Source: Petroclostridium sp. X23
Lineage (GTDB): Bacteria; Bacillota; Clostridia; SK-Y3
NCBI RefSeq assembly: GCF_030013905.1
Contig: NZ_CP124862.1
Location: forward strand, 3,475,051 to 3,539,050
Reading direction: 5' to 3'
Length of the DNA: 64,000 bases
Of the stretch, positions 1 to 64,000 are shown piece after piece (position 1 is the first letter of the stretch; every line of letters starts with the position of its first letter). The notes under the pieces are model-generated. The model ran no database searches and had not been told where the DNA came from. It saw only the letters and a program-made list of their open reading frames with translations. The position numbers and the translations under genes are program-made.

Positions 1-233
1 TGCCGGTATATCATATTACCGGCATCCTGATTGATTTTATCAAGAATCCGGACAGACCGCAGGATCAAAACAGTACCATTACAGGCATTACATTAGGATA
101 CTATCGTGTAGATACCAATAAAGTATATATAAAAAATACGACAGGCAAACCTGTATGGCGAATCTCAACCGGAGATGGCAAATCCTATTATTACGATGGG
201 GCAACAGGAAATTATATGGGGATGGAAAATTAA
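1..233 (+). CDS. YycI-like WalKR regulator, C-terminal end (partial)
   Basis: An open frame enters the window from the left and stops at TAA 231-233, giving about 76 residues. The end of the protein reads as an alternation of short beta-strand segments and finishes with a motif of the type WRISTGDGKSYYYDGATG, which fits the C-terminal domain of YycI/YycH-like proteins. Those are membrane-anchored accessory regulators of the WalK sensor kinase. The assignment leans on context: murA, walJ (yycJ) and rlmH follow, as in the wal (yyc) region of Firmicutes. The N-terminal signal anchor lies outside the window, so the family call is an inference from the tail and the neighbours. Confidence 0.6.
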   Translation, partial: PVYHITGILIDFIKNPDRPQDQNSTITGITLGYYRVDTNKVYIKNTTGKPVWRISTGDGKSYYYDGATGNYMGMEN

Positions 234-317
234 GTAATGTATTTTTTGAGGAATAAATGCATGTTTTTCTACAACAGTGATATTTTATAGGAAAAATTAT
301 CTAGTTAAAAATTGTTC

Positions 318-346
318 TTTAAATCATTCGTGTACAGTGATATAAT
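318..346 (+). promoter_or_regulatory. Extended -10 promoter upstream of murA
   Basis: TATAAT at 341-346 is preceded by TG at 338-339 (extended -10). A weak TTTAAA at 318-323 lies 17 bases upstream as a possible -35. It sits about 35 bases before the murA start, so murA can be transcribed apart from the upstream gene. Read from sequence only. Confidence 0.55.
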
Positions 347-381
347 ATAAACATTGAAAAAAGCAAGGGTAGGTGTATGCC

Positions 382-1638
382 TTGGAAAAACTCGTGATTA
401 CAGGAGGCAATAAACTGAAGGGGGAAGTCACTGTCAGTGGTGCAAAGAACGCAGTTGTTGCTATTATTCCTGCAGCGCTTCTGGTAGAGGGTGTGTGCAG
501 GATAGAAAATGTTCCGGACATAAATGATGTGACCGTAATTGTGGATATGCTGAAGCAGCTTGGATCCGCAGTGAATTACATAAATAATAATACTATAGAA
601 ATAGATTGCTCGGTAGTAAATAGTTATACAGCACCATATGAGATGGTAAAGAAAATGCGCGCCTCCTATTATCTGTTAGGTGCGCTATTAGGGCGCTTTA
701 ATAAAGCAGAAGTTGCTTTTCCCGGCGGGTGTGATTTTGGGGTGAGACCTATTGATCAACATATTAAGGGATTCGAAGCGTTGGGTGTAAAAGTGGAAAT
801 GGAGCATGGTGTAATCCATGCATGTACCGATAAAATAGCAGCAGCGCAAATATACATGGATGTGGTAAGTGTAGGAGCTACCATAAACGTAATGCTTGCG
901 GCCGTTAAAGCAGATGGGATCACTATCATCGAGAATGCGGCAAAAGAGCCCCATATCGTAGACGTAGCGAACTTTTTGAATGCGATGGGTGCCAATATCA
1001 GAGGTGCCGGAACAGATGTGATTAAAGTCAAAGGAGTAGACAAGCTCACAGGAGGGACTTATTCTATTATTCCCGACCAGATTGAAGCGGGCACGTTTAT
1101 GATTGCAGCGGCAGCTTCCGGAGGGGATGTTGTAGTTAAGAATGTTATCCCAAAACATCTGGAGTCAATTACAGCAAAGTTGATCGAAATGAATGTGAAT
1201 GTAGATGAATATGATGATGCAGTCAGGGTATGGAGAACAGATAAACTTTTAAAAGCGAATGTAAAAACACTGCCTTACCCTGGATTTCCTACCGACTTAC
1301 AACCCCCCGTTGCCGTTTTATTAGCGATGGCCGAAGGCACAAGCATTGTAACCGAAGGGGTATGGGATTCTCGATTCCAGTATATAGATGAATTGAAGCG
1401 TATGGGTGCCAATATAAAGGTAGAAGGAAGAGTTGCTGTGATAGAAGGCGTGGCAAAATTGTCAGGTGCTCCTGTAAAAGCAACGGACCTTCGTGCCGGT
1501 GCGGCAATGGTTATCGCAGGTATAGTGGCCGACGGGATTACTGAAGTACACGACCTCAAACATATCGACCGAGGGTATGAAAACTTTGAAGCAAAACTTC
1601 TCAGTCTCGGAGCGGATATTAAGAGAATAAAAATATGA
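382..1638 (+). CDS. murA: UDP-N-acetylglucosamine 1-carboxyvinyltransferase
   Basis: This is a cytoplasmic enzyme of the first committed step of peptidoglycan synthesis, transferring enolpyruvyl from PEP to UDP-GlcNAc. The N-terminus (EKLVITGG, then [11 protein letters not shown] with the substrate-binding Lys/Asn) and the loop [12 protein letters not shown] are typical; Cys117 of that loop is the residue fosfomycin alkylates. About 419 residues is normal for the family. A GTG at 373 is in frame, but TTG at 382 has AGGTG six bases upstream and gives the family's usual MEKL start, so it is preferred. Firmicutes often carry two MurA copies; whether this is the main one cannot be told here. It is followed closely by walJ. 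Confidence 0.93.
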
Positions 1639-1667
1639 ACCTGTAAACTTTTTTGAAAGGATCAATT

Positions 1668-2459
1668 ATGATAACATTCTGTTCATTATTTAGCGGCAGC
1701 AGTGGAAATTCTATATATTTAGCCAGTGAAAACACTAAAATATTGATTGATTGTGGAGTGAGCGGCAAGCGTATTGCCGCTTCTTTAGCAACTATGGATA
1801 TTCAAGCATCGGAAATAGATGCTATTTTTGTAACCCATGAGCACAAGGACCATACCCATGCGGTAGGGATTATGTCCAGGCGGTATGACATACCCATCTA
1901 TGCGAATGAAAATACCTGGTCGGGTATGCAGGGCGATCTCGGAAACATAAAGACGGAGAATAAAAAAGTCTTTGATACTCACAAAGAAATTTGCATAAAA
2001 GATATCTGTGTTCGGCCGTTTTCCATTCCCCATGACGCATCTGAGCCGGTAGGATATAATTTTTTGATGAATGATACAAAAGTCACGTTGGCCACCGATA
2101 TCGGACATGTTAATGAAGGATTGGTTTCGCAGCTTGAAGGAAGTGAGATGATCCTGATAGAGTCGAACCATGATATAGAGATGTTAAAGTGCGGCTCGTA
2201 TCCGTATTTTCTCAAGCAGAGGATACTGGGAGAAAGAGGACATCTCTGTAATGAAGCAGCAGGGGAGCTGGTTGCGCATCTTGCGATGAAAGGGACTTCG
2301 CGATTTCTGCTAGGGCATTTAAGCAGAGAAAATAATTTTCCGCAATTAGCTTACCAGACTGTATATAATGCGCTGGAAAGCAGAAAGATAAAAGTAGGGA
2401 AAGATGTACTGCTGGATGTAGCGGATCGGGAGAGTCGAAGCAAAGTATATCGTTTGTGA
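1668..2459 (+). CDS. walJ: WalJ/YycJ-type metallo-beta-lactamase-fold hydrolase
   Basis: A cytoplasmic MBL-fold protein of the YycJ family, a predicted Mn/Zn-dependent nuclease-like hydrolase linked in Firmicutes to cell-wall metabolism and DNA replication control. It opens with FSGSSGNSIYLAS and carries the metal-binding HEHKDH motif near residue 57, a later DIGHVNEG aspartate-histidine segment and a terminal GHLSREN histidine. Length (263 residues) matches the family. ATG 1668 has GAAAGGA six bases upstream; the in-frame TTG at 1653 lies before that site and is unlikely. Thirty bases separate it from murA and 13 from rlmH, suggesting one transcript. Confidence 0.9.
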   Translation: MITFCSLFSGSSGNSIYLASENTKILIDCGVSGKRIAASLATMDIQASEIDAIFVTHEHKDHTHAVGIMSRRYDIPIYANENTWSGMQGDLGNIKTENKKVFDTHKEICIKDICVRPFSIPHDASEPVGYNFLMNDTKVTLATDIGHVNEGLVSQLEGSEMILIESNHDIEMLKCGSYPYFLKQRILGERGHLCNEAAGELVAHLAMKGTSRFLLGHLSRENNFPQLAYQTVYNALESRKIKVGKDVLLDVADRESRSKVYRL

Positions 2460-2472
2460 AGGGGTAATCCTC

Positions 2473-2955
2473 GTGTTGACCATTAAACTTATTACTGTCG
2501 GGAAAATCAAAGAAAAATATCTGAGCAACGGAATAAGCGAATATGCCAAACGTTTATCGCGATATTGCAAGCTGGATATCGTAGAGATTAGTGATGAAAA
2601 AATTCCTGACAACGCAGGCGAAAAACAAGAAGAAATGGTTAAAGTAACCGAAGGGCAAAAAATCCTTAATCATCTTAAAGATGGTATCTATACTATTGCA
2701 CTGTGTGTTGAAGGAAAACAGCTTGATTCTGTTGAACTGTGCGAAACCATTGATAGATTGGCTGTCACGGGAAAAAGCACCATTGCGTTTATTATCGGCG
2801 GATCGGTAGGCTTATCCGATGAAGTCAAATCAAAGGCAGATTTAAAATTAAGCTTCTCCAAATTCACCTTTCCTCACCAGCTAATGAGGTTAATATTATT
2901 AGAGCAGATATATCGTTCCTTTAAAATAACAAGTAATGAAACCTACCATAAATAA
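2473..2955 (+). CDS. rlmH: 23S rRNA (pseudouridine1915-N3)-methyltransferase
   Basis: RlmH is a small SPOUT-class methyltransferase that methylates pseudouridine 1915 in helix 69 of 23S rRNA using SAM. The 160-residue length, the SAM-binding knot segment FIIGGSVGLSDEV and the C-terminal FPHQLMRLILLEQIYRSF are all diagnostic. The start is GTG 2473, with TTG 2476 as an equally close alternative; a GAAGGGG purine stretch lies just upstream. Its place directly after walJ is the classical yyc-region order, though in many Firmicutes an htrA gene comes between them, which is missing here. Confidence 0.95.
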   Translation: MLTIKLITVGKIKEKYLSNGISEYAKRLSRYCKLDIVEISDEKIPDNAGEKQEEMVKVTEGQKILNHLKDGIYTIALCVEGKQLDSVELCETIDRLAVTGKSTIAFIIGGSVGLSDEVKSKADLKLSFSKFTFPHQLMRLILLEQIYRSFKITSNETYHK

Positions 2956-2971
2956 TCCATAAAATGTAAAA

Positions 2972-3007
2972 TTGTCTATAGACAAACATTAGAAAGTACT
3001 ATATTAT
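2972..3007 (+). promoter_or_regulatory. Promoter with overlapping 14-bp palindrome upstream of pgcA
   Basis: TAGACA (2979-2984) and TATTAT (3002-3007) are separated by 17 bases. The -35 is embedded in the perfect palindrome TTGTCTATAGACAA (2972-2985), a likely binding site for a dimeric regulator. The regulator is unknown. Confidence 0.45.
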
Positions 3008-3034
3008 ATTAATTGGTAAATATATACGTGTATT

Positions 3035-3086
3035 AGTGAGGAGTCGGGAGTTAAGAGAAGATCAAAAAAACTCCCCACTCCTCACT
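3035..3086 (+). repeat. Heptamer-register inverted repeat in the pgcA leader
   Basis: Two 18-base arms (3035-3052 and 3069-3086) are complementary apart from one C-C mismatch, with a 16-base loop. Both arms are built from 7-base units of the ACTCCCC/ACTCCTC type on one side and their complements on the other. It lies between the promoter and the pgcA ribosome site, so it would form a strong hairpin in the 5' untranslated RNA, without a following T-tract. Confidence 0.7.
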
Positions 3087-3138
3087 CCCAACTTAATATC
3101 TGAAGACGTAATCTAATTCATCTAGGAGGTTCGATCAT

Positions 3139-4872
3139 ATGAACTACATGGAACAATACAAATACTGGCTTGAAAGTCCATACGTTGATCAAGAGATCAA
3201 GGAAGAATTAAAGCAAATAGAGAACGATGAGAAAGAAATAGAAGAGAGATTTTATACCAATCTTGCTTTCGGTACAGGCGGATTAAGAGGAATCATCGGT
3301 GCAGGAACGAACCGGATGAATAAATATACCGTTCGTAAAGCGACGCAAGGCTTGGCGACATACATATCAAAGCTGGGACAGGATGCAAAAAACAGAGGCG
3401 TAGTAATCGCCTATGATTCCAGATATAGATCACCTGAGTTTGCGATGGAATCTGCGAAGGTGTTGGCGGCTAACGGGGTAAAAGCTTATGTATTTGATGA
3501 ACTCCGTCCAACACCCGAGTTGTCCTTTGCGGTAAGAGAGTTAGGTGCGATGGCAGGAATCGTTATTACGGCAAGCCATAATCCTGCAAAATATAACGGT
3601 TATAAGGCCTATGGGGAAGACGGGGGACAGCTCCCGCCTGAAAGTGCGGATGTTGTACTGGAAGTCATGGATTCGATAGATATTTTTACCGGCGTAAACG
3701 TAATGGACGAGCATCAGGCGAAGGCATCAGGCCTTATTCAAATGATCGGTGAAGAAATTGATGTGAAATATCTTGCGAAGGTAAAGGAACAAAGTATAAA
3801 TCCTGAAATTGTAGAAAAAATGGCAGAGGACTTCAAGGTGATTTACACACCATTTCATGGGACGGGCAATAAGCCTGTAAGAAGGATTCTTGATATGATA
3901 GGCATGAAAAATGTACTCATAGTGAAGGAGCAGGAACAACCTGATCCGGCATTTTCCACTGTCAAATCACCAAATCCCGAGGAAAAAGATGGTTTTACCA
4001 TTGCGATCGAGATGGCTAAGAAAGAGAATGTTGATCTCATTATCGGTACTGACCCGGACTGTGACCGTATTGGTGTGGTAGTAAGAAATAAAGAAGGTGA
4101 ATACGTTACTCTTTCAGGCAATCAGATGGGCGTATTGCTTACGGAATATGTCCTATCTCAGAAAAAAGAAAAAGGTACGCTTCCTTCAAATGGCGTAGTG
4201 ATAAAGACCATAGTAACCACGGAGATGGCCAGAGCAGTAGCCGAGCATTATGATGTTGAAATCATGGATGTCCTCACCGGATTTAAATTCATTGGTGAAA
4301 GAATTAAAGAGTTTGAACAAAATGGTAATAAAAAACAATATGTTTTCGGATTTGAAGAAAGTTACGGCTATCTTGCGGGAACATATGCGAGAGATAAAGA
4401 TGCGGTAGTTGCAGCTATGTTAATAGTTGAGATGGCCGCATGGTATAAGTCCAGAGGGATGAGCCTTTTTGAAGGAATGCAAGAGTTATATGATAGGTAT
4501 GGCGTATACTTGGAAAGTCTTAAATCTATTACCCTTGAAGGTAAAGAAGGCATTGAAAAGATGAAAGACATCATGGACAGGCTTAGAAAAGAGACGCCAG
4601 AAGAGATAAATGGCGTAAAGGTTACCGTATTAAGAGATTATAAAGCAAGCAAGAGATATGATATGATCCATAATAAAGAAGAAGTTATTCATCTTCCAAA
4701 ATCAGATGTACTGTATTTTGAACTGGAAGATAAATCATGGTTCGTAGTAAGACCATCGGGGACCGAGCCTAAGATCAAGATATATTTTTCAGTAGTATCA
4801 GATATGCTGCCGGCAGCACAGAAGAAACTAACATCCTTTATGGAGGAAGTTGTTGCTAATATTAATAAATAA
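3139..4872 (+). CDS. pgcA: Phosphoglucomutase/phosphomannomutase family enzyme
   Basis: An alpha-D-phosphohexomutase interconverting hexose-1- and -6-phosphates. Glucose-1-phosphate would feed rfbA, galU and glgA in this window. Four domains are marked in order by the phosphoserine loop TASHNPAKYNG (about 143-153), the metal loop GTDPDCDRIG (about 303), the sugar-binding GFEESYGYLAG and the phosphate-binding RPSGTEPK (about 538). At 577 residues it matches the long PgcA/YhxB-type bacterial enzymes. ATG 3139 has AGGAGG nine bases upstream. The gene has its own promoter, a structured leader and a downstream terminator, so it is probably monocistronic. Confidence 0.93.
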   Translation: MNYMEQYKYWLESPYVDQEIKEELKQIENDEKEIEERFYTNLAFGTGGLRGIIGAGTNRMNKYTVRKATQGLATYISKLGQDAKNRGVVIAYDSRYRSPEFAMESAKVLAANGVKAYVFDELRPTPELSFAVRELGAMAGIVITASHNPAKYNGYKAYGEDGGQLPPESADVVLEVMDSIDIFTGVNVMDEHQAKASGLIQMIGEEIDVKYLAKVKEQSINPEIVEKMAEDFKVIYTPFHGTGNKPVRRILDMIGMKNVLIVKEQEQPDPAFSTVKSPNPEEKDGFTIAIEMAKKENVDLIIGTDPDCDRIGVVVRNKEGEYVTLSGNQMGVLLTEYVLSQKKEKGTLPSNGVVIKTIVTTEMARAVAEHYDVEIMDVLTGFKFIGERIKEFEQNGNKKQYVFGFEESYGYLAGTYARDKDAVVAAMLIVEMAAWYKSRGMSLFEGMQELYDRYGVYLESLKSITLEGKEGIEKMKDIMDRLRKETPEEINGVKVTVLRDYKASKRYDMIHNKEEVIHLPKSDVLYFELEDKSWFVVRPSGTEPKIKIYFSVVSDMLPAAQKKLTSFMEEVVANINK

Positions 4873-4880
4873 GTTTTTAC

Positions 4881-4913
4881 AAAAGATATCTTCAGACAGG
4901 AGATATCTTTTTT
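4881..4913 (+). terminator. Rho-independent terminator after pgcA
   Basis: An 11-bp stem AAAAGATATCT / AGATATCTTTT with a 9-base loop runs into a T-tract (4907-4913), starting eight bases after the pgcA stop. Confidence 0.8.
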
Positions 4914-5042
4914 CATCAAATATTTACATTTCTGTTAAAGTGGTTGCGAAATATATCATATTAATGTAAAATATTTAAAGAATTAAAATAATGGGGTTTT
5001 TGAGTGCTGTGTATTTGGTACTGATAGAACATGGAGGGTAAT

Positions 5043-7175
5043 ATGGGAAAACGTAGAAAAAATGCAGTTCAAGTGCAAAGCGGGAATCACGAAATGATGA
5101 AATGGATCCTGCTGAGTATTACTTCAGCTCTTATTGCGCTGCCTCCTTTTTTCAGGGGATTGTTTTTTGAAGAAGAACAGTTTGTTGTATATATAATATC
5201 TTTTATTTCTTTTATAGCGCTTTTGACATACAAGGCGATAAAAAAAGAACGCCTTGCTTTAAATACATATCTTGATTATACATTGATAGGTTTAGTCATA
5301 GCATATACTATTTCTGCAGCGGGTGCCGTCAATACAAGATTAGCAATAGCAGAAGTATTAAAGTACTTTAACTATCTGGTAATCTATTTCTTAGTAAAAG
5401 AGCTTATTCATGAAAGTAAATATGTGAAACTAATACTAAGCATTATTTTAGGAAGTATCACAACGGTAGCGTTTATCGGATTAGGAGCTGCGGCAGGCAC
5501 ATTTAAATATGATGGCGCTTATTCATTGGCGGAAAATGAAAAATGGATCAATTCTACGATACAATACCATAATGCTTTTGCAGCCTTAGTACTATGTGGA
5601 CTGCTTCTTTGCTATGTTCTATATACTGTATATAAGAATATGTGGGTAAAAAGTATCATAAGCATATCTGGGTTTATGCTTTTATTTGGCTTTATTTTTT
5701 CTTATTCTCGAGGTGCATGGGTTCTGCTTCCTATATTTATATTCATTCTAATGATTGCCGCGTGGAAATATATTTTGATGGATATGATAGCGCTAAGCAT
5801 AAGTCTTATCGTACCTACAGTGATTAGTGCCCAGGGGTTCCGTGCAGCTACACTGTTAAGAGACCAATCATCTTCATGGAAGTGGCTGGTTATTGGTTTT
5901 GCTGTATGTATAATAGTGAATTTATTAATGCAGTATATAATAAATGTTTGTAAGAAAAGGATGGGCAAATTAATCGGTAATTATAAGATAATCATTATTT
6001 CATTAATTGGAGTATTGACTTTAGGTGGTATTATTGCATTTTTATTTGCACCAAACATTCTTGCTAAAATCCTTCCACAGGATCTTCTCAGCAGATTACA
6101 AGGTATAAATTTTTCTACCGGAACAGTAAGAGAGAGATTTGTATTTTACTTTGATGCTTTTGAAATTGTTAAAGATTATCCGGTACTTGGCGGTGGAGGC
6201 GGTGCGTGGGAAAGTCTATATTTCATGTATCAGTCCTATTTATACTGGTCAAATCAAGCGCACAGCTACATTATGCAGGTATGGGTAGAAACGGGTACCA
6301 TAGGATTCATTATATATATCGGAACAATATTGGCTTTCTTGATAGAATCAGTAAGGTGTTTAAGAAAACATATGAAAGAGCAAGAAGATTACTTGCTATT
6401 AATCGGTATATTTACTGCTGCAGGAAGTCTAGTTGCGCATAGCTTCATTGATTTTGATTTATCCTTAAGTGCGATATCCATTATACTATGGACTTTGTTT
6501 GCACTGATAGGAGTATATGCATCACAAAAGGACGAGAGTCACAAGCTAAATAAAGAACTCCCTATACGCTATGGGATAATACCCACAATAGTACTATTCA
6601 TAACTGTATGTACATTTGCCGTTGCAAGTGATTATGCGCGAAAAGGTGTCCGCTATGGGGAAGCCAAGCGGTTGACAGAAGCTGCGGTATTGTTTCGTTC
6701 AGCTGTTAACTTTGATCCCCTAATGGCATCCTATAGAATAGACTACGCAAACACGCTGTTTGACTCTTACGTGAAGGATAATAAAATACCACGAGAGGTT
6801 ATGGATGAAGCGAAGAAGCAAGCAGAAAAGTCTCTTAGTTTAGATAAATATAATGCTGACCGGCATGCACGTGCGGGAGCGTTTTACTTTAAAATCGGAG
6901 AAATTGACCGGGCGCTTGAACTGTTCGATAAGTCGGTACAGCTTCAGCCTCTAAGACCGGAGAACTACCAGCAGAAAGCACATGCATATTTACAGGCTGC
7001 GCAATATTATTTAAATAAAAAGGACAATGATAAAGCGAAAGAGCTGGTACAAGAAGTAATAAGCATTGAAGAACAAATAGAGCAGCTTAACGCAATAAAG
7101 CTTAAACCGGTAACATTAAATAGTGAGACAGGGAAAATGATCGAACAGGCCAAAGAGCTATTGGAAAAATTGTAA
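5043..7175 (+). CDS. O-antigen ligase-like polytopic membrane protein with C-terminal TPRs
   Basis: About 710 residues. The first roughly 530 form about twelve hydrophobic segments containing a Wzy_C (O-antigen ligase/polymerase) region: FSYSRGAWVLLP, then a large external loop with GGGGGAWES and QAHSYIMQVWVETG. The last roughly 170 residues are soluble and contain TPR-like helices (AGAFYFKIGEIDRALELFDKSVQLQP). Family members join lipid-linked glycans to an acceptor or polymerise repeat units at the outer face of the membrane. Here it heads the glycan locus and may be its ligase. ATG 5043 has GGAGG correctly spaced; ATG 5031 would overlap that site. Ligase and polymerase cannot be separated by sequence. 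A paralogue begins at 63308. Confidence 0.8.
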   Translation: MGKRRKNAVQVQSGNHEMMKWILLSITSALIALPPFFRGLFFEEEQFVVYIISFISFIALLTYKAIKKERLALNTYLDYTLIGLVIAYTISAAGAVNTRLAIAEVLKYFNYLVIYFLVKELIHESKYVKLILSIILGSITTVAFIGLGAAAGTFKYDGAYSLAENEKWINSTIQYHNAFAALVLCGLLLCYVLYTVYKNMWVKSIISISGFMLLFGFIFSYSRGAWVLLPIFIFILMIAAWKYILMDMIALSISLIVPTVISAQGFRAATLLRDQSSSWKWLVIGFAVCIIVNLLMQYIINVCKKRMGKLIGNYKIIIISLIGVLTLGGIIAFLFAPNILAKILPQDLLSRLQGINFSTGTVRERFVFYFDAFEIVKDYPVLGGGGGAWESLYFMYQSYLYWSNQAHSYIMQVWVETGTIGFIIYIGTILAFLIESVRCLRKHMKEQEDYLLLIGIFTAAGSLVAHSFIDFDLSLSAISIILWTLFALIGVYASQKDESHKLNKELPIRYGIIPTIVLFITVCTFAVASDYARKGVRYGEAKRLTEAAVLFRSAVNFDPLMASYRIDYANTLFDSYVKDNKIPREVMDEAKKQAEKSLSLDKYNADRHARAGAFYFKIGEIDRALELFDKSVQLQPLRPENYQQKAHAYLQAAQYYLNKKDNDKAKELVQEVISIEEQIEQLNAIKLKPVTLNSETGKMIEQAKELLEKL

Positions 7176-7188
7176 AATGAGGTGTGAT

Positions 7189-8028
7189 ATGAGAGTATTG
7201 ATAACCGGAGCTAAAGGAATGTTAGGAACGGATTTGGCAGAAGTACTGCAAGACACACATGAGGTTATAGGTGTAGACATGGATAACTTTGATATTACTA
7301 ATATCAAAGAGACTGTTGAGAATATTAATGAATTACGACCTGATATCGTAATTCATTGTGCGGCATACACCAATGTAGATGGCTGTGAAAGTGAGATGGA
7401 GCTGGCGTATAAGGTAAATGCATTAGGGCCCCGTAATGTAGCAGTCGCATGTAATGAGATAAATGCCGCGATGGTACATATCAGTACAGACTATGTTTTC
7501 GATGGGACAAAGGGAGCAAGCTATATAGAAGACGATGCAACAAATGCATTAAGTGTATATGGAAAGTGTAAGTTGGCAGGAGAAAATTATGTTCGAACTG
7601 TATTAAATAAGCACTACATTGTCCGGACTCAGTGGTTGTACGGCAAGAACGGAAAGAACTTTGTGAAGACGATGGTAAACTTATCGAAAGAGCGGGATGA
7701 GATCAGAGTGGTAAATGACCAGTTTGGCAGCCCGACGTATACCTTAGACCTAGCTTATGCTATCAAAGAGCTGATACAGACGCCTGCTTACGGTATCTAT
7801 CACATAACGAACAGTGGCGTTGTATCATGGTATGAATTTACTAAAGATATCTTGGAATTAGCTGGTGCACAGGGTGTCAATGTAGTACCTATTACAACCG
7901 AAGAAATAGACCGTCCCGCACCAAGGCCAAAGTATTCGCCATTAGAAAACTTTTACTGGAAGCTTAATGGGCATGAACAATTAAGAAGTTATAAACAAGC
8001 TTTGGCGGATTATTTAGAAGAAATATAA
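7189..8028 (+). CDS. rfbD: dTDP-4-dehydrorhamnose reductase
   Basis: Last step of dTDP-L-rhamnose synthesis: NAD(P)H-dependent reduction of dTDP-4-dehydrorhamnose. It is an extended short-chain dehydrogenase with TGAKGMLG at the N-terminus (nucleotide binding), ISTDYVFDG, and the catalytic Tyr/Lys in YGKCK. Length of 279 residues is normal. ATG 7189 has TGAGGTG upstream; the in-frame ATG 7177 overlaps the end of the ligase gene and lacks a site. It is first of the four rhamnose genes (D-A-C-B), closely packed and co-directional. Confidence 0.93.
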
Positions 8029-8053
8029 TTCTATAAGAGATGAGGTTGAGCAA

Positions 8054-8923
8054 ATGAAAGGAATTATTCTAGCTGGAGGCGCCGGAACCAGGCTTTATCC
8101 GATTACCAAGCCAGTTTCAAAACAAATATTACCGATTTATGATAAACCAATGATTTATTATCCGCTGTCAATTCTGATGCTGGCTGGAATTAGAGAAGTG
8201 CTGATTATCTCTACTCCTAGGGATATTGGGTTATTTAAAGAATTGTTTGGGGATGGTTCGCATATAGGTCTTTCTATGTCATATGCCGTACAGGACAAGC
8301 CAAGAGGACTGGCCGATGCATTTATTGTAGGAGAAGAATTTATTGGAGACGATAAAGTTTGCCTTGTACTAGGTGACAACGTTTTCTATGGACAAAGCTT
8401 TGGTCGTATATTAGAAAATGCTGCAAAAAGAGATGAGGGCGCAACCATCTTCGGCTATTATGTTAAAGACCCTACTGCTTATGGTGTTGTTCAAGTTGAT
8501 GAAAATGGTAATGCCATATCCATAGAAGAGAAGCCTCAACAGCCAAAGTCCCATTATGCAGTGCCTGGCTTGTATTTCTATGATAATAATGTGGTACAGA
8601 TAGCGAAGACAATTAAACCTTCTGCTAGAGGAGAATTGGAAATCACGACAGTGAATGAAGAGTATATGAAGCAGGGTAAATTAAAGGTAGAACTTCTTGG
8701 AAGAGGAATGGCATGGCTGGATACCGGAACTCATGATGCATTACTAGAGGCGGGTAACTTTGTAGAAGCTATACAAAAAAGGCAAGGGCTTTATGTCTCA
8801 TGTATCGAAGAAATTGCGTATAGAAAAGGTTACATCACAAAAGAACAGCTTCTTGAGCTTGCTGAACCTTTAAGCAAAACGGAATATGGACAGTACTTAT
8901 TAAGTGTAGCGGAAGGACTGTAA
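8054..8923 (+). CDS. rfbA: Glucose-1-phosphate thymidylyltransferase
   Basis: First step of dTDP-rhamnose synthesis, making dTDP-glucose from dTTP and glucose-1-phosphate. The N-terminal [17 protein letters not shown] nucleotidyltransferase signature, [10 protein letters not shown] metal-binding aspartate, and [19 protein letters not shown] segments are all present. At 289 residues it is the standard homotetrameric RmlA type, subject in the family to feedback inhibition by dTDP-rhamnose. GATGAGGTTGAG precedes ATG 8054. It sits 25 bases after rfbD and 3 bases before the start of rfbC. Confidence 0.96.
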
Positions 8924-8926
8924 GGA

Positions 8927-9496
8927 GTGGGTAAATTTAAGTTTTTAGAAACAGGAATAAAAGATTTATATGTAGTGGAACCTACAGTATTTGATGATCA
9001 TAGAGGTTTCTTCATGGAGACGTATCATGCACAAGAGTTTAAAGAAGCCGGGCTTGATATGGTATTTGCGCAAGATAATCAGTCACGTTCATCTAGGGGT
9101 GTACTCAGGGGACTACATTTCCAGTATAATTATCCTCAAGGGAAATTGGTAAGAGTAATTAAAGGTGAAGTATTTGATGTTGCGGTAGATCTACGAAAAG
9201 ACTCTGAGACATTTGGAAAATGGTACGGATTATATCTATCTGAAGAAAATAAAAAGCAATTTTATGTTCCTGAAGGTTTTGCCCATGGTTTTCTTGTTAC
9301 TTCCGATGTAGCTGAGTTTGTTTATAAGTGTACAGACTACTATCATCCGAAAGATGAGGGAGGAATCATTTGGAATGACCCAAATGTAGGAATAGAATGG
9401 CCTTTAGATAAAGTAGCAAGTATACTTCTTTCAGCAAAAGATGAGAAGTGGAAAACATTAAAAGAAACTGAGGCCAACTTTTATATAAATAAATGA
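8927..9496 (+). CDS. rfbC: dTDP-4-dehydrorhamnose 3,5-epimerase
   Basis: Third step of the rhamnose pathway, a double epimerisation in a cupin (jelly-roll) homodimer. DHRGFFMET, then SRGVLRGLHFQ with the catalytic histidine, and VPEGFAHGF are family landmarks; 189 residues is usual. The start is GTG 8927, supported by the conserved GKFKFLETGIKDL N-terminus. The nearest ribosome site is GGAAGGA at 8911-8917, inside the end of rfbA, so translation may be coupled. Confidence 0.95.
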   Translation: MGKFKFLETGIKDLYVVEPTVFDDHRGFFMETYHAQEFKEAGLDMVFAQDNQSRSSRGVLRGLHFQYNYPQGKLVRVIKGEVFDVAVDLRKDSETFGKWYGLYLSEENKKQFYVPEGFAHGFLVTSDVAEFVYKCTDYYHPKDEGGIIWNDPNVGIEWPLDKVASILLSAKDEKWKTLKETEANFYINK

Positions 9497-9505
9497 GGTG
9501 GAAGA

Positions 9506-10528
9506 ATGTTAAAATTATTAGTAACAGGTGGAGCTGGATTTATAGGTGGAAATTTTATTCACTATATGCTCAATAAGTATAAAGATTCCCAAATTATCTG
9601 TGTTGATGCTCTAACATACGCTGGAAATATGGAAACTTTAGAAGCAGTTTTAGAAAATCCAAGCTTTAAATTTATCAAAGCGGATATTTCAGATAGAGAA
9701 ATAATTTATAAAGTTTTTGAAGAAGAGAAACCAAATATTATCGTAAATTTTGCAGCAGAGAGCCATGTTGACCGTTCTATAGAAAGCCCGTCTGTATTTT
9801 TGCAGACCAATGTAATGGGTACACAGGTGCTCTTAGATGCTTGTAGAAAATATGGAATAGACCGTTACCATCAAGTATCTACTGATGAAGTTTATGGTGA
9901 TTTGCCTCTTGATAGACCGGATTTATTTTTCACGGAAGATACTCCTATTCATACTTCAAGTCCTTATTCAGCATCTAAGGCAGCGGCAGATTTACTGGTA
10001 CAGGCATATCATAGAACTTTTAAATTGCCTGTGACAATTTCGCGATGCTCAAATAATTATGGTCCGTATCACTTCCCCGAAAAGCTAATCCCATTAATGA
10101 TAGCTAATGCGCTAAACAACAAACATTTGCCTGTTTATGGAAAGGGTGAAAATGTACGTGATTGGCTGTATGTAGAAGATCATTGTTCTGCAATTGATTT
10201 AATAATTCACAAGGGCAGAATTGGAGAAGTCTATAACATTGGTGGACATAATGAAAGAACTAATTTAGAAGTAGTAAAGACAATTATTAGAGAACTTGGA
10301 AAAAATGAAGGCTTAATTAAATTTGTAAAAGACAGAGCAGGACACGATTTGCGATATGCCATTGATCCTACAAAGATTCATAATGAGCTTGGTTGGCTTC
10401 CTCAGACTACTTTTGATGAGGGTATAAAAAAGACTATACAATGGTATTTAGATAATAGAAAGTGGTGGGAAAATATTATAAATGAAGAGTATAAAAACTA
10501 TTACGAAAAAATGTATGGAAGGAGATAA
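9506..10528 (+). CDS. rfbB: dTDP-glucose 4,6-dehydratase
   Basis: Second step of dTDP-rhamnose synthesis, an NAD-dependent extended SDR. It has TGGAGFIGGNFI at the N-terminus, FAAESHVDRSI, VSTDEVYGDL with the catalytic Asp-Glu pair in the T-D-E motif, and YSASKAAAD with the catalytic Tyr-Lys. Length of 340 is normal. GAGGTGG precedes ATG 9506. It is the last of the rhamnose genes; the DNA becomes markedly more AT-rich after it, and a 200-base gap separates it from the exporter genes. Confidence 0.96.
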   Translation: MLKLLVTGGAGFIGGNFIHYMLNKYKDSQIICVDALTYAGNMETLEAVLENPSFKFIKADISDREIIYKVFEEEKPNIIVNFAAESHVDRSIESPSVFLQTNVMGTQVLLDACRKYGIDRYHQVSTDEVYGDLPLDRPDLFFTEDTPIHTSSPYSASKAAADLLVQAYHRTFKLPVTISRCSNNYGPYHFPEKLIPLMIANALNNKHLPVYGKGENVRDWLYVEDHCSAIDLIIHKGRIGEVYNIGGHNERTNLEVVKTIIRELGKNEGLIKFVKDRAGHDLRYAIDPTKIHNELGWLPQTTFDEGIKKTIQWYLDNRKWWENIINEEYKNYYEKMYGRR

Positions 10529-10728
10529 GATAATCTCTATCATAGGTGATGCTTATTATCCAAAAGTGAGTTAAGTTGATAAAACATTCTAGTTTTTTGA
10601 ACTGTTAAATACTGCATGATGACTTGATATATAATGAATGATAATTTCGCTACTTTTATTTTTATATCGATAATATTATAATAGGACTATTCTTTATCAC
10701 TAGCTGTATAATGAGGAGTTAGAAACAA

Positions 10729-11538
10729 ATGACATATATTAATGGTTTTTATACTTTTATCCTAAACATTGTAAAAAATAAGCAAACTTTGTTATTACTT
10801 GCAAGAAATGATTTTAAAGCGAAATTTGCATCTTCTTTGTTTGGAATAGTATGGGCTTTTATACAGCCTCTCGTTACTATATTTGTATTATGGTTTGTAT
10901 TCGAGGTGGGTTTTAAAAATCCACCTATAAATAATGTGCCTTTTGTAGTTTGGTTTATACCGGCTTTTTTACCGTGGTCATATTTTTCGGAGGCATTAAT
11001 CTCTGTGACAAATTCTTTAATAGAATATAAGTATTTGGTAACAAAAGTAAACTTTCGAATAAGTGCTATTCCAGTGGTTAAAATTATTTCGTCAAGTTTT
11101 GTTCATATAGGATTTATCTTATTTATTTTTGTTGTATGTAGAATATATGGTTTTAGTATATCTATGTATAATTTTCAAGTTATTTATTATTTTATATGTA
11201 CGGTGATACTTCTGGTTGGTTTGGGCTGGCTTTTATCATCTTTAGCTGTATTTATACCAGATATATTAAATATAGTATCTGTTTTTATACAAATAGGATT
11301 TTGGATAACGCCAATTTTTTGGTCGCCTGATAACATGTCACAATTTGTACAAAGTATTTTAAAAATTAATCCTATGTTTTATATATGTAGAGGGTATAGA
11401 GATAGCTTTATTGATAATGTTTGGTTTTGGGAAAGAGGTTTTACTAACTTATACTTTTGGGGTATAGTCATAATTATTTTTGTGATAGGAGCCCTAGTTT
11501 TTAAAAGGCTTAGGCCACATTTTGCAGATGTATTATAA
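10729..11538 (+). CDS. ABC-2 type polysaccharide export permease (Wzm/TagG-like)
   Basis: A 269-residue membrane protein with about six hydrophobic helices and the ABC-2 polysaccharide exporter layout (FGIVWAFIQPLVTIFVLWFV, then a cytoplasmic gap with the coupling segment, and FWITPIFWSP near the fifth helix). It pairs with the ATPase 15 bases downstream to move a lipid-linked glycan to the outer face of the membrane. GAGGAG lies upstream of ATG 10729. Wzm (O-antigen) and TagG (teichoic acid) types cannot be separated by this subunit alone; the tailed ATPase and the rhamnose genes favour a glycan of O-antigen or S-layer type. Confidence 0.88.
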   Translation: MTYINGFYTFILNIVKNKQTLLLLARNDFKAKFASSLFGIVWAFIQPLVTIFVLWFVFEVGFKNPPINNVPFVVWFIPAFLPWSYFSEALISVTNSLIEYKYLVTKVNFRISAIPVVKIISSSFVHIGFILFIFVVCRIYGFSISMYNFQVIYYFICTVILLVGLGWLLSSLAVFIPDILNIVSVFIQIGFWITPIFWSPDNMSQFVQSILKINPMFYICRGYRDSFIDNVWFWERGFTNLYFWGIVIIIFVIGALVFKRLRPHFADVL

Positions 11539-11553
11539 TAGGAGAATTGTGAA

Positions 11554-12849
11554 ATGAAATGTAATATTGCAATACAAGCAGAGCATGTATCTAAAGTATA
11601 TAAATTATATAATAAGCCATTAGATAGGCTAAAAGAATCTTTAAGTTTAACAAGAAAACAATATCATGAGAATTACTATGCGTTAAACGATGTTAGCTTT
11701 AAGATTAAAAAAGGTGATACAGTAGGAGTTATAGGAGCTAATGGAGCAGGAAAATCTACGTTACTAAAAATACTTACAGGTGTAACGACGCCCACTAATG
11801 GCGATATATTTATTAATGGTAAAGTGTCAGCATTATTAGAATTAGGTACAGGATTTAATCCTGAATATACAGGATTGGAAAATATATATTTAAATGGAGC
11901 CATGATGGGATTAAGCAGGAAAGCGATGAGTGATAAAGTACAAAGTATTATTGATTTTGCTGATATTGGAGAGTTTATAAGGCAGCCTGTAAAAAGCTAC
12001 TCAAGTGGTATGTTTGCTCGACTTGCGTTTGCAGTCGCAATTAATGTAGAGCCTGATATTTTAATTGTAGATGAGGCTTTAAGTGTTGGGGATATATTTT
12101 TTCAAAATAAGTGCTTTAGAAAGTTTGAGGAACTTAAGGAGAAGAACACTACAGTACTCTATGTATCTCATGACCTTGCCAGCATAAAAGAAATGTGTGA
12201 TAAAACGATTTGGCTTGAAAAAGGGAAATTAAAAATGTATGGTGAGAATTTGGAAGTATGTAATGAGTATAGTAACAATTTACTCAAGGAAAAAAGCCAA
12301 TTTCATAAAATATATTCTACAGATCATCTAGAATCAAAAAATTATGATATTCTTTCTATGGATAAGCAAAATTATCCTAATATAAAATATACAAATGATA
12401 GTGTAGTAACAGAGGATGTTCAAATAATTTCATGTTTTATTACGAATAATAAAGGAGAAATAAGAGATATATTTTATGCAGGTGAAAAATGTACTTTAAG
12501 TATTATATTTGAAAGTAATAGAGATATAAAAAAATGCATTGCAGGTTTTGCTTTAGCGACGAATAAAGGTATGTGGATTATAAACCCAAATACATTGATT
12601 GTTGATGGAAAAAGGAGTTTTAATGTAAAAAGCGGAACAATCAATAAAGTAGATTTTAGTTTTAGCATGCCAAAATTAATAGGCGGCGATTATATTATTG
12701 AGGTAGCGATTGCTGATGGGATTATGGAGAATTATGAAACATTGGCATGGTTATATAATGTATTAAATATAAAAATTATAAATGAAGGATATCATTATGC
12801 ATTGTTGGATGTAGATGCTAAAGTAAAAATTTATCAAATGCAAAAGTAG
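11554..12849 (+). CDS. Polysaccharide export ATPase with glycan-binding C-terminal domain (Wzt-like)
   Basis: Residues 1 to about 240 are the nucleotide-binding domain: Walker A GANGAGKST (about 61-69), signature SYSSGMFARLAFA, Walker B ILIVDEALSVGD and switch YVSHD. Residues about 285-425 form a beta-rich domain matching Wzt_C in outline (VQIISCFITNN, CTLSIIFESN, GGDYIIEVAIADG). In E. coli O9a this jelly-roll domain recognises the methyl/phosphate cap on the finished chain before export. The presence of methyltransferase genes immediately downstream fits the same logic. At 431 residues it is far longer than TagH-like ATPases lacking the tail. Confidence 0.9.
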   Translation: MKCNIAIQAEHVSKVYKLYNKPLDRLKESLSLTRKQYHENYYALNDVSFKIKKGDTVGVIGANGAGKSTLLKILTGVTTPTNGDIFINGKVSALLELGTGFNPEYTGLENIYLNGAMMGLSRKAMSDKVQSIIDFADIGEFIRQPVKSYSSGMFARLAFAVAINVEPDILIVDEALSVGDIFFQNKCFRKFEELKEKNTTVLYVSHDLASIKEMCDKTIWLEKGKLKMYGENLEVCNEYSNNLLKEKSQFHKIYSTDHLESKNYDILSMDKQNYPNIKYTNDSVVTEDVQIISCFITNNKGEIRDIFYAGEKCTLSIIFESNRDIKKCIAGFALATNKGMWIINPNTLIVDGKRSFNVKSGTINKVDFSFSMPKLIGGDYIIEVAIADGIMENYETLAWLYNVLNIKIINEGYHYALLDVDAKVKIYQMQK

Positions 12850-12865
12850 ATAGGACGGTTATGAT

Positions 12866-13486
12866 ATGCACAAAAGTTCTCTTTTGAATATGGAAAGATT
12901 CATTAATAAATATCTTGATAAGAATAAGAATCTAAAAATATTAGATGTAGGAAGCCAGACAGTACCTGAAGATATCATGGGATCGTATAAGGTGTTTTTT
13001 AAAAATGATAAAGCAAAATGGGATTATTATGGGTGCGATATGGTTGCTGGCAATAATGTTGATATTGTTCTAAAAAATGTATACAATTGGAGAGAAATAG
13101 AATCTAATTCATATGACGTGATAATTAGTGGCCAGGCATTGGAACATGTAGAATTTTTTTGGTTAACTTTTTTAGAGATCAAAAGAGTATTAAAGCATGA
13201 AGGGCTGTGCTGTATTATTGTACCATCATCGGGTTACGAGCATAAGTATCCCTTAGATTGCTATAGATATTTTTCAGATGGATTAAGAGCGATTGCAAAA
13301 TATGTAGGATTGGACGTAGTAGAAATTTATACACAGTCAGATATTAATGAACATCCTGATATGGATGAGATATGGAAAGACAGTGTTTTGATTTGTAGAA
13401 AACCTAACAAAAATCTTTTAAAAGATGTGAAGTTTTTTATAAAATCTAGCCTTATTAAATTTGCATCGCGAGGGGCAACAAAGTGA
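12866..13486 (+). CDS. SAM-dependent methyltransferase (type 11)
   Basis: A 206-residue class I methyltransferase. The SAM-binding motif I is ILDVGSQTVP (about 28-37), the acidic loop is YYGCDMV, and motif IV/post-I reads SYDVIISGQALEHVEFFW, followed by RVLKHEGLCCIIVPSSG. It probably methylates a sugar or glycan intermediate given its position between the tailed Wzt-like ATPase and another methyltransferase. The substrate cannot be read from sequence. Its last four bases overlap the start of the next gene (GTGA overlap), so the two are translationally coupled. Confidence 0.8.
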   Translation: MHKSSLLNMERFINKYLDKNKNLKILDVGSQTVPEDIMGSYKVFFKNDKAKWDYYGCDMVAGNNVDIVLKNVYNWREIESNSYDVIISGQALEHVEFFWLTFLEIKRVLKHEGLCCIIVPSSGYEHKYPLDCYRYFSDGLRAIAKYVGLDVVEIYTQSDINEHPDMDEIWKDSVLICRKPNKNLLKDVKFFIKSSLIKFASRGATK

Positions 13487-15123
13487 ATAGATATGAAACT
13501 AATATAGATTTCGATAAAGATAGTACACTAACTTGTATTTTAAAACAAATTAAAAAAAATTCTACTGTTCTTGAATTTGGTCCTGCAACGGGATATATGA
13601 CAAAATATTTGAAGCAAGAGTTAAACTGTAATGTATATATAGTAGAAGTAGAAAAAAAAGCATTTTCTCATGCGATACAATATGCTGATGGCGGCCTACT
13701 GGGGGATATAGAAGGTTATGCTTGGAAAGAAAAGTTTAAGCAAATAAAGTTTGATTACATTTGTTTTGCCGATGTGCTTGAACATTTAAGGAATCCTCGT
13801 GAAGTAGTACAGGAAAGTTTGACATTGCTAAAAGATGATGGTAGATTATTTGTTTCTATACCTAATATAGCGCATAATGCAATTATAATCAATTTAATAA
13901 ATAATAAATTTGAATATAAAAAAACAGGATTATTAGATGATACCCATATACATTTTTTTACAAAGCATTCATTGGATCAGCTATTAGAAAGTAGCGATAT
14001 GGTTGTTGAAAAAGAGGAAGCGATTTATAATAATGTTGAGGATACAGAGTTTAACATATCATTTGCAGATGTGGAAGGAAATGTAGCAGAGGCGCTTCAA
14101 AATAGAAGGTTTGCAAATGTATATCAATATGTTTTTTCAGCTATAAAACGTAGTTATTATGAAAAAAATAAAAACAATATTATTCTTATGAGAAATATAA
14201 GAGAGTATAGCAGATTATATAGTACTGCTTTATATCTGGATATAGGTGAAGGATTTAAAGAAACAGAAAAAAAAATTCAGTGCTATTACTATAATAAAAA
14301 TAATACTTTTACAGTGCGTTTTAATATTGATAAAGAAAATGTTAAGGTTCTTCGTTTTGATCCATGTGAATTTCCATGTAAAATAGAAGATTTTAAAATT
14401 ACCTCTAATATTGAGGGTATAAAAGTCAATAAATATAATATAGCATATTGTAAAGATAATATTGATGTGTTTATGAATAGTGATCCTATTTATATTTTAG
14501 AATGTGATGATTTTACAGGCATTAAAGAGATAGAAATTAGCGGTAGTATACAAAAAATTACATTTGAAGAATTGGAAGAATATTATTTAGAGGAAAACAA
14601 GAGAATCTCTAGCGAAGCAACTATTAATATATACAAGTTAAACAAAACAATAAGTCAATTGAGCAAGCATATACAAGAGAAGCAAGGTGAAATTAACCAA
14701 GCAATAGAAGAAATCAAGAAAAAAGATTTTGAAATAAACCGGTTGAATAATCACATAGAGGAAAAGCAAGGTGAAATTGATCAAGTAATAGAAAAAATCA
14801 AGAAAAGAGATTTTGAAATAAACCGGTTGAATAATCACATAGAGGAAAAGCAAGATGAAATTAATGGAGCGATAGAAGAAATCAAGGCAAGAGATTTTGA
14901 AATAAGTCGGTTGAATAAACATATAAGGGATAAGCAAGACGAAGTTCATTGCGCAATAGAAGAAATTAAATATAAAGATTCTTTTATTGAAAGTTTAGAT
15001 AAAATCTTGGAAGAAAAAGATAATAGGATCGAGGAAATAAGTAAACAATTAGATTTTATAAAAAATTCTATTAGTTATAAAATCACAAAACCCTTTCGGT
15101 GGGTAAAAAAAATATTTAAATAG
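13483..15123 (+). CDS. Methyltransferase with C-terminal repeated coiled coil and amphipathic tail (WbdD/WsaE-like logic)
   Basis: 546 residues in three parts. Residues about 18-180 are a class I methyltransferase (VLEFGPATGYMT motif I, CFADVLEHLRNPREVV motif IV). Residues about 230-370 are a beta-rich segment not recognised. Residues about 386-530 are a charged coiled coil containing four 28-residue repeats (396-507). The protein ends with SISYKITKPFRWVKKIFK, a basic amphipathic helix common at ends of glycan enzymes. In E. coli WbdD a capping enzyme is followed by a coiled-coil ruler and a membrane-binding helix; the layout here is the same without a kinase domain. GTG start, with AGGGG upstream. 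Function as a chain capper is inferred. Confidence 0.75.
   Translation: MNRYETNIDFDKDSTLTCILKQIKKNSTVLEFGPATGYMTKYLKQELNCNVYIVEVEKKAFSHAIQYADGGLLGDIEGYAWKEKFKQIKFDYICFADVLEHLRNPREVVQESLTLLKDDGRLFVSIPNIAHNAIIINLINNKFEYKKTGLLDDTHIHFFTKHSLDQLLESSDMVVEKEEAIYNNVEDTEFNISFADVEGNVAEALQNRRFANVYQYVFSAIKRSYYEKNKNNIILMRNIREYSRLYSTALYLDIGEGFKETEKKIQCYYYNKNNTFTVRFNIDKENVKVLRFDPCEFPCKIEDFKITSNIEGIKVNKYNIAYCKDNIDVFMNSDPIYILECDDFTGIKEIEISGSIQKITFEELEEYYLEENKRISSEATINIYKLNKTISQLSKHIQEKQGEINQAIEEIKKKDFEINRLNNHIEEKQGEIDQVIEKIKKRDFEINRLNNHIEEKQDEINGAIEEIKARDFEISRLNKHIRDKQDEVHCAIEEIKYKDSFIESLDKILEEKDNRIEEISKQLDFIKNSISYKITKPFRWVKKIFK
14668..15003 (+). repeat. Four in-frame 84-bp tandem repeats encoding the coiled coil
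   Basis: Units at 14668-14751, 14752-14835, 14836-14919 and 14920-15003 share the exact 84-base period. Units 2 and 3 are nearly identical; unit 4 has diverged most. Each encodes 28 residues (four heptads) of the form HIEEKQxEIxxxIExIKxR followed by DFEIxRLNN. Repeat gain or loss would keep the frame and change coil length in 28-residue steps. Confidence 0.95.
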
Positions 15124-15137
15124 ATGGGGTAACTTAT

Positions 15138-17984
15138 ATGGGGTTAATGGGGAAATTACATGTAATAAAAGTAGCATATAAAAATATAGAAAACAAACAT
15201 TTGATATTTAAAAAAGTTCTCTATGCATTAAAAAATGGCGGATTGGTTGGCTTAAAGAATAAAATTTTAAATGTGAGCAACAAAGCAGAAAATACTACTG
15301 CAGGTACAATAGATATCTATGAGATGCAACAGTCCGAGGAAAAACAGGAATTTAACGTAAATACAAAACTAACAGTAGTTATTGATATTAAAGGTCTAAA
15401 TGTGTGCATTAGAGGAACTCTTAATAGTTTGAAAGAGCAGAGTTATCAAAAGTTTAATATTGCTGTGATGGCACCTAAAGGTTATCAGATACCCCAACAA
15501 ATATCAAAAGAAATTAGAACATATTATTTTGATGATAATGTGAGAGACGTAGTAAATAACGTACTTGCAGAAGCAGAAAATGAATATCTTTTATTTATAA
15601 ATGGCGGAAATGTTCTCTCACCAGATGCTTTGATATATTTTGCGAAAGAAATGGAAAATACGGGAAGTGACTTGGCTTATTGTGATGAATGTTTATTTGA
15701 CGGTGAAAACGGAAGAAAAATTAAGTATTTTATAAAACCAGACTTTTCTTGTTATGATTTGTATAATAGTCTTTATATAGGACAGGGGGTTTCCTTTTCT
15801 AAATTTGCTTTAGAAAAGGTTGGGGGATTTGATGAAAAGCTGAAAACTTTTAGTGGAAGAATAAGTGATGCAGTATTAAAAGTTGCAAGTATATCATCCA
15901 ATATCACTCATATTGAAAGGGTATTGCTACTAAGAAACAGCTATACTGAAGAGGATATTGTGTTAGAAAACAGCAGTATAGTCAAAAAATCATTGCAAAG
16001 AATGGGCTTTAAATTAAGCGTGGTACCGAAACAAAGAAGCTTTAGCCTACATGCTTTAGAAAAAAATGGAAAGGTATCAATTATTATTCCTACTGACGAC
16101 TATAAAAAAGTGCTTGTGTGTATAGAACATATTTTATTAAATACACAGTATGCCGTATATGAAATTATTATTGTATCTACGAATCAAATATGTTCAAAGC
16201 TTCAAAAATACTTTGCATATGCAGACAGTATTAAATATGTTACTTATGAAGAAGAATTTAACTATAGTAAGAAGTGTAATTTAGGAGCAAAAAATGCAGA
16301 AGGAGAGTTTTTTGTTTTTTTGCATGATTATATTATTACTGAACAAAAAACTTGGCTATGTAATATGATTAATTGCTTTGTATTTTCAAATGTAGGAGGA
16401 GTATCTCCAAAGATTTTGAGAAGTGACAATACTATACGTTATGCAGGTATTATTTCAGGTGGATTTGGATTTTTTTCTTTACCTTTTAATGGAGAACCGA
16501 ATACTTTGGTGGAAAGTTTTAGTGAACCTGTATTTACGAATAGACAGATTTCTGTTCTTTCAGCCACTTGTCTTGCTGTAAGAAAGTCTACTTTTGATAA
16601 AACAGATGGATTCAATGAATATGAAACAAAAGAGAAATTCAGTAATGCTGCATTTTCTTTTGAGATACAAAAACAGGGTTTATATTGTGTGTACTGTTCA
16701 GAATCTGAAGTATATGCGAACGGCGGCAATTGGTATGATAGTTGGTTTGAAAGAGAGAGCAAGACAGCCTATATTTATATGCTAAAAAATTATGGAGAAT
16801 TTTTAAGTCATGATCCGTATTTTACGGATAGTATGAGATATGTCATGCTCAAAAATGTTCCAATAGATTATAAAGTTTTTGCAAAAAACAGTAGTAAAAA
16901 ATCTGCTAAGAGTGTATTATTAATTTCTCACGAATTATCTATAACAGGAGCTCCAGTAGCGCTCAGCTATGCTGCAAAGGCATTACATGATAATGGGTAT
17001 TATACAAGTGTATTATCTCCATACGATGGAAGAATGAGAGAAGAAATATCAAAAGAAGGTATTAGTGTCATAATAAATTCATCAATAAACGGAGGAGAGT
17101 TTTGGCTAAAGTTTGCAGAAAACTTTGATTTAATTGTTGTTAGTACATTGGTACAATATCATAGTATAATTCAGCTTGAGAAACTTAATATTCCTGTAAT
17201 GTGGTGGGTACATGAGGCACAAGATAGCTATGAAAGAGGAGCTAAAGACCTAATTCCGCATACAGTATCTGAAAATGTACATATTTACTGTGGCGGTGGG
17301 TATGCGAGACGCATGATGAATAAATATAGACCTAAATATCAGCCAAAAGAACTGCTTTATTATGTGCCTGACTATTCAACAGGGATTAAAAAAGATTATG
17401 GTTATAAGTTAGAGAACATTGAAGGAAAATTTGTTTTTGCAACTATAGGTACTATAGAATGGCGTAAAGGTCAGGATATTTTCGCAAGAGCAATTAAAGA
17501 GATGCCGTATGAGTATGTTAAGAAGTGCCAATTTTTGTTTATTGGAAGGAATATAGACCAAGATATTTATAATAAGGTTATAGAAGTGAAAGAACTGTAT
17601 CCGAAAAATGTATCTTTAATTAGAGAAGTTTCAAGAGATGAAATTAGAGATATTTATAATCAATGTACTGCGATAGTTTGTGCCTCTCGAGATGATCCTA
17701 TGCCTATCTTTATGACAGAGTGTTTAATGCTTTCAAAAATTGCAATTTGTTCTGAGAATACAGGGACTGCGGATCTATTAATAGATGGCGTAAATGGATT
17801 TATCTATCATAATAATGATTATAAAGAGTTAATGGAAAAAATTAAGTGTGTCATAGATAACGAGCAAAAGCTTACGCAAATAAAAATTGAAGGCAGAAGA
17901 ACATATGAAAAACATTTCTCTGTTGATGTATTTAATGATAATATACTAAAAATTACTAACGAATTATTAAGCGGAGATAGTTAA
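15138..17984 (+). CDS. Three-module glycosyltransferase (GT2-GT2-GT4)
   Basis: 948 residues. After a short linker (ALKNGGLVGLKNKI) comes a GT2-like module (about 72-290), a second GT2-like module (about 310-560, starting KVSIIIPTDDYKK) and a C-terminal GT4 module (about 590-945; SHELSITGAPVALSYAAKAL, then IGTIEWRKGQDIF and the donor-site region TECLMLSKIA). Both GT2 modules lack the usual acidic metal site: the first reads LLFINGGNVL where DxD-type residues are normal, the second FLHDYIIT. The GT4 part looks intact. It lies 14 bases after the coiled-coil methyltransferase and probably acts in the same complex. Donor and acceptor are unknown. Confidence 0.8.
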   Translation: MGLMGKLHVIKVAYKNIENKHLIFKKVLYALKNGGLVGLKNKILNVSNKAENTTAGTIDIYEMQQSEEKQEFNVNTKLTVVIDIKGLNVCIRGTLNSLKEQSYQKFNIAVMAPKGYQIPQQISKEIRTYYFDDNVRDVVNNVLAEAENEYLLFINGGNVLSPDALIYFAKEMENTGSDLAYCDECLFDGENGRKIKYFIKPDFSCYDLYNSLYIGQGVSFSKFALEKVGGFDEKLKTFSGRISDAVLKVASISSNITHIERVLLLRNSYTEEDIVLENSSIVKKSLQRMGFKLSVVPKQRSFSLHALEKNGKVSIIIPTDDYKKVLVCIEHILLNTQYAVYEIIIVSTNQICSKLQKYFAYADSIKYVTYEEEFNYSKKCNLGAKNAEGEFFVFLHDYIITEQKTWLCNMINCFVFSNVGGVSPKILRSDNTIRYAGIISGGFGFFSLPFNGEPNTLVESFSEPVFTNRQISVLSATCLAVRKSTFDKTDGFNEYETKEKFSNAAFSFEIQKQGLYCVYCSESEVYANGGNWYDSWFERESKTAYIYMLKNYGEFLSHDPYFTDSMRYVMLKNVPIDYKVFAKNSSKKSAKSVLLISHELSITGAPVALSYAAKALHDNGYYTSVLSPYDGRMREEISKEGISVIINSSINGGEFWLKFAENFDLIVVSTLVQYHSIIQLEKLNIPVMWWVHEAQDSYERGAKDLIPHTVSENVHIYCGGGYARRMMNKYRPKYQPKELLYYVPDYSTGIKKDYGYKLENIEGKFVFATIGTIEWRKGQDIFARAIKEMPYEYVKKCQFLFIGRNIDQDIYNKVIEVKELYPKNVSLIREVSRDEIRDIYNQCTAIVCASRDDPMPIFMTECLMLSKIAICSENTGTADLLIDGVNGFIYHNNDYKELMEKIKCVIDNEQKLTQIKIEGRRTYEKHFSVDVFNDNILKITNELLSGDS

Positions 17985-19652
17985 ATGAATGAGAATATGT
18001 ATAGATTTAAAAACATTGTAATACAAGAGAACAATAACGTAAAGGATGTATATGGTCACAACTTTTTTCACAAAAACAATAGAGAATTTTTAGGTGGAGA
18101 TGATAACTCGCTTTTTATTGCTTTTACAAAAGATAAATATAAATATATTAAAATCACACACAAAATAAAGAGTGACATCGACGGCCTACGGTTTAAGTTA
18201 TACTATGCATTGTTACCGGAAAATGCATTCTGTGAAGAACAATCTTTTGAGCTTGGTTTTATGGATGGAGAGGAATATACGTATATATTAAGACTAAAAA
18301 ACAAAAGTGATGCTTTTCGTTTTGATTTTGGTTTTAAACCCATTAACTTTAAATTTCAAAAGTTTAAAATTCAAAAACCAACTATTTTTGAAGTAATAAA
18401 AAAAATGAGTGTAAGTGCTCTTAAGAATTATAGAAATGTAATAAGATATATTTCTAATAATCATATTAATCTAGGTAAAATTCTGAGAAAAATAAAGGAA
18501 GTAGGTTTGATTGAAGCGGTTCAAGGTGCGAAAGAAAAAGCGGCACTTGCAATAAAAGAGGGTGCAGCCGATAAAACAATCCAGCAAGTGGTTGAGCCTT
18601 ATCAAGTAACAATTAAGCAAGAGCTTGAACCTAATAGAAAAAAAATACTCCATTTTATCGAAAATTTCTATACAGGAGGTTCATCACGTTTGATCATTGA
18701 TATTATTGAGTATTATGGTCATAAATATGATAATAAAATTTTTACCATGGCATATCGTGGGAAAGAAGAATTTCTAGGTGTTGAAGTAGAAGTAGTTGAT
18801 GTTAATAATAAAAAAGATGTGCTTAAAAAAATTAAGGAGTATAATCCTGATATTATTCATGTTCATATCTGGGAAGGTGAGTGGTATCATAAAGTCTTTA
18901 GTTTGCTGCAAGAAGTTAACAGTATTAAGATGATAGAAAATATAAATACTCCGATAGAGCCTATTTTAAGAGAATATGTTGATAAATATGTATTTGTAAG
19001 CAACTATGTTTTAGAAAACTTTCATAAAAAAGATGATAGCAAAAGCATGGTTATTTATCCCGGATCTAATTTTCATATGTTTACTAGAAAGTTAGAGGGA
19101 GAATACCTGGCAAAAGATACTATTGGCATGGTATATCGGTTAGGATATGATAAATTAAATCAATATTCCATAGATGTATTTATTAAAACAGTAAAGAAAA
19201 GACCTCAGACAAAGGCAATTATTGTTGGCGGAGGGCCACAATATGAGTATTATGTGGACAAAGTAAAAAGAGCAGGAGTTTTCAAAAATTTCATATTTAC
19301 TGGATATGTGCCGTATAACTCCTTGCCAAGTTGGTATGAAAAATTCACTATATTTGTAGCTCCAGTTTGGAAAGAAAGCTTTGGACAAGTTTCACCATTT
19401 GCTATGAGTATGGGTATGCCTGTCGCAGGATATGATATTGGTGCACTAAGTGAAATTATTGGCACTAGCGAAGTACTTGCGCCTTCGGATGATTCAGACA
19501 AGCTTTCAGACATCTTGGTGCAGTTGCTTAATGATTATGAAAGATGTAAAGAAATTGGAAGGTTTAATCAAAAGCGTGCTTGGGATAACTTTGGTGTTGA
19601 AACAATGGTAGATGCTTATGATAAAGTGTATAATGAACTACTAGAGAGGTAG
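17985..19652 (+). CDS. GT4-family glycosyltransferase with novel N-terminal domain
   Basis: 555 residues. Residues about 215-555 form a GT-B, GT4-type transferase: HFIENFYTGGSSRLIIDII, IIVGGGPQYEYYVDKV, FTGYVPYNSLPSWY and the donor loop ESFGQVSPFAMSMGMPV. Residues 1 to about 150 are a beta-rich module I do not recognise, possibly carbohydrate binding, followed by a basic linker (ILRKIKEVGLIEAVQ) resembling the linker in the gene before it. ATG 17985 directly follows the stop of the previous gene, with GCGGAGATAG as ribosome site, indicating coupled translation. Substrate unknown. Confidence 0.82.
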   Translation: MNENMYRFKNIVIQENNNVKDVYGHNFFHKNNREFLGGDDNSLFIAFTKDKYKYIKITHKIKSDIDGLRFKLYYALLPENAFCEEQSFELGFMDGEEYTYILRLKNKSDAFRFDFGFKPINFKFQKFKIQKPTIFEVIKKMSVSALKNYRNVIRYISNNHINLGKILRKIKEVGLIEAVQGAKEKAALAIKEGAADKTIQQVVEPYQVTIKQELEPNRKKILHFIENFYTGGSSRLIIDIIEYYGHKYDNKIFTMAYRGKEEFLGVEVEVVDVNNKKDVLKKIKEYNPDIIHVHIWEGEWYHKVFSLLQEVNSIKMIENINTPIEPILREYVDKYVFVSNYVLENFHKKDDSKSMVIYPGSNFHMFTRKLEGEYLAKDTIGMVYRLGYDKLNQYSIDVFIKTVKKRPQTKAIIVGGGPQYEYYVDKVKRAGVFKNFIFTGYVPYNSLPSWYEKFTIFVAPVWKESFGQVSPFAMSMGMPVAGYDIGALSEIIGTSEVLAPSDDSDKLSDILVQLLNDYERCKEIGRFNQKRAWDNFGVETMVDAYDKVYNELLER

Positions 19653-19658
19653 ATGACA

Positions 19659-20597
19659 ATGCAAACGTGTTTGGTTATGGGTGCAGGGGGCTTTATAGGC
19701 AAGGCTCTCTGCAAAAAGCTTGCTAAAGAGTATAAAGTTTTAGCTTATGATATTCGACCGATTGAAGAGCTTAAAGACGTCGAAAATATAAAAATAGTAA
19801 CAGGAAACTTTATAGAAGAAAAAAATTTTCAAAATATTCTAGATGGTGTTGATAAAGTATTTCATTTGATAAGTACTACAATACCATCAGAAAGTACCAA
19901 GCATATAGATATTGAGATAGAGCACAATATAATTCCGACAGTAAGGCTTTTGGAAGGTATGGTTGCTTGTGGCGTGAATGAAATTATTTTTGCTTCTTCA
20001 GGTGGAACGATTTACGGAGAAACAGGAAATCATATAAACTGCGTAGACGATCGTTTAAATCCTATTTGTAGCTATGGTGTACAAAAAAAGGTAATAGAAA
20101 GCTATTTAGAGTTTTATGGTATCCGCTATGGAATCAATTATAAAATTGCCAGAATATCAAATCCGTATGGGTTAGGACAAAATCCTGATAAACCGCAAGG
20201 TGTCATTCCTATTTTTATAAAAAGATTGTTTAATAATGAACCAATTACTATATTCGGTGATGGAAATAATGAGAGAGACTATATATATATGGATGATTTG
20301 ATGGATGCTCTTATTGCTTTGACAAAATACAGTGGAGATAAGCATATTTTTAACATTGGTTCCGGTCAGGTGCATACTCTTAATGAAATTATTGAGAGTA
20401 TAGAAAAACAAGCAGATAGAAAGTTTATTCTAATAAAATATGCAGATATGAGGAAGTGCGATGTCTCAAAAACATTACTAGAGACAAAAACTTCGCAAGC
20501 AGAGTTAAAATGGAAACCGCGAATAAGTCTTAATAATGGGATATCAGTAATAGTGAATGGCCATATTCAGCATAAAAATAAAATTGATGCATGGTAG
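19659..20597 (+). CDS. NAD-dependent sugar-nucleotide epimerase/dehydratase
   Basis: An extended SDR of about 312 residues, with GAGGFIGKALCKKL as the dinucleotide-binding loop, ASSGGTIYGET as the active-site serine region and YGVQKKVIESY giving the Tyr-Lys pair. FGDGNNERDYIYMDDL is the C-terminal sugar-binding signature of GalE-like enzymes. It likely epimerises or modifies a nucleotide sugar for this glycan; UDP-glucose 4-epimerase activity is possible but not provable. ATG 19659 is preferred over ATG 19653 because GAGAGGT at 19643-19649 is properly spaced only for the former. It closes the run of tightly packed genes that starts at 10729. Confidence 0.82.
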   Translation: MQTCLVMGAGGFIGKALCKKLAKEYKVLAYDIRPIEELKDVENIKIVTGNFIEEKNFQNILDGVDKVFHLISTTIPSESTKHIDIEIEHNIIPTVRLLEGMVACGVNEIIFASSGGTIYGETGNHINCVDDRLNPICSYGVQKKVIESYLEFYGIRYGINYKIARISNPYGLGQNPDKPQGVIPIFIKRLFNNEPITIFGDGNNERDYIYMDDLMDALIALTKYSGDKHIFNIGSGQVHTLNEIIESIEKQADRKFILIKYADMRKCDVSKTLLETKTSQAELKWKPRISLNNGISVIVNGHIQHKNKIDAW

Positions 20598-20745
20598 TAC
20601 TCTTTTATCACTAGTAATATTCGAATAAAAAAAGTTTTAATGGACATAACTAAAAAACTCTTAATGCTATAGAATTATTTCAATTACTGGAATAGTTATA
20701 ATGATTATAATATACCAGTTCATACGAAAAGGAGATACTATTATA

Positions 20746-21804
20746 ATGAGAAATAGAATTAATACTTTACAATTTTTAAGAGCATTCCTTGCTGTTTATA
20801 TTCTATTATTTCATGTAATCTTAGAGCTTAATAATCAGTATAAATCCCAGTATGTACTACTATCAAGAATAATTGCTAATGGATATACAGCAATTGATTT
20901 GTTTTTTATACTAAGTGGATTTGTTATTTTTTATAATTATTCTCATAAAATAGGAGATATAAAAGGGGCGAGGAATTTTCTAATTAAAAGGATTTTACGT
21001 ATATATCCTTTATATTGGATTGTGACTCTACTGACTGTTGTTACTTTATTTGGACTGTATAAAGTAAAGCTTTGGGAAAACAAAGAATTATTGTTTAAAT
21101 CATTACTATTAATTCCGCAAAATGGTTATCCTATAGTAGCTCCGGCATGGACATTAAGCTATATTGTTTTCTTCTATATAATATTTTCACTAGTAATGTT
21201 TAAACCAAAAGTTTTTATCCCAATGGTATCATGTTGGCTTCTGGCGATCGTATTAAATTTATTTGAAATAATAAGCTTATCCAAATATAATAATTATTTG
21301 GTTTCTTTTCTATTTAGTTGGATGTTTTTAGAGTTTTTTATGGGATGTTTGGTGGCCTATATTGTACAGAAGTTCCATATCAAGTATGAAACTTATTTTC
21401 TTTTAGTTGGTATGTTTCTATACGGGTTTTCATGTGGATTTAACTTTGAAATTCATAGATTGTTAAGTATTGCTGCACCAGTTTCGCTAGTTATACTTGG
21501 TTTAGTATTGGTAGAGATGAAATATGAAATTGTAACTCCCAAATTAATATGTTTCTTGGGAGATGCGTCATATTCCATTTATATTATGCATTACTTAGTG
21601 ACGGTTAATATATTAATAGGTGTTACAAAAGTAAACCAATTGGAAAAAGTAATTGACTATAATTTGATATTATTAATTATACTTAGCTTAGGAGTGATAG
21701 TTAGTATACTATATTACTTATTTGTTGAAAAGCCACTAGTAAAAGTATTGGATAAAATACAGTATAAGTTCATAGATACGTACAATATAAGTAACAATCC
21801 TTAA
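20746..21804 (+). CDS. Acyltransferase 3 family membrane protein (O-acetyltransferase)
   Basis: About 352 residues with ten hydrophobic helices. The N-terminus INTLQFLRAFLAVYILLFHVI holds the family's Arg and conserved His, and FFILSGFVIFY follows; a later SYSIYIMHYL segment is also typical. Such enzymes pass acetyl or other acyl groups to glycans at the membrane. ATG 20746 has AAAAGGAGA upstream; the in-frame ATG 20701 precedes that site. It begins a three-gene O-acylation set together with the MBOAT and DHHW/AlgX-like genes that follow. Confidence 0.87.
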   Translation: MRNRINTLQFLRAFLAVYILLFHVILELNNQYKSQYVLLSRIIANGYTAIDLFFILSGFVIFYNYSHKIGDIKGARNFLIKRILRIYPLYWIVTLLTVVTLFGLYKVKLWENKELLFKSLLLIPQNGYPIVAPAWTLSYIVFFYIIFSLVMFKPKVFIPMVSCWLLAIVLNLFEIISLSKYNNYLVSFLFSWMFLEFFMGCLVAYIVQKFHIKYETYFLLVGMFLYGFSCGFNFEIHRLLSIAAPVSLVILGLVLVEMKYEIVTPKLICFLGDASYSIYIMHYLVTVNILIGVTKVNQLEKVIDYNLILLIILSLGVIVSILYYLFVEKPLVKVLDKIQYKFIDTYNISNNP

Positions 21805-22016
21805 GAAGGTAATACTGTATAACGAGCTGACAGAGATTTGTTAAAACAAATAGATTTATAGTAAGTATTTTTATACATATTAATTATTTAATTAAGTATT
21901 GATGAAAATGTATTGTGTACAAATCAATAAGAATGGAATGCAAAAATAGAATAATAACTGGAGTTGAGGAAGTATTAAAAGTATATAAATCAAGTTATGA
22001 AAAAAGGAGATGTATT

Positions 22017-23426
22017 ATGGTTTTTAGTTCTAATATATTTTTATTTATTTTTTTGCCATTAACTTTGGGAGGATATTATATTGTAAATTCTAAGTTAAGA
22101 AATTACTGGCTCTTAATATGCAGTTTGTTTTTTTATTTTTGGGGCGAACCAAAATTTATACTTATAATGATTTCGTCAGTTACAATTAACTACATATATG
22201 GATTATTGATTCATTTTACTCATATAAAAGAATTGAGGCTAGGTATTAAAAGGCTCGTATTATTTGGAGCGGTCATCTCTAATTTAGGGCTACTTTTTTG
22301 GTTTAAATATTTGGATTTTTCAATTAGAATAGTAAATACCTTATTCAGTAGCAATATGCCATTAATGAAAATTGCTCTTCCTATAGGAATATCTTTTTTT
22401 ACTTTTCAAGGTATGACTTACGTAATTGACTTATATTGGAGAAAAGTAAGTGTACAGAAAAATCCTTTTAAAATAGCACTATATATCTCACTATTTCCAC
22501 AGCTGATAGCGGGGCCTATTGTAAGATATAAAGATGTTAATGATCAAATTGACGACAGAAATGTAGATATATACAAATTTAACGCAGGCATTAAACGTTT
22601 TAGCATTGGATTGGGTAAGAAAGTTATTATTGCGAATACCGTTGCTTTGGTTACGGACAACATCTTTAATGTGCCCTATATGGAGCATGCCATATTAACT
22701 GCATGGCTTGGTATAATTTGCTATTCTCTACAAATCTATTTTGATTTCAGTGGGTATAGTGATATGGCCATTGGTCTTGGGAAAATGTTTGGCTTTGAAT
22801 TTTTAGAGAATTTTAACTATCCGTATATTTCTAAAAGTATCACAGAGTTCTGGAGAAGATGGCATATTTCTTTGTCATCATTTTTTCGAGATTATTTATA
22901 TATTCCACTTGGAGGAAACAGAACAGGAAATGTATACTTTAATTTACTAATCGTATTTTTTGCTACAGGATTATGGCATGGAGCTTCCCTTAATTTTGTT
23001 GTATGGGGATTATGGCATGGCGCTTTTATAATTACTGAAAGAATATTTAAAAGATATAGTATCGTTAAGACACCATCAATTATAAAGCGTATTTATACAC
23101 TTTTAGTTGTGATTATTGGATGGGTATTTTTTAGGGCAGATAATTTAAGTTATGCGATTGGTTATTTAGGAAGAATGTTCGGTGTAGTAGAAGGACAAAA
23201 TGTTGGATTTACGACAGCATATTATATAGATAATTTTTTAATATTTATTTTAATTATTGCAACTATAGCTTCTACTGGGCTATTACTAAAACTGAATGAT
23301 AATTTAAAACTCTATAAAAATATTTATGTGATTACTGAAGCTGGGTATATTTCTTTTATATTATTTGTAAGTATAATTTTTGTAATGACGTCTACATACA
23401 ACCCATTTATTTATTTTAGATTCTAG
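22017..23426 (+). CDS. MBOAT O-acyltransferase (AlgI-like)
   Basis: About 469 residues, many hydrophobic helices. The N-terminus MVFSSNIFLFIFLPL and the segments LPIGISFFTFQGMTYVIDLY, FWRRWHISLSSFFRDYLYIP and ATGLWHGASLNFVVWGLWHG match AlgI/PatA MBOAT proteins; the WHG histidine (about residue 323) is the catalytic one. It transfers acetyl across the membrane for glycan O-acetylation. ATG 22017 has AAAAGGAGA upstream and gives the classical start; the frame's extra 34 residues from 21915 look non-coding. Next gene, nine bases on, encodes the expected extracellular partner. Confidence 0.93.
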   Translation: MVFSSNIFLFIFLPLTLGGYYIVNSKLRNYWLLICSLFFYFWGEPKFILIMISSVTINYIYGLLIHFTHIKELRLGIKRLVLFGAVISNLGLLFWFKYLDFSIRIVNTLFSSNMPLMKIALPIGISFFTFQGMTYVIDLYWRKVSVQKNPFKIALYISLFPQLIAGPIVRYKDVNDQIDDRNVDIYKFNAGIKRFSIGLGKKVIIANTVALVTDNIFNVPYMEHAILTAWLGIICYSLQIYFDFSGYSDMAIGLGKMFGFEFLENFNYPYISKSITEFWRRWHISLSSFFRDYLYIPLGGNRTGNVYFNLLIVFFATGLWHGASLNFVVWGLWHGAFIITERIFKRYSIVKTPSIIKRIYTLLVVIIGWVFFRADNLSYAIGYLGRMFGVVEGQNVGFTTAYYIDNFLIFILIIATIASTGLLLKLNDNLKLYKNIYVITEAGYISFILFVSIIFVMTSTYNPFIYFRF

Positions 23427-23435
23427 GAGGCAATA

Positions 23436-25010
23436 ATGAAGGACTTTAGTATAAATAAAATGTGTACTTATATTTCTATTGCTATTTTTTCTTTACTAAT
23501 TACATTACCTCTTATTTTTATCAATACAGATAAAAATAAGATTTCTGTTACTGAAAACAGAAAGCTTTCTCCGTTTCCACCGTTGAAAACGGAGAAAAAT
23601 AAATATAATCACTCTTTTATTAAAGATTTTGAAAAATTTGTGGATGATAATATTGGATTTAAGCAAGAAGCTGTTATTGCTGATATAGCTTATTTCTATA
23701 AAGTTTTTCATAAAGTAAAAGTTCCACATTATTTAGAGGGTAAGAATCAACATCTTTTCTATGCAGTTCCTTGGAACAATATTCCTATTTATCAAGGAAA
23801 GAATCACTTGAAAGAAACAGAGTTAAAGCAATCTGCAGATGCTTTTATGACAATGAAAAAGTATTTTGAAAAAACAGGTGCTAAGTTTCTGATGATGACA
23901 ATACCGGAGAAGGAAAATATTTATCCAGAGTACTATCCAAAATCTATAATTCGCTTGAATGATAAGACAACTGTAGATATTTTAATTGAATACTTACAAA
24001 AAAACACAGATATTGATGTGTTTAGTGTTAAAGAGCAGCTCATTAATAATAAAGGCAAGGAATTATTATATTATCGCAATGTTGACCCAGCCCACTGGAA
24101 CATGAATGGTGCCTTTATAGGATATATGGAACTTATGAAAAAGATACAAAAAAGCTTTCCGGATATAAAGATTTTGAATAAGGAAGATTTTGATATAACG
24201 GAAATGCCATCAAAAGGGACGCTAGCCCATCTAGCGGATTTTAAAATTATAGCAGATGCTATGAGACTCAAGGACAGCATATATGGTTATAATTTAAAAG
24301 GAGGCTATAATTTTAAAGTTACAGATAAAGTCCCAGAAGGAGTTGTATTAGATAAAAATAATAATTTTTATCATTATACAAATACCAAAGATCCCAATTT
24401 GCCCAAATTATTAATGATAGGAGACTCTTTTATATATTTATACATGCTGCCAATGCTTACAGAAAGCTTCAGCGATGTGTATTTTACACGATATTCAAAT
24501 GCCTATGAAATAGTAAAGTTGCAAGAAACGATAAAAGCTGATATTGTTGTATATGAGACGGTAGAACGAGGGTTTAATTATGCGGTAAAGACAAAATCTA
24601 TTGCAGAAATGTCTAACTATATAGATAACGATTTTACATATGAATCATTAAAAACGATAGATCAGCAACCAGCAGTCTATATCGATATACCAGTTATTAA
24701 AGATGGTGCTTTACCCGTGAATAGTGATACTATTACTACACCTATTCTTGGCTGGGCAGTTGATGCAAAAGAAGAAAAGCTATCAGGAGGGTTATATCTT
24801 AAATTGAATAATAAGTACTACAAGGCTGTTATGATGGAAAGACCTGATTTAGCAAAGGTAAAACAAGAATATATCTATGCAGGATTTGAATTCAACATTC
24901 CAACAAATGAGTTGATTAGCACTGATAAAATTCAAATTATTGTAATTTCAAACGATAAAACATATAAGTATAAACCTTTTGAGATAAAGTTTAAAATTGA
25001 GAATAAGTGA
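23436..25010 (+). CDS. DHHW/AlgX-like SGNH acetyltransferase partner
   Basis: 524 residues with an N-terminal membrane anchor (about 12-30) and an extracytoplasmic SGNH-like domain. The nucleophile block is LLMIGDSFIYLYMLPML (Ser near 330), and VDPAHWNMNGAF (about 217) carries the Asp-His pair typical of DHHW/AlgJ/AlgX proteins. These accept acetyl groups delivered by the MBOAT partner and put them on the exported polysaccharide. AGGAGG precedes ATG 23436. The last roughly 120 residues form a beta-rich module, possibly glycan binding. The transposase remnants begin soon after its stop. Confidence 0.85.
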   Translation: MKDFSINKMCTYISIAIFSLLITLPLIFINTDKNKISVTENRKLSPFPPLKTEKNKYNHSFIKDFEKFVDDNIGFKQEAVIADIAYFYKVFHKVKVPHYLEGKNQHLFYAVPWNNIPIYQGKNHLKETELKQSADAFMTMKKYFEKTGAKFLMMTIPEKENIYPEYYPKSIIRLNDKTTVDILIEYLQKNTDIDVFSVKEQLINNKGKELLYYRNVDPAHWNMNGAFIGYMELMKKIQKSFPDIKILNKEDFDITEMPSKGTLAHLADFKIIADAMRLKDSIYGYNLKGGYNFKVTDKVPEGVVLDKNNNFYHYTNTKDPNLPKLLMIGDSFIYLYMLPMLTESFSDVYFTRYSNAYEIVKLQETIKADIVVYETVERGFNYAVKTKSIAEMSNYIDNDFTYESLKTIDQQPAVYIDIPVIKDGALPVNSDTITTPILGWAVDAKEEKLSGGLYLKLNNKYYKAVMMERPDLAKVKQEYIYAGFEFNIPTNELISTDKIQIIVISNDKTYKYKPFEIKFKIENK

Positions 25011-25057
25011 AATATGTTTATTTAAGGATAGAATTTACCATTTAAAATCAATCTTAA

Positions 25058-25570
25058 AGGTTTCATTGGACGAGGCACAGAGAAATCCATTCCGGTATTC
25101 TTAACCCTAATTGCAGATTTAGAGGAATTACGTCAATGGTTGGAAACAGAAAATTGCCGTTATGTAGTAATGGAAAGATAGCATTCTGGAATCAGCTTTT
25201 GATGAATCCATGGCATTAATCGTTGCAAACGCTAGACATATGAAGAATGTTCTAGGAAAGAAGACCGATATGAAGGATGCCGAATGGATTGCTACATTAC
25301 TACGCGCAGGTCTTCTTAATGGAAGTTTTATTCCTTCTACGATATACGGGAACTTAGAGATTTAAGCTTTCGAGTTTTCTAAGCGACATTTTTGGAGTAT
25401 TAGGTAGAGCAATTATTAACCATTTAGCAATTCGTGGAAATATAACACCCGAAGCTGTAGATACTTATGTTCAAAAGCAAGCAAGAAAAAAGTTGAATGA
25501 AATAAAAGTTGCAGTCAATGGTCGAATGAATTAACATCAGAGAAATTTCTTTAAGCTTCTTTTAAAACGT
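25058..25570 (+). pseudogene. Degenerate IS110-family transposase
   Basis: Fragments of an IS110/IS1111-type transposase occur in order but in broken frames: DLEELRQWLETENCRYVVMER then a stop at about 25178; NARHMKNVLGKKTDMKDAEWI followed by ATLLRAGLLNGSFIP then a stop; KLSSFLSDIFGVLGRAII and AVNGRMN then a stop at about 25532. The N-terminal catalytic start and about 40 central residues are missing. No terminal repeats could be identified. It is inactive and marks an old insertion between the acylation genes and the rhamnosyltransferase genes. Confidence 0.8.
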
Positions 25571-25574
25571 CTGG

Positions 25575-25798
25575 ATGAATGAATTTGGGCAGATTGTACA
25601 AAATGAATGGCTAAAATCAACAGAAATACAAAAGGAAATAGAAACCGTTAAGTAGTCAGGAAATATAGATCAAAAAAGGAATCCAGTTCTAACGAATGAA
25701 AAAGAAAACCGGACGGGCCCTACAATCCCCATCAAAAAATGTGGGAATATATAGGCATTAATCCGCTAGAATGGCAGGAAAATAAATACTTTACCTAA
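25575..25798 (+). pseudogene. Remnant of a REP-associated (Y1/IS200-like) transposase
   Basis: Two short pieces resemble the two ends of REP-associated tyrosine transposases. 25575-25655 encodes NEFGQIVQNEWLKSTEIQKE, like the stretch just before the family's HxH motif. 25711-25798, in another frame, encodes MWEYIGINPLEWQENKY, like the C-terminal YIxxNPxxW segment. The HUH motif and catalytic tyrosine in between are deleted. Family match is from memory of conserved segments, not from a search. Confidence 0.55.
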
Positions 25799-25995
25799 TA
25801 TTTTTATTATAGGGCTTGAAACTACATCTGCAAAATTATATTAGAATCTGAACAACTACAAATATTTAGTTCAATGTAAGATAAAGTGAAATAAGTGTTA
25901 GGATTTGATTAAGATAGATATAAAGCTTTCAAACATCATTATTAAGCTTAAATGTTTTTGATTTTTAAGGATAGTCATATAAGGAAGGGAAGTCG

Positions 25996-26964
25996 ATGGA
26001 TTACAAAAAAGTGTTAGTACAGATTGTAACATATAATAGTGAGAAATATATTATAAAGTGCTTAGAGAGTTTAAGCATACAAACCTATAATAATATTGAA
26101 ATTATTATAATTGATAATAATTCCTCAGATGATACAATATTATTAGTAAACAAATATTACAAGGAAACTAGAATAATTAAAAATGGCTGTAATATAGGAT
26201 TTAGTGCCGCACATAACATCGGATTTATTGTAGCAGAGGCGGAATATATATTGATATTAAACCCTGATGTAATATTAGAAGAACAATTTATAGCTAATAT
26301 AATAGCTAAAATGGCCCAAGATTCTAGGGTCGGTCTAGTAACAGGAAAGGTTTTAAGAATGAGAAATTATTTTGAAAAGACTGATGAAATTGACTCTACA
26401 GGAATTTTTATATCAAAAAGCTGCAGAGCTTTTGATAGAGGACAAGCTGAGATGGATGTAGGACAATATGATTATGATATAGATGTTTTTGGTGCTTGTG
26501 GGGCGGCAGCTATTTATAGAAGGGCGATGTTAGAAGATATCAAAGTTGATAATGAGTATTTTGACGAATCCTTCTTTGCATATAAAGAAGATATTGACTT
26601 GAGCTGGAGAGCGAGGTTAAAGGGCTGGGAATGCATATATTGTCCGGAAGCAGTTGCTTACCATATGCGAGGCTGGAATGAGGGGAACCGAAAATCTCAG
26701 CCTCTATTTATACGTGTCCATTCCATTAAAAATCGCATCCTAATGATGTTAAAAAATGATAGCATAGTAGGTATTCTTGAGCATCTTCCACAGATACTGA
26801 TATATGAACTGGCAGTCTTCTTTTACTGTTTATTATTTGACTTTAAAGCATTAAGGTATATAATAGAAGTGGTAAAGCTATTACCGCAGACTTTACGAAA
26901 AAGAAAGCTGATACAATCGACACGTAGAGTAGATGATAGAGAAATATATAAATATTTTAAATAG
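25996..26964 (+). CDS. GT2-family glycosyltransferase (rhamnosyltransferase-like)
   Basis: 322 residues, GT-A fold. VQIVTYNSEKYIIKCLESL opens the nucleotide-binding part; IIDNNSSDDT, NIGFSAAHNIG and LILNPDVIL (the DxD-equivalent) follow; FFAYKEDIDLSWRARLKGW is the catalytic base region typical of WbbL/RfbF-like rhamnosyltransferases. A hydrophobic segment near the C-terminus (about 262-285) suggests membrane association. With the rhamnose genes upstream, dTDP-rhamnose is the likely donor. A good AAGGAAGGGAAG site precedes ATG 25996. Confidence 0.87.
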   Translation: MDYKKVLVQIVTYNSEKYIIKCLESLSIQTYNNIEIIIIDNNSSDDTILLVNKYYKETRIIKNGCNIGFSAAHNIGFIVAEAEYILILNPDVILEEQFIANIIAKMAQDSRVGLVTGKVLRMRNYFEKTDEIDSTGIFISKSCRAFDRGQAEMDVGQYDYDIDVFGACGAAAIYRRAMLEDIKVDNEYFDESFFAYKEDIDLSWRARLKGWECIYCPEAVAYHMRGWNEGNRKSQPLFIRVHSIKNRILMMLKNDSIVGILEHLPQILIYELAVFFYCLLFDFKALRYIIEVVKLLPQTLRKRKLIQSTRRVDDREIYKYFK

Positions 26965-26975
26965 ATGGTGGACAC

Positions 26976-27833
26976 ATGGATTTATCGGTTATTATCGTTA
27001 ATTATAATACTAAGATACTGCTGGAAAGATGCTTGGATTCAATCAATAAATTCCCGCCGGTTGGTGGCTATGAAGTCTTTGTAGTAGATAATGCCTCTAC
27101 CGATGGTAGTATCGAATATCTTAACAATTTAGATCAACCTAATAATGTAATTTTAAACAAAGATAATGCTGGCTTCTCAAAAGCAAATAATCAAGCTATC
27201 AGCAAAGCTAAAGGACGTTATATACTACTTCTTAATCCTGATACGGAAGTTTTAGTAGATACCCTTGATAAATGTATCGATTATATGGACAAGCATGATG
27301 ATATAGGTATACTAGGATGTAAAGTGATGTTGCCAAATGGTAAGCTTGATTTAGCTTGTAGAAGAGGTTTTCCAAATTTGAGAAATTCTTTCTTCAAGTT
27401 CACCGGCTTTGCCAAGGCCTTTCCCAAAATAAAACTATTTTCAGGTTATAACCTTACCTATCTTGATGAGCACAAAAGTTATCCGGTTGACAGCGTCGTA
27501 GGCGCATTTATGATGTTACGCCGTGAGACTATTGAAGAAATAGGCCTCTTAGATGAAGAGTTCTTTATGTACGGTGAAGACATCGACTGGTGCTATCGGG
27601 CGAAGCAGGCAGGATGGCAGGTATTCTACTATGCAGATGCATCGATCATCCATCATAAAAGAGCCAGCAGCAAACAAAATCCAAAAGCATTGGTAGAATT
27701 TTTTCGTGCGATGAAAGTATATTACCGAAAACATCATGCCAATAAACATAATAAATTTATTAATGAGTTTGTCTATGCCTCTATTGATTTGCTCGCATAT
27801 CTAAAAATTTTTATAAATCGGTTCAAAAAATAA
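26976..27833 (+). CDS. GT2-family rhamnosyltransferase-like enzyme (WbbL type)
   Basis: 285 residues, GT-A fold. SVIIVNYNTKILLERCLDSI, VDNASTDGSIEY, NAGFSKANNQ and LLLNPDTEVL with the metal-binding aspartate lead to FFMYGEDIDWCYRAKQAGW, the acceptor/catalytic region. WbbL-like members add rhamnose as an early sugar on the primer lipid. It lies 11 bases after the previous GT2 gene and 16 before the priming transferase, so the three form one unit. Base composition here returns towards that of the flanking chromosome. Confidence 0.9.
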   Translation: MDLSVIIVNYNTKILLERCLDSINKFPPVGGYEVFVVDNASTDGSIEYLNNLDQPNNVILNKDNAGFSKANNQAISKAKGRYILLLNPDTEVLVDTLDKCIDYMDKHDDIGILGCKVMLPNGKLDLACRRGFPNLRNSFFKFTGFAKAFPKIKLFSGYNLTYLDEHKSYPVDSVVGAFMMLRRETIEEIGLLDEEFFMYGEDIDWCYRAKQAGWQVFYYADASIIHHKRASSKQNPKALVEFFRAMKVYYRKHHANKHNKFINEFVYASIDLLAYLKIFINRFKK

Positions 27834-27849
27834 GAGAGGGGGAATAACA

Positions 27850-29253
27850 ATGATTAAGCAGAATCAAAGGTTCCTTAATGGGATGCTTGTTGTTTTTGAT
27901 ATGTTGGCTTTTCTTCTTTCGTATGGGATTGCTTGGTTCATAAAATTTCAAAGCGGATTATTTCCACTTGAATCTCATCTTAGTTTTATTATATATGCTG
28001 AAGTATTGTTGTTTACTTTGCCTTGTCTCCTAGCAATTCAATATCTTCACGAACTATATATGCCTCAAAGGACAAAGCATCTATATATAGAGATACTAAA
28101 TATTATAAAGAGCAATTTTTCACTTTTTATTCTAATAATGAGTGTGTTGTATATAGCGAAGCAGATACATATCTCACGTATGTTCATTGCATTATTAATC
28201 ATTTTTAATATAGCTCTATCTGCTATGGAGAGAGCGTCGGTAAGAATAGCACTGAGAAACATTAGAGCAAAAGGGTATAATATCAAATATGTTTTTGTGG
28301 TAGGTGGCGGACAGCTCGGCAGAAACTACTTGAAGGCAATTTATCGCAACAGATATCTAGGATATGTTGCATTGGGAATTTTTGATGATAGTGAAGTGAA
28401 ACAGGGCAAGAAAATAGTAAATACAAGAGTAATCGGACAAATAGGTGATTTGGAGAATGCGCTGCAGCAACATCATGTGGATGAAGTTATTATCGCACTG
28501 CCCATACAAGCGTATGACCGGTTGAAGGGCATTATTAATATCTGTGAGAAGTCCGGAGTTAAGACGCTGATCATACCGGATTATATAAGGTATATGCCTG
28601 CCCGGCCTCATTTTGATGAGATTGAAGATATTCCGCTAATTAATACCAGGTATGTTCCGCTAGATAACATTGGAAACCGCATGATTAAAAGAGCCTTTGA
28701 TATTATCACTGCAGCAAGCATGATGATTGTCTTTGGTCCGATTATGTTGGTAATCACTGCTGTTATTAAGATTTCTTCTCCGGGTCCTGTTATATTTAAG
28801 CAGGAACGAATAGGTTTTAATAGAAGGCCTTTTGTGATGTATAAATTCAGAACAATGAAAAACCAAAAGAAAGAGCAATCTGATACAACATGGACTACTA
28901 AAGAAGATGACCGTAAAACAAAATTCGGTGAATTTCTTAGAGCAACAAGCCTTGATGAGTTACCCCAGATATTTAATGTGTTGAAGGGAGATATGAGCAT
29001 CATAGGTCCGAGACCGGAACGCCCATATTTTGTGGATCAATTTAAAGAGAAAATTCCTAAATATATGATAAAACACCATGTGCGTCCTGGCTTAACCGGA
29101 TGGGCCCAAGTAAACGGATGGCGAGGGGATACCTCTATAAAAGAGCGAATCAAGCATGATATTTACTATATAGAAAATTGGAGTTTAATGTTTGACATAC
29201 GGATACTATGGCTTACAGTATTTAAAGGCTTTATAAACAAAAATGCATACTAA
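27850..29253 (+). CDS. Undecaprenyl-phosphate sugar phosphotransferase (WcaJ/WbaP-like)
   Basis: 467 residues. Four to five N-terminal membrane helices, a Rossmann-like middle part (VFVVGGGQLGRNYLKAI, about 143-260), then the catalytic bacterial sugar-transferase domain (about 275-467): KRAFDIITAA, SPGPVIFKQERIG, MYKFRTMKN, DELPQIFNVLKGDMSIIGPR. It moves a sugar-1-phosphate from UDP-sugar to undecaprenyl phosphate, starting glycan synthesis on the inner face of the membrane. Glucose or galactose are the usual sugars; specificity cannot be read. GAGAGGGGG precedes ATG 27850. It is the last gene of the locus and faces galU. Confidence 0.93.
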   Translation: MIKQNQRFLNGMLVVFDMLAFLLSYGIAWFIKFQSGLFPLESHLSFIIYAEVLLFTLPCLLAIQYLHELYMPQRTKHLYIEILNIIKSNFSLFILIMSVLYIAKQIHISRMFIALLIIFNIALSAMERASVRIALRNIRAKGYNIKYVFVVGGGQLGRNYLKAIYRNRYLGYVALGIFDDSEVKQGKKIVNTRVIGQIGDLENALQQHHVDEVIIALPIQAYDRLKGIINICEKSGVKTLIIPDYIRYMPARPHFDEIEDIPLINTRYVPLDNIGNRMIKRAFDIITAASMMIVFGPIMLVITAVIKISSPGPVIFKQERIGFNRRPFVMYKFRTMKNQKKEQSDTTWTTKEDDRKTKFGEFLRATSLDELPQIFNVLKGDMSIIGPRPERPYFVDQFKEKIPKYMIKHHVRPGLTGWAQVNGWRGDTSIKERIKHDIYYIENWSLMFDIRILWLTVFKGFINKNAY

Positions 29254-29269
29254 GGATGAGTAAACAACT

Positions 29270-29337
29270 ATAGGGGTGACCTGCGGTCGTCCACGAATAC
29301 CAATACCATCAATGCGGGCGGCCACAGGCCGCCCTAT
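29270..29337 (+). repeat. Paired REP-like hairpins between convergent genes
   Basis: Outer ATAGGGG / CCCTAT ends enclose two hairpins. The right one, GGGCGGCC-ACA-GGCCGCCC (29315-29333), is perfect and is followed by TATAATTTT, so it may also stop transcription from the left. The left one has an 8-bp stem with G-T pairs. Same design as the GTAG-headed elements elsewhere in the window. Confidence 0.75.
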
Positions 29338-29348
29338 AATTTTACATT

Positions 29349-30212
29349 TTAATCAATAATAGTTTTCAAATATGTCCGGAATTCATCTTTTAAATCATCC
29401 CGTTTTAACGCAAATTCAACAGTCGCTTCTAAAAATCCCATTCGATTTCCTACGTCGTATCTTCTGCCCATGAAATCATAGGCATACATGGCTTCAGTTT
29501 GAGAGAGGTCTTTTAGTGCATCGGTAAGCTGAATCTCTCCACCGGCTCCCGGTTTGGTATTTTCCAGACATTCAAAGATTTTTGAGGTAATAATATATCT
29601 GCCTAGGATAGCAATATTGGAAGGGGCTTGTTCTTTATTTGGTTTCTCAACCAAGTCCTTTACCTTATATACTCTATCTTCCACATGGATACAATTGACG
29701 ATACCGTATTTTGATACGTCTTCATCAGGTACTTTTTGGACGCCTAGAATACTGGTTTTATACTCGTTATATACATCGATCATCTGCTTTAGGCAAGGTG
29801 TTTTCGCATCTACTACGTCATCACCAAGCAATACGGCAAAAGGTTCATTTCCGATAAAGGATTTTGCGCAATAGATAGCATGTCCAAGGCCGCGCGGCTC
29901 TTTTTGACGGATATAATGGATATTTACCATATTGGAAATATTCTGTACCTGTTCAAGTAAATCTTCTTTGCCGCTCTTTTCAAGCTCTGATTCCAACTCG
30001 TAAGATTTGTCGAAATGATCCTCAATAGCTCTCTTGCTTCTGCCTGTAACAATGATGATATCTTCAATACCCGAAGCACAAGCTTCTTCAACGATATATT
30101 GGATAGTGGGTTTATCTACAATCGGGAGCATTTCCTTTGGCTGCGCTTTAGTCGCCGGTAAAAATCTGGTTCCTAACCCTGCAGCGGGAATAATTGCTTT
30201 TCTGACTTTCAT
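29349..30212 (-). CDS. galU: UTP-glucose-1-phosphate uridylyltransferase
   Basis: Makes UDP-glucose from UTP and glucose-1-phosphate, the donor needed by the priming transferase and possibly the epimerase in the neighbouring locus. The N-terminus KVRKAIIPAAGLGTRFLPAT with KAQPKEMLPI is diagnostic, and VLLGDDVV supplies the metal-binding aspartate. At 287 residues it is standard. The start ATG (complement of 30210-30212) has AGGAGG well spaced; a longer frame adds 16 residues without support. It is transcribed towards the glycan locus from its own upstream region. Confidence 0.95.
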   Translation of the reverse strand: MKVRKAIIPAAGLGTRFLPATKAQPKEMLPIVDKPTIQYIVEEACASGIEDIIIVTGRSKRAIEDHFDKSYELESELEKSGKEDLLEQVQNISNMVNIHYIRQKEPRGLGHAIYCAKSFIGNEPFAVLLGDDVVDAKTPCLKQMIDVYNEYKTSILGVQKVPDEDVSKYGIVNCIHVEDRVYKVKDLVEKPNKEQAPSNIAILGRYIITSKIFECLENTKPGAGGEIQLTDALKDLSQTEAMYAYDFMGRRYDVGNRMGFLEATVEFALKRDDLKDEFRTYLKTIID

Positions 30213-30429
30213 AAGATACCTCCTAATATTTACTACAACAACTGAACATAATTTTATCAAAAAACAAAATGGAAGTAAATGACTAGGATAAAAAAGATAT
30301 GGAGGCTTTATTAAAACACATTGTTTATAAAAACATGAAATGATATCGTATCTATAACGAGAAAAATGGGTATTTTGGGTATAAAATCGAAGGATACCTA
30401 TGATAAATTAAAAATATCAAAAAAAGTCC

Positions 30430-30458
30430 TTGACATCGAGTAGGATATGTATTAAAAT
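30430..30458 (+). promoter_or_regulatory. Strong sigma-A promoter of rplM-rpsI
   Basis: A perfect TTGACA (30430-30435) and TAAAAT (30453-30458) are exactly 17 bases apart. Transcription would start near 30465, giving a leader of about 160 bases before rplM. Such leaders in Firmicutes can bind the ribosomal protein for autoregulation; no known L13-leader structure was verified here. Confidence 0.85.
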
Positions 30459-30581
30459 ATGTTACGTGTCAATACTAGCCTCGGGTAAAACATACGGTTA
30501 TATGAAAAAAATAATCAATATAACGCTTTGTGCGATATAAGAGGTAGTGTTAGAAGGACGATAGGTATGGGTTTGGATTAC

Positions 30582-30602
30582 TACCCACCACCCACTACCC
30601 AC
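30582..30602 (+). repeat. Three heptamer repeats in the rplM leader
   Basis: Units TACCCAC, CACCCAC, TACCCAC stand in tandem directly upstream of the AGGAGG ribosome site of rplM (30615-30620). They belong with the other 7-base-register tracts of this window. Confidence 0.7.
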
Positions 30603-30627
30603 AATAAATTTTTTAGGAGGGAATTTT

Positions 30628-31062
30628 ATGAGTACTTTTATGGCTAATGCCGGAAACGTAGAAAAAAAATGGTACATCATAGACGCTGCAGATAAGCCGC
30701 TTGGTAGAGTAGCTACACAAGTCGCAAGAATTCTTAGAGGAAAGCATAAACCAACCTTTACACCTCATGTAAATACTGGGGATCATGTAATCGTGTTGAA
30801 TGCCAGCAAAATCGTTTTAACAGGTAAGAAGTTGGATCAAAAGATGTACAGACGTCATACTTTGCATCCGGGCGGATTAAAAGAAATGAAGTACAGAGAT
30901 TTGATGGCTACAAAGCCTGAAAGAGCAGTAATGCTCGCCGTTAAGGGAATGCTGCCCAAAAACTCTCTCGGAAAAGAAGCACTGACAAACTTGAGAGTAT
31001 ACAGAGGAGCAGAGCACAATCATGAAGCTCAAAAGCCCGAAGTATGGACTCAAGAACTATAA
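30628..31062 (+). CDS. rplM: 50S ribosomal protein L13
   Basis: 144 residues. The N-terminal stretch [33 protein letters not shown] and LHPGGLKEM with [27 protein letters not shown] match bacterial L13 throughout. It is an early assembly protein of the large subunit. AGGAGGG lies upstream of ATG 30628. It is followed after 22 bases by rpsI, the standard pair, and both are read from the strong promoter at 30430. Confidence 0.98.
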
Positions 31063-31084
31063 TTGAAGAGGGAGGATGAATAAA

Positions 31085-31477
31085 ATGGCTAAAGTTCAAT
31101 ATTATGGAACAGGAAGAAGAAAAAAATCCGTTGCTAGAGTAAGACTGGTACCTGGAGATGGAAATGTTACTATTAACGATAGAAGCATTGATCACTATTT
31201 CGGTCTTGAAACATTAAAGGTTATAGTAAAACAGCCTTTAGCGCTTACAAAGACTCTTGATAAATTTGATGTGATTGCAAAGGTTGTTGGCGGAGGGTTT
31301 ACCGGACAGGCTGGAGCAATCAGGCATGGTGTTGCAAGAGCACTGTTGAAAGCTGACGAAGAGTTTAGACCTGTCTTGAAAAAAGAAGGATTCTTAACCA
31401 GAGACCCAAGAATGAAAGAAAGAAAGAAATACGGACTCAAAGGGGCAAGAAGAGCACCACAGTTCTCAAAGAGATAA
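31085..31477 (+). CDS. rpsI: 30S ribosomal protein S9
   Basis: 130 residues. [16 protein letters not shown] at the start and the C-terminal basic tail ending [16 protein letters not shown], which reaches the P-site tRNA in the ribosome, are diagnostic. ATG 31085 has GGGAGG eight bases upstream, while the in-frame ATG 31076 abuts that site. Second gene of the rplM operon, followed by a terminator. Confidence 0.98.
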
Positions 31478-31496
31478 TTATTTTATCAATTATACA

Positions 31497-31534
31497 AAAA
31501 ACCGTCAAGGGAATCAACCCGTGGCGGTTTTTTT
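31497..31534 (+). terminator. Rho-independent terminator after rpsI
   Basis: AAAAACCG (31497-31504) pairs with CGGTTTTT (31525-31532), with an inner GGG/CCC pairing and a T-tract on the 3' side. It starts 20 bases after the rpsI stop. Confidence 0.85.
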
Positions 31535-31579
31535 ATTGTTAGGAAATACTTCGTGTAAAGTTTGTTATTCTAAAATTTA

Positions 31580-31615
31580 TTGCCAAATTATCATAATTAC
31601 GATAAAATTATGATA
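31580..31615 (+). promoter_or_regulatory. Toxin-antitoxin promoter and operator
   Basis: TTGCCA (31580-31585) and TAAAAT (31603-31608) are 17 bases apart. A perfect 10-bp inverted repeat, TATCATAATT (31589-31598) and AATTATGATA (31606-31615), covers the spacer and the -10, where an antitoxin or antitoxin-toxin complex would block polymerase. This is the expected arrangement for autoregulated YefM/Phd systems. Confidence 0.7.
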
Positions 31616-31636
31616 TATAAATAAAGGGGTGATACT

Positions 31637-31924
31637 ATGCCACACATTAGACCGATATCAGATTTAAGAAATAACTTTGCTGATATTTCAAGAATGGTAC
31701 ATGAAACATCTGAGCCAGTATACTTAACCAAGAATGGTTATGGGGACATGGTTGTAATGAGCATGGAAACTTATGAACGTTATAAATTTGAAAATGAAGT
31801 TTACTTCAAGTTAAAAGAAGCTGCTTATGAAGCCAAGACAACTGATGTGAGATATTCTCATGAAGAAGTTTTTGATGATCTAAGAGCGAAACTTAATCAA
31901 AAGGTAGAAATAGATGATGTATAA
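31637..31924 (+). CDS. Phd/YefM-family antitoxin
   Basis: 95 residues. RPISDLRNNFADISRMVHETSEPVYLTKNGYGDMVVMS is the Phd/YefM DNA-binding fold: the N-terminal part makes an operator-binding dimer and the acidic C-terminus (from about residue 65) would wrap the toxin. AAGGGGTGA precedes ATG 31637. The stop lies inside the next gene (11-base overlap), the usual antitoxin-first order that couples the two products. The inverted repeat in its promoter suggests autorepression. Confidence 0.9.
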   Translation: MPHIRPISDLRNNFADISRMVHETSEPVYLTKNGYGDMVVMSMETYERYKFENEVYFKLKEAAYEAKTTDVRYSHEEVFDDLRAKLNQKVEIDDV

Positions 31925-32222
31925 GTTGCGGTATCTTCCGTCTGCAAGGAAAGATATATCGGAAATTGTACTATATATAGCCCAGCATTTGAAGGCTGCA
32001 AAAGCAGCAGCGGACTTGGTAGATGCGCTTGATAAATCAATAAAGAGACTGGAAAAGTTTCCATATTCATGCAAAGTATATCAAGCTGCTATAGCTCTGG
32101 ATGAAGAGTATAGGATGTTGCCAGTCAAAAATTATGCTGTTTTCTATGTAGTAAAGGATAACATTGTAGAAATTCACAGAGTGATTTATTGCAAAATAGA
32201 TATTGAAAATATAATTAAATAA
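31914..32222 (+). CDS. RelE/ParE-superfamily toxin
   Basis: 102 residues. KLRYLPSARKDISEIVLYIAQHL and the later LDEEYRMLPVKNYAVFYVV with VEIHRVIYCKIDIENII match the RelE/ParE fold. ParE members poison gyrase and RelE members cut mRNA on the ribosome; the sequence alone does not decide which, though the N-terminal helix pair and absence of a clear RelE catalytic set lean towards ParE. Start ATG 31914, with ATG 31917 adjacent. No other mobile feature flanks the pair. Confidence 0.87.
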   Translation: MMYKLRYLPSARKDISEIVLYIAQHLKAAKAAADLVDALDKSIKRLEKFPYSCKVYQAAIALDEEYRMLPVKNYAVFYVVKDNIVEIHRVIYCKIDIENIIK

Positions 32223-32301
32223 GCTGTTGAGAGTATATCATCCTTGGGGTTCTGTATTGTTAAGAAACTTTTTAGGTGCAATTCTTACAGATAATAAGCT
32301 T

Positions 32302-32370
32302 GTAGGGGCAGCCTGTGGTCGTCCGTATCAGTAGCGTTGGTGTTCGCGGACGACTTCAAGCCGCCTCTAC
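32302..32370 (+). repeat. Inverted REP pair (GTAG...CTAC)
   Basis: GTAG at 32302 heads a hairpin (GGGCAGCC and GGTCGTCC with two G-T pairs and one mismatch). The mirror copy ends with CTAC at 32367-32370 and contains GGACGACTT and AAGCCGCC. The unit lies between the toxin gene and glgA, which converge here. Confidence 0.75.
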
Positions 32371-32406
32371 AGTAGATATCTGTTAGGGTAAAATTTGTTC
32401 ACCATG

Positions 32407-33849
32407 TTATTTGCTTGACGCAGTATGATAAAGTTCCACATATTCTTCAGCAGATTTATTCCAACTGTAATCTGCCGACATGCCACGGCGGATAAGCGCG
32501 TTCCAGATCTCTTTATCCTGATAAAAATGTATTGCCCGTTTGATGGTATGCAGCATATCTTGCGCATTGTAGTTGGTGAAACTAAAGCCGTTCCCCTCAT
32601 TGGTCAACTCATTATACGACTGTACGGTATCATTGAGCCCACCAGTTTCCCTTACAATCGGGATGGCCCCGTAACGGAGGCTGAAGAGCTGGCTGAGCCC
32701 GCAAGGCTCAAACAATGACGGCATAAGGAACATATCGGACCCGGCATATATTCTCTGCGCTAAAGTACCGTCATACTTTATATTGGCCGATACCTTGGCA
32801 GGATATAAGGAGGCAGCATGTATAAAGAGCTGCTCATAGATAGATTCACCGGTTCCCAGTATCACAAGCTGCAGATCTTCGTGCAGCATGTCATGAAGTA
32901 CACATGATATCAAGTCAAGTCCTTTTTGAGCAACCAGGCGGGAGATAATACCAATCACTGGGACATCATTCCTGACAGGAAGTCCAAGGACTCGCTGCAG
33001 CTCTCTTTTATTTTCATATTTTCCTTCCAAATGATTTACATCATAATTGGCAAATAGCCTTTGATCGGAGGCGGGATTGTTGGTTTCCATATCAATACCA
33101 TTAACGATACCGTATAAATTCTCGGATCTTTTTCGTATCATGTCTTGGAGGTTTTCTCCGAAAAAGTCATGCTTGATTTCTTCTGCATAGGTTTTGCTAA
33201 CGGTATTGATGATATCGGAATAAGCTAACCCGGCTTTCATACAGTTAATCTGGTCATAAAATTCAATCTTATCTACGGTAAAATGTTCCCAGCTTATGCC
33301 CAGTATGTCGGTGAGCACTTCCTTTGGAAAGACGCCTTGATATTTGAGATTATGGATTGTAAACACGGTTTTGATATTTCTAAAAAAATCCTGTTGCTTA
33401 TAACGAGCATTGAGCAGCAAGCTGACAACACCGGTTTGCCAATCATTACAATGGATAATGTCCGGCTGAAATTGGATACATGGAAGCATTTCTATAAGCG
33501 CCTTGGAAAAGAAGATAAATTGCTCTGCTTCATCATGATAGCCGTAGAGACCGTTTCTATTAAAATAATATTCATTATCTATAAAATAGATTGTAACACC
33601 GTCATACTCTGTTTTCAGTAAGCCGCAATATTGATGCCGCCAGCCGATATCCACATAGATATATCCGATATACTCCATTTGATCAACATATTGCTGCGGA
33701 ATATCTTTGTATTTAGGCATGACGACCCTTATATCAACATCCAGATTTTTAAGGGCTTTGGGGAGAGAGCCTGCAACATCTGCCAGTCCGCCTGTTTTAG
33801 CAAAGGGTACTACCTCGGAAGAAGCAAAAAGTACTTTTAATTTTTCCAT
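32407..33849 (-). CDS. glgA: Glycogen synthase (GT5)
   Basis: 480 residues. ADP-glucose-dependent alpha-1,4-glucan synthase, GT-B fold. VVPFAKTGGLADVAGSLPKAL at the N-terminus holds the ADP-glucose-binding KTGGL loop; VFTIHNLKYQG and the C-terminal SLFEPCGLSQLFSLRYGAIP with RETGGLNDTV are diagnostic. GAGGAGGG precedes the ATG (complement of 33847-33849). No glgC, glgB or glgP is nearby, so here it stands alone. Confidence 0.96.
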   Translation of the reverse strand: MEKLKVLFASSEVVPFAKTGGLADVAGSLPKALKNLDVDIRVVMPKYKDIPQQYVDQMEYIGYIYVDIGWRHQYCGLLKTEYDGVTIYFIDNEYYFNRNGLYGYHDEAEQFIFFSKALIEMLPCIQFQPDIIHCNDWQTGVVSLLLNARYKQQDFFRNIKTVFTIHNLKYQGVFPKEVLTDILGISWEHFTVDKIEFYDQINCMKAGLAYSDIINTVSKTYAEEIKHDFFGENLQDMIRKRSENLYGIVNGIDMETNNPASDQRLFANYDVNHLEGKYENKRELQRVLGLPVRNDVPVIGIISRLVAQKGLDLISCVLHDMLHEDLQLVILGTGESIYEQLFIHAASLYPAKVSANIKYDGTLAQRIYAGSDMFLMPSLFEPCGLSQLFSLRYGAIPIVRETGGLNDTVQSYNELTNEGNGFSFTNYNAQDMLHTIKRAIHFYQDKEIWNALIRRGMSADYSWNKSAEEYVELYHTASSK

Positions 33850-34256
33850 TTAAAACCCTCCTCAATATACGTTACGTTGGAGATTATAGGAAGTTGTGAA
33901 AAGGTGCTTATCGTTCGAAAATTGGACTTTTTTACAACCTCGTATAGGCAGTTGATTACTGAAATTCAAATTTTAATGAATTGTCTCACACTACCTATAA
34001 ATAAATCCTACTATATTATGGAATAAATTTCAACATTTATCGTTATAACAACAGAAGTAATTGCATAAGCAATTACTACACACCGTTTCAACGAGGCAGG
34101 AGATATGCTCACTGCCTGTTTAATTTAATCGGTACCTACCATCTATAGAGGTAGGGCGGGGCCCATCTTTTCGCCTCGTTATAAATTCTACTCTTCAATA
34201 TTTAGGCTATTGTATGCTATAATGTACCTTAAGAATAATAAAGGATGGGAGAATAT
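33850..34256. other. 407-bp divergent intergenic region with several hairpins
   Basis: No coding sequence seen. It holds a short palindromic element (33885-33946), a perfect hairpin AGTAATTGC-ATAA-GCAATTACT (34056-34077), a structured block closed by AACGAGGC (34090-34097) and GCCTCGTT (34173-34180), and a promoter towards the right with TATAAT at 34218-34223 preceded by TG (extended -10). The glgA promoter should also lie here on the minus strand but was not clear. Confidence 0.6.
33885..33946. repeat. Short palindromic MITE-like element (62 bp)
   Basis: 18-base ends TATAGGAAGTTGTGAAAA (33885-33902) and its near-complement (33929-33946) differ at four positions. The interior contains GTGCTTATCGTTCGAAAA, which is shared with the longer elements at 39064-39206 and 54101-54245. 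It appears to be a minimal copy of that family. Confidence 0.7.
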
Positions 34257-35132
34257 ATGTATAAAATTAGGCTGCAGTTTATCATAACACTATTAATAGT
34301 TTTTATTGTTGCTTTTACAGGATGCACCCTAGAAGTTGACACTTCAGTACAGGATGACGAAAAGGATTTAAAAGTACATTTCATCGATGTAGGGCAAGCG
34401 GACAGTATATTGATCAATCTTCCCGGCAAAGTCACCATGCTGATCGATGCCGGAAATAATGGTGATAAAGACACAGTGATTGACTATATTAAGAGCCAGG
34501 GGATAAAGCAAATAGATTTCTTAGTAGGTACACATCCCCACGAAGATCACATAGGCGGATTAGATGCCGTTATCAAAAGCGTTGATATCGGAAAAGTATA
34601 TATGCCCAAAGTAACACATACATCTAAAACCTTTAAAGATGTCCTTCTGGCTATTAAAGAAAAAGATTTGAAAGTATCAAGCCCTAAGCCTGAAGAGGTT
34701 ATTTTTGATGAAGATGGACTTGAAATACAATTTTTAGCCCCGGTGTCAACAAAGTACGAAGAATTGAATAATTATAGTATTGTAGCGAAAATCACTTATG
34801 GAGAAACATCCTTCTTGCTCACAGGGGATGCGGAAGAGTTATCCGAAAAAGAGATGTTAAAGAAATCTCCATCTCTGCTGACTGCAGACGTGCTAAAAGC
34901 AGGGCACCATGGCTCTTCATCTTCAACATCACCCGAGTTTTTAAAAACCGTTAATCCTACTTATGCGGTCATCAGTGTAGAAGAGGGAAATTCATACGGA
35001 CACCCGCATAAAGAAGTCATAGAACGGTTGGATAAAAGCGGCATAAAATATTACAGAACAGACAAAAACGGCACGATAGTAATGGCAAGCGATGGGAAAA
35101 ATATTAATATAAGTGTTGAGAAGTCCCAATAA
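34257..35132 (+). CDS. ComEC/Rec2-like MBL-fold lipoprotein
   Basis: About 291 residues. A signal sequence ends in AFTGC, a plausible lipobox, so the protein should be anchored outside the membrane. The rest is a metallo-beta-lactamase fold like the C-terminal domain of ComEC: HFIDVGQADSILI, THPHEDHIGGLDAV (HxHxDH metal site near residue 95), LLTGDAE, LKAGHHGSSSSTSPEF and ISVEEGNSYGHPH. Secreted MBL proteins of this kind are thought to be nucleases or phosphodiesterases, possibly acting on DNA or teichoic-type polymers. ATG 34257 follows GGATGGGAGA; ATG 34245 overlaps that site. The DUF3006 gene downstream often accompanies such proteins. Confidence 0.85.
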   Translation: MYKIRLQFIITLLIVFIVAFTGCTLEVDTSVQDDEKDLKVHFIDVGQADSILINLPGKVTMLIDAGNNGDKDTVIDYIKSQGIKQIDFLVGTHPHEDHIGGLDAVIKSVDIGKVYMPKVTHTSKTFKDVLLAIKEKDLKVSSPKPEEVIFDEDGLEIQFLAPVSTKYEELNNYSIVAKITYGETSFLLTGDAEELSEKEMLKKSPSLLTADVLKAGHHGSSSSTSPEFLKTVNPTYAVISVEEGNSYGHPHKEVIERLDKSGIKYYRTDKNGTIVMASDGKNINISVEKSQ

Positions 35133-35174
35133 GTATAATCATAGAAAAATAGAATGAATAGAGGGCGGACAAAT

Positions 35175-35209
35175 ACTCCTCACTAAGCACTCCCCACTCC
35201 CCACTAATA
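35175..35209 (+). repeat. Five heptamer repeats before the DUF3006 gene
   Basis: Units ACTCCTC, ACTAAGC, ACTCCCC, ACTCCCC and ACTAATA lie end to end in a strict 7-base register, just before the AAAGGAGG ribosome site of the next gene. Confidence 0.75.
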
Positions 35210-35222
35210 AAGGAGGCTGCTC

Positions 35223-35438
35223 ATGAAAGCAACCATTGATCGCTTTGAAGGTAACTTTGCTGTAATAGAATTAGAAAATAGAGAAACACAGAAAATTCCG
35301 AAAAGTCTGCTTCCCCCTTGTGCAAAGGAAGGAGACGTATTGGATATCGTAGATGGCTTTTTTCACATGGATACATGTGAGACCGATAAACGAAAAGAAG
35401 AAATTGAAAAGCTGATGCAAGAGGTATGGGAAGAGTGA
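35223..35438 (+). CDS. DUF3006 domain protein
   Basis: 71 residues. KATIDRFEGNFAVIELENRE with PKSLLPPCAKEGDVLDI is the compact beta-barrel pattern of DUF3006. The function of the family is unknown; it is often encoded beside secreted ComEC-like MBL proteins, as here, 90 bases downstream. AAAGGAGG precedes ATG 35223. Its final codons form the left arm of a terminator hairpin that also covers the stop of the convergent PAP2 gene. Confidence 0.85.
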   Translation: MKATIDRFEGNFAVIELENRETQKIPKSLLPPCAKEGDVLDIVDGFFHMDTCETDKRKEEIEKLMQEVWEE

Positions 35439-35460
35439 ATATCACTCTTCCACTTTTTTT
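35429..35460 (+). terminator. Terminator overlapping two convergent stop codons
   Basis: GGAAGAGTGA (35429-35438) and TCACTCTTCC (35442-35451) form a perfect 10-bp stem with loop ATA, followed by ACTTTTTTT. The TGA of the DUF3006 gene and the TGA (complement of TCA 35442-35444) of the PAP2 gene both lie within the stem. Confidence 0.88.
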
Positions 35461-36110
35461 GTAAATATTTGCCCGGTTGTAAATGCTCTCAATGCATCAA
35501 GTTTATAAATAACCATATAGAGCAAGGCGCTTAGCATAATACCATAAAGCACATCTAATATAGAATGCTGCTTTAATGTCACGGTGGACAATATAATCAA
35601 CAGCGTGGTTATACAGGAACCTGTTTTAATCCAGCGGTTATTCTGTAATGACTCACAATTCATTAAAGCTGCATGTACGGCAATAGAATCCAATACATGC
35701 ATACTGGGGGCCGAATTGGTTGGTGTATCCGTCATATAGATATAGTAAACCATTCTTGAGAAGATATCCTTACCTGTAATCACAGGCCGTAAGTTTTGCC
35801 CATTAGGGAAAACAGCGTATATCGCAAAGCAAATCGTCATTCCGATAAACATGAAAGAACAAAGATTATAAAAATCCTTTTTTGATGTAAAGCCTAAATA
35901 AACCAAAGCAATAATGATATAGATATACCAAAATAAATATGGGATTACCATCTCTTTAATAAAAGGAATATAATTATCTATTTTTGAGTACATAATATAT
36001 TTAGGAACAGTAATCTTCTCATATACATGATATAAAATGACGATGACCAGATAGTAGGACAGTATGCTAAAATGCTTATATTGATCCAGCTTCTCTTTTA
36101 ATATCTGCAT
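35442..36110 (-). CDS. PAP2-family membrane phosphatase
   Basis: 222 residues with about six hydrophobic helices. PAP2 motif C2 is seen as SAPSMHVLDS and motif C3 as STVTLKQHSILDVLYG with the catalytic histidine and aspartate; motif C1 is weak. Members dephosphorylate lipid phosphates such as undecaprenyl pyrophosphate or act as lipid phosphotransferases (AUR1/inositol-phosphotransferase-like subgroup), at the outer face of the membrane. Substrate here is unknown. AAAGGAGG precedes the start ATG (complement of 36108-36110). Confidence 0.82.
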   Translation of the reverse strand: MQILKEKLDQYKHFSILSYYLVIVILYHVYEKITVPKYIMYSKIDNYIPFIKEMVIPYLFWYIYIIIALVYLGFTSKKDFYNLCSFMFIGMTICFAIYAVFPNGQNLRPVITGKDIFSRMVYYIYMTDTPTNSAPSMHVLDSIAVHAALMNCESLQNNRWIKTGSCITTLLIILSTVTLKQHSILDVLYGIMLSALLYMVIYKLDALRAFTTGQIFTKKVEE

Positions 36111-36299
36111 AAATCATTCCTCCTTTGCTCAGTAGTCCTTAATATTATACGATGAAAAGTGACAAAGGTTTACTATTTATCAAATATTAGACGAAGATTC
36201 TGAGAAAAAAGTTTCACGTTGGATTATATAATGAATAGAACTATGGTATAATAATCCTATTGCTAATATATACATACCACCGAAAGGAGATGTTTAATC

Positions 36300-36824
36300 G
36301 TGTCGAATCCTGTAGCAACAATTGAAATGGAAAATGGGGATAAGATAAAAATTGAATTATACACTGATACCGCACCCAATACGGTGAATAATTTTATATC
36401 TCTGGTAAAGAAAGGCTTCTATGACGGATTGATTTTTCATAGAGTCATTCCCGGTTTTATGATTCAGGGAGGATGCCCGGAGGGTGTTGGAACCGGAGGC
36501 CCCGGCTATCACATTAAAGGTGAATTTAAAGACAATAAGTTTGACAATTCTCTGGTGCATACCCGAGGAGTCATATCCATGGCCAGGTCAAGACATCCTG
36601 ATTCGGCCGGCTCCCAATTTTTTATCATGGTTGCCGATGCACCGCATCTTGATGGACAGTACGCGGCATTTGGAAAAGTCATAGAAGGAATGGAAGCAGC
36701 GGATAAGATTGTATCCGTACAAACCGATTTCAGAGATAGACCGTTAGAGCCTCAGACCATGAAAAAAGTAACGGTTGATGTGAAGGGGCAAGAATATCCC
36801 GAGCCGGAGATTATTGAAGAATAA
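36300..36824 (+). CDS. Cyclophilin-type peptidyl-prolyl isomerase
   Basis: 174 residues, cytoplasmic (no signal peptide). FHRVIPGFMIQGGCPEGVGTGGPGY carries the active-site Arg and Phe-Met-Gln set (in two adjacent segments), AGSQFFIM and LDGQYAAFGKV complete the cyclosporin-binding region. It catalyses cis-trans isomerisation of proline bonds. The start is GTG 36300 with AAAGGAGATG seven bases upstream. Two TATAAT boxes at 36227-36232 and 36247-36252 lie upstream, either of which could be the -10. Confidence 0.95.
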   Translation: MSNPVATIEMENGDKIKIELYTDTAPNTVNNFISLVKKGFYDGLIFHRVIPGFMIQGGCPEGVGTGGPGYHIKGEFKDNKFDNSLVHTRGVISMARSRHPDSAGSQFFIMVADAPHLDGQYAAFGKVIEGMEAADKIVSVQTDFRDRPLEPQTMKKVTVDVKGQEYPEPEIIEE

Positions 36825-36876
36825 ACGGTAGGAAATATGAAGAAGTCTATTGCTCAGCAGCAAAGCAAATAAACTA

Positions 36877-36994
36877 TCCGAGACCGCTGAAAAAGTATGA
36901 TTTAGCACGCAGAAGGAGTGAAGCATGGGCGGGGCCCCGCCCATGCTTTGCGACTGACCAATGAAGCGCTTTTTCAGTAATTCTCAAACCGTCC
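36877..36994. repeat. MITE-like palindromic element with GC-rich core
   Basis: Ends CCGAGACCGCTGAAAAAGT (left) and the complement of CTTTTTCAGTAATTCTC (right) are the same as at 63103-63263. The core is a perfect 28-bp palindrome without loop, AAGCATGGGCGGGG followed by its complement (36921-36948), giving a very strong cruciform or hairpin. The right end lies about 15 bases before the ccdA ribosome site. Confidence 0.8.
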
Positions 36995-37020
36995 CCCTTA
37001 GTAACTAGAGGAGGTACACT

Positions 37021-37713
37021 ATGACGGATGTGTCACTTTTAATGGTTTTTATTGAAGGAATCCTTACGTTTATTTCTCCGTGTATTTTGCCCATGCTTCC
37101 CATTTACTTTGTATATCTTGCAGGAGCATCCGCACATCACAATACATCACATGCAATCAATAAGACACTGATCATCAATACGTTGGCATTTATATTAGGT
37201 TTTACTATTATATTTACACTGCTTGGGGCCTCTGCCACTACGATAGGTGATCTGCTTAAAGATCATATCGGCTTATTAAGAAAAGTCGGTGGAAGTATCA
37301 TTGTTATTTTCGGTCTTTATTTTATAGGATTACTTAGACTGAATTTCTTAAATACGGAAAAAAGAATCCATATGGAATTTAAAGAACTAGGCTTTGGAAG
37401 TTCGATGCTTTTCGGTATGGTTTTTAGTCTTGGATGGACGCCATGTGTAGGACCTTTTCTTGGGTCGGTACTGCTTTTAGCGGCTACTTCTGAGACGGTA
37501 GGTAAAGGAATATTGCTGCTTGTAATATATTCTGTTGGATTGGGTATTCCTTTTTTAATGTCAGCTATACTTTTTGATAAGCTGAAAAACCTATTTTCAA
37601 CAATAGGAAAGTATCAGAGGATTATAAACATGATTTCCGGGATTATACTAATCATTATGGGCGTTTTAGTTTTCACAGGGCAAATTCAAAACATAACAGG
37701 ATACCTGATTTAA
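37021..37713 (+). CDS. ccdA: CcdA-type thiol-redox membrane protein
   Basis: 230 residues, six hydrophobic helices. The two redox cysteines lie in FISPCILPMLPIYFVYL (about residue 20) and SLGWTPCVGPFLGSVL (about 143), the DsbD-gamma/CcdA pattern. It carries electrons from cytoplasmic thioredoxin across the membrane, in the family for cytochrome c maturation, sporulation or extracellular thiol repair. No partner thioredoxin-like gene follows; the neighbour on the right is convergent. GAGGAGG precedes ATG 37021. Confidence 0.9.
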   Translation: MTDVSLLMVFIEGILTFISPCILPMLPIYFVYLAGASAHHNTSHAINKTLIINTLAFILGFTIIFTLLGASATTIGDLLKDHIGLLRKVGGSIIVIFGLYFIGLLRLNFLNTEKRIHMEFKELGFGSSMLFGMVFSLGWTPCVGPFLGSVLLLAATSETVGKGILLLVIYSVGLGIPFLMSAILFDKLKNLFSTIGKYQRIINMISGIILIIMGVLVFTGQIQNITGYLI

Positions 37714-37725
37714 ATAGCTTGTTCA

Positions 37726-37767
37726 CATAATTATCCACAAGGTTATTAACATATGTGGATAATTATG
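37726..37767. promoter_or_regulatory. Inverted pair of perfect DnaA boxes
   Basis: TTATCCACA (37731-37739) and its complement TGTGGATAA (37754-37762) are both 9/9 matches to the DnaA-box consensus. They are embedded in a 14-bp perfect inverted repeat, CATAATTATCCACA and TGTGGATAATTATG, with a 14-base AT-rich spacer. It lies between the stop codons of two convergent genes and no T-tract follows on either strand. Confidence 0.7.
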
Positions 37768-37790
37768 GAAAAATATTTGCTTATAGATTT

Positions 37791-38780
37791 TTAACTCTGT
37801 ATATTGTTTTTCTTAACAAATTTGCTTATAAAAGGTTTGAAAATTAGGAATAAGATGAACAGGATGATAAGAGCAGGCAGTAAACGGATCACACCGATTA
37901 CAAAGTCTCCTAATGCGTCTATGGTATCTTCAAAGCTATCCACAAGCGCGTTAAGCAGTCTATCTCCATAGGTATTGGTTCTTCTGATATCATCAGGTAA
38001 CTTTTCGCGCAATTCGATAGTGATGGTAGAGAAATCCACAAGATTGTCCCATTTCCTTAAAGAACCTTTTAATTTCTCGATCTCATAAGTAATTTCACTT
38101 AGCTTTCTTTCCAACTGAAGCATGGTATTTAAGTCTTTTGCTTGTTTTAAATATTCTAAAACCCTTTCACGTTCTGCTTCAAATGTTTGAGCACGGCTTT
38201 TTGTGTCATAATATTGATCGGTGATTTCTTCGCTGGTGGTACGGTCATCCAGTACCGTCCCCATACCTCTTAGCTCATCTAAAACGTTCTGGAATTTATT
38301 CTGGGATACCCGCAGTACGATGGATCCTTCCTTTTTATATTTTTCGGGGTTCGATGAGATTTTTGTAGAACGTACGCTGGAGCTTTGCAGATAGCCAATC
38401 CCGGAATTCTGTACCATAGAAGTAATCTTCTTGAAATTCGCATCGAAATCTTCTATCTCCAATAAGATAAAAGAATTAAAAATTATTTTTCTATCACCCA
38501 ATACATTATTATTGACGTTTTGTGAGTCGAGTGCCGAAAAACTGCCGCCGTCATCTTTTTCAACTGTAGTTGCTTCGGCAGCTTCTTCGGTATCAACGCG
38601 GTCATTTACTGCCATGTCTGTTGCACTGCTTGTGTTCCTGCTTGCCGCCGCGCCGGAGGCTTCACTTTTAGACTGAGGTGCAGCCATCTCACTACTTTTA
38701 CTGGCACTGCACCCGATGAGAGAAACACTTATAGATATCACCATTATGCAAATAACTAACCAACAGAAAAATCTGTTCAC
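37791..38780 (-). CDS. DUF4349 lipoprotein
   Basis: 329 residues. A signal sequence ends in SVSLIGC (lipobox), then a low-complexity Ser/Ala/Glu stretch, a DUF4349 region (about 90-320) with a central coiled coil (RERVLEYLKQAKDLNTMLQLERKLSEI) and a final membrane helix (LLPALIILFILFLIFKPF). Surface-exposed between two anchors; function of the family is unknown. The start is GTG (complement of 38778-38780) with AGGAGGG seven bases upstream. Confidence 0.87.
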   Translation of the reverse strand: MNRFFCWLVICIMVISISVSLIGCSASKSSEMAAPQSKSEASGAAASRNTSSATDMAVNDRVDTEEAAEATTVEKDDGGSFSALDSQNVNNNVLGDRKIIFNSFILLEIEDFDANFKKITSMVQNSGIGYLQSSSVRSTKISSNPEKYKKEGSIVLRVSQNKFQNVLDELRGMGTVLDDRTTSEEITDQYYDTKSRAQTFEAERERVLEYLKQAKDLNTMLQLERKLSEITYEIEKLKGSLRKWDNLVDFSTITIELREKLPDDIRRTNTYGDRLLNALVDSFEDTIDALGDFVIGVIRLLPALIILFILFLIFKPFISKFVKKNNIQS

Positions 38781-38841
38781 GATTAATCCCTCCTAACAAT
38801 TTTATAGTATTAGACGGATAGAACAAGCTTTTAGTTCCAAA

Positions 38842-38981
38842 AGTTAATAGTGAACAACTGATAGTTAATAATTAATAGTGAATAGTGAATAGTGAATAGT
38901 GAATAGTGAATAACTGATGGACAGAATGGTGTACAATGGACGATCTGATGAATGGACAATGTACAATGGACAATGAATAAT
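38842..38981. repeat. 140-bp tract of 20 heptamers in unbroken 7-base register
   Basis: From 38842 the sequence can be cut into twenty consecutive 7-mers of a few related types: AGTTAAT, AGTGAAC, AACTGAT, AATTAAT, five copies of AGTGAAT (38877-38911), then GGACAGA, ACAATGG, GGACAAT, GTACAAT and GAATAAT. It is not coding in any likely frame. The register is kept when the unit type changes, as in cyanobacterial STRR repeats. Confidence 0.85.
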
Positions 38982-39033
38982 GTGCGAACATTGATATCCA
39001 TTTGAAGTATGATGTGTGCGTTGCCCTGACCAG

Positions 39034-39206
39034 TCAAGCACTTTTTCCCAACCTCCTATAGCAGACTGTGGTAAAGTCGAATTCAGCACATAGAGAAAAT
39101 CGAACTTGGGGACTGTCCCTGCTGTTTGCTCGGTTTTGGCACAACAGAGGGACTGTCCCCATGTTTGACTTTCGAACGATTAAGCACTTTTTCACAACCT
39201 CCTATA
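39034..39206. repeat. MITE-like palindromic element, with an extra half copy
   Basis: 39064-39206 is a complete element: its complement matches 54101-54245 almost base for base. Ends contain AAGCACTTTTTCACAACCTCC; the core holds GGGGACTGTCCCT and its mirror AGGGACTGTCCCC around a GTTTGC/TTGGCA loop. A half copy (TCAAGCACTTTTTCCCAACC, 39034 onward) abuts it on the left, suggesting insertion next to, or into, an older copy. Confidence 0.8.
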
Positions 39207-39298
39207 GATAAAAAAGGAAAAATATTACTTTTATTTATCATTAGGATATGATACAATAAAAAAGAAAAATTTACCATATGCAAAGGAGGATGGGAACA

Positions 39299-39946
39299 AT
39301 GTTAGCATTGTTTCAAAGTAATAAGGATAAGACCATACTCTTACTTTTGTTGGTAATATTTATTTTAAGTATCGTTCTTTTCTTTATAGGTACAGCTATT
39401 TTTTCATCACTACCAACCCAAGTGTATAAATTAACGAGAGAAAATAAGAAATTGGAAGAGCTTATCATGCAGCAGTCTGATCAAATAGAGGAGTACAGAA
39501 CCCTGATTGATCTAATCAATGAGGAGAATATGTCACTTCAAAGTACGATCAAGATGCTTGCGTTTGAAGGGAAAAAACCTGTATATTATACCAAACCTAC
39601 ACCGCAAATCAGCCGTCAAAGTGCATCCAGATTCCGTAGAATGCAATATGTAGGAGAATGGTTGGGAACAGCGTATACGCCTTCGGCTGAAGAATGTGGA
39701 AACGATCGTGGCATCACTTCTTCCGGACAAGCTATCGTTCCGGGATATTCTATTGCGGTAGATACCGACTATTGGAATTACGGCCAGCGGTTTTATATCC
39801 AGGGAGTCGGAATGGTAGAAGCGATGGATACGGGGAGTGCTATTGACGGAAAAGCGCGGTTTGACCTTGCCATGTTTGATAAACAGGCAGCCCTCCGTTT
39901 CGGACAGAGAAAAATGAAAGTATGGATGATAGAAACGGAGGAATAA
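39299..39946 (+). CDS. Membrane-anchored 3D-domain cell-wall protein
   Basis: About 215 residues. One N-terminal membrane helix (ILLLLLVIFILSIVLFFIG), a short coiled coil (about 45-90), then a C-terminal 3D domain (about 125-213): GTAYTPSAEECGN, GYSIAVDTDYW, GMVEAMDTGSAIDGKARFD, containing the three conserved aspartates of the MltA/RpfB-type double-psi barrel. Such domains cut or bind peptidoglycan glycan strands outside the membrane. ATG 39299 has AGGAGG nine bases upstream; earlier in-frame ATGs at 39278 and 39290 are too close to that site. Confidence 0.87.
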   Translation: MLALFQSNKDKTILLLLLVIFILSIVLFFIGTAIFSSLPTQVYKLTRENKKLEELIMQQSDQIEEYRTLIDLINEENMSLQSTIKMLAFEGKKPVYYTKPTPQISRQSASRFRRMQYVGEWLGTAYTPSAEECGNDRGITSSGQAIVPGYSIAVDTDYWNYGQRFYIQGVGMVEAMDTGSAIDGKARFDLAMFDKQAALRFGQRKMKVWMIETEE

Positions 39947-39958
39947 GAGCGTATCCGG

Positions 39959-40876
39959 TTATGAAAATAAAGGCATTAGGAACCCCATGATTAGCCCCAA
40001 CAGTGCGCCAAGCCAAATAATTGCTTTTAGCTCTTTGTCAATGATACTTAAAACAAGCTGCTCTACCTCGATAACATCAAAATCGTTAATGCGTTTTTCT
40101 ACAATTGAAGGAATATCAATCATAGCTGTTATCGTATGAACATTTTTTCTTACCAATTTCATAAAGGCATTGATTGCTGCATTTTTTATTTGCGGCAGTT
40201 TATCTTCCAACTGCCGGGATATTTGATTTATCTCTACATTTAGAATTTTGTCCATTTCATCTTCAACCAATAACTCGATAATGGTATGGGAATTAGAAAA
40301 AACAAGTTCTTTTATCTTATCTGTTATTACATCTTTTATAGAGTCTACAATATTTTTGTTAAAACTTAGCGCCATTTTGATTAAAGGATGATTTAACTGC
40401 GTCTCCATATATTTTTCCAAACTTCCTGAAATATATAAAGTGAGTTTTTCCACTACTTCAGGTGAAGTAATCTTTTGATGCAAAAAATCTACGGCATTGT
40501 TCCGGACATACGACAGTATTTTTTCAACATCACCGGCATCCAGTAAATCTTGAGAGATATCACCGAGTGTCTTATTATCGTTCTCAAATTCAGCGATTTT
40601 CTGATCGACAAACTCCTCTATTTTTTTCTGGAAATGTGGAGAAGTCAGAGTATCAATAATGATCTCATCCGTTAAAAGCTTCTCGCCCACTGCGGTGCCG
40701 ATACTTCTTGCAAGTCGTGCCTTCTCGCGAGGGATAATGCCGGGTGTAAAAGGAATTTTCAAACCCCGGATATATTTTGGCTTCAATGGCCGGAATAACA
40801 TTTTAATAGCGATAAAATTAGTAATGTATCCGATTAAAGCACCTACAAGCGGTGCGGTAATATAAGCAAGATTCAT
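39959..40876 (-). CDS. DUF445 family membrane protein (YheB-like)
   Basis: 305 residues. N-terminal membrane helix with YITAPLVGALIGYITNFIAIKMLFRP, the family signature; a long helical middle part (about 70-275) and a C-terminal helix IIWLGALLGLIMGFLMPLF. The family (YheB/YtlR-like in bacilli) has no established biochemical role. The ATG at the complement of 40874-40876 has AAGGAG upstream; the frame extends 11 residues further without support. Convergent with the 3D gene, only 12 bases apart. Confidence 0.87.
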   Translation of the reverse strand: MNLAYITAPLVGALIGYITNFIAIKMLFRPLKPKYIRGLKIPFTPGIIPREKARLARSIGTAVGEKLLTDEIIIDTLTSPHFQKKIEEFVDQKIAEFENDNKTLGDISQDLLDAGDVEKILSYVRNNAVDFLHQKITSPEVVEKLTLYISGSLEKYMETQLNHPLIKMALSFNKNIVDSIKDVITDKIKELVFSNSHTIIELLVEDEMDKILNVEINQISRQLEDKLPQIKNAAINAFMKLVRKNVHTITAMIDIPSIVEKRINDFDVIEVEQLVLSIIDKELKAIIWLGALLGLIMGFLMPLFS

Positions 40877-41170
40877 AGTAATTGCACTCCTTCTTTTGTA
40901 ATAAGACATATACTATTATTCCACTAACACGGAAAAAGGTCAAGATGCAGATAAAAAACCTTGAAATTAGAGTTAGCCATCTATATCATGGCTTTAATGG
41001 GGATGAAAAATTTTTTTTGATGTAAAAAGAATATAATATCCTTTGATAAACATTTGTGGTAAAATGATAAATGGTAGTTTTTCATATGTGTTTATAATAC
41101 AAATTATGACATCTAAGGTTATTATAATGACTTATGAATTGGAGTTTTTATATACAAGGAGAATATAGTT
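40877..41170. other. Divergent intergenic region, 294 bp
   Basis: No gene seen. It contains a small hairpin AGCCAT-CTATATC-ATGGCT (about 40974-40992) and several TATAAT-like boxes, including one near 41031-41036. The AEC gene has an AAGGAG site at the right edge. No repeat of the window's families was found. Confidence 0.4.
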
Positions 41171-42094
41171 ATGGATTTTATTGTCACACTTAATCAAATA
41201 CTGGTCATTTTTATACTGTTACTAGTAGGTTTTTTAGTACGAAAACTAAATATCGTAGATATTTCCTTTACCAAAAATTTATCAAGCTTTTTATTTAATG
41301 TTGTATTACCGGCAATGATTATAAATGCCTTCAATTACCCTTTTTCAATGCAAGTCATTCGGGATGCGGGCTGGCTCATTGTCATTTGCATAGGGATCAT
41401 CTTGCTTTCCGCCGGAGTTTCTATCATAGCGGTTAAGCTTCTTAATGTAGACCAGGCTTCACGGAATGTCTTTGAATTTAGTATTATGTTTTCCAATTTT
41501 GCGTTTATGGGATATCCGGTTATTGAAGCTTTATTTGGGAAAGAAGGGATTTTGTACGCTTCTCTCTTCAGTCTTCCCCTTTATATTCTTTTTAACTCTT
41601 TAGGAGTAATAATGTTTATGAGAAAAGATGCAAAAGGGATGGGAAATATACATCTAAGGGACATCGTCAATCCGCCAATGGTTGCATTGATTATCGGTCT
41701 ATGTATATTTTTATTCTCTATTCAATTACCTAAGCCCATAGCTCAAACTGTTTCTATGGTTGGAAATACCATTACGCCGCTGGCGATGGTTCTTTCAGGA
41801 CTTATTTTGGCAAATGCTGCGTTTTCAAAAATGTTTTCCAATTACAAAGTATATATTGTAAGCTTTATCCGGCTAATTCTTCTTCCCGTTGCAGTATTGC
41901 TGGTATTGAAGCTTTTTAACTTGGAACTGCTCATGATAGGTATACCGGTTATTGTCACAGCCATGCCTATTCCCGCTAATTCCGCGATATTAGCCGAGAA
42001 GTTCGACGGCAATGCATACCTTGGAGCCCAATCGGTATTTATATCTACATTGCTATCGGTACTTACCATTCCGATTATTGCATTATTTTTATGA
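41171..42094 (+). CDS. AEC-family transporter
   Basis: 307 residues, about ten hydrophobic helices in two repeats of five. FLVRKLNIVDISFTKNLSSFLFNVVLPAMIINAF and the second-half GNTITPLAMVLSGLILA with MPIPANSAILAEKF are typical of the auxin-efflux-carrier family, which in bacteria exports or exchanges organic acids such as malate. Substrate cannot be read. AAGGAGAA precedes ATG 41171. The next gene is convergent, separated by repeats. Confidence 0.9.
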   Translation: MDFIVTLNQILVIFILLLVGFLVRKLNIVDISFTKNLSSFLFNVVLPAMIINAFNYPFSMQVIRDAGWLIVICIGIILLSAGVSIIAVKLLNVDQASRNVFEFSIMFSNFAFMGYPVIEALFGKEGILYASLFSLPLYILFNSLGVIMFMRKDAKGMGNIHLRDIVNPPMVALIIGLCIFLFSIQLPKPIAQTVSMVGNTITPLAMVLSGLILANAAFSKMFSNYKVYIVSFIRLILLPVAVLLVLKLFNLELLMIGIPVIVTAMPIPANSAILAEKFDGNAYLGAQSVFISTLLSVLTIPIIALFL

Positions 42095-42156
42095 TCAAAG
42101 AGAAGCCCACAGGGTTACATAAATTGAATTAAATAATTGGATATCGCAAAATTAAA

Positions 42157-42248
42157 GGAACGCCACGGGGGGCGTTCCCTACGAATTGTAAATCATTATA
42201 TAAATGGAATTTGGTATTTTATGTAGGGAACGGCCCCTGTGCCGTTCC
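42157..42248. repeat. Divergent REP pair (hairpin-CTAC ... GTAG-hairpin)
   Basis: GGAACGCC-ACGGG-GGCGTTCC followed by CTAC (to 42183) and GTAG (42223-42226) followed by GGAACGGC-CCCTGT-GCCGTTCC-type stems. Each is a GTAG-headed 8-bp hairpin; here the two GTAG heads point towards each other, the opposite of the other pairs in the window. Confidence 0.78.
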
Positions 42249-42280
42249 GACTCAAATGTTTCATTTAACTTAGTAAGACC

Positions 42281-42334
42281 TGGGCCCCGCCCATGTGTTG
42301 CCCTGACCGATGAAGCACTTATTGAGGATTTTCA
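42281..42334. repeat. Fragment of the MITE-like family
   Basis: TGGGCCCCGCCCATG (half of the core palindrome at 36921-36948) continues through GTTGCCCTGACC, also seen at 39020-39031, to GAAGCACTTATTGAGGATT, a decayed right end. The left half is missing. Confidence 0.6.
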
Positions 42335-42349
42335 CCCTGCTTCATGGCT

Positions 42350-43456
42350 TTATTGCAGATAATATGGCTGGTGCGGGGTGATGGTATGAATATCACTATG
42401 CACGATATGTCCGATTTCATTCGTAGGTCCTGTCACATCCACTTTAACCGGTTGTTTTGTTTCTATAGAAGCTAATATATCAAATACCATCTTAACATCC
42501 CCATATTCAATCTCAGGGGTAACAGAGATGTTTTCTATACCGATCATCGCATTATAGAAATTCAAAAGCTCATTATAATAGCCTCTTTTTGGGGTATATT
42601 GAATGAGCTCCTTGCCTCCGTCATTATAAGCCACATTAATAAACCCGCAAACCTTCTCTTCAAGGTAGATTTCACCTTTAGTACCGAAGATGCGCAGTCC
42701 TACCAAGGGCGCTTGCATTTCTTTGCCGTCAGGATAATAAACATATTGCCCGATGACGCCATTCTTAAATAGGATCTGTGTATTTACCGACATATACGGA
42801 TTGAAATCTTCCTGCTGGGGTCTGCCCATTGCATATACATGATCAACAGCACCAAAAATATGTCTCATTCCGGCAATGTCGTGAAGAGCGGCATCAAGAA
42901 AAGCACCGCCTTTGTAGTTAGGATGTTGACGCCATTCTTTAGCGGCAAAAGTGTTTTTTTTCATTTCCGATTCAAAATCCACAACATTATTTTGAATGAA
43001 ATAAACCACTTCACCGATCTTACCCTGATTGATGATATCCCGAATCTTATTGATTTCTTCATTATACCGATAGTTTTCCGCCACCATTATTTTTACATCA
43101 TGCTCTCGATGAAGCTCCAATAATTTCTTGCAGCCTTCCAGCGTAGCGGCCAGCGGTTTTTCAGCAATCAAATTCTTGTTTGATTGTATAACTGCGGCTG
43201 CCACATCATAGTTCTGAGAGATAGGTACCATTACATCTACCGCATCGATATCATCTCTCTTAAGCATTTGACGATAATCATCGTATACATTGTTTAAGTC
43301 AAGCTGAATACTGCGTGCAAAATTTTCTGCATCTGATTTTGTTCGGTTGCATAGTGCCACTACTTCATATCTGTCACTAAGCTGTTGCATTGCGGGCCAG
43401 TGAAGACGTTCCCACGCCATGCCTGTGCCGATAACACCCATTCGAATTTTTCGCAT
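42350..43456 (-). CDS. Gfo/Idh/MocA-family oxidoreductase
   Basis: 368 residues. N-terminal Rossmann domain MGVIGTGMAWERLHWPAMQ with ALCNRTKSDAE, the conserved EKPLA lysine motif near residue 94, then the alpha/beta C-terminal domain including PNYKGGAFLDAALHDIAGMR with the usual Asp-xx-x-His. These enzymes oxidise or reduce sugars, sugar acids or inositols with NAD(P). Substrate unknown. The ATG (complement of 43454-43456) has AAAGGAG upstream; a longer frame adds 18 doubtful residues. Divergent from the tetR gene. Confidence 0.9.
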   Translation of the reverse strand: MRKIRMGVIGTGMAWERLHWPAMQQLSDRYEVVALCNRTKSDAENFARSIQLDLNNVYDDYRQMLKRDDIDAVDVMVPISQNYDVAAAVIQSNKNLIAEKPLAATLEGCKKLLELHREHDVKIMVAENYRYNEEINKIRDIINQGKIGEVVYFIQNNVVDFESEMKKNTFAAKEWRQHPNYKGGAFLDAALHDIAGMRHIFGAVDHVYAMGRPQQEDFNPYMSVNTQILFKNGVIGQYVYYPDGKEMQAPLVGLRIFGTKGEIYLEEKVCGFINVAYNDGGKELIQYTPKRGYYNELLNFYNAMIGIENISVTPEIEYGDVKMVFDILASIETKQPVKVDVTGPTNEIGHIVHSDIHTITPHQPYYLQ

Positions 43457-43541
43457 AGATATTACTCCTTTCAAAGTTGAATTCAATGATAGTATTTGAT
43501 ATATATGCAATAAACATCAATGGAAAATAATTCTTTTTAAA

Positions 43542-43571
43542 TTGACTGATAGTCAGTCGGTGTGTTATACT
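43542..43571 (+). promoter_or_regulatory. tetR promoter with overlapping operator
   Basis: TTGACT (43542-43547) and TATACT (43566-43571) are 18 bases apart. The perfect palindrome GACTGA-TAG-TCAGTC (43544-43558) overlaps the -35 and spacer, so the TetR protein encoded next probably represses its own operon there. Confidence 0.75.
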
Positions 43572-43616
43572 ATGAATATCTTAAAGCATAAATGAGGAGC
43601 AGTAAGGAGAATACAT

Positions 43617-44228
43617 ATGCCTAGAATTACAAAAGATCCTGAAACAAGAAAGAATGAGATTCTGGATGCGGCGCAGGAATTATTTATCACACAGGGATTC
43701 GAGCAGACTGCAGTAAGCGATATTGTTAAAAAAGTAGGGGTTGCGCAGGGAACCTTTTACTATTATTTTAAATCGAAAGAAGAGATTTTAAAGGCCGTTT
43801 TAGAAAGATTAATTGATCAGATTGTAAAGAGTCTAACTTCTGTAGTGTATGACCAACGTCTAAATGCAGTACAAAAAATGCAGGGATTTATAGATGGACT
43901 TTTTTCGTTTGAAAGAGGAAAAGAAAGTATGATGGAATACGTTCATCGTGAACAAAATGCTATCGTCCATAATAGGCTTGCAGCAAGTCTTATTGAGAAG
44001 ATAATTCCTTTGATCAGCCAAATTGTAGAGGAGGGTGTTAAAGAAGGGGTTTTCGATACCGACCATCCTTTGGAATCGGCGGAAGTACTATTGTTTGGAG
44101 TAGGCTATATTCATGATTCCGTCGCTTTTAGCGGAGACGAGGAGATATATCGTCAGAAGATGCTTGCTACCCAAGATGTCGTTGAAAGGGTACTGGGCGC
44201 AGAGAAAGGAAGTATCCGGCTAATATAG
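43617..44228 (+). CDS. TetR-family transcriptional repressor
   Basis: 203 residues. An N-terminal helix-turn-helix (about 10-57): KNEILDAAQELFITQGFEQTAVSDIVKKVGVAQGTFYYYFKSKEE. The all-helical C-terminal part would bind an inducer and dimerise. It heads an operon with an ABC ATPase, an FtsX-like permease and a membrane-fusion protein, so it probably senses a compound that the pump exports. The palindrome in its promoter supports autorepression. AAGGAGAA precedes ATG 43617. Confidence 0.93.
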   Translation: MPRITKDPETRKNEILDAAQELFITQGFEQTAVSDIVKKVGVAQGTFYYYFKSKEEILKAVLERLIDQIVKSLTSVVYDQRLNAVQKMQGFIDGLFSFERGKESMMEYVHREQNAIVHNRLAASLIEKIIPLISQIVEEGVKEGVFDTDHPLESAEVLLFGVGYIHDSVAFSGDEEIYRQKMLATQDVVERVLGAEKGSIRLI

Positions 44229-44238
44229 AAGTCTGGGT

Positions 44239-44279
44239 GTTAAAGCCCGATTAAGCACTTTTTAACATTCTCTTAAAGG
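44239..44279. repeat. Right-end fragment of the MITE-like family
   Basis: GTTAAAGCCCGATTAAGCAC followed by TTTTTAACATTCTC resembles the right ends at 39170-39206 and 54101-54120 (complement). It lies in the 60-base gap between tetR and the ABC ATPase gene and runs up to its ribosome site. Confidence 0.55.
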
Positions 44280-44289
44280 GGTGAAAGGT

Positions 44290-45000
44290 ATGCTGGGGAA
44301 AACACTTTTTAAACTCCAAGACGTTACAAAAGAATACAGAATGGGAGAAGTCAGTGTAAGAGCATTAAAACCTGTATCATTTGAGATATACCAAGGAGAG
44401 CTGGTAGTGGTATTAGGACCCAGCGGTTCAGGGAAGAGCACGCTGTTGAATATTATGGGCGGCATGGATAGTCCTTCGGAGGGAAAGATTTTCTTTAATG
44501 GTCAGGATATTTCAGTTTATAACGATAAACAACTGACTCTATTTAGGCGTAACAGAATAGGTTTTATATTTCAGTTTTATAATCTTATGCCCAATCTTAC
44601 TGCAAAAGAAAATGTAGAACTGGCTACGGAAATATCGGCGAATGCGCTTGAAATCGATAAGGTATTGGAACAGGTGGGTCTTAAAGACAGGGCAGACCAT
44701 TTCCCGGCTCAGATGAGTGGTGGTGAGCAGCAAAGAGTGGCAATTGCGAGAGCGGTGGCGAAGAACCCTGAGGTGCTTATGTGCGATGAGCCCACCGGAG
44801 CGCTGGATTATTCTACAGGGATCAAGGTTCTCAGCTTGCTGAGGGACATTAACCGGGATACAGGAAAAACCATTATCATCATTACACACAATCAACCTAT
44901 CGCTCAAATGGCGAACCGGGTTATTAAGATGAGAAGCGGAGATATTGTAGAAATAGAAGAGAATGAAAAACCCATAGATCCCAGTAGGATTATATGGTGA
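44290..45000 (+). CDS. ABC transporter ATPase (MacB/LolD type)
   Basis: 236 residues. [25 protein letters not shown] opens the domain; Walker [10 protein letters not shown] (about 41), Q-loop [10 protein letters not shown], signature [14 protein letters not shown], Walker [13 protein letters not shown] and switch IITHN are complete. This subgroup powers FtsX-like permeases in mechanotransmission or efflux of peptides, macrolides and similar. ATG 44290 has GGGGTG upstream; the GTG at 44281 is in frame but overlaps the site. Confidence 0.94.
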
Positions 45001-45003
45001 GAT

Positions 45004-45024
45004 AGTTCACAGTTCACAGCTTAT
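45004..45024 (+). repeat. Three heptamer repeats
   Basis: AGTTCAC, AGTTCAC, AGCTTAT in tandem immediately after the ATPase stop codon. A second short tract (GTAAAGT, GCAAAGT, GAGGAGT) at 45181-45201 supplies the ribosome site of the permease gene. Confidence 0.6.
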
Positions 45025-45052
45025 CTACGTAGAGAAATTATAGTTAGTTATC

Positions 45053-45126
45053 GTAGGGGTGGACGATCCTGTCCGCCCGATGTATTATTGCAATATCTGC
45101 GGGCGGACAGAGTCGTCCGCCCCTAC
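45053..45126. repeat. Inverted REP pair, GGGCGGAC subfamily
   Basis: GTAG (45053) plus a GTGGACGATCCTGTCCGCCC hairpin, and the mirror GGGCGGACAGAGTCGTCCGC followed by CCCTAC (to 45126). The two halves are inverted copies of each other and each can also fold alone with an 8-bp stem. It splits the ATPase and permease genes of one operon. Confidence 0.85.
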
Positions 45127-45207
45127 GAGCACTTGTCTGATATATAGCTTGGAGATTTTTAATTTTATATTTGGGGATCTGTAAAGTGCAAAGTGAGGAG
45201 TTTTTCC

Positions 45208-47574
45208 ATGAAGAAGTTAAATAAAATGCTTTTGCGTGAAATAAAAAAGTCAAAAGGGCAATTTATTGCAGCAGCAGCAGTAATATTTGCCGGTATCGTG
45301 ATGTTTTCCGCATCGTACATGTCCTATCAGAACTTGAAAAACTCGGTAGATTACTATTATCAGCAATACCGTTTCCTGGACTATTATGCGGAAGCCCAGA
45401 ATATTACACCGGAAGTCATTCGTAAAGTAAAAAGGCTGAACGGTGTAAAAGATGCAATAGGAAGAATCAGTGTCGATGTGGCGGCAGACATGGTCTCGGA
45501 TCGGAGAGTAACCGTAAGGCTGATTTCTCTGCCTGATCATGAGCCTCCTTCAATCAATAATATTTACTTTATTTCAGGTCGTTACTTCAGTCAAAGGCTG
45601 CAAAATGTATGTCTGGTGGATCAAAAGTTTGCGGAGTTTTATAAATTGGAGCGGGGAGATAGTATCAGCGCCATTATAAATCTGAAAACACATGAGCTGA
45701 AGGTGGATGGTATCGTGGCCAGTCCGGAGTTTATTTATGCCATGAAGTCCACTGCGTCGGTGTCTCCTTCGGCAGAAGATTTTGGGGTCATCTATGTGAA
45801 GGAATCGGCTGCCCGAAGTATTCTGGGATATGGTGATGCGTATAACCAGCTGCATGTTACATTTCAACAGGACATGGACCACGGCAAATTAATAGATGAA
45901 ATTGAGGATATACTTGCTCCCTATGGATTTATCCGGGGGACTGAACGTAAGGACCAATTAAGTTATGTGTTTGTGGATAATGAGATCAATGAGTTGGAAG
46001 AGATTGCGGTTATGTTTCCCATGCTGTTCCTTAGTGTAGCGGCGATGATTATCTATATTATGCAGCGAAGGATCATAAGTAATCAGAGGACATTGATCGG
46101 TGTAATGAAAGCGTTCGGATACACAAATAGAAGGATACTATGGCATTATATACTATACTCTGTTCTTATAGGGTTGGCCGGGGCGGTTCCTGCGGTTTTT
46201 ACAGGGCTTTTAGTCGGAAGAGTGATGACCGGTTTATATAATAAGATATTTAATATTCCGGTAATGCACATCACCATATACTGGGATATATTGTTTATCG
46301 GTATCGGACTAAGTATGGGATTTTGCCTTGTGGCAGGATATCATTCCGCCAAGCGGGTGCTTAAGATTCACCCGGCGCAAGCCATGCGGTCCGAAGTTCC
46401 TAGGGCAGGCAAGAGAATATTTTTGGAGCGCATCAAATGGTTATGGAACGGGATTACTTTCGGGTGGAAGATGAGTATCAGAAATATTTTTCGAAGCCGG
46501 CAGCGCACTATGCTTACCATATTCGGTATCTCGTGCACCATTATGTTTTTCATGATTTCTCTATTTTTTATGGACTGTGTTAATTATATTTTTGCTAAGC
46601 ATTTTTTTGAATTTCAGACACAGGACTATAAGGTGGTATTTGCGCAGCCTGCATCCTATTATGATGCGCATGAATTGAAGAACATTGAAGGAATAAAAAA
46701 ATCCGAACCTCTGCTGGAAGTGCCTATAGAACTAAAAAACGGATGGCGTAAGGAGGAAACTACGCTGATTGGTGTGGTGGATCATAATTTTTTTTATCAT
46801 TTGATTGATGTACAAAGAGAGTCCATGGATATGCCGGAAAGTGGGCTGGTGGTTTCTCATGGAATGGCGGATAAACTTTCCATCAAGCCCGGTGATATGG
46901 TTACTATTAAAACTTATGAGGGAACCACCAAAGAAAAAGATGTTAAAGTTGTAGGCTTAACCAAGCAATATATAAGCTTTAACTGCTTTATGAATATTGA
47001 AGCATTGGGTGATTTGATGGGGGAAGGAAAGTTTGCAACACATGCGCTTATCAAGATAGACCCCGGAATGGGTAGCAAGGTTGTGAAAGAGTTATTCAAA
47101 ATACCTGGCATAGAAACGGTAGAAGGAAGATTAGCCGCATATGAAGGGTTTATGGAATTCCTTGATCTCTTATATGTGTTTGTCGGACTGATGATTACCT
47201 TTGGAGCGATTATGGGCTTTGCTATTATTTTTAATACAACGGTCATTAACATCATGGAGCGGCGTAGAGAACTTGCGTCATTGAAGGTATTGGGTTATAC
47301 GCACCGTGAGATTGAGAGCACGATTTTCAGAGAGAATATGCTGCTGGGGTTTGTGGCACTGCCTATTGGTACGGTACTGGGTAGGTGGATGTGCGAAATG
47401 CTGGGGCGACATTTCAGCAATGAGATTTTTACATTGGAAGTAATCATTTATGGCAAAACATATCTCATTACTTTTATCAGTGTTTTTATATTTATCATCC
47501 TTGCCCAATGGGCAAACAGGAAGAATATATCCGGCCTGGATATGGTGGAAGTACTAAAAAATAGAGAGAATTGA
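45208..47574 (+). CDS. FtsX-like ABC permease with large extracellular domains
   Basis: About 788 residues. One helix near the N-terminus, a long extracellular segment (about 45-250), a helical FtsX core (about 260-400), a second segment after another helix (about 430-640) and a C-terminal core (FVGLMITFGAIMGFAIIFNTTVINIMERRRELASLKVLGYTHREI). This is the duplicated MacB/YknZ-like long permease form found in Firmicutes. It works with the ATPase upstream and the membrane-fusion protein downstream. ATG 45208 follows GAGGAG; the in-frame GTG 45193 lies before it. Confidence 0.9.
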   Translation: MKKLNKMLLREIKKSKGQFIAAAAVIFAGIVMFSASYMSYQNLKNSVDYYYQQYRFLDYYAEAQNITPEVIRKVKRLNGVKDAIGRISVDVAADMVSDRRVTVRLISLPDHEPPSINNIYFISGRYFSQRLQNVCLVDQKFAEFYKLERGDSISAIINLKTHELKVDGIVASPEFIYAMKSTASVSPSAEDFGVIYVKESAARSILGYGDAYNQLHVTFQQDMDHGKLIDEIEDILAPYGFIRGTERKDQLSYVFVDNEINELEEIAVMFPMLFLSVAAMIIYIMQRRIISNQRTLIGVMKAFGYTNRRILWHYILYSVLIGLAGAVPAVFTGLLVGRVMTGLYNKIFNIPVMHITIYWDILFIGIGLSMGFCLVAGYHSAKRVLKIHPAQAMRSEVPRAGKRIFLERIKWLWNGITFGWKMSIRNIFRSRQRTMLTIFGISCTIMFFMISLFFMDCVNYIFAKHFFEFQTQDYKVVFAQPASYYDAHELKNIEGIKKSEPLLEVPIELKNGWRKEETTLIGVVDHNFFYHLIDVQRESMDMPESGLVVSHGMADKLSIKPGDMVTIKTYEGTTKEKDVKVVGLTKQYISFNCFMNIEALGDLMGEGKFATHALIKIDPGMGSKVVKELFKIPGIETVEGRLAAYEGFMEFLDLLYVFVGLMITFGAIMGFAIIFNTTVINIMERRRELASLKVLGYTHREIESTIFRENMLLGFVALPIGTVLGRWMCEMLGRHFSNEIFTLEVIIYGKTYLITFISVFIFIILAQWANRKNISGLDMVEVLKNREN

Positions 47575-47586
47575 CGGGGGTTAGCC

Positions 47587-48864
47587 ATGATGAATAGAAA
47601 AAAAGGGCTCATTGGGATAGTAATTGTACTAGGAGTGATTGCGGTTGCTGTTGCGGTCAGCCAAACGAAGGCGGCCGATGCAAGGATAGAAACCGTAACA
47701 AGAGGGAATATGAAAGAATTTATCGAGCTTAGAGGAAAAGTAGAATTAGACAAAAAAGAAAAAGTATACAGCAGATTATCAGGAATCATTGCGCAAGTAA
47801 AAGCAAAAGAAGGCGATCAAATAAGTGCAGATATGCCGCTGGCCCAGCTGGACGTAGAGGACTTGGACATAGCTATTGACAAGGCTCATGCTGCCTATAA
47901 CGCCGCAAAAGCATCTTTGGAAGAGTTGAAAAACAGTATAAAGCCGGAACAGGTACGGCAGGCACAAGCCCAGTTGGAGCAGGCACGCATTGCATTAGAA
48001 GCAGCACAGAAAGAGTATGATTATAACAGCGAAAAAGTTAAAGATATGCATGTACTATATGATAAAGGAGGGGTTTCACAGCAGGATTTGCAAGATGCAC
48101 AAATGTTGGCAGTAGCAGCGGAAAGCGTACTGAATGATGCAAAACAGCGTGTCACTATTGCGGAAACCCAGCTTGATATTTTAAGAAAAGGGGTTTCGGC
48201 TGATGCGGTGCAGGCAGCGGAAGCAAATGCCGAGCAGGAAAGGCTCCAAATAGAAGAATTAAAAAATAGCTTGGGGAAAACACATATTTATTCGCCGCTA
48301 GAAGGCAGGGTGCTTTCAAAGTATGTCGAACCGGGAATGGCTGTTGAGCTTGGGACTCCGCTATATGAAGTCGGAGATTCTAATACGGCATATATTGAAG
48401 TAAGCGTTCTTACCGATAATGCCCGCAAGATTCAATTAGGGCAAAAGGCGCTGATATCGGGTGAAATATTGGATGATCATGAAATAACGGGAAAAGTATA
48501 TTATATTGCACCTAAAGCAGAAAGTACCGTGTCATCACTGGGTGTGGAACAGCAGCGAATAAAGATGAAGATTGCGTACGATAATAATACCGTACAGCTT
48601 AAACCCGGATATGGTGTGGATGTGGATATTATTACACAGGAAAAGGAAGATGCGCTGTATGTTCCTGATAAGGCGTTATTTAATCTGGATGGAGAGGACT
48701 ATGTATTTTCGGTTACGGATAGTAAATTGATACTGCAAGCCGTGCAGACAGGAATAGAAAATGATGAGTACATTGAGATTCTGCAAGGTTTATCCGAAGG
48801 CCAGCAAATCGTCATCGGCCCGTCTAATGAATTAAAGCCGGGAATGAAAATAAAGAGCAAATGA
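47587..48864 (+). CDS. Membrane-fusion (HlyD/MacA-like) efflux adaptor
   Basis: 425 residues. N-terminal membrane anchor (LIGIVIVLGVIAVAVAVS), a lipoyl-like half (YSRLSGIIAQVKAKEGDQI), a long coiled-coil hairpin (about 85-215) and the second lipoyl half HIYSPLEGRVLSKYVEPG, then beta-barrel domains ending in LSEGQQIVIGPSNELKPG. In Gram-positives such proteins form the extracellular part of MacAB-like pumps. GGGGGTTAGCC precedes ATG 47587. Third and last gene of the pump operon. Confidence 0.9.
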   Translation: MMNRKKGLIGIVIVLGVIAVAVAVSQTKAADARIETVTRGNMKEFIELRGKVELDKKEKVYSRLSGIIAQVKAKEGDQISADMPLAQLDVEDLDIAIDKAHAAYNAAKASLEELKNSIKPEQVRQAQAQLEQARIALEAAQKEYDYNSEKVKDMHVLYDKGGVSQQDLQDAQMLAVAAESVLNDAKQRVTIAETQLDILRKGVSADAVQAAEANAEQERLQIEELKNSLGKTHIYSPLEGRVLSKYVEPGMAVELGTPLYEVGDSNTAYIEVSVLTDNARKIQLGQKALISGEILDDHEITGKVYYIAPKAESTVSSLGVEQQRIKMKIAYDNNTVQLKPGYGVDVDIITQEKEDALYVPDKALFNLDGEDYVFSVTDSKLILQAVQTGIENDEYIEILQGLSEGQQIVIGPSNELKPGMKIKSK

Positions 48865-48968
48865 AGTATGATTAGATCATGGAACAAAAGCGGCTCCTTT
48901 CCGTCTAATCATATAGATAACTAAAATAAGGCTTATAATTTGTAGGGTTATATGTCATGGGGGTTCTT

Positions 48969-48995
48969 GTAGGGGCGGACGACTCTGTCCGCCCG
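48969..48995 (+). repeat. Single REP element, GGGCGGAC subfamily
   Basis: GTAG followed by GGGCGGAC-GACTCT-GTCCGCCC, an exact 8-bp stem. It lies about 50 bases before the lipoprotein gene, near a TATAAT-containing promoter-like stretch (49017-49023). Confidence 0.8.
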
Positions 48996-49043
48996 CGGAT
49001 AACCTCGATTTTGGTTATATAATACAGAAGGGAGTGTTTGTTT

Positions 49044-49877
49044 ATGAAAAGATTATGTATGATCATGTTCATTATATTTATTTTATTAACCGGTATGGCG
49101 TGCAGCAAACAGCAGGGGGCTGCGCCCGACGGGAAAGACAATCCGCCTCCGGCGTCCAATCCTCCGGCAGCAGCGGATAAGCCTGAAACCAAGGAGGAGC
49201 CGAAAGTGCCTGAAGAAAAGAAGGAAGGTCCGTATGCCGACTTGATAGTAGAAAAAGCACCTCAAGAGGTAATGGACTGGTTTGATAGCTTTGGTACAGA
49301 CAGAGGGGCATATGTATACCAGCACCCTGACAATACTTATATCAAAATTAATGCAGGGGAAAAACCTACAGGCGGATATGGTATAGAAATAAAAGATTTT
49401 ATTGACAATGAATATGAGAAAAAGATCGTAGCAGAAGTTACAGAACCTCAAAAAGGTGAGATGGTTACCCAAGCGATTACTTATCCGTCCATAATATTAC
49501 GGTTCAAGGATGATCAGATTGCCCAGTATGTGATTGAAGATAAAAAAGGGAATACATTTCCGTTAGAAAGCAAAGTATTTCTAGCTGCATTTGAGATGCC
49601 TCGAGAAGGGGAAAAAATTGATAATCCGGTGAGGGTAAAGGGAATGGTAGCTGCTTTTGAAGGAAGCTTTGCTGTACGAATATTGGATGCTGATGGAAAT
49701 ATTCTAAAAGAGGAAAATCTTCAAACCACCGGAGCACCGTATTGGGGCAGCTTTGACGAAGAGATCGCATATCCATCCCCGGCAGCAGCCAAAGGAAGCA
49801 TTGAAGTAGGCGAATTTAGCGCAAAAGACGGACAGTATATCAGCCACGCAGAGATAAATGTTGAGTTTGGTAAATAA
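49044..49877 (+). CDS. Lipoprotein with PrcB-like and Gmad2-like domains
   Basis: 277 residues. Signal sequence ending in LTGMAC (lipobox), a Pro/Lys/Glu-rich linker (about 25-65), a PrcB-like module (YIKINAGEKPTGGYGIEI) and a C-terminal Gmad2-like beta-sandwich (about 185-275; IDNPVRVKGMVAAFEGSFAV with ILKEENLQTTGAPYWGSFDEE). PrcB modules occur in secreted protease complexes; Gmad2 occurs with GerMN in spore germination proteins. The protein would be tethered outside the membrane. ATG 49044 has GAAGGGAG upstream. Its role is unknown. Confidence 0.8.
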   Translation: MKRLCMIMFIIFILLTGMACSKQQGAAPDGKDNPPPASNPPAAADKPETKEEPKVPEEKKEGPYADLIVEKAPQEVMDWFDSFGTDRGAYVYQHPDNTYIKINAGEKPTGGYGIEIKDFIDNEYEKKIVAEVTEPQKGEMVTQAITYPSIILRFKDDQIAQYVIEDKKGNTFPLESKVFLAAFEMPREGEKIDNPVRVKGMVAAFEGSFAVRILDADGNILKEENLQTTGAPYWGSFDEEIAYPSPAAAKGSIEVGEFSAKDGQYISHAEINVEFGK

Positions 49878-49923
49878 TAAGAATAAATGAAATCCTCTTA
49901 ACAACACTATACTATAAATGAAG

Positions 49924-49998
49924 GTAGGGGCAGGCCTTGTGTCTGCCCTAATAATACGTAAATATTTTCGTTTGGGCAGACAAAAGGCCTGCCCCTAC
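49924..49998. repeat. Inverted REP pair, GGGCAGGC subfamily
   Basis: GTAGGGGCAGGCCTTGTGTC followed by TGCCC, and its mirror ending in CTAC at 49995-49998. Each arm folds as GGGCAGGC-CTTGT-GTCTGCCC with one G-T pair. Located between the lipoprotein gene and the convergent zinc-ribbon gene. Confidence 0.85.
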
Positions 49999-50020
49999 AA
50001 TTAGTTACCATAAAGCCAAT

Positions 50021-50197
50021 TTAATATTTAAAAGTAATTCTTTTCAAATAGCGTCCTCTCCAAATTTTATATGCATAAGTACCTTTCAAATGAACAAGCT
50101 CTCCGCATTTCGTACAGTAATAAGCATGAAGGCATTTTTTCTTGTGAACTACGTATAAAACCCTTATCATCTTGGTTTTACAATTCTGGCAATACAT
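50021..50197 (-). CDS. 58-residue zinc-ribbon protein
   Basis: A short frame on the minus strand, ATG at the complement of 50195-50197, stop TAA at the complement of 50021-50023. It begins MYCQNCKTK and continues with AYYCTKCGELV, giving CxxC at residues 3-6 and 28-31 plus Cys22, and ends in a basic tail RGRYLKRITFKY. A strong GGGGGGAGGG ribosome site lies just upstream, which supports that it is real. A zinc-binding, nucleic-acid- or protein-binding role is likely; no family could be named. Confidence 0.75.
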   Translation of the reverse strand: MYCQNCKTKMIRVLYVVHKKKCLHAYYCTKCGELVHLKGTYAYKIWRGRYLKRITFKY

Positions 50198-50356
50198 TTC
50201 CCTCCCCCCTTATTTCCGATGAGATTTTTATACCGTAATTATTTATATTCAATATCCTTTGTCCAATAGTCTTAAAATACCATCCTATCATTAACCTTTA
50301 TTAATGGCCTTGCCTATGGTAAAATGTTCTTATCATAATAGCGGAGGAATATGTCC

Positions 50357-53300
50357 ATGAGCTTAAGGCCGATTTATGGAAGGGCAGGCAGCGGCAAAAG
50401 CTATTTTTGCCTTAATGAGATAAAAGAAAAATTGAAAAACGAAAGCAATACGCCGTTAATCCTTTTAGTGCCGGAACAGTACACGCTGCAGACGGAAAGG
50501 AATCTCATCAGGATGGTTGGAACGGCGGGAATCATGCGGGCGGAAGTATTAAGCTTTCAACGTCTGGCATACAGGGTATTCAATGAGGTTGGGGGTGTAA
50601 CACGCCAACACATTAATTCCGCAGGAAAATGCATTATCCTATATAGAGTGATGGACCGTATAAAGGAACAGTTGAAGTTTTTTACCAGAGCAGTAAAACA
50701 ACAGGGATTCGTAAATACGCTTTGCAGTACGATATCTGAAATGAAACGGTATAATGTTACCCCTCAGCTGCTGGCAAATATAAAGAATGGTTTGCATGAT
50801 GATTTGCTGCAGGACAAACTGCAAGATCTTCATATGATCTTTGATGAATTTGAAAAAACCCTTCATCAAAAATACATGGATGGTGATGACAGTTTAACCA
50901 TCCTTGCGGATAAATTGGATAGATCCTCCCGTCTAGCCGGTGCGGAGATATGGATAGATGAATTCTCGGGGTTTACTCCCCAGGAATATAGGATCATTGA
51001 AAAGCTTTTAAACAAAGCCAAGAGAGTGAACATTTCTCTTTGTACCGATTGCTTGGTCACAGAAATAGAAGAGAATGAATGTGAAATATTCTCACCTACC
51101 CGTAATACAGCCAAGAAATTGTTGAAATTGGCACAAGATTGCGGTGTTAATACAGACAGCCCTGTGAGATGTGAGCATCAAGCGTTTAGCAGGTTTGATG
51201 AAAGCAAAGAATTGGCGCATCTTGAGCAGTATTACGCGGCGTTTCCTTACCGTACATATAGAGGCAAGACAAAAGATATCCGAATCTTTTCAGCCGCAAA
51301 CATTTATTCGGAAGTTGAGGATACGGCGAGAGATATTATCAGATTGTGCAGAGATAAAGGAATGAGATATAGGGATATTGCTGTGGTTACAAGGAACTTG
51401 CCGGGATATGAAAAGTTGGTGCAGTCCATATTCGGAGAATATGGTATTCCTTGTTTTATTGACCGGAAAAAGGATATCAGCAATCATCCTTTTGTTTTGC
51501 TGGTGTTGTCAGTATTAGAAATTTTTATTAGAAACTGGTCTTATGAATCGGTTTTTAGATATTTAAAAACGGATTTAACAGATATTGATAAAGAAGATGT
51601 AGATATGATTGAAAACTATGTGCTTGCCAACGGGATCAAGGGCAGTGCATGGACAAAGGGTGAAGTATGGACGTTCCGGTTAGGAAGCGGGTTTGAACAA
51701 AACCAAGCAACGGAATACGAGATAGGGACGCTAAATAAAGTAAATGAGATCCGGCAAAAGATCACTGCACCTCTTGCAAATTTCCGTTCTAAGACAAAAG
51801 GAAGAAGAAATGCAAGGGAATTTTGTGCTGCCCTTTTTGAATTCCTATGTGATATCGGTGTGCCGGAGAGAATAGAAGTCCGTATAGAGGATCTTAAAAA
51901 AGAAGGACAGGCGAGTCCGGCAAATGAATACGGACAGATATGGAATATTTGCATGCATGTGTTTGATCAGATTGCAGAGAGCATGGGAGAGGACCAGGTT
52001 GGTGTAGAAAAATTCAGAGAACTGCTTGCACTCGCATTTGGAGAATATAAGATCGGTTTAATACCCCCTACTTTGGATCAAGTCCTTGTAGGGAGTATAG
52101 AACGTTCTAAAAGCCACGATATTAAGGCGTTGTATATATTAGGCATTAATGATGGTGTTTTTCCTGCTCCCGCGGCAGACGAAGGGATCTTAACCGATAA
52201 AGACAGACAAAATTTGCGCAAGCAAGGGGTTGAGCTTGCGCAGGACACACGTATACAAGCGTTTGAAGAACAATATTTAATATATACCGCTTTGACAACA
52301 GCCAGAACGCATTTAACACTAAGCTATCCGATCGCGGATCATGAAGGAAAGACCATGCGGCCTTCCGCCATCATTTCGAGAATTAAAAAGTTGTTTCCGG
52401 AAATCAGGGAGAACAGCAATATTGTAAAATATCAGAAAAACGGAAAAGGCATGGAAGAGATATCTGCACCGGTACCCACCTTTAATCAGCTTGTTGCTGC
52501 AATTAGAAAAAAAGCCGAAGGTGCAGAGATGGAGCCGGTATGGCAGGAAGTGTATCAATGGTATATGCAGCAGGAACCGTGGAAAGACAAATGCGCAGCA
52601 GTAGCTTCAGCTATTCATTATTCAAATCAGGTACAGTACGTGAACAGTGGAAAGATTAGAAAGCTTTACGGGACCCCCGTATATTCCAGCATATCCAGGA
52701 TGGAAAGATTTGCTTCCTGTCCCTTCGCCTACTATATGCAATATGGACTGAAGGCGAAAGAAAGAAAAGTCTTTCAACTTAGCGCACCGGATGTAGGAAC
52801 ATTTATACACAGCGTACTGGACGAGTTTTCGAATATGCTGGAAAATGAAAACATAGGTTGGAGAAACTTAGAACCGGATTGGTGCACACAAAAAATATCT
52901 GAGATTGTAGACGATCTGATACAAAAAATGTCCGGTTCTATTTTTAATAGTACTAAGAGATACAGGTATTTGACAATACGTTTAAAACGGGTGCTTACCC
53001 GGGCGGTATGGGTGATTGCCCAGCATATTAAAAAAAGCGGTTTTGATCCTTTGGGTTATGAAATGACCTTCCAAGATCAGGGGCATTTCCCGCCCATTAC
53101 ACTAATGTTGGGTAGTGGGGAAGAAATTAAACTTGTAGGAAGGATAGACCGGATTGATACCATGCAATCGGAACAGGGATCCTATTTGAGGATTATTGAT
53201 TACAAATCCGGTGCCAAAGCATTCAAATTGGCGGATGCCTACTATGGTCTGCAGATTCAGCTCATCACTTATTTGGACGCCATATGGGAGAACGGACATC

Positions 53301-53791
53301 AAAAACTGCAGCAACCGGTATTGCCCGGAGGGATTTTATACTTTAGAATTGATGATCCCATTATTAAAAGCAGGTCGGATATCCAAGAGGAAGAAATAGA
53401 AAGAGCCATTATGAAACAGCTTAAAATGAAGGGTCTGCTGCTGGCAGACGTAAAGATGATCAAAGAAATGGACCGCGATATTGACGGTGATTCGCTCATT
53501 GTCCCTGCCAGAGTAAATAAGGGAGATGTGCTGGGAAAGACATCATCAGCAGCAACACTGCAGCAATTTGAAAAACTGCGCGGACATGTGAAAAATCTGC
53601 TTATGCAAATGGGGGAAGAACTGTTGAAAGGAAATGTATCCATTCAACCTTATAAGAAAAATAAAGTCAGTTCTTGTACGTACTGTAACTATGCCTCTAT
53701 CTGCCAATTCGATCCCGTCATGCGTGACAATAAATACAGGGTACTGCAGGACATAAAAGATGAAGAAGTATGGAAGCTCATGGGCGATTAA
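50357..53791 (+). CDS. addB: ATP-dependent helicase/nuclease subunit B
   Basis: About 1144 residues. With AddA it processes double-strand DNA ends and loads RecA after Chi. Walker A-like GRAGSGKSYF lies at residue 8-17, a UvrD-like but inactive helicase core follows, and the C-terminal RecB-type nuclease shows IIDYKSGAKAF. The Fe-S cluster cysteines that clamp the nuclease are at FASCPFAYYM (about 788) and SSCTYCNYASICQF (about 1108-1117). ATG 50357 with GGAGG nine bases upstream gives the family start SLRPIYGRAGSGKS; ATG 50351 is closer to the site than usual. Followed by addA after a repeat-filled gap. Confidence 0.96.
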   Translation: MSLRPIYGRAGSGKSYFCLNEIKEKLKNESNTPLILLVPEQYTLQTERNLIRMVGTAGIMRAEVLSFQRLAYRVFNEVGGVTRQHINSAGKCIILYRVMDRIKEQLKFFTRAVKQQGFVNTLCSTISEMKRYNVTPQLLANIKNGLHDDLLQDKLQDLHMIFDEFEKTLHQKYMDGDDSLTILADKLDRSSRLAGAEIWIDEFSGFTPQEYRIIEKLLNKAKRVNISLCTDCLVTEIEENECEIFSPTRNTAKKLLKLAQDCGVNTDSPVRCEHQAFSRFDESKELAHLEQYYAAFPYRTYRGKTKDIRIFSAANIYSEVEDTARDIIRLCRDKGMRYRDIAVVTRNLPGYEKLVQSIFGEYGIPCFIDRKKDISNHPFVLLVLSVLEIFIRNWSYESVFRYLKTDLTDIDKEDVDMIENYVLANGIKGSAWTKGEVWTFRLGSGFEQNQATEYEIGTLNKVNEIRQKITAPLANFRSKTKGRRNAREFCAALFEFLCDIGVPERIEVRIEDLKKEGQASPANEYGQIWNICMHVFDQIAESMGEDQVGVEKFRELLALAFGEYKIGLIPPTLDQVLVGSIERSKSHDIKALYILGINDGVFPAPAADEGILTDKDRQNLRKQGVELAQDTRIQAFEEQYLIYTALTTARTHLTLSYPIADHEGKTMRPSAIISRIKKLFPEIRENSNIVKYQKNGKGMEEISAPVPTFNQLVAAIRKKAEGAEMEPVWQEVYQWYMQQEPWKDKCAAVASAIHYSNQVQYVNSGKIRKLYGTPVYSSISRMERFASCPFAYYMQYGLKAKERKVFQLSAPDVGTFIHSVLDEFSNMLENENIGWRNLEPDWCTQKISEIVDDLIQKMSGSIFNSTKRYRYLTIRLKRVLTRAVWVIAQHIKKSGFDPLGYEMTFQDQGHFPPITLMLGSGEEIKLVGRIDRIDTMQSEQGSYLRIIDYKSGAKAFKLADAYYGLQIQLITYLDAIWENGHQKLQQPVLPGGILYFRIDDPIIKSRSDIQEEEIERAIMKQLKMKGLLLADVKMIKEMDRDIDGDSLIVPARVNKGDVLGKTSSAATLQQFEKLRGHVKNLLMQMGEELLKGNVSIQPYKKNKVSSCTYCNYASICQFDPVMRDNKYRVLQDIKDEEVWKLMGD

Positions 53792-53818
53792 TACCGTACA
53801 ATCAACATAGGCTAGACT

Positions 53819-53844
53819 GTAGGGGCAGGCCTTGTGTCTGCCCG
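53819..53844 (+). repeat. Single REP element, GGGCAGGC subfamily
   Basis: GTAG plus GGGCAGGC-CTTGT-GTCTGCCC, 28 bases after the addB stop. Identical in its core to the copies at 49924 and 58089. Confidence 0.8.
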
Positions 53845-53956
53845 AATCGATAACCGTTGGTATTTACAGGTGGACGAGGAATAAATGTTGTCAACTTAAT
53901 ATTATAAGTTACGATAATTTGAATTATAGATAACCAATATAATCACAGGAGCGTTT

Positions 53957-54030
53957 GTAGGGGGGGACGACTCTGTCCACCCGAAGATCATCCAATAATG
54001 TACCGGGCGGACAGGGTCGTCCGCCCCTAC
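53957..54030. repeat. Inverted REP pair, GGGCGGAC subfamily
   Basis: GTAGGGGGGGACGACTCTGT with CCACCCG on the left and the mirror CGGGCGGACAGGGTCGTCCG then CCCCTAC on the right, CTAC ending at 54030. The left copy has two base changes that are not both compensated. In the gap between addB and addA. Confidence 0.8.
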
Positions 54031-54100
54031 AGTAAACCCAGCATTACTGGGGGTGTTCCCTACTAAATCGTAGGATGATAAAAACTTATACATACATAAA

Positions 54101-54245
54101 GGAGGCTGTGAAAAGTGCTTGATTGGTCGAAAATCAAACATGGGGACAGTCCCTCTGTTATGCCAAAACCGGGCAAACAGCAGGTACAGTCCCCAAGTTC
54201 GATTTTCTCTATGTGCTGAATTCGACTTTATCACATTCTCCTAAA
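54101..54245. repeat. Complete MITE-like palindromic element between addB and addA
   Basis: About 145 bp, the reverse-orientation twin of 39064-39206. Ends GGAGGCTGTGAAAAGTGCTT and the decayed mirror TCGACTTTATCACATTCTCC; the core has GGGGACAGTCCCTCTGTT and AACAGCAGGTACAGTCCCC as near-inverted arms around CCAAAACCGG. No coding capacity. It ends about 45 bases before the addA start. Confidence 0.82.
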
Positions 54246-54291
54246 GAAATGTGTAAAAAACCACTGAAAATCCAACACGGGAGCTGATAAT

Positions 54292-57200
54292 ATGAACAAC
54301 CAACAAATAAATAATAAAAAGAAACTCCCTGCTGTCACCTGGACCCCTGAACAGCTGGCGGCAATTACTACATCGGGCTGCAACCTGCTGGTCGCAGCTG
54401 CTGCGGGATCAGGAAAGACAGCGGTACTTGTAGAGAGAATTATAAAAAAAATAACCGATGACAAAAATCCGGTTGATATAGATAGAATGCTAATCGTTAC
54501 TTTTACCAATGCCGCCGCTACGGAAATGAGAGAAAGAATAGGTGCGGCGATCATAAAGGCACTGGAGAAAAAGCCGGAATCACGGCAGCTGCAAAAACAG
54601 CTTACGCTGCTCCATAAAGCCAGCATCACCACGATACATTCTTTCTGTCTTGAAGTCATAAGGAATAACTTTCACTGTATAGATCTGGACCCGAATTTTC
54701 GTATTGCTCATGAAACAGAAACGGTCCTTTTGAAAATAGAAGCGCTGGAAGAATTATTTGAAGAACGGTATCAAACAGACCCGATACAGCCTGAGTTTAT
54801 ACGGTTGGTGGAATGCTATGGCGGAAGTATAGATGACAGCATGCTGCAGGATATGGTCTTTGCTTTGTATGATTTTGTGCAAAGCGCACCGTGGCCTAAA
54901 ATGTGGCTGCATCAACAAGCGGAAGCGTTCAATTTGCCTGAGCATATAGATTTTGCGGAAACTGCATGGGGAAAAGTGCTTATGCGTAGTTTGAGAATAG
55001 AGCTGCAAGGTTTTTTAAATATTCTGAAAACAGCAGAGAATATTATCCTGCAATCTGAAGGCCTGCAGCCATACCATACCAATATTGTCGACGATATTCA
55101 TAATATCAATTTATTGATAAGTAAATGCGCAGGTACATGGGATGAACTCTATGACGCTTTTACCGGTACGGAATTCAGTAGACTTGCCCGATGCGGAAAA
55201 GAAGCTGACAAAGAGAAACAAGAACAGGTGAAGAACATCCGGGATGAAGTAAAAAAAAGACTGAAGAAAGTCAAAGAAGAGGTTTTTTGTGCGATTTCCC
55301 GGGAAATAACCGGAGATTTGAGGAATTTGTACCCTTTGATGCAGTGCCTATGTGACCTGGTGATGGAATTTGACGACAGATATGCATATAAAAAGAAGGA
55401 AAAAGCACTTGTCGATTTCAATGACTTGGAGCATTTTTGTCTCGAGATATTGACCGGTCAGGATGCAGACGGAAATATGATCCCTACGAAAACAGCGGAA
55501 GATCTTCAACAGCGATTTGAAGAAATTCTTATCGATGAATATCAGGACAGCAATATGGTACAGGAAGTTATCATGAATGTGATTTCTCGAAAAAATATCG
55601 ATAAGCCTAATATCTTTATGGTAGGAGATGTAAAGCAGAGCATTTACAGATTCAGACAGGCGAGGCCGGAACTTTTTTTGGACAAATATATGCGTTATTC
55701 CGGTGATGAAGGCATGCCTGAAAGAAGAATCCGGTTATATAAAAATTTCAGAAGCCGAAAAGAAGTCATCGATGGTGTTAACTTTATATTCCAGCAGATG
55801 ATGTCAAAAGATGTGGGTGAGTTGGAATATGATGAAGTCGAAGCATTAAACTTTGGGGCGCACTTTGATTCGGAGGAGAGCTCGGACGTGAGTGTTGGAG
55901 GCCCTGTAGAATTACATCTGATAGATTTAAAGCATGATGAGGACGATAGAACTTTTACCCAACCTAATGATGATGTAGAAGATGAGGAAATGAACGAACA
56001 GGAAGAAGAGCAGCCGGACCAGATACAATGTGAGGCGAGAATCGTAGCAAAAAGAATAAAACAGCTTATGTCTGCGGATGAAACAGGGACGGTACATAAG
56101 ATTTATGATAAGAATGCCGGCGGATATCGGACCGTAGCATTTAAGGATATCATTATTTTACTACGTACAACACGGAATTGGGCGGATATCTTTGTGGAAG
56201 AACTGGGGATGCAGGGAATCCCTGCATATGCGGATACGGGAACGGGTTATTTTAAAACAGTAGAAATCAAGACCATGATGTCGCTGCTGCAAATTATTGA
56301 TAATCCGATGCAGGATATTCCTTTGCTTTCAGTACTGCGATCCCCTATCGCGTCTTTTACTCCGGAAGAGTTAATCGATATCCGTTTAGTGGATAAGGAA
56401 TGCTCTTTTTATGAATGCATGAAAAAACTGAGTATAGAGGATTCGAATCAGACAGCGCACAAGACCCAAAAATTCCTTGATCGTCTTGCTCATTGGCGAA
56501 AAAATGCCGGGCATATGTCCACTGATGAACTGATTTGGTATTTATATACCGATACGGGCTATTTTAGTTTTGTAGGTGTTATGCCGGGAGGGGAACAGCG
56601 GCAGGCCAATTTGAAAATTCTATTTGAACGGGCACGTCAGTTTGAAGAAACAAGCTATAAAGGGTTATTCAACTTTATAAATTTCATCAATAAACTTAAA
56701 AGCAGCAGAGGGGATATGGGGAGCGCCAAGATACTGGGTGAAAACGAAAATGTAGTGAGGATTATGAGTATCCACAAAAGTAAGGGGTTGGAATTCCCTG
56801 TGGTTTTTGTTTGCGGAACAGGGAAGCAATTTAATATGCAGGATATGAATAAAAGCATACTGCTTCACCAGGACTTAGGATTCGGCCCCGAGTTTGTAGA
56901 TCATGAGAGAAGGATTGCATATCCTTCGGTACCGAAACAGGCATTGAAATATAAAATTAAGCTGGAGAGCCTGTCGGAAGAAATGAGAATCCTTTATGTG
57001 GCCTTTACCAGAGCCAAAGAAAAATTGATCATCACCGGCTGCATAAAGGGATTGGAAAAAACTGCGGCAGCCTGGTGCAAAAGTCTGGAAACAATCGGCG
57101 CGAAACTGCCGGAGTATGAAAAAATGAAAGCAAAGAGCTACCTTGATTGGATCGGCCCTATCGTTGTAAAACACAAAGACGGCAAGCTGTTGAGGAATAC

Positions 57201-58080
57201 CGCCGGAGTGGATCAAGAGCATGCATTGATAGACCATGACTCTACATGGGATATAAAACTGTGGACGAAAAAAGATGCGATGGGTATACAACAGGAGATG
57301 GAGCAAAAAGAGCAGGAGCTGCTTCAGCATTTGGAACAAGACGCTGAAGCGGAACACGGGTACTATCAAGACGAGATTGATAAAAGATTAAGCTGGCAGT
57401 ACAGCTATAAAGTTTCGGAAATGCTGCCCACAAAGATGTCGGTGACAGAACTGAAAAGGCATTTTAACGCTGAGCTGGCCGATGAATACGCTATGCCGAT
57501 TTTTATACCTACGCTTATAAAAAAACCTTTGTTCATGGAAGAAAGCAAAGGTCTTAATGCTGCTGAGAGGGGTTCCGCCATGCACTTTGTGATGCAGCAC
57601 TTAAAGCTGGACAAGATCGCATCAGTCCAAGAACTCTCTCAGCAATTAAAAGAGATGGTAGGTATGGAATTACTTACCGAACAGCAGGCAGGTGTGGTAG
57701 ATGTACGTAAAATCAGAAGATTTTTTGATTCGCCGTTAGGGCAGCGGTTGTTAAATGCGGATGAGGTGAACCGTGAAATACCCTTTAATATTGAGCTCAA
57801 AAGTACCGAGCTGCATAAAGAACTGGATGAAGAGATTTATGGGGAAGAAAGCATCTTGCTTCAAGGAATGATAGATTGTTATTTTGAAGAGCAGGACGAA
57901 CTTGTGCTTGTAGATTATAAAACGGATTATGTACCCGACGGCGATATGGATATAATAAAAGAAAGATACAGGGTACAAATTGAATACTATGCCAAAGCAT
58001 TGGAAAGCATTACCTGTAAGAGAGTAAAAGAGAGATATATCTATTTGTTTTGGAACGGAGAAACCCTTTCGATGCAGTAA
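54292..58080 (+). CDS. addA: ATP-dependent helicase/nuclease subunit A
   Basis: 1262 residues. UvrD/Rep-type SF1 helicase with Walker A AAAAGSGKTAVLVERI (about 35-50), motif II ILIDEYQDSN, KQSIYRFRQARPELF, motif V/VI SIHKSKGLEFPVVFV and YVAFTRAKEKL, then a RecB-type nuclease domain at the C-terminus with LVDYKTDYVP holding the catalytic Asp-Lys. Both catalytic activities look intact. It partners AddB; the usual near-contiguity of addB and addA is broken here by 500 bases of repeats. GGGAGCTGATA precedes ATG 54292. Confidence 0.97.
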   Translation: MNNQQINNKKKLPAVTWTPEQLAAITTSGCNLLVAAAAGSGKTAVLVERIIKKITDDKNPVDIDRMLIVTFTNAAATEMRERIGAAIIKALEKKPESRQLQKQLTLLHKASITTIHSFCLEVIRNNFHCIDLDPNFRIAHETETVLLKIEALEELFEERYQTDPIQPEFIRLVECYGGSIDDSMLQDMVFALYDFVQSAPWPKMWLHQQAEAFNLPEHIDFAETAWGKVLMRSLRIELQGFLNILKTAENIILQSEGLQPYHTNIVDDIHNINLLISKCAGTWDELYDAFTGTEFSRLARCGKEADKEKQEQVKNIRDEVKKRLKKVKEEVFCAISREITGDLRNLYPLMQCLCDLVMEFDDRYAYKKKEKALVDFNDLEHFCLEILTGQDADGNMIPTKTAEDLQQRFEEILIDEYQDSNMVQEVIMNVISRKNIDKPNIFMVGDVKQSIYRFRQARPELFLDKYMRYSGDEGMPERRIRLYKNFRSRKEVIDGVNFIFQQMMSKDVGELEYDEVEALNFGAHFDSEESSDVSVGGPVELHLIDLKHDEDDRTFTQPNDDVEDEEMNEQEEEQPDQIQCEARIVAKRIKQLMSADETGTVHKIYDKNAGGYRTVAFKDIIILLRTTRNWADIFVEELGMQGIPAYADTGTGYFKTVEIKTMMSLLQIIDNPMQDIPLLSVLRSPIASFTPEELIDIRLVDKECSFYECMKKLSIEDSNQTAHKTQKFLDRLAHWRKNAGHMSTDELIWYLYTDTGYFSFVGVMPGGEQRQANLKILFERARQFEETSYKGLFNFINFINKLKSSRGDMGSAKILGENENVVRIMSIHKSKGLEFPVVFVCGTGKQFNMQDMNKSILLHQDLGFGPEFVDHERRIAYPSVPKQALKYKIKLESLSEEMRILYVAFTRAKEKLIITGCIKGLEKTAAAWCKSLETIGAKLPEYEKMKAKSYLDWIGPIVVKHKDGKLLRNTAGVDQEHALIDHDSTWDIKLWTKKDAMGIQQEMEQKEQELLQHLEQDAEAEHGYYQDEIDKRLSWQYSYKVSEMLPTKMSVTELKRHFNAELADEYAMPIFIPTLIKKPLFMEESKGLNAAERGSAMHFVMQHLKLDKIASVQELSQQLKEMVGMELLTEQQAGVVDVRKIRRFFDSPLGQRLLNADEVNREIPFNIELKSTELHKELDEEIYGEESILLQGMIDCYFEEQDELVLVDYKTDYVPDGDMDIIKERYRVQIEYYAKALESITCKRVKERYIYLFWNGETLSMQ

Positions 58081-58088
58081 ATAATTTG

Positions 58089-58113
58089 GTAGGGGCAGGC
58101 CTTGTGTCTGCCC
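58089..58113 (+). repeat. Single REP element, GGGCAGGC subfamily
   Basis: GTAG plus the same 8-bp hairpin as at 53819, nine bases after the addA stop and about 20 bases before the sbcD ribosome site. Confidence 0.8.
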
Positions 58114-58143
58114 GTGTATTGCTAAAATTCAAGGAGCGTGATG

Positions 58144-59475
58144 ATGATGAGAATACTCCACACTTCCGATTGGCACCTTGGCAAACATCTTGAAAATATC
58201 AGCAGAATTGAAGAACAACGGGAATTCATTGATGAGCTATGTGATATATGTGAACAGGAATCCATTGATATTGTCTTGATTGCCGGTGACATCTTTGATA
58301 CATATACACCATCGGCAGCAGCCGAAGAACTTTTTTACGATGCTGTAGACCGTTTATCCGATAAGGGAAGACGGGCTGTTATTGTCATAGCCGGAAACCA
58401 TGATAGTCCCGAAAGACTTTGTGCCGCCAGCCCGCTGGCATATAAAAATGGCGTCATCATACTGGGCTACCCCAATAGTGATGCCGGTGAGTACCCCACC
58501 ATAGGGAACAATATTAAAGTGGTCGATTCAGGAAGCGGATGGTTGGAGCTTAAAACCGGAAATTGTGCGCATCATGCGGTAATCATCGCACTTCCGTATC
58601 CTTCGGAATCCCGATTAGAGCAGGTATTATGCCATGAAACAGATGAAGAAAAACAGCAGAAAGCTTATTCAGATAAGATTACAGATGTATTGACACAGCT
58701 CAGTGAAAAATTCAGGCAGGATACGGTCAATTTAATCGTGAGCCACCTGTTCTTAAACGGAGGGAAAGAATGTGACTCAGAGCGGACACTTCAGGTGGGG
58801 GGAGCAATGACGGTAAATACTCAAAAGCTGCCGACCAATGCGCAGTATATCGCATTGGGGCATTTGCACAGGCCACAGAGGATCAAAAGTGCGCCTGCAC
58901 CGACAGTCTATTCAGGTTCACCCCTTGCTTACAGTTTTTCGGAAGCCGGACAGGCCAAAGCAGTATTTGTGGTCGATGCTGTTCCGGGGAACGAAGCGGA
59001 TATAAAGGAAATCTTTTTAAATAGCGGGAAACCTCTGGTCAGATGGATTGCAGAACAAGGAATCGAACAAGCCATGGCTTGGTGCAAAGAAGGTAAGGAT
59101 AAAAATGCGTGGATAGACCTTGAAATTCATACCGACAGGATTATTACCTCCGAAGAACAAAAAGAGCTGAGAGAACAAAATTCCGGCATTATGAATATCC
59201 GCCCGGTGATTATATCGGAAGACCGTGAGATAGAAACATTCCAGGACCGTGAAACAAAAAAAATTGATGAATTATTTAAAGAATATTACCATTATAAAAC
59301 GGGAACGGAAATTTCAGAAGAACTGATCAATACATTCCTGGATATATTAAATGATGAAGAATCTGCAGAGGATGAGCAGGATACAAGTACTGACACAGGG
59401 ATATTATCTGCTCCAAGCTCCTCACTCCCGGGGAAATACAGTGGAGGTGACGGTATTGAGACCAAGATTTCTTGA
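58144..59475 (+). CDS. sbcD: Exonuclease SbcD (Mre11-like) subunit
   Basis: About 443 residues. Metallophosphoesterase motifs in order: HTSDWHLGK, AGDIFDTYTP, AGNHDSPERL, SHLFLNGG and ALGHLHRPQ, with a C-terminal capping domain and an acidic tail. With SbcC it opens hairpins and trims blocked DNA ends, which is of interest in a region rich in palindromes. GTG 58138 and ATGs at 58141, 58144 and 58147 are all in frame after AAGGAG (58131-58136); 58144 has the best spacing, and 58147 gives the usual MRILHTSD. The tail overlaps the start of sbcC by 20 bases. Confidence 0.95.
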   Translation: MMRILHTSDWHLGKHLENISRIEEQREFIDELCDICEQESIDIVLIAGDIFDTYTPSAAAEELFYDAVDRLSDKGRRAVIVIAGNHDSPERLCAASPLAYKNGVIILGYPNSDAGEYPTIGNNIKVVDSGSGWLELKTGNCAHHAVIIALPYPSESRLEQVLCHETDEEKQQKAYSDKITDVLTQLSEKFRQDTVNLIVSHLFLNGGKECDSERTLQVGGAMTVNTQKLPTNAQYIALGHLHRPQRIKSAPAPTVYSGSPLAYSFSEAGQAKAVFVVDAVPGNEADIKEIFLNSGKPLVRWIAEQGIEQAMAWCKEGKDKNAWIDLEIHTDRIITSEEQKELREQNSGIMNIRPVIISEDREIETFQDRETKKIDELFKEYYHYKTGTEISEELINTFLDILNDEESAEDEQDTSTDTGILSAPSSSLPGKYSGGDGIETKIS

Positions 59476-62400
59476 AATAGAAGGGTTGCAGAGCTTTAAA
59501 GAGGTACAGCGTATCGATTTTGATAAATTAGGTGAAACAGGTTTGTTCGGTATTTTCGGCCCTACCGGAAGCGGTAAGTCTACAATACTGGACGCCATTA
59601 CGTTGGCGCTATATGGGAATGTGCAGCGTGCCGGCCGAGGTACGCAGGGGATCATGAATACCGCTGTAAATAGTCTGAAGGTATCGTTTACTTTTGACTT
59701 GTTAAAAGACAATAGTGGAAAAACATACCGAGTGGATAGAACCTACAAAAGAAAAAAGAATTCAGATAACTACGTGGAATCAAAGACTTCCAGGCTGATT
59801 GATGTCAACCAAGAGATTACCATTGCGGATAAGGAAAGGGAGGTAACAGCAAAGGTTGTTGATCTGTTGGGTCTTGATTGTGATGATTTCACCCGTTCGG
59901 TGGTGCTTCCGCAAAATAAGTTTCAAGAATTTCTTTTTCTGGATAAATCCAAAAAGAGAGATATGATGGAGCGCATTTTTTATCTTGAAGAATACGGTCG
60001 TAAATTGTCCGATAAGGTAAATAGGAAATTATCATCCATAAAAAACCGGCTTTACCATGTAGAAGGAGCGATGTCCTCATTGGGAGATGCTTCTGAAAAG
60101 GCACTTATACAAGCGGAAGGACAGATGAAAGAAGCTTGGGAAGGTAAAGAGAAGGCAGACCAAGCGCTTAAACTTGCGGAAATAGAGTTCAATAACAACA
60201 AAGAAATTTGGGAGCTGACCCTGCAAAAAAATGAGATTGAGAAAAAGGAACAGGCACACCTGTCTAAGTCAGAGGTCATAAATGGAAAAAAAGAAATGTA
60301 TCAAAAAGCTGTTAAAGCCGACCATTTGCATGATACAATAGAAATATATAAAGCAACCGCCGCCAATTTGACAAAAACGGAAGAACAGTTAAAAGCGGTG
60401 GAGAAAATGCTGCCCGAATTAGAAAACCGGTTAAGCCATCTGCAAGTCGAGTATGACCAAGCAGTAGAAAAAGCAGAAAAAGAAATCCCTATGTTTATAG
60501 AACGGAGAGCAAAGCTTAATACCGCAATGGAAATACAGCAAGAGCTGGTGGGCATTGAGCAAAAATTAAATGAGCTTCGTAAAAAATATCAAAGCTGCAA
60601 GAAACAAAAGGATATCGCCGAAAAAGAAATAAGGGAGAAGACAAAAGAGGAAGAACAAGTGACGGACGGCGTGATGAACGCAAAGCAGCAGATAGAGGAC
60701 CTGAAGACAGACGTGGATTATCGAAAGAAGATGCAGGAAGGAAGCCGGCGTGAACAAACTTTAAAAGTGAAGAAAGCCGGGCTGGAAGAGATTGATTCAA
60801 AAATAGGCCAAATAAAGCTGCAAATTGAAAATCAAATAAGAAAATGTGAAGAAGTACAGCGAAGCAAAGATATTAATCAGTCTTTGGTGGAGGAGCACAG
60901 AAAAAAAGTGCAAAGCGTGAAAGAAAACTATTTTAAAAATGCGGCCTTCCAGCTGGCGCAAAATCTGAAAGAAGGAAGTCCTTGTCCGGTCTGCGGTTCT
61001 TTATATCATGTCGGGCAGATACAAGAAAAAGAGTCTCTTGAGTATACCAATGTAGAAGAACAGTTAAAGCAGGCGGAAGCTGAATTGGTAAAAGAGGAAA
61101 AGAATTTCCGGCAGGCTGAGAATCAGTGGATTAAGCTTTCTGAACAGGTAAAAATTTTGCAGCAGCAGTTGGGGCAAATGACATTGGAGTTAGACGGAAA
61201 GCAGACGGAATATGATGAATTGCATCATGGACTTCCTGAACTGCTGGAAAGCCTCAATATCAGGAGTTTTAGTATCCAGCTTGAAAATATTGAGAAAAAC
61301 GACAGAATGATTGAGACACTGCGCAGCGGCATGGAGCAGCATGAAAAAAAACTGGACAGCATACGCAAAGAAATAAGTCAACTGGTACAGCAGAGACAGC
61401 AGTTAGACATTCAATACAACGAAATAGAAATAGAAGGCCGGAATTTACGGGAACATAAAACACAAAAAGAAGCAAAACTGGGTGAAATCACAGAAGGAAA
61501 AGAGATCGGCAAAGAACTTGAAGAGGTGAATACGGCGGTCACATTCCTCCAACAGCACAGGCAAGAATTGGCGCAGCAATTAACAATATTGAAGAACAAG
61601 TATCAGCAAACTGCCGGGCAAAAAAGCACATTGGAGAATCAACAGCAAATTTTTACTGCAAAGGTTAATGAAGAGACTGGGAGAATGAATACATTATTGC
61701 AGCAAAACGGATTCGCGAGTATCGGGGAAGTAGAGAGCTGCATACTTTCAAAAGAACGTCAGCAGGTTTTGAATGATGAGATCGAACAATATGAGAAAAT
61801 CTGCAAGCAGCTTCAGATGAGTAAGAACATATTGGACGAAAGATTGAATGGACGCAGCTTAAGCAGCGATGCATGGGAGCAAATCAATACCCTGTATGCT
61901 TCTAAAAAGGAAGAGAAAGAACAGAGCATTTCTCTTTATGAAAATAAAAAAAGCATTTATAATCACATCAAGAAAAACTTTGATCGATGGGTTGAATTAA
62001 ATGTACAGCTCCAAGACTTGAATAAAAAGAAAGAAAATTCGGAGCAGATCCAAAGGTTGTTAAAAGGAAATAGCTTCATTGAATTTATTTCTGAAGAGAG
62101 GTTGAGATATATCGCCGGTGAGGCTTCCGAAACTTTGGGATTATTGACCAAATATAAGTATGCGCTTGAACTGGATACCGAAAACGGGTTCGTGATCCGA
62201 GACAATGCAAATGGCGGTGTGCATCGAATGATTACGTCCTTATCGGGAGGAGAAGTTTTTCTGACATCGTTAGCCTTGGCACTGGCCTTATCTTCACAAA
62301 TTCAACTGAAAGGACAGAGTCCGCTGGAGTTTTTCTTTTTGGATGAAGGTTTTGGAACGTTGGATGGTAATTTGCTCGATACGGTTATTGATTCATTGGA

Positions 62401-62539
62401 ACGGCTGAGCACTACAAAACGTGTCATCGGATTAATCAGCCACGTACCGGAACTTCGTAACAGGATCTGCCGCCGCTTGGTGGTTGAACCGCCCACATCC
62501 TGCGGACAAGGCAGCAAGGTAACAATAGAAAAAGCATAA
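59456..62539 (+). CDS. sbcC: Exonuclease SbcC (Rad50-like) subunit
   Basis: About 1027 residues, SMC-like. N-terminal ATPase half with GPTGSGKSTILDAI and Q-loop LPQNKFQEFLF, long antiparallel coiled coils, a central zinc hook GSPCPVCGSLYHV (about residue 514) that joins two molecules, and a C-terminal half with signature SLSGGEVFLTSLALALAL, Walker B FFLDEGFGTLD and LISHVPEL. The start is TTG 59456, five bases after GGAGGTGA, giving RPRFLEIEGLQSF as expected; upstream in-frame codons have no ribosome site. It overlaps the sbcD end, so translation is coupled. Confidence 0.95.
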   Translation: MRPRFLEIEGLQSFKEVQRIDFDKLGETGLFGIFGPTGSGKSTILDAITLALYGNVQRAGRGTQGIMNTAVNSLKVSFTFDLLKDNSGKTYRVDRTYKRKKNSDNYVESKTSRLIDVNQEITIADKEREVTAKVVDLLGLDCDDFTRSVVLPQNKFQEFLFLDKSKKRDMMERIFYLEEYGRKLSDKVNRKLSSIKNRLYHVEGAMSSLGDASEKALIQAEGQMKEAWEGKEKADQALKLAEIEFNNNKEIWELTLQKNEIEKKEQAHLSKSEVINGKKEMYQKAVKADHLHDTIEIYKATAANLTKTEEQLKAVEKMLPELENRLSHLQVEYDQAVEKAEKEIPMFIERRAKLNTAMEIQQELVGIEQKLNELRKKYQSCKKQKDIAEKEIREKTKEEEQVTDGVMNAKQQIEDLKTDVDYRKKMQEGSRREQTLKVKKAGLEEIDSKIGQIKLQIENQIRKCEEVQRSKDINQSLVEEHRKKVQSVKENYFKNAAFQLAQNLKEGSPCPVCGSLYHVGQIQEKESLEYTNVEEQLKQAEAELVKEEKNFRQAENQWIKLSEQVKILQQQLGQMTLELDGKQTEYDELHHGLPELLESLNIRSFSIQLENIEKNDRMIETLRSGMEQHEKKLDSIRKEISQLVQQRQQLDIQYNEIEIEGRNLREHKTQKEAKLGEITEGKEIGKELEEVNTAVTFLQQHRQELAQQLTILKNKYQQTAGQKSTLENQQQIFTAKVNEETGRMNTLLQQNGFASIGEVESCILSKERQQVLNDEIEQYEKICKQLQMSKNILDERLNGRSLSSDAWEQINTLYASKKEEKEQSISLYENKKSIYNHIKKNFDRWVELNVQLQDLNKKKENSEQIQRLLKGNSFIEFISEERLRYIAGEASETLGLLTKYKYALELDTENGFVIRDNANGGVHRMITSLSGGEVFLTSLALALALSSQIQLKGQSPLEFFFLDEGFGTLDGNLLDTVIDSLERLSTTKRVIGLISHVPELRNRICRRLVVEPPTSCGQGSKVTIEKA

Positions 62540-62586
62540 AAATGGAAAAAAATCAAATTTGTGTAACAAAAACTCAAATATCATGT

Positions 62587-62592
62587 TATAAT
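62587..62592 (+). promoter_or_regulatory. Extended -10 promoter of the downstream small gene
   Basis: TATAAT (62587-62592) is preceded by TG at 62584-62585. No clear -35 lies at the right distance. It sits 40 bases before the next start codon. Confidence 0.45.
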
Positions 62593-62633
62593 GATGTTTA
62601 TAGTTTATTTTAATGTATGAAGGGGAAATGACT

Positions 62634-63095
62634 ATGAATGAATATACTTATCCGACAAAGACAACCAAAGCTTACAATATAAATCCTTCAAAGCTTATTA
62701 TTCTGATTACAACTTGTATTGGGATACTGGGTATTATATTTTTTCTATCATTTTATATATCCTACAATAAGATCTCTGCCGATCGGAAGATAAATAGAAG
62801 TGAAAAGAATACCATTAATGAGCAGGCGCAGGTCATTGAGCAGATGAAAAATGAGTTGAGCATAAAAGATGAACAAATAGAAGAACTGAAGGCACAGTTA
62901 GAAAAAAAAGAGGCACAAATCAATGATATAAAAGCCAGTGAAGAGTATTCTAAAATGATTGCGGATGAGCTAAAAAGCCTTCCGAAAGAGACAAGGATTA
63001 TAACTCCAACAACGCCAAAGACCGAATCTGCGAATACAGCAACACAGCCAAAACAGTCGGACGTGCAAAAAGATATCTATATCAAGGCGCAGTAA
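62634..63095 (+). CDS. Single-pass membrane coiled-coil protein of unknown function
   Basis: 153 residues. A short cytoplasmic N-terminus, one membrane helix (LIILITTCIGILGIIFFLSFYI, about 21-42), an external coiled coil (about 55-105; VIEQMKNELSIKDEQIEEL) and a low-complexity Thr/Pro/Lys tail. Topology is like FtsL/DivIC-type proteins, but no family signature is seen. ATG 62634 follows GAAGGGGA with eight-base spacing; ATGs further upstream are too near that site or have none. Confidence 0.7.
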   Translation: MNEYTYPTKTTKAYNINPSKLIILITTCIGILGIIFFLSFYISYNKISADRKINRSEKNTINEQAQVIEQMKNELSIKDEQIEELKAQLEKKEAQINDIKASEEYSKMIADELKSLPKETRIITPTTPKTESANTATQPKQSDVQKDIYIKAQ

Positions 63096-63102
63096 CAAAT
63101 AA

Positions 63103-63263
63103 GGACCGTCCGAGATCGCTGAAAAAGTCCAATTCAGCACGAAGAGAAAATCGGACATGGGGACTGGTCTGCTGTCAGGCTTGGGTTTTGGCCGGACTGC
63201 GGCCCTGTCCCCGTGTCAGATTTTCGAACGATAAGCACTTTTTCAGTATTCTCGAATCGTCCC
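63103..63263. repeat. Complete MITE-like palindromic element, variant core
   Basis: Ends GGACCGTCCGAGATCGCTG and the mirror of AGTATTCTCGAATCGTCCC, with AAAAAGT and GCACTTTTTCAG inside them. The core reads CATGGGGACTGGTCTGCTGT and GCGGCCCTGTCCCCGTG, a diverged form of the GGGGACAGTCCC arms at 39064 and 54101. Its ends agree better with the element at 36877-36994. Confidence 0.78.
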
Positions 63264-63307
63264 GTGCTTCACGACTGAACAAATACTTGATTAGCGTGGG
63301 AAAACAT

Positions 63308-64000
63308 ATGTTAACGACTCAGGATAAACATAACAAAATAAATATTGAAGCGGCCGCAGTCATGCTATTTTTTATTACTGCGGTTTTTTTTCAGGGATTG
63401 TATTTTTTTCATCAGTATATAATCGCCAATATCTTCATTTTGATATATACACTATATATCATACTTAAACAAGGGAGAAGACTGCCTGTAAATGCTGCGG
63501 TGGTTGCTCTTTTTATTTTTTGGGGTATCAATGTACTCTCTGTTTTCTATGGCGCCAATAGCAGCGGCGCAGCTAATGAAGCTTTAAGAATACTTGCGTA
63601 TTTACCGGCATTTGTCATTGGGTGGCTCTATGATAAGATACACCAGGAGCAGGTAGATAAAGCGGTCATTATTTCCGGTGTTTCAACAAGCTTCATCGGA
63701 CTATTAAACCTTTCAGGGATTCTCTTAATGGATGGGACGCTTTATGGGGAAAGAATGCAGTCGACGTTTCAGTATGCGAATGTTACCGCCGTATATTTGA
63801 TGATAGGGATTGTATTATGCATAAAAGCTATGAAGAGAAAAGAAAGCGGGAAATGGAAAGCAAACATCATCAACCTGTGTATATATGTCCTTACCTGTGG
63901 ACTGATTTTGACTTATTCGCGGGGAATGTGGATAATATTTGCCGTATTTAACGTTTATCTATTATTATCGCGTCAACTGGCAGAGAGGATAAATAAAATA
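63308..64000 (+). CDS. O-antigen ligase-like membrane protein (partial)
   Basis: An open frame from ATG 63308 (or GTG 63296) runs off the right edge, 231 residues visible. It is strongly hydrophobic with about seven helices and contains VLSVFYGANSSGAANEALRI and LTYSRGMWIIFAVF, matching FSYSRGAWVLLP in the protein encoded at 5043. It is likely a paralogue, perhaps another ligase or polymerase. The ribosome site is weak (GTGGGAAA). The Wzy_C loop would lie beyond the window, so the family call is moderate. Confidence 0.7.
   Translation, partial: MLTTQDKHNKINIEAAAVMLFFITAVFFQGLYFFHQYIIANIFILIYTLYIILKQGRRLPVNAAVVALFIFWGINVLSVFYGANSSGAANEALRILAYLPAFVIGWLYDKIHQEQVDKAVIISGVSTSFIGLLNLSGILLMDGTLYGERMQSTFQYANVTAVYLMIGIVLCIKAMKRKESGKWKANIINLCIYVLTCGLILTYSRGMWIIFAVFNVYLLLSRQLAERINKI

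Follow-up and report, generated by a model that had tools for sequence, protein, structure and literature searches.

Capping of a growing glycan by methylation and measurement of its length by a protein arm are both already known, the former in a Gram-positive bacterium through WsaE of Geobacillus (PMC2943079) and the latter as the arm-ruler design of Gram-negative O-antigens. Dependence of chain length on the coil is established for WbdD of E. coli O9a (PMC5082667, PMC11231755), and WbdD of E. coli O8 is a methyltransferase only, without a kinase (PMC3482155). The slg cluster of Geobacillus stearothermophilus encodes WsaE, Wzm, Wzt, WsaP and WsaB; the N-terminal methyltransferase of WsaE adds a 2-O-methyl cap, which Wzt is predicted to bind (PMC2943079). 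A 2010 review of S-layer glycans noted that methylation by WsaE is independent of length in vitro and that a further length-determining factor is probably needed (PMC2943079). In the Wzt of Aquifex, Trp362 stacks on the methyl cap and the tail binds 3-O-methyl sugars (PMC9445017). No report of a length-measuring arm in Gram-positive bacteria was found in the literature. The locus described here lies in a window of 64,000 nucleotides, the whole stretch of DNA analysed, from Petroclostridium sp. X23, and probably serves a polymerase-terminator, ABC-transporter-dependent glycan pathway in which a methyltransferase-coil protein (MTCC) caps the chain, its coil sets a minimum length, and the tail of Wzt licenses export.

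The locus and its host

Four open reading frames occupy positions 10729-15123 with spacings of 15, 16 and -4 nt (Table 1), and the observation of this gene set is confirmed. The original prediction had named an ABC-2 permease, an ATPase with a Wzt_C-like tail, a methyltransferase and a second methyltransferase carried on a coil. These assignments hold, given matches to PF01061 and to PF14524 (above its Pfam cut-off) for the transporter, a match to PF08241 for the small methyltransferase, and a match to PF13489 together with an AlphaFold helix over residues 378-527 for the coil-borne one.

Table 1. Features of the Petroclostridium glycan locus (positions in the window)
Feature	Position	Strand	Evidence
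Wzy_C ligase-like membrane protein with TPR tail, candidate glycan-protein ligase	5031..7175	+	PF04932, E 5e-8; TPR
rfbDACB, dTDP-L-rhamnose synthesis, directly upstream of Wzm	7177..10528	+	ORFs
Wzm, ABC-2 glycan permease, 269 aa	10729..11538	+	ABC2_membrane PF01061, E 4.8e-16
Wzt, ATPase with C-terminal carbohydrate-binding tail, 431 aa	11554..12849	+	PF00005 (ABC_tran); PF14524 (Wzt_C)
Wzt_C tail, aa 286-412, within Wzt	12409..12789	+	PF14524; Aquifex Wzt alignment
Small SAM methyltransferase, 206 aa	12866..13486	+	Methyltransf_11 PF08241, E 2e-7
MTCC, proposed chain terminator/ruler, 546 aa, GTG start	13483..15123	+	Pfam, AlphaFold, family alignments
MTCC methyltransferase domain, ~aa 15-190, motif LEFGPATG	13525..14052	+	Methyltransf_23 PF13489, E 9e-20
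MTCC β-sandwich, ~aa 245-358	14215..14556	+	AlphaFold pLDDT mostly >90 (91-98)
MTCC coiled-coil helix, continuous, aa 378-527, ~22 nm	14614..15063	+	AlphaFold, heptad power test
84-nt (28-residue, four-heptad) tandem repeat, 3.4 copies	14680..14966	+	Tandem Repeats Finder score 399, 86% matches
Basic amphipathic C-terminal helix of MTCC, aa 530-545, within ISYKITKPFRWVKKIFK	15070..15117	+	AlphaFold, amphipathy test
Two multidomain glycosyltransferases, 948 + 555 aa, candidate polymerase	15138..19652	+	Pfam
Undecaprenyl-phosphate glucose phosphotransferase (WcaJ/WbaP type), candidate initiator	27850..29253	+	TIGR03023, 501 bits, above cut-off

Homologues of rfbDACB also flank relatives of MTCC, and in many Paenibacillus loci a Wzy_C/TPR homologue lies next to Wzm and divergent to it. 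The 948-aa glycosyltransferase has no solved relative at E 1e-10; a β domain in the 555-aa enzyme is weakly suggested (hhalign probability 33%), and in locus L058 the counterpart of the latter is fused to an MTCC relative. Because neither LpxC nor Omp85 was found in the genome, in searches that detected their positive controls, the host is probably a monoderm bacterium, and an LPS-bearing diderm host is rejected on the same grounds. Proteins with SLH repeats are abundant, with 82 such repeats genome-wide.

The small methyltransferase had been counted among the parts of the system, but it is not a regular one. It has a clear match in the equivalent slot in one other genome only (L058, 55% identity; L058 and L106 are one contig and hence one genome). 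Judged by this distribution it appears to be an accessory, dispensable in nearly all relatives, and possibly serves internal methylation of the glycan.

The methyltransferase-coil protein and its relatives

MTCC consists, in order, of a methyltransferase, a β-sandwich, a single 150-residue helix and a basic amphipathic end. The original prediction had foreseen all of these except the β-sandwich, which it overlooked. The methyltransferase domain matches 3cc8 both in sequence (E 1.8e-19) and in predicted fold (Foldseek E 6e-17), and its residues E31, G33, G37, D97, E100, H101, D152 and H155 are invariant across 52 sequences. A kinase concealed in the middle of the protein is rejected, as AlphaFold models the stretch separating methyltransferase from coil as an all-β sandwich; nor is the missing kinase the departure from WbdD for which it had been taken, given the kinase-free O8 enzyme. 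The β-sandwich itself has no confident PDB match (best Foldseek E 0.02, TM <0.32). It is a mobile module, with HMM matches in other glycan-assembly proteins and, in many relatives, a copy between two transmembrane helices of the permease.

The predicted repetition of the coil and the basic character of its end are both borne out. Hydrophobic periodicity at 3.5 residues reaches 246, compared with 12±12 in shuffled sequences (0 of 5000 as high), and neighbouring 28-residue units are 74-89% identical. The C-terminal helix carries a net charge of +6 and an amphipathic moment of 0.69, matched by 0.5% of shuffles; in sequence and model alike, the end thus appears to have features of the amphipathic, membrane-binding type. 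Among stand-alone members of the family, 20 of 24 have a C-terminal net charge of at least +3.

Searched as a single sequence against genome contigs, MTCC gave no matches; a profile built on four relatives gave 116, and none was found in E. coli genomes. Dozens of genomes of Bacillota (Paenibacillus, Aneurinibacillus, Lachnospiraceae, Enterococcus) carry a coil-borne methyltransferase adjoining Wzm/Wzt. The family also occupies the equivalent slot in Campylobacterota, Legionella and Enterovibrio and is not confined to Gram-positive bacteria. In one locus (L164) the slot is taken by a protein with methyltransferase, kinase-like and β domains. Neighbourhoods were counted for 79 named relatives from Bacillota, Campylobacterota and others plus the MTCC of the window, of which a home-made coil scorer assigned a coil to 57 and none to 23. 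A Wzt lies at most two genes away from 48 of the 57 coil-bearing proteins versus 8 of the 23 coil-less ones, and a tailed Wzt from 44 versus 7 (Fisher p 2e-4, shared ancestry ignored); nine coil-bearing relatives have no Wzt inside two genes.

These counts bear on whether MTCC caps at all. Its methyltransferase could instead modify internal residues or another substrate, and if it decorated internal sugars, the Wzt tail would read some other terminal feature or the repeat itself. Decorating methyltransferases are common in glycan clusters, a second one adjoins MTCC here, and methyltransferase-only relatives (L138, L140, L142 and others) sit in clusters without Wzt. We nevertheless consider such decoration quite unlikely, as coil-bearing members are strongly tied to tailed Wzt, the nearest solved Wzt tail binds a methyl cap (PMC9445017), and fusion to a coil with a basic end marks terminators (PMC11231755).

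Whether the coil measures length is a separate matter. MTCC might cap and the Wzt tail read the cap while the coil acts as a scaffold for terminator, polymerase and transporter at the membrane, length then following from how fast polymerisation runs relative to capping. Direct fusion of the MT-β-coil module to glycosyltransferases is frequent among the relatives (L058, L059, Enterococcus loci), and the motif SxSW[RK]xTxPxR, which recurs at the ends of coils in MTCC relatives, also occurs in glycosyltransferases that have no methyltransferase (L027, L068). Some relatives have coils as short as 33-52 residues, and capping by WsaE is, as noted above, indifferent to length in vitro. Against this stand the precedent of O9a WbdD and the behaviour of the coil itself. 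In stand-alone relatives the coil, at 105±46 residues, is far more variable in length than the N-terminal part, at 381±14, and its make-up of 28-residue units in tandem is likewise what a spacer would be expected to show. In one pair (L079 and L090) the N-terminal parts are 55% identical and the coils span 87 and 183 residues. We consider the scaffold reading unlikely.

The transporter

Wzm is 39-52% identical to the Wzm adjoining those MTCC relatives that were examined in detail. The Wzt_C match in Wzt is strong (E 1.6e-21, 77 bits against a cut-off of 30.4), and the closest PDB match of the protein, over its full length, is Aquifex Wzt (8dku, E 4e-81). In the alignment of the two tails, Trp399 (12748-12750) falls opposite Aquifex Trp362. 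Of 52 scanned Wzt proteins adjoining MTCC relatives, 47 carry the tail and a few do not. The methyl-stacking position is aromatic (W/Y/F) in all 47 tailed proteins, although an aromatic residue there may be general to Wzt_C, and 52 of 52 retain a Tyr or Phe where contact with the NBD is probable. The rest of the Aquifex methyl pocket is kept in part: its Ala is conserved (as Ala, Gly or Cys among the relatives), the other pocket residues vary, and the cap-contacting His is not kept. The predicted cap-reading tail is a true Wzt_C with an aromatic residue at the stacking position.

Could the exporter instead be of the teichoic-acid TagGH type, with a precursor of wall teichoic acid as the substrate of MTCC? 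In favour are a host that is probably Gram-positive and the ATPase domain of Wzt, which matches TarH/TagH structures and scores high against TagH models. Yet no curated TagH cut-off is reached (281 of 538 bits for PRK13545; 240 of 320 bits), the tail match points elsewhere, and the neighbours are rhamnose synthesis, multidomain glycosyltransferases and a ligase-like protein; we regard this possibility as very improbable.

A proposed pathway and its counterparts

The putative capping enzyme, coil ruler, membrane end and cap-reading Wzt of the original prediction are supported by the computational tests run, on sequences and predicted structures. Domain content, gene order, conservation, the properties of coil and tail, and the absence of LpxC and Omp85 were obtained directly; from these we infer where the chain is methylated, that MTCC caps it, measures it and binds the membrane, that Wzt recognises the cap, and what the acceptor is. 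In the favoured pathway the WcaJ-type enzyme would use undecaprenyl phosphate as the carrier on which the chain begins. Elongation at the membrane, by rhamnose among other sugars, would fall to the large glycosyltransferases. MTCC would dock on the membrane through its basic end, the 150-residue coil keeping its methyltransferase about 22 nm away, so that the non-reducing terminal sugar would be O-methylated only once the chain reached the enzyme, and growth would then stop. The Wzt tail would read the methylated end, Wzm/Wzt would export the chain, and the Wzy_C-type ligase would attach it at the surface, where S-layer protein or cell-wall material is the likeliest acceptor. The product is probably a rhamnose-containing surface glycan for S-layer or wall.

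The locus suggests that monoderms employ the polymerase-terminator strategy of O-antigens for glycans other than LPS, and the ruler idea can be tested through the 28-residue repeats. A bolder proposal, which we hold to be rather improbable, is that monoderms set surface-glycan length by an evolvable ruler of 28-residue units and that the β-sandwiches of the cytoplasmic terminator and of the permease inspect the chain on either side of the membrane. If true, such two-sided inspection would give glycan assembly a checkpoint for which no parallel is described in O-antigens.

Among known systems, Aquifex aeolicus provides the closest solved full-length Wzt and shares the aromatic stacker, although it is a diderm LPS system and its other pocket residues differ. 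E. coli O8 and Klebsiella O5 share the overall design, a kinase-free methyltransferase terminator with long coil and membrane-bound end and a Wzt tail that licenses capped chains (PMC3482155, PMC11231755); unlike their WbdD, MTCC has an extra β-sandwich and a monoderm-type host, and where their glycan is a mannan, a rhamnose-containing one is expected here. The likeness to O8 WbdD is by description, sequence kinship having been assessed against the solved O9a WbdD. WbdD was absent from the PDB matches of MTCC by phmmer (E up to 0.1), by profile (E up to 0.01) and among the top 50 Foldseek hits, so a common origin lacks sequence support in these searches. MTCC is therefore counted as an analogue of WbdD, sequence homology not being detectable, and its capping role is proposed by analogy for the same reason. 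Klebsiella O7 ORF6 (methyltransferase-kinase-CBM-coil-GT-GT), likewise compared by description, also carries a methyltransferase, an Ig-like β domain and a coil on a single polypeptide encoded beside Wzm/Wzt and rml genes (PMC11231755), and its glycosyltransferase fusion recurs in the MTCC relatives of L058 and L059; MTCC differs in having no kinase. Finally, the Geobacillus slg region gathers rml genes, Wzm/Wzt, a WbaP-type initiator and a ligase, and the window has the same set in one region, with the Wzy_C/TPR protein as candidate ligase. Unlike WsaE (methyltransferase-GT-GT), for which no coil ruler is described (PMC2943079), MTCC has no glycosyltransferase domain, although fused forms exist among its relatives. 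A coil-borne methyltransferase adjoining Wzm/Wzt is a direct candidate for the length factor postulated beside WsaE.

The gene cluster and its host

Four consecutive genes had been proposed to act together in glycan export, and all four reading frames are present at the positions of the original prediction, on the plus strand and almost abutting (table). They encode the permease Wzm, the ATPase Wzt, a small methyltransferase and MTCC, the 546-residue candidate chain terminator. The Wzt_C-like tail likewise proved to be a true Pfam match (residues 286-412, E 1.6e-21; score 77 bits, cut-off 30.4). Immediately upstream of the Wzm-Wzt-MTCC genes lies rfbDACB, and an epimerase and two multidomain glycosyltransferases lie downstream of MTCC. 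Acyltransferase_3, MBOAT and AlgX-like genes after the cluster may O-acylate the exported glycan. For the small methyltransferase, a clear same-slot counterpart was seen in only one other genome, a Thermincola MAG (L058 = L106; 55% identity).

Neither LpxC nor Omp85 was found in the complete 5.5-Mb genome by searches that were positive in control genomes, and 82 SLH repeats are present. The simplest reading is a monoderm host with an S-layer. The likely destination of the glycan is S-layer or wall, which parallels the slg clusters of Geobacillus and Paenibacillus (PMC2943079).

Features in the window and related loci
Feature	Location	Strand	Basis
Wzy_C ligase-like protein with TPRs	5031-7175		
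Wzm permease, ABC2_membrane	10729-11538	+	Pfam
Wzt, ABC_tran and Wzt_C	11554-12849	+	Pfam
Small methyltransferase, Methyltransf_11	12866-13486	+	Pfam
MTCC, Methyltransf_23 (E 9e-20), then coiled coil	13483-15123	+	Pfam
Coil-end motif	15070-15117; L027, L068, L088, L091, L098, L100, L103, L113, L116		
Acyltransferase_3, MBOAT, AlgX-like genes	20701-25010		
WcaJ-type initiating transferase	27850-29253		
733-aa protein	L164:10778-12979; same protein as L011:1318-3324		
Extended Wzm	L057:11393-12772; L075:7388-8764; L076:7350-8747; L082, L086, L089, L120		HMM
1787-aa protein	L027:6879-12242		
Second Wzt_C-like match, sub-threshold	G000:C1:3892029-3892334 (L002)		

Anatomy and relatives of MTCC

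The full-length AlphaFold model of MTCC (21-sequence alignment; mean pLDDT 85) comprises a methyltransferase (residues 15-190), a β-sandwich (245-358), a long uninterrupted helix (378-527) and a closing short helix (530-545). Modelled alone on 48 sequences, the β-sandwich reached pLDDT values mainly of 91-98; no confident match to it was found in the PDB. The repeated coiled coil expected here is borne out by both protein and DNA: the hydrophobic period is 3.48 residues, power at 3.5 residues is 246, a value that none of 5000 shuffles reached (12±12), and the coding DNA of the helix carries 84-nt units in tandem (3.4 copies, 86% matches), the second and third of which, as compared, show six codon differences, all nonsynonymous. 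By residue count the 150-residue helix would measure ~22 nm, close to the ~20 nm quoted for WbdD, the E. coli chain terminator (PMC5082667). The predicted basic amphipathic end was also recovered, the final 17 residues having a net charge of +6; their amphipathic moment is 0.69, a value reached by 0.5% of shuffles.

Searching named genomes with a four-sequence alignment yielded 116 relatives, 80 of which were kept, from Paenibacillus, Aneurinibacillus, Lachnospiraceae, Enterococcus and Desulfosporosinus as well as Campylobacterota, Legionella and Enterovibrio. As a rule, Wzm and Wzt lie directly upstream. With the window included, one duplicate removed and coils scored by a home-made scorer, a coil follows the β domain in 57 of 80 members. 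Wzt lies within two genes of 48/57 coil-bearing versus 8/23 coil-less members, and a tailed Wzt of 44/57 versus 7/23 (Fisher p 2e-4, uncorrected for shared ancestry); Wzt_C was found in 47 of the 52 Wzt scanned. Among stand-alone members the coil varies (105±46 residues) versus an N-terminal part of 381±14. L079 and L090, 55% identical in their N-terminal parts and identical in gene order, have coils of 87 versus 183 residues. The C-terminal net charge is at least +3 in 20 of 24 stand-alone members, and these ends frequently carry the motif SxSW[RK]xTxPxR. That motif closes the coils of many otherwise dissimilar proteins of glycan assembly, possibly as a module for membrane docking or joining. 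In the tree, many of whose deeper branches are weak, the window falls within Bacillota sequences next to a Campylobacterota group; its nearest named relatives are only ~42% identical over the N-terminal part.

Possible parallel terminators and the β domain elsewhere

In L058, L059 and Enterococcus the MTCC module is fused to glycosyltransferases, an arrangement also seen in Klebsiella O7 (PMC11231755). In L164, from a genome of the same class as the window, RfbB-RfbA-RfbC-Wzm-Wzt is followed by a 733-residue protein in the MTCC slot and then by glycosyltransferases, one of which opens with a coil-like stretch and carries the coil-end motif in variant form. This protein combines a methyltransferase, a middle region and the MTCC β domain (hhalign E 4e-11), and resembles Klebsiella O7 ORF6. 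The kinase-like motif DYDLIFSNIMVNGPIWTIIDYE is the single feature suggesting a kinase in the middle region; neither Pfam nor PDB gave a kinase match. The 733-residue protein looks like a possible Gram-positive terminator of the methyl-phosphate type.

Further, 13 of 56 Wzm exceed 400 residues, and in relatives from Paenibacillus and Lachnospiraceae, long Wzm have an N-terminal extension containing an MTCC-type β-sandwich (HMM E 3e-10 to 9e-4), probably extracellular because it is placed between two apparent transmembrane helices. On E. coli plasmid pKTa005_1, a 1787-residue protein adjoins Wzm and a Wzt with Wzt_C; from its start it comprises a sulfotransferase domain, a 14-residue-repeat coil ending SNSWRITKPLR, then WbsX, GT2 and GT4. 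The gene cysD lies nearby. A terminator capping with sulfate is conceivable.

Proposed mechanism and known capping systems

The nearest solved full-length match to the window Wzt is Aquifex Wzt (E 4e-81), whose tail binds 3-O-methyl-mannose with the methyl against Trp362, alongside Leu300, Thr346 and Ala348 (PMC9445017). Once the numbering is shifted by one residue, window Trp399 pairs with Trp362 and Ala385 with Ala348; Leu300, Thr346 and His350 are replaced. All 47 tailed Wzt have Y, W or F at the Trp399 position, and all 52 Wzt have Y or F at the position that probably corresponds to Tyr233, an NBD contact. The alignment thus fits a pocket stacking onto a methyl group; since the aromatic may be common to Wzt_C in general, its conservation falls short of proof. 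The second Wzt_C-like match lies ~2.3 kb from an SLH-repeat match.

Parts, gene order, conservation and the properties of coil and end are directly established. From these we infer that the coil would hold the methyltransferase away from the membrane as a ruler, that MTCC would O-methylate the terminal sugar of a chain long enough to reach it, that the Wzt tail would recognise the methylated end and trigger export, and that the Wzy_C-type protein would pass the chain to its acceptor. In O9a WbdD, coil length sets chain length (PMC5082667, PMC11231755), and export by Wzt with carbohydrate-binding tails needs capped ends (PMC3482155, PMC11231755).

The proposed WbdD counterpart stands as a likeness of working; membership of the WbdD family found no support, as no WbdD structure matched MTCC by sequence, by profile or in the top 50 folds. 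MTCC indeed has no kinase, as predicted, but this is no real departure because O8 WbdD, too, has a methyltransferase and no kinase (PMC3482155). Among Gram-positives the nearest precedent is the Geobacillus capping enzyme WsaE (methyltransferase-GT-GT); in its case, length was postulated to depend on a separate factor (PMC2943079). No description of a coiled-coil ruler in Gram-positives was found in the open-licence literature; the strategy itself has been termed widespread across the bacterial kingdom (PMC11231755).
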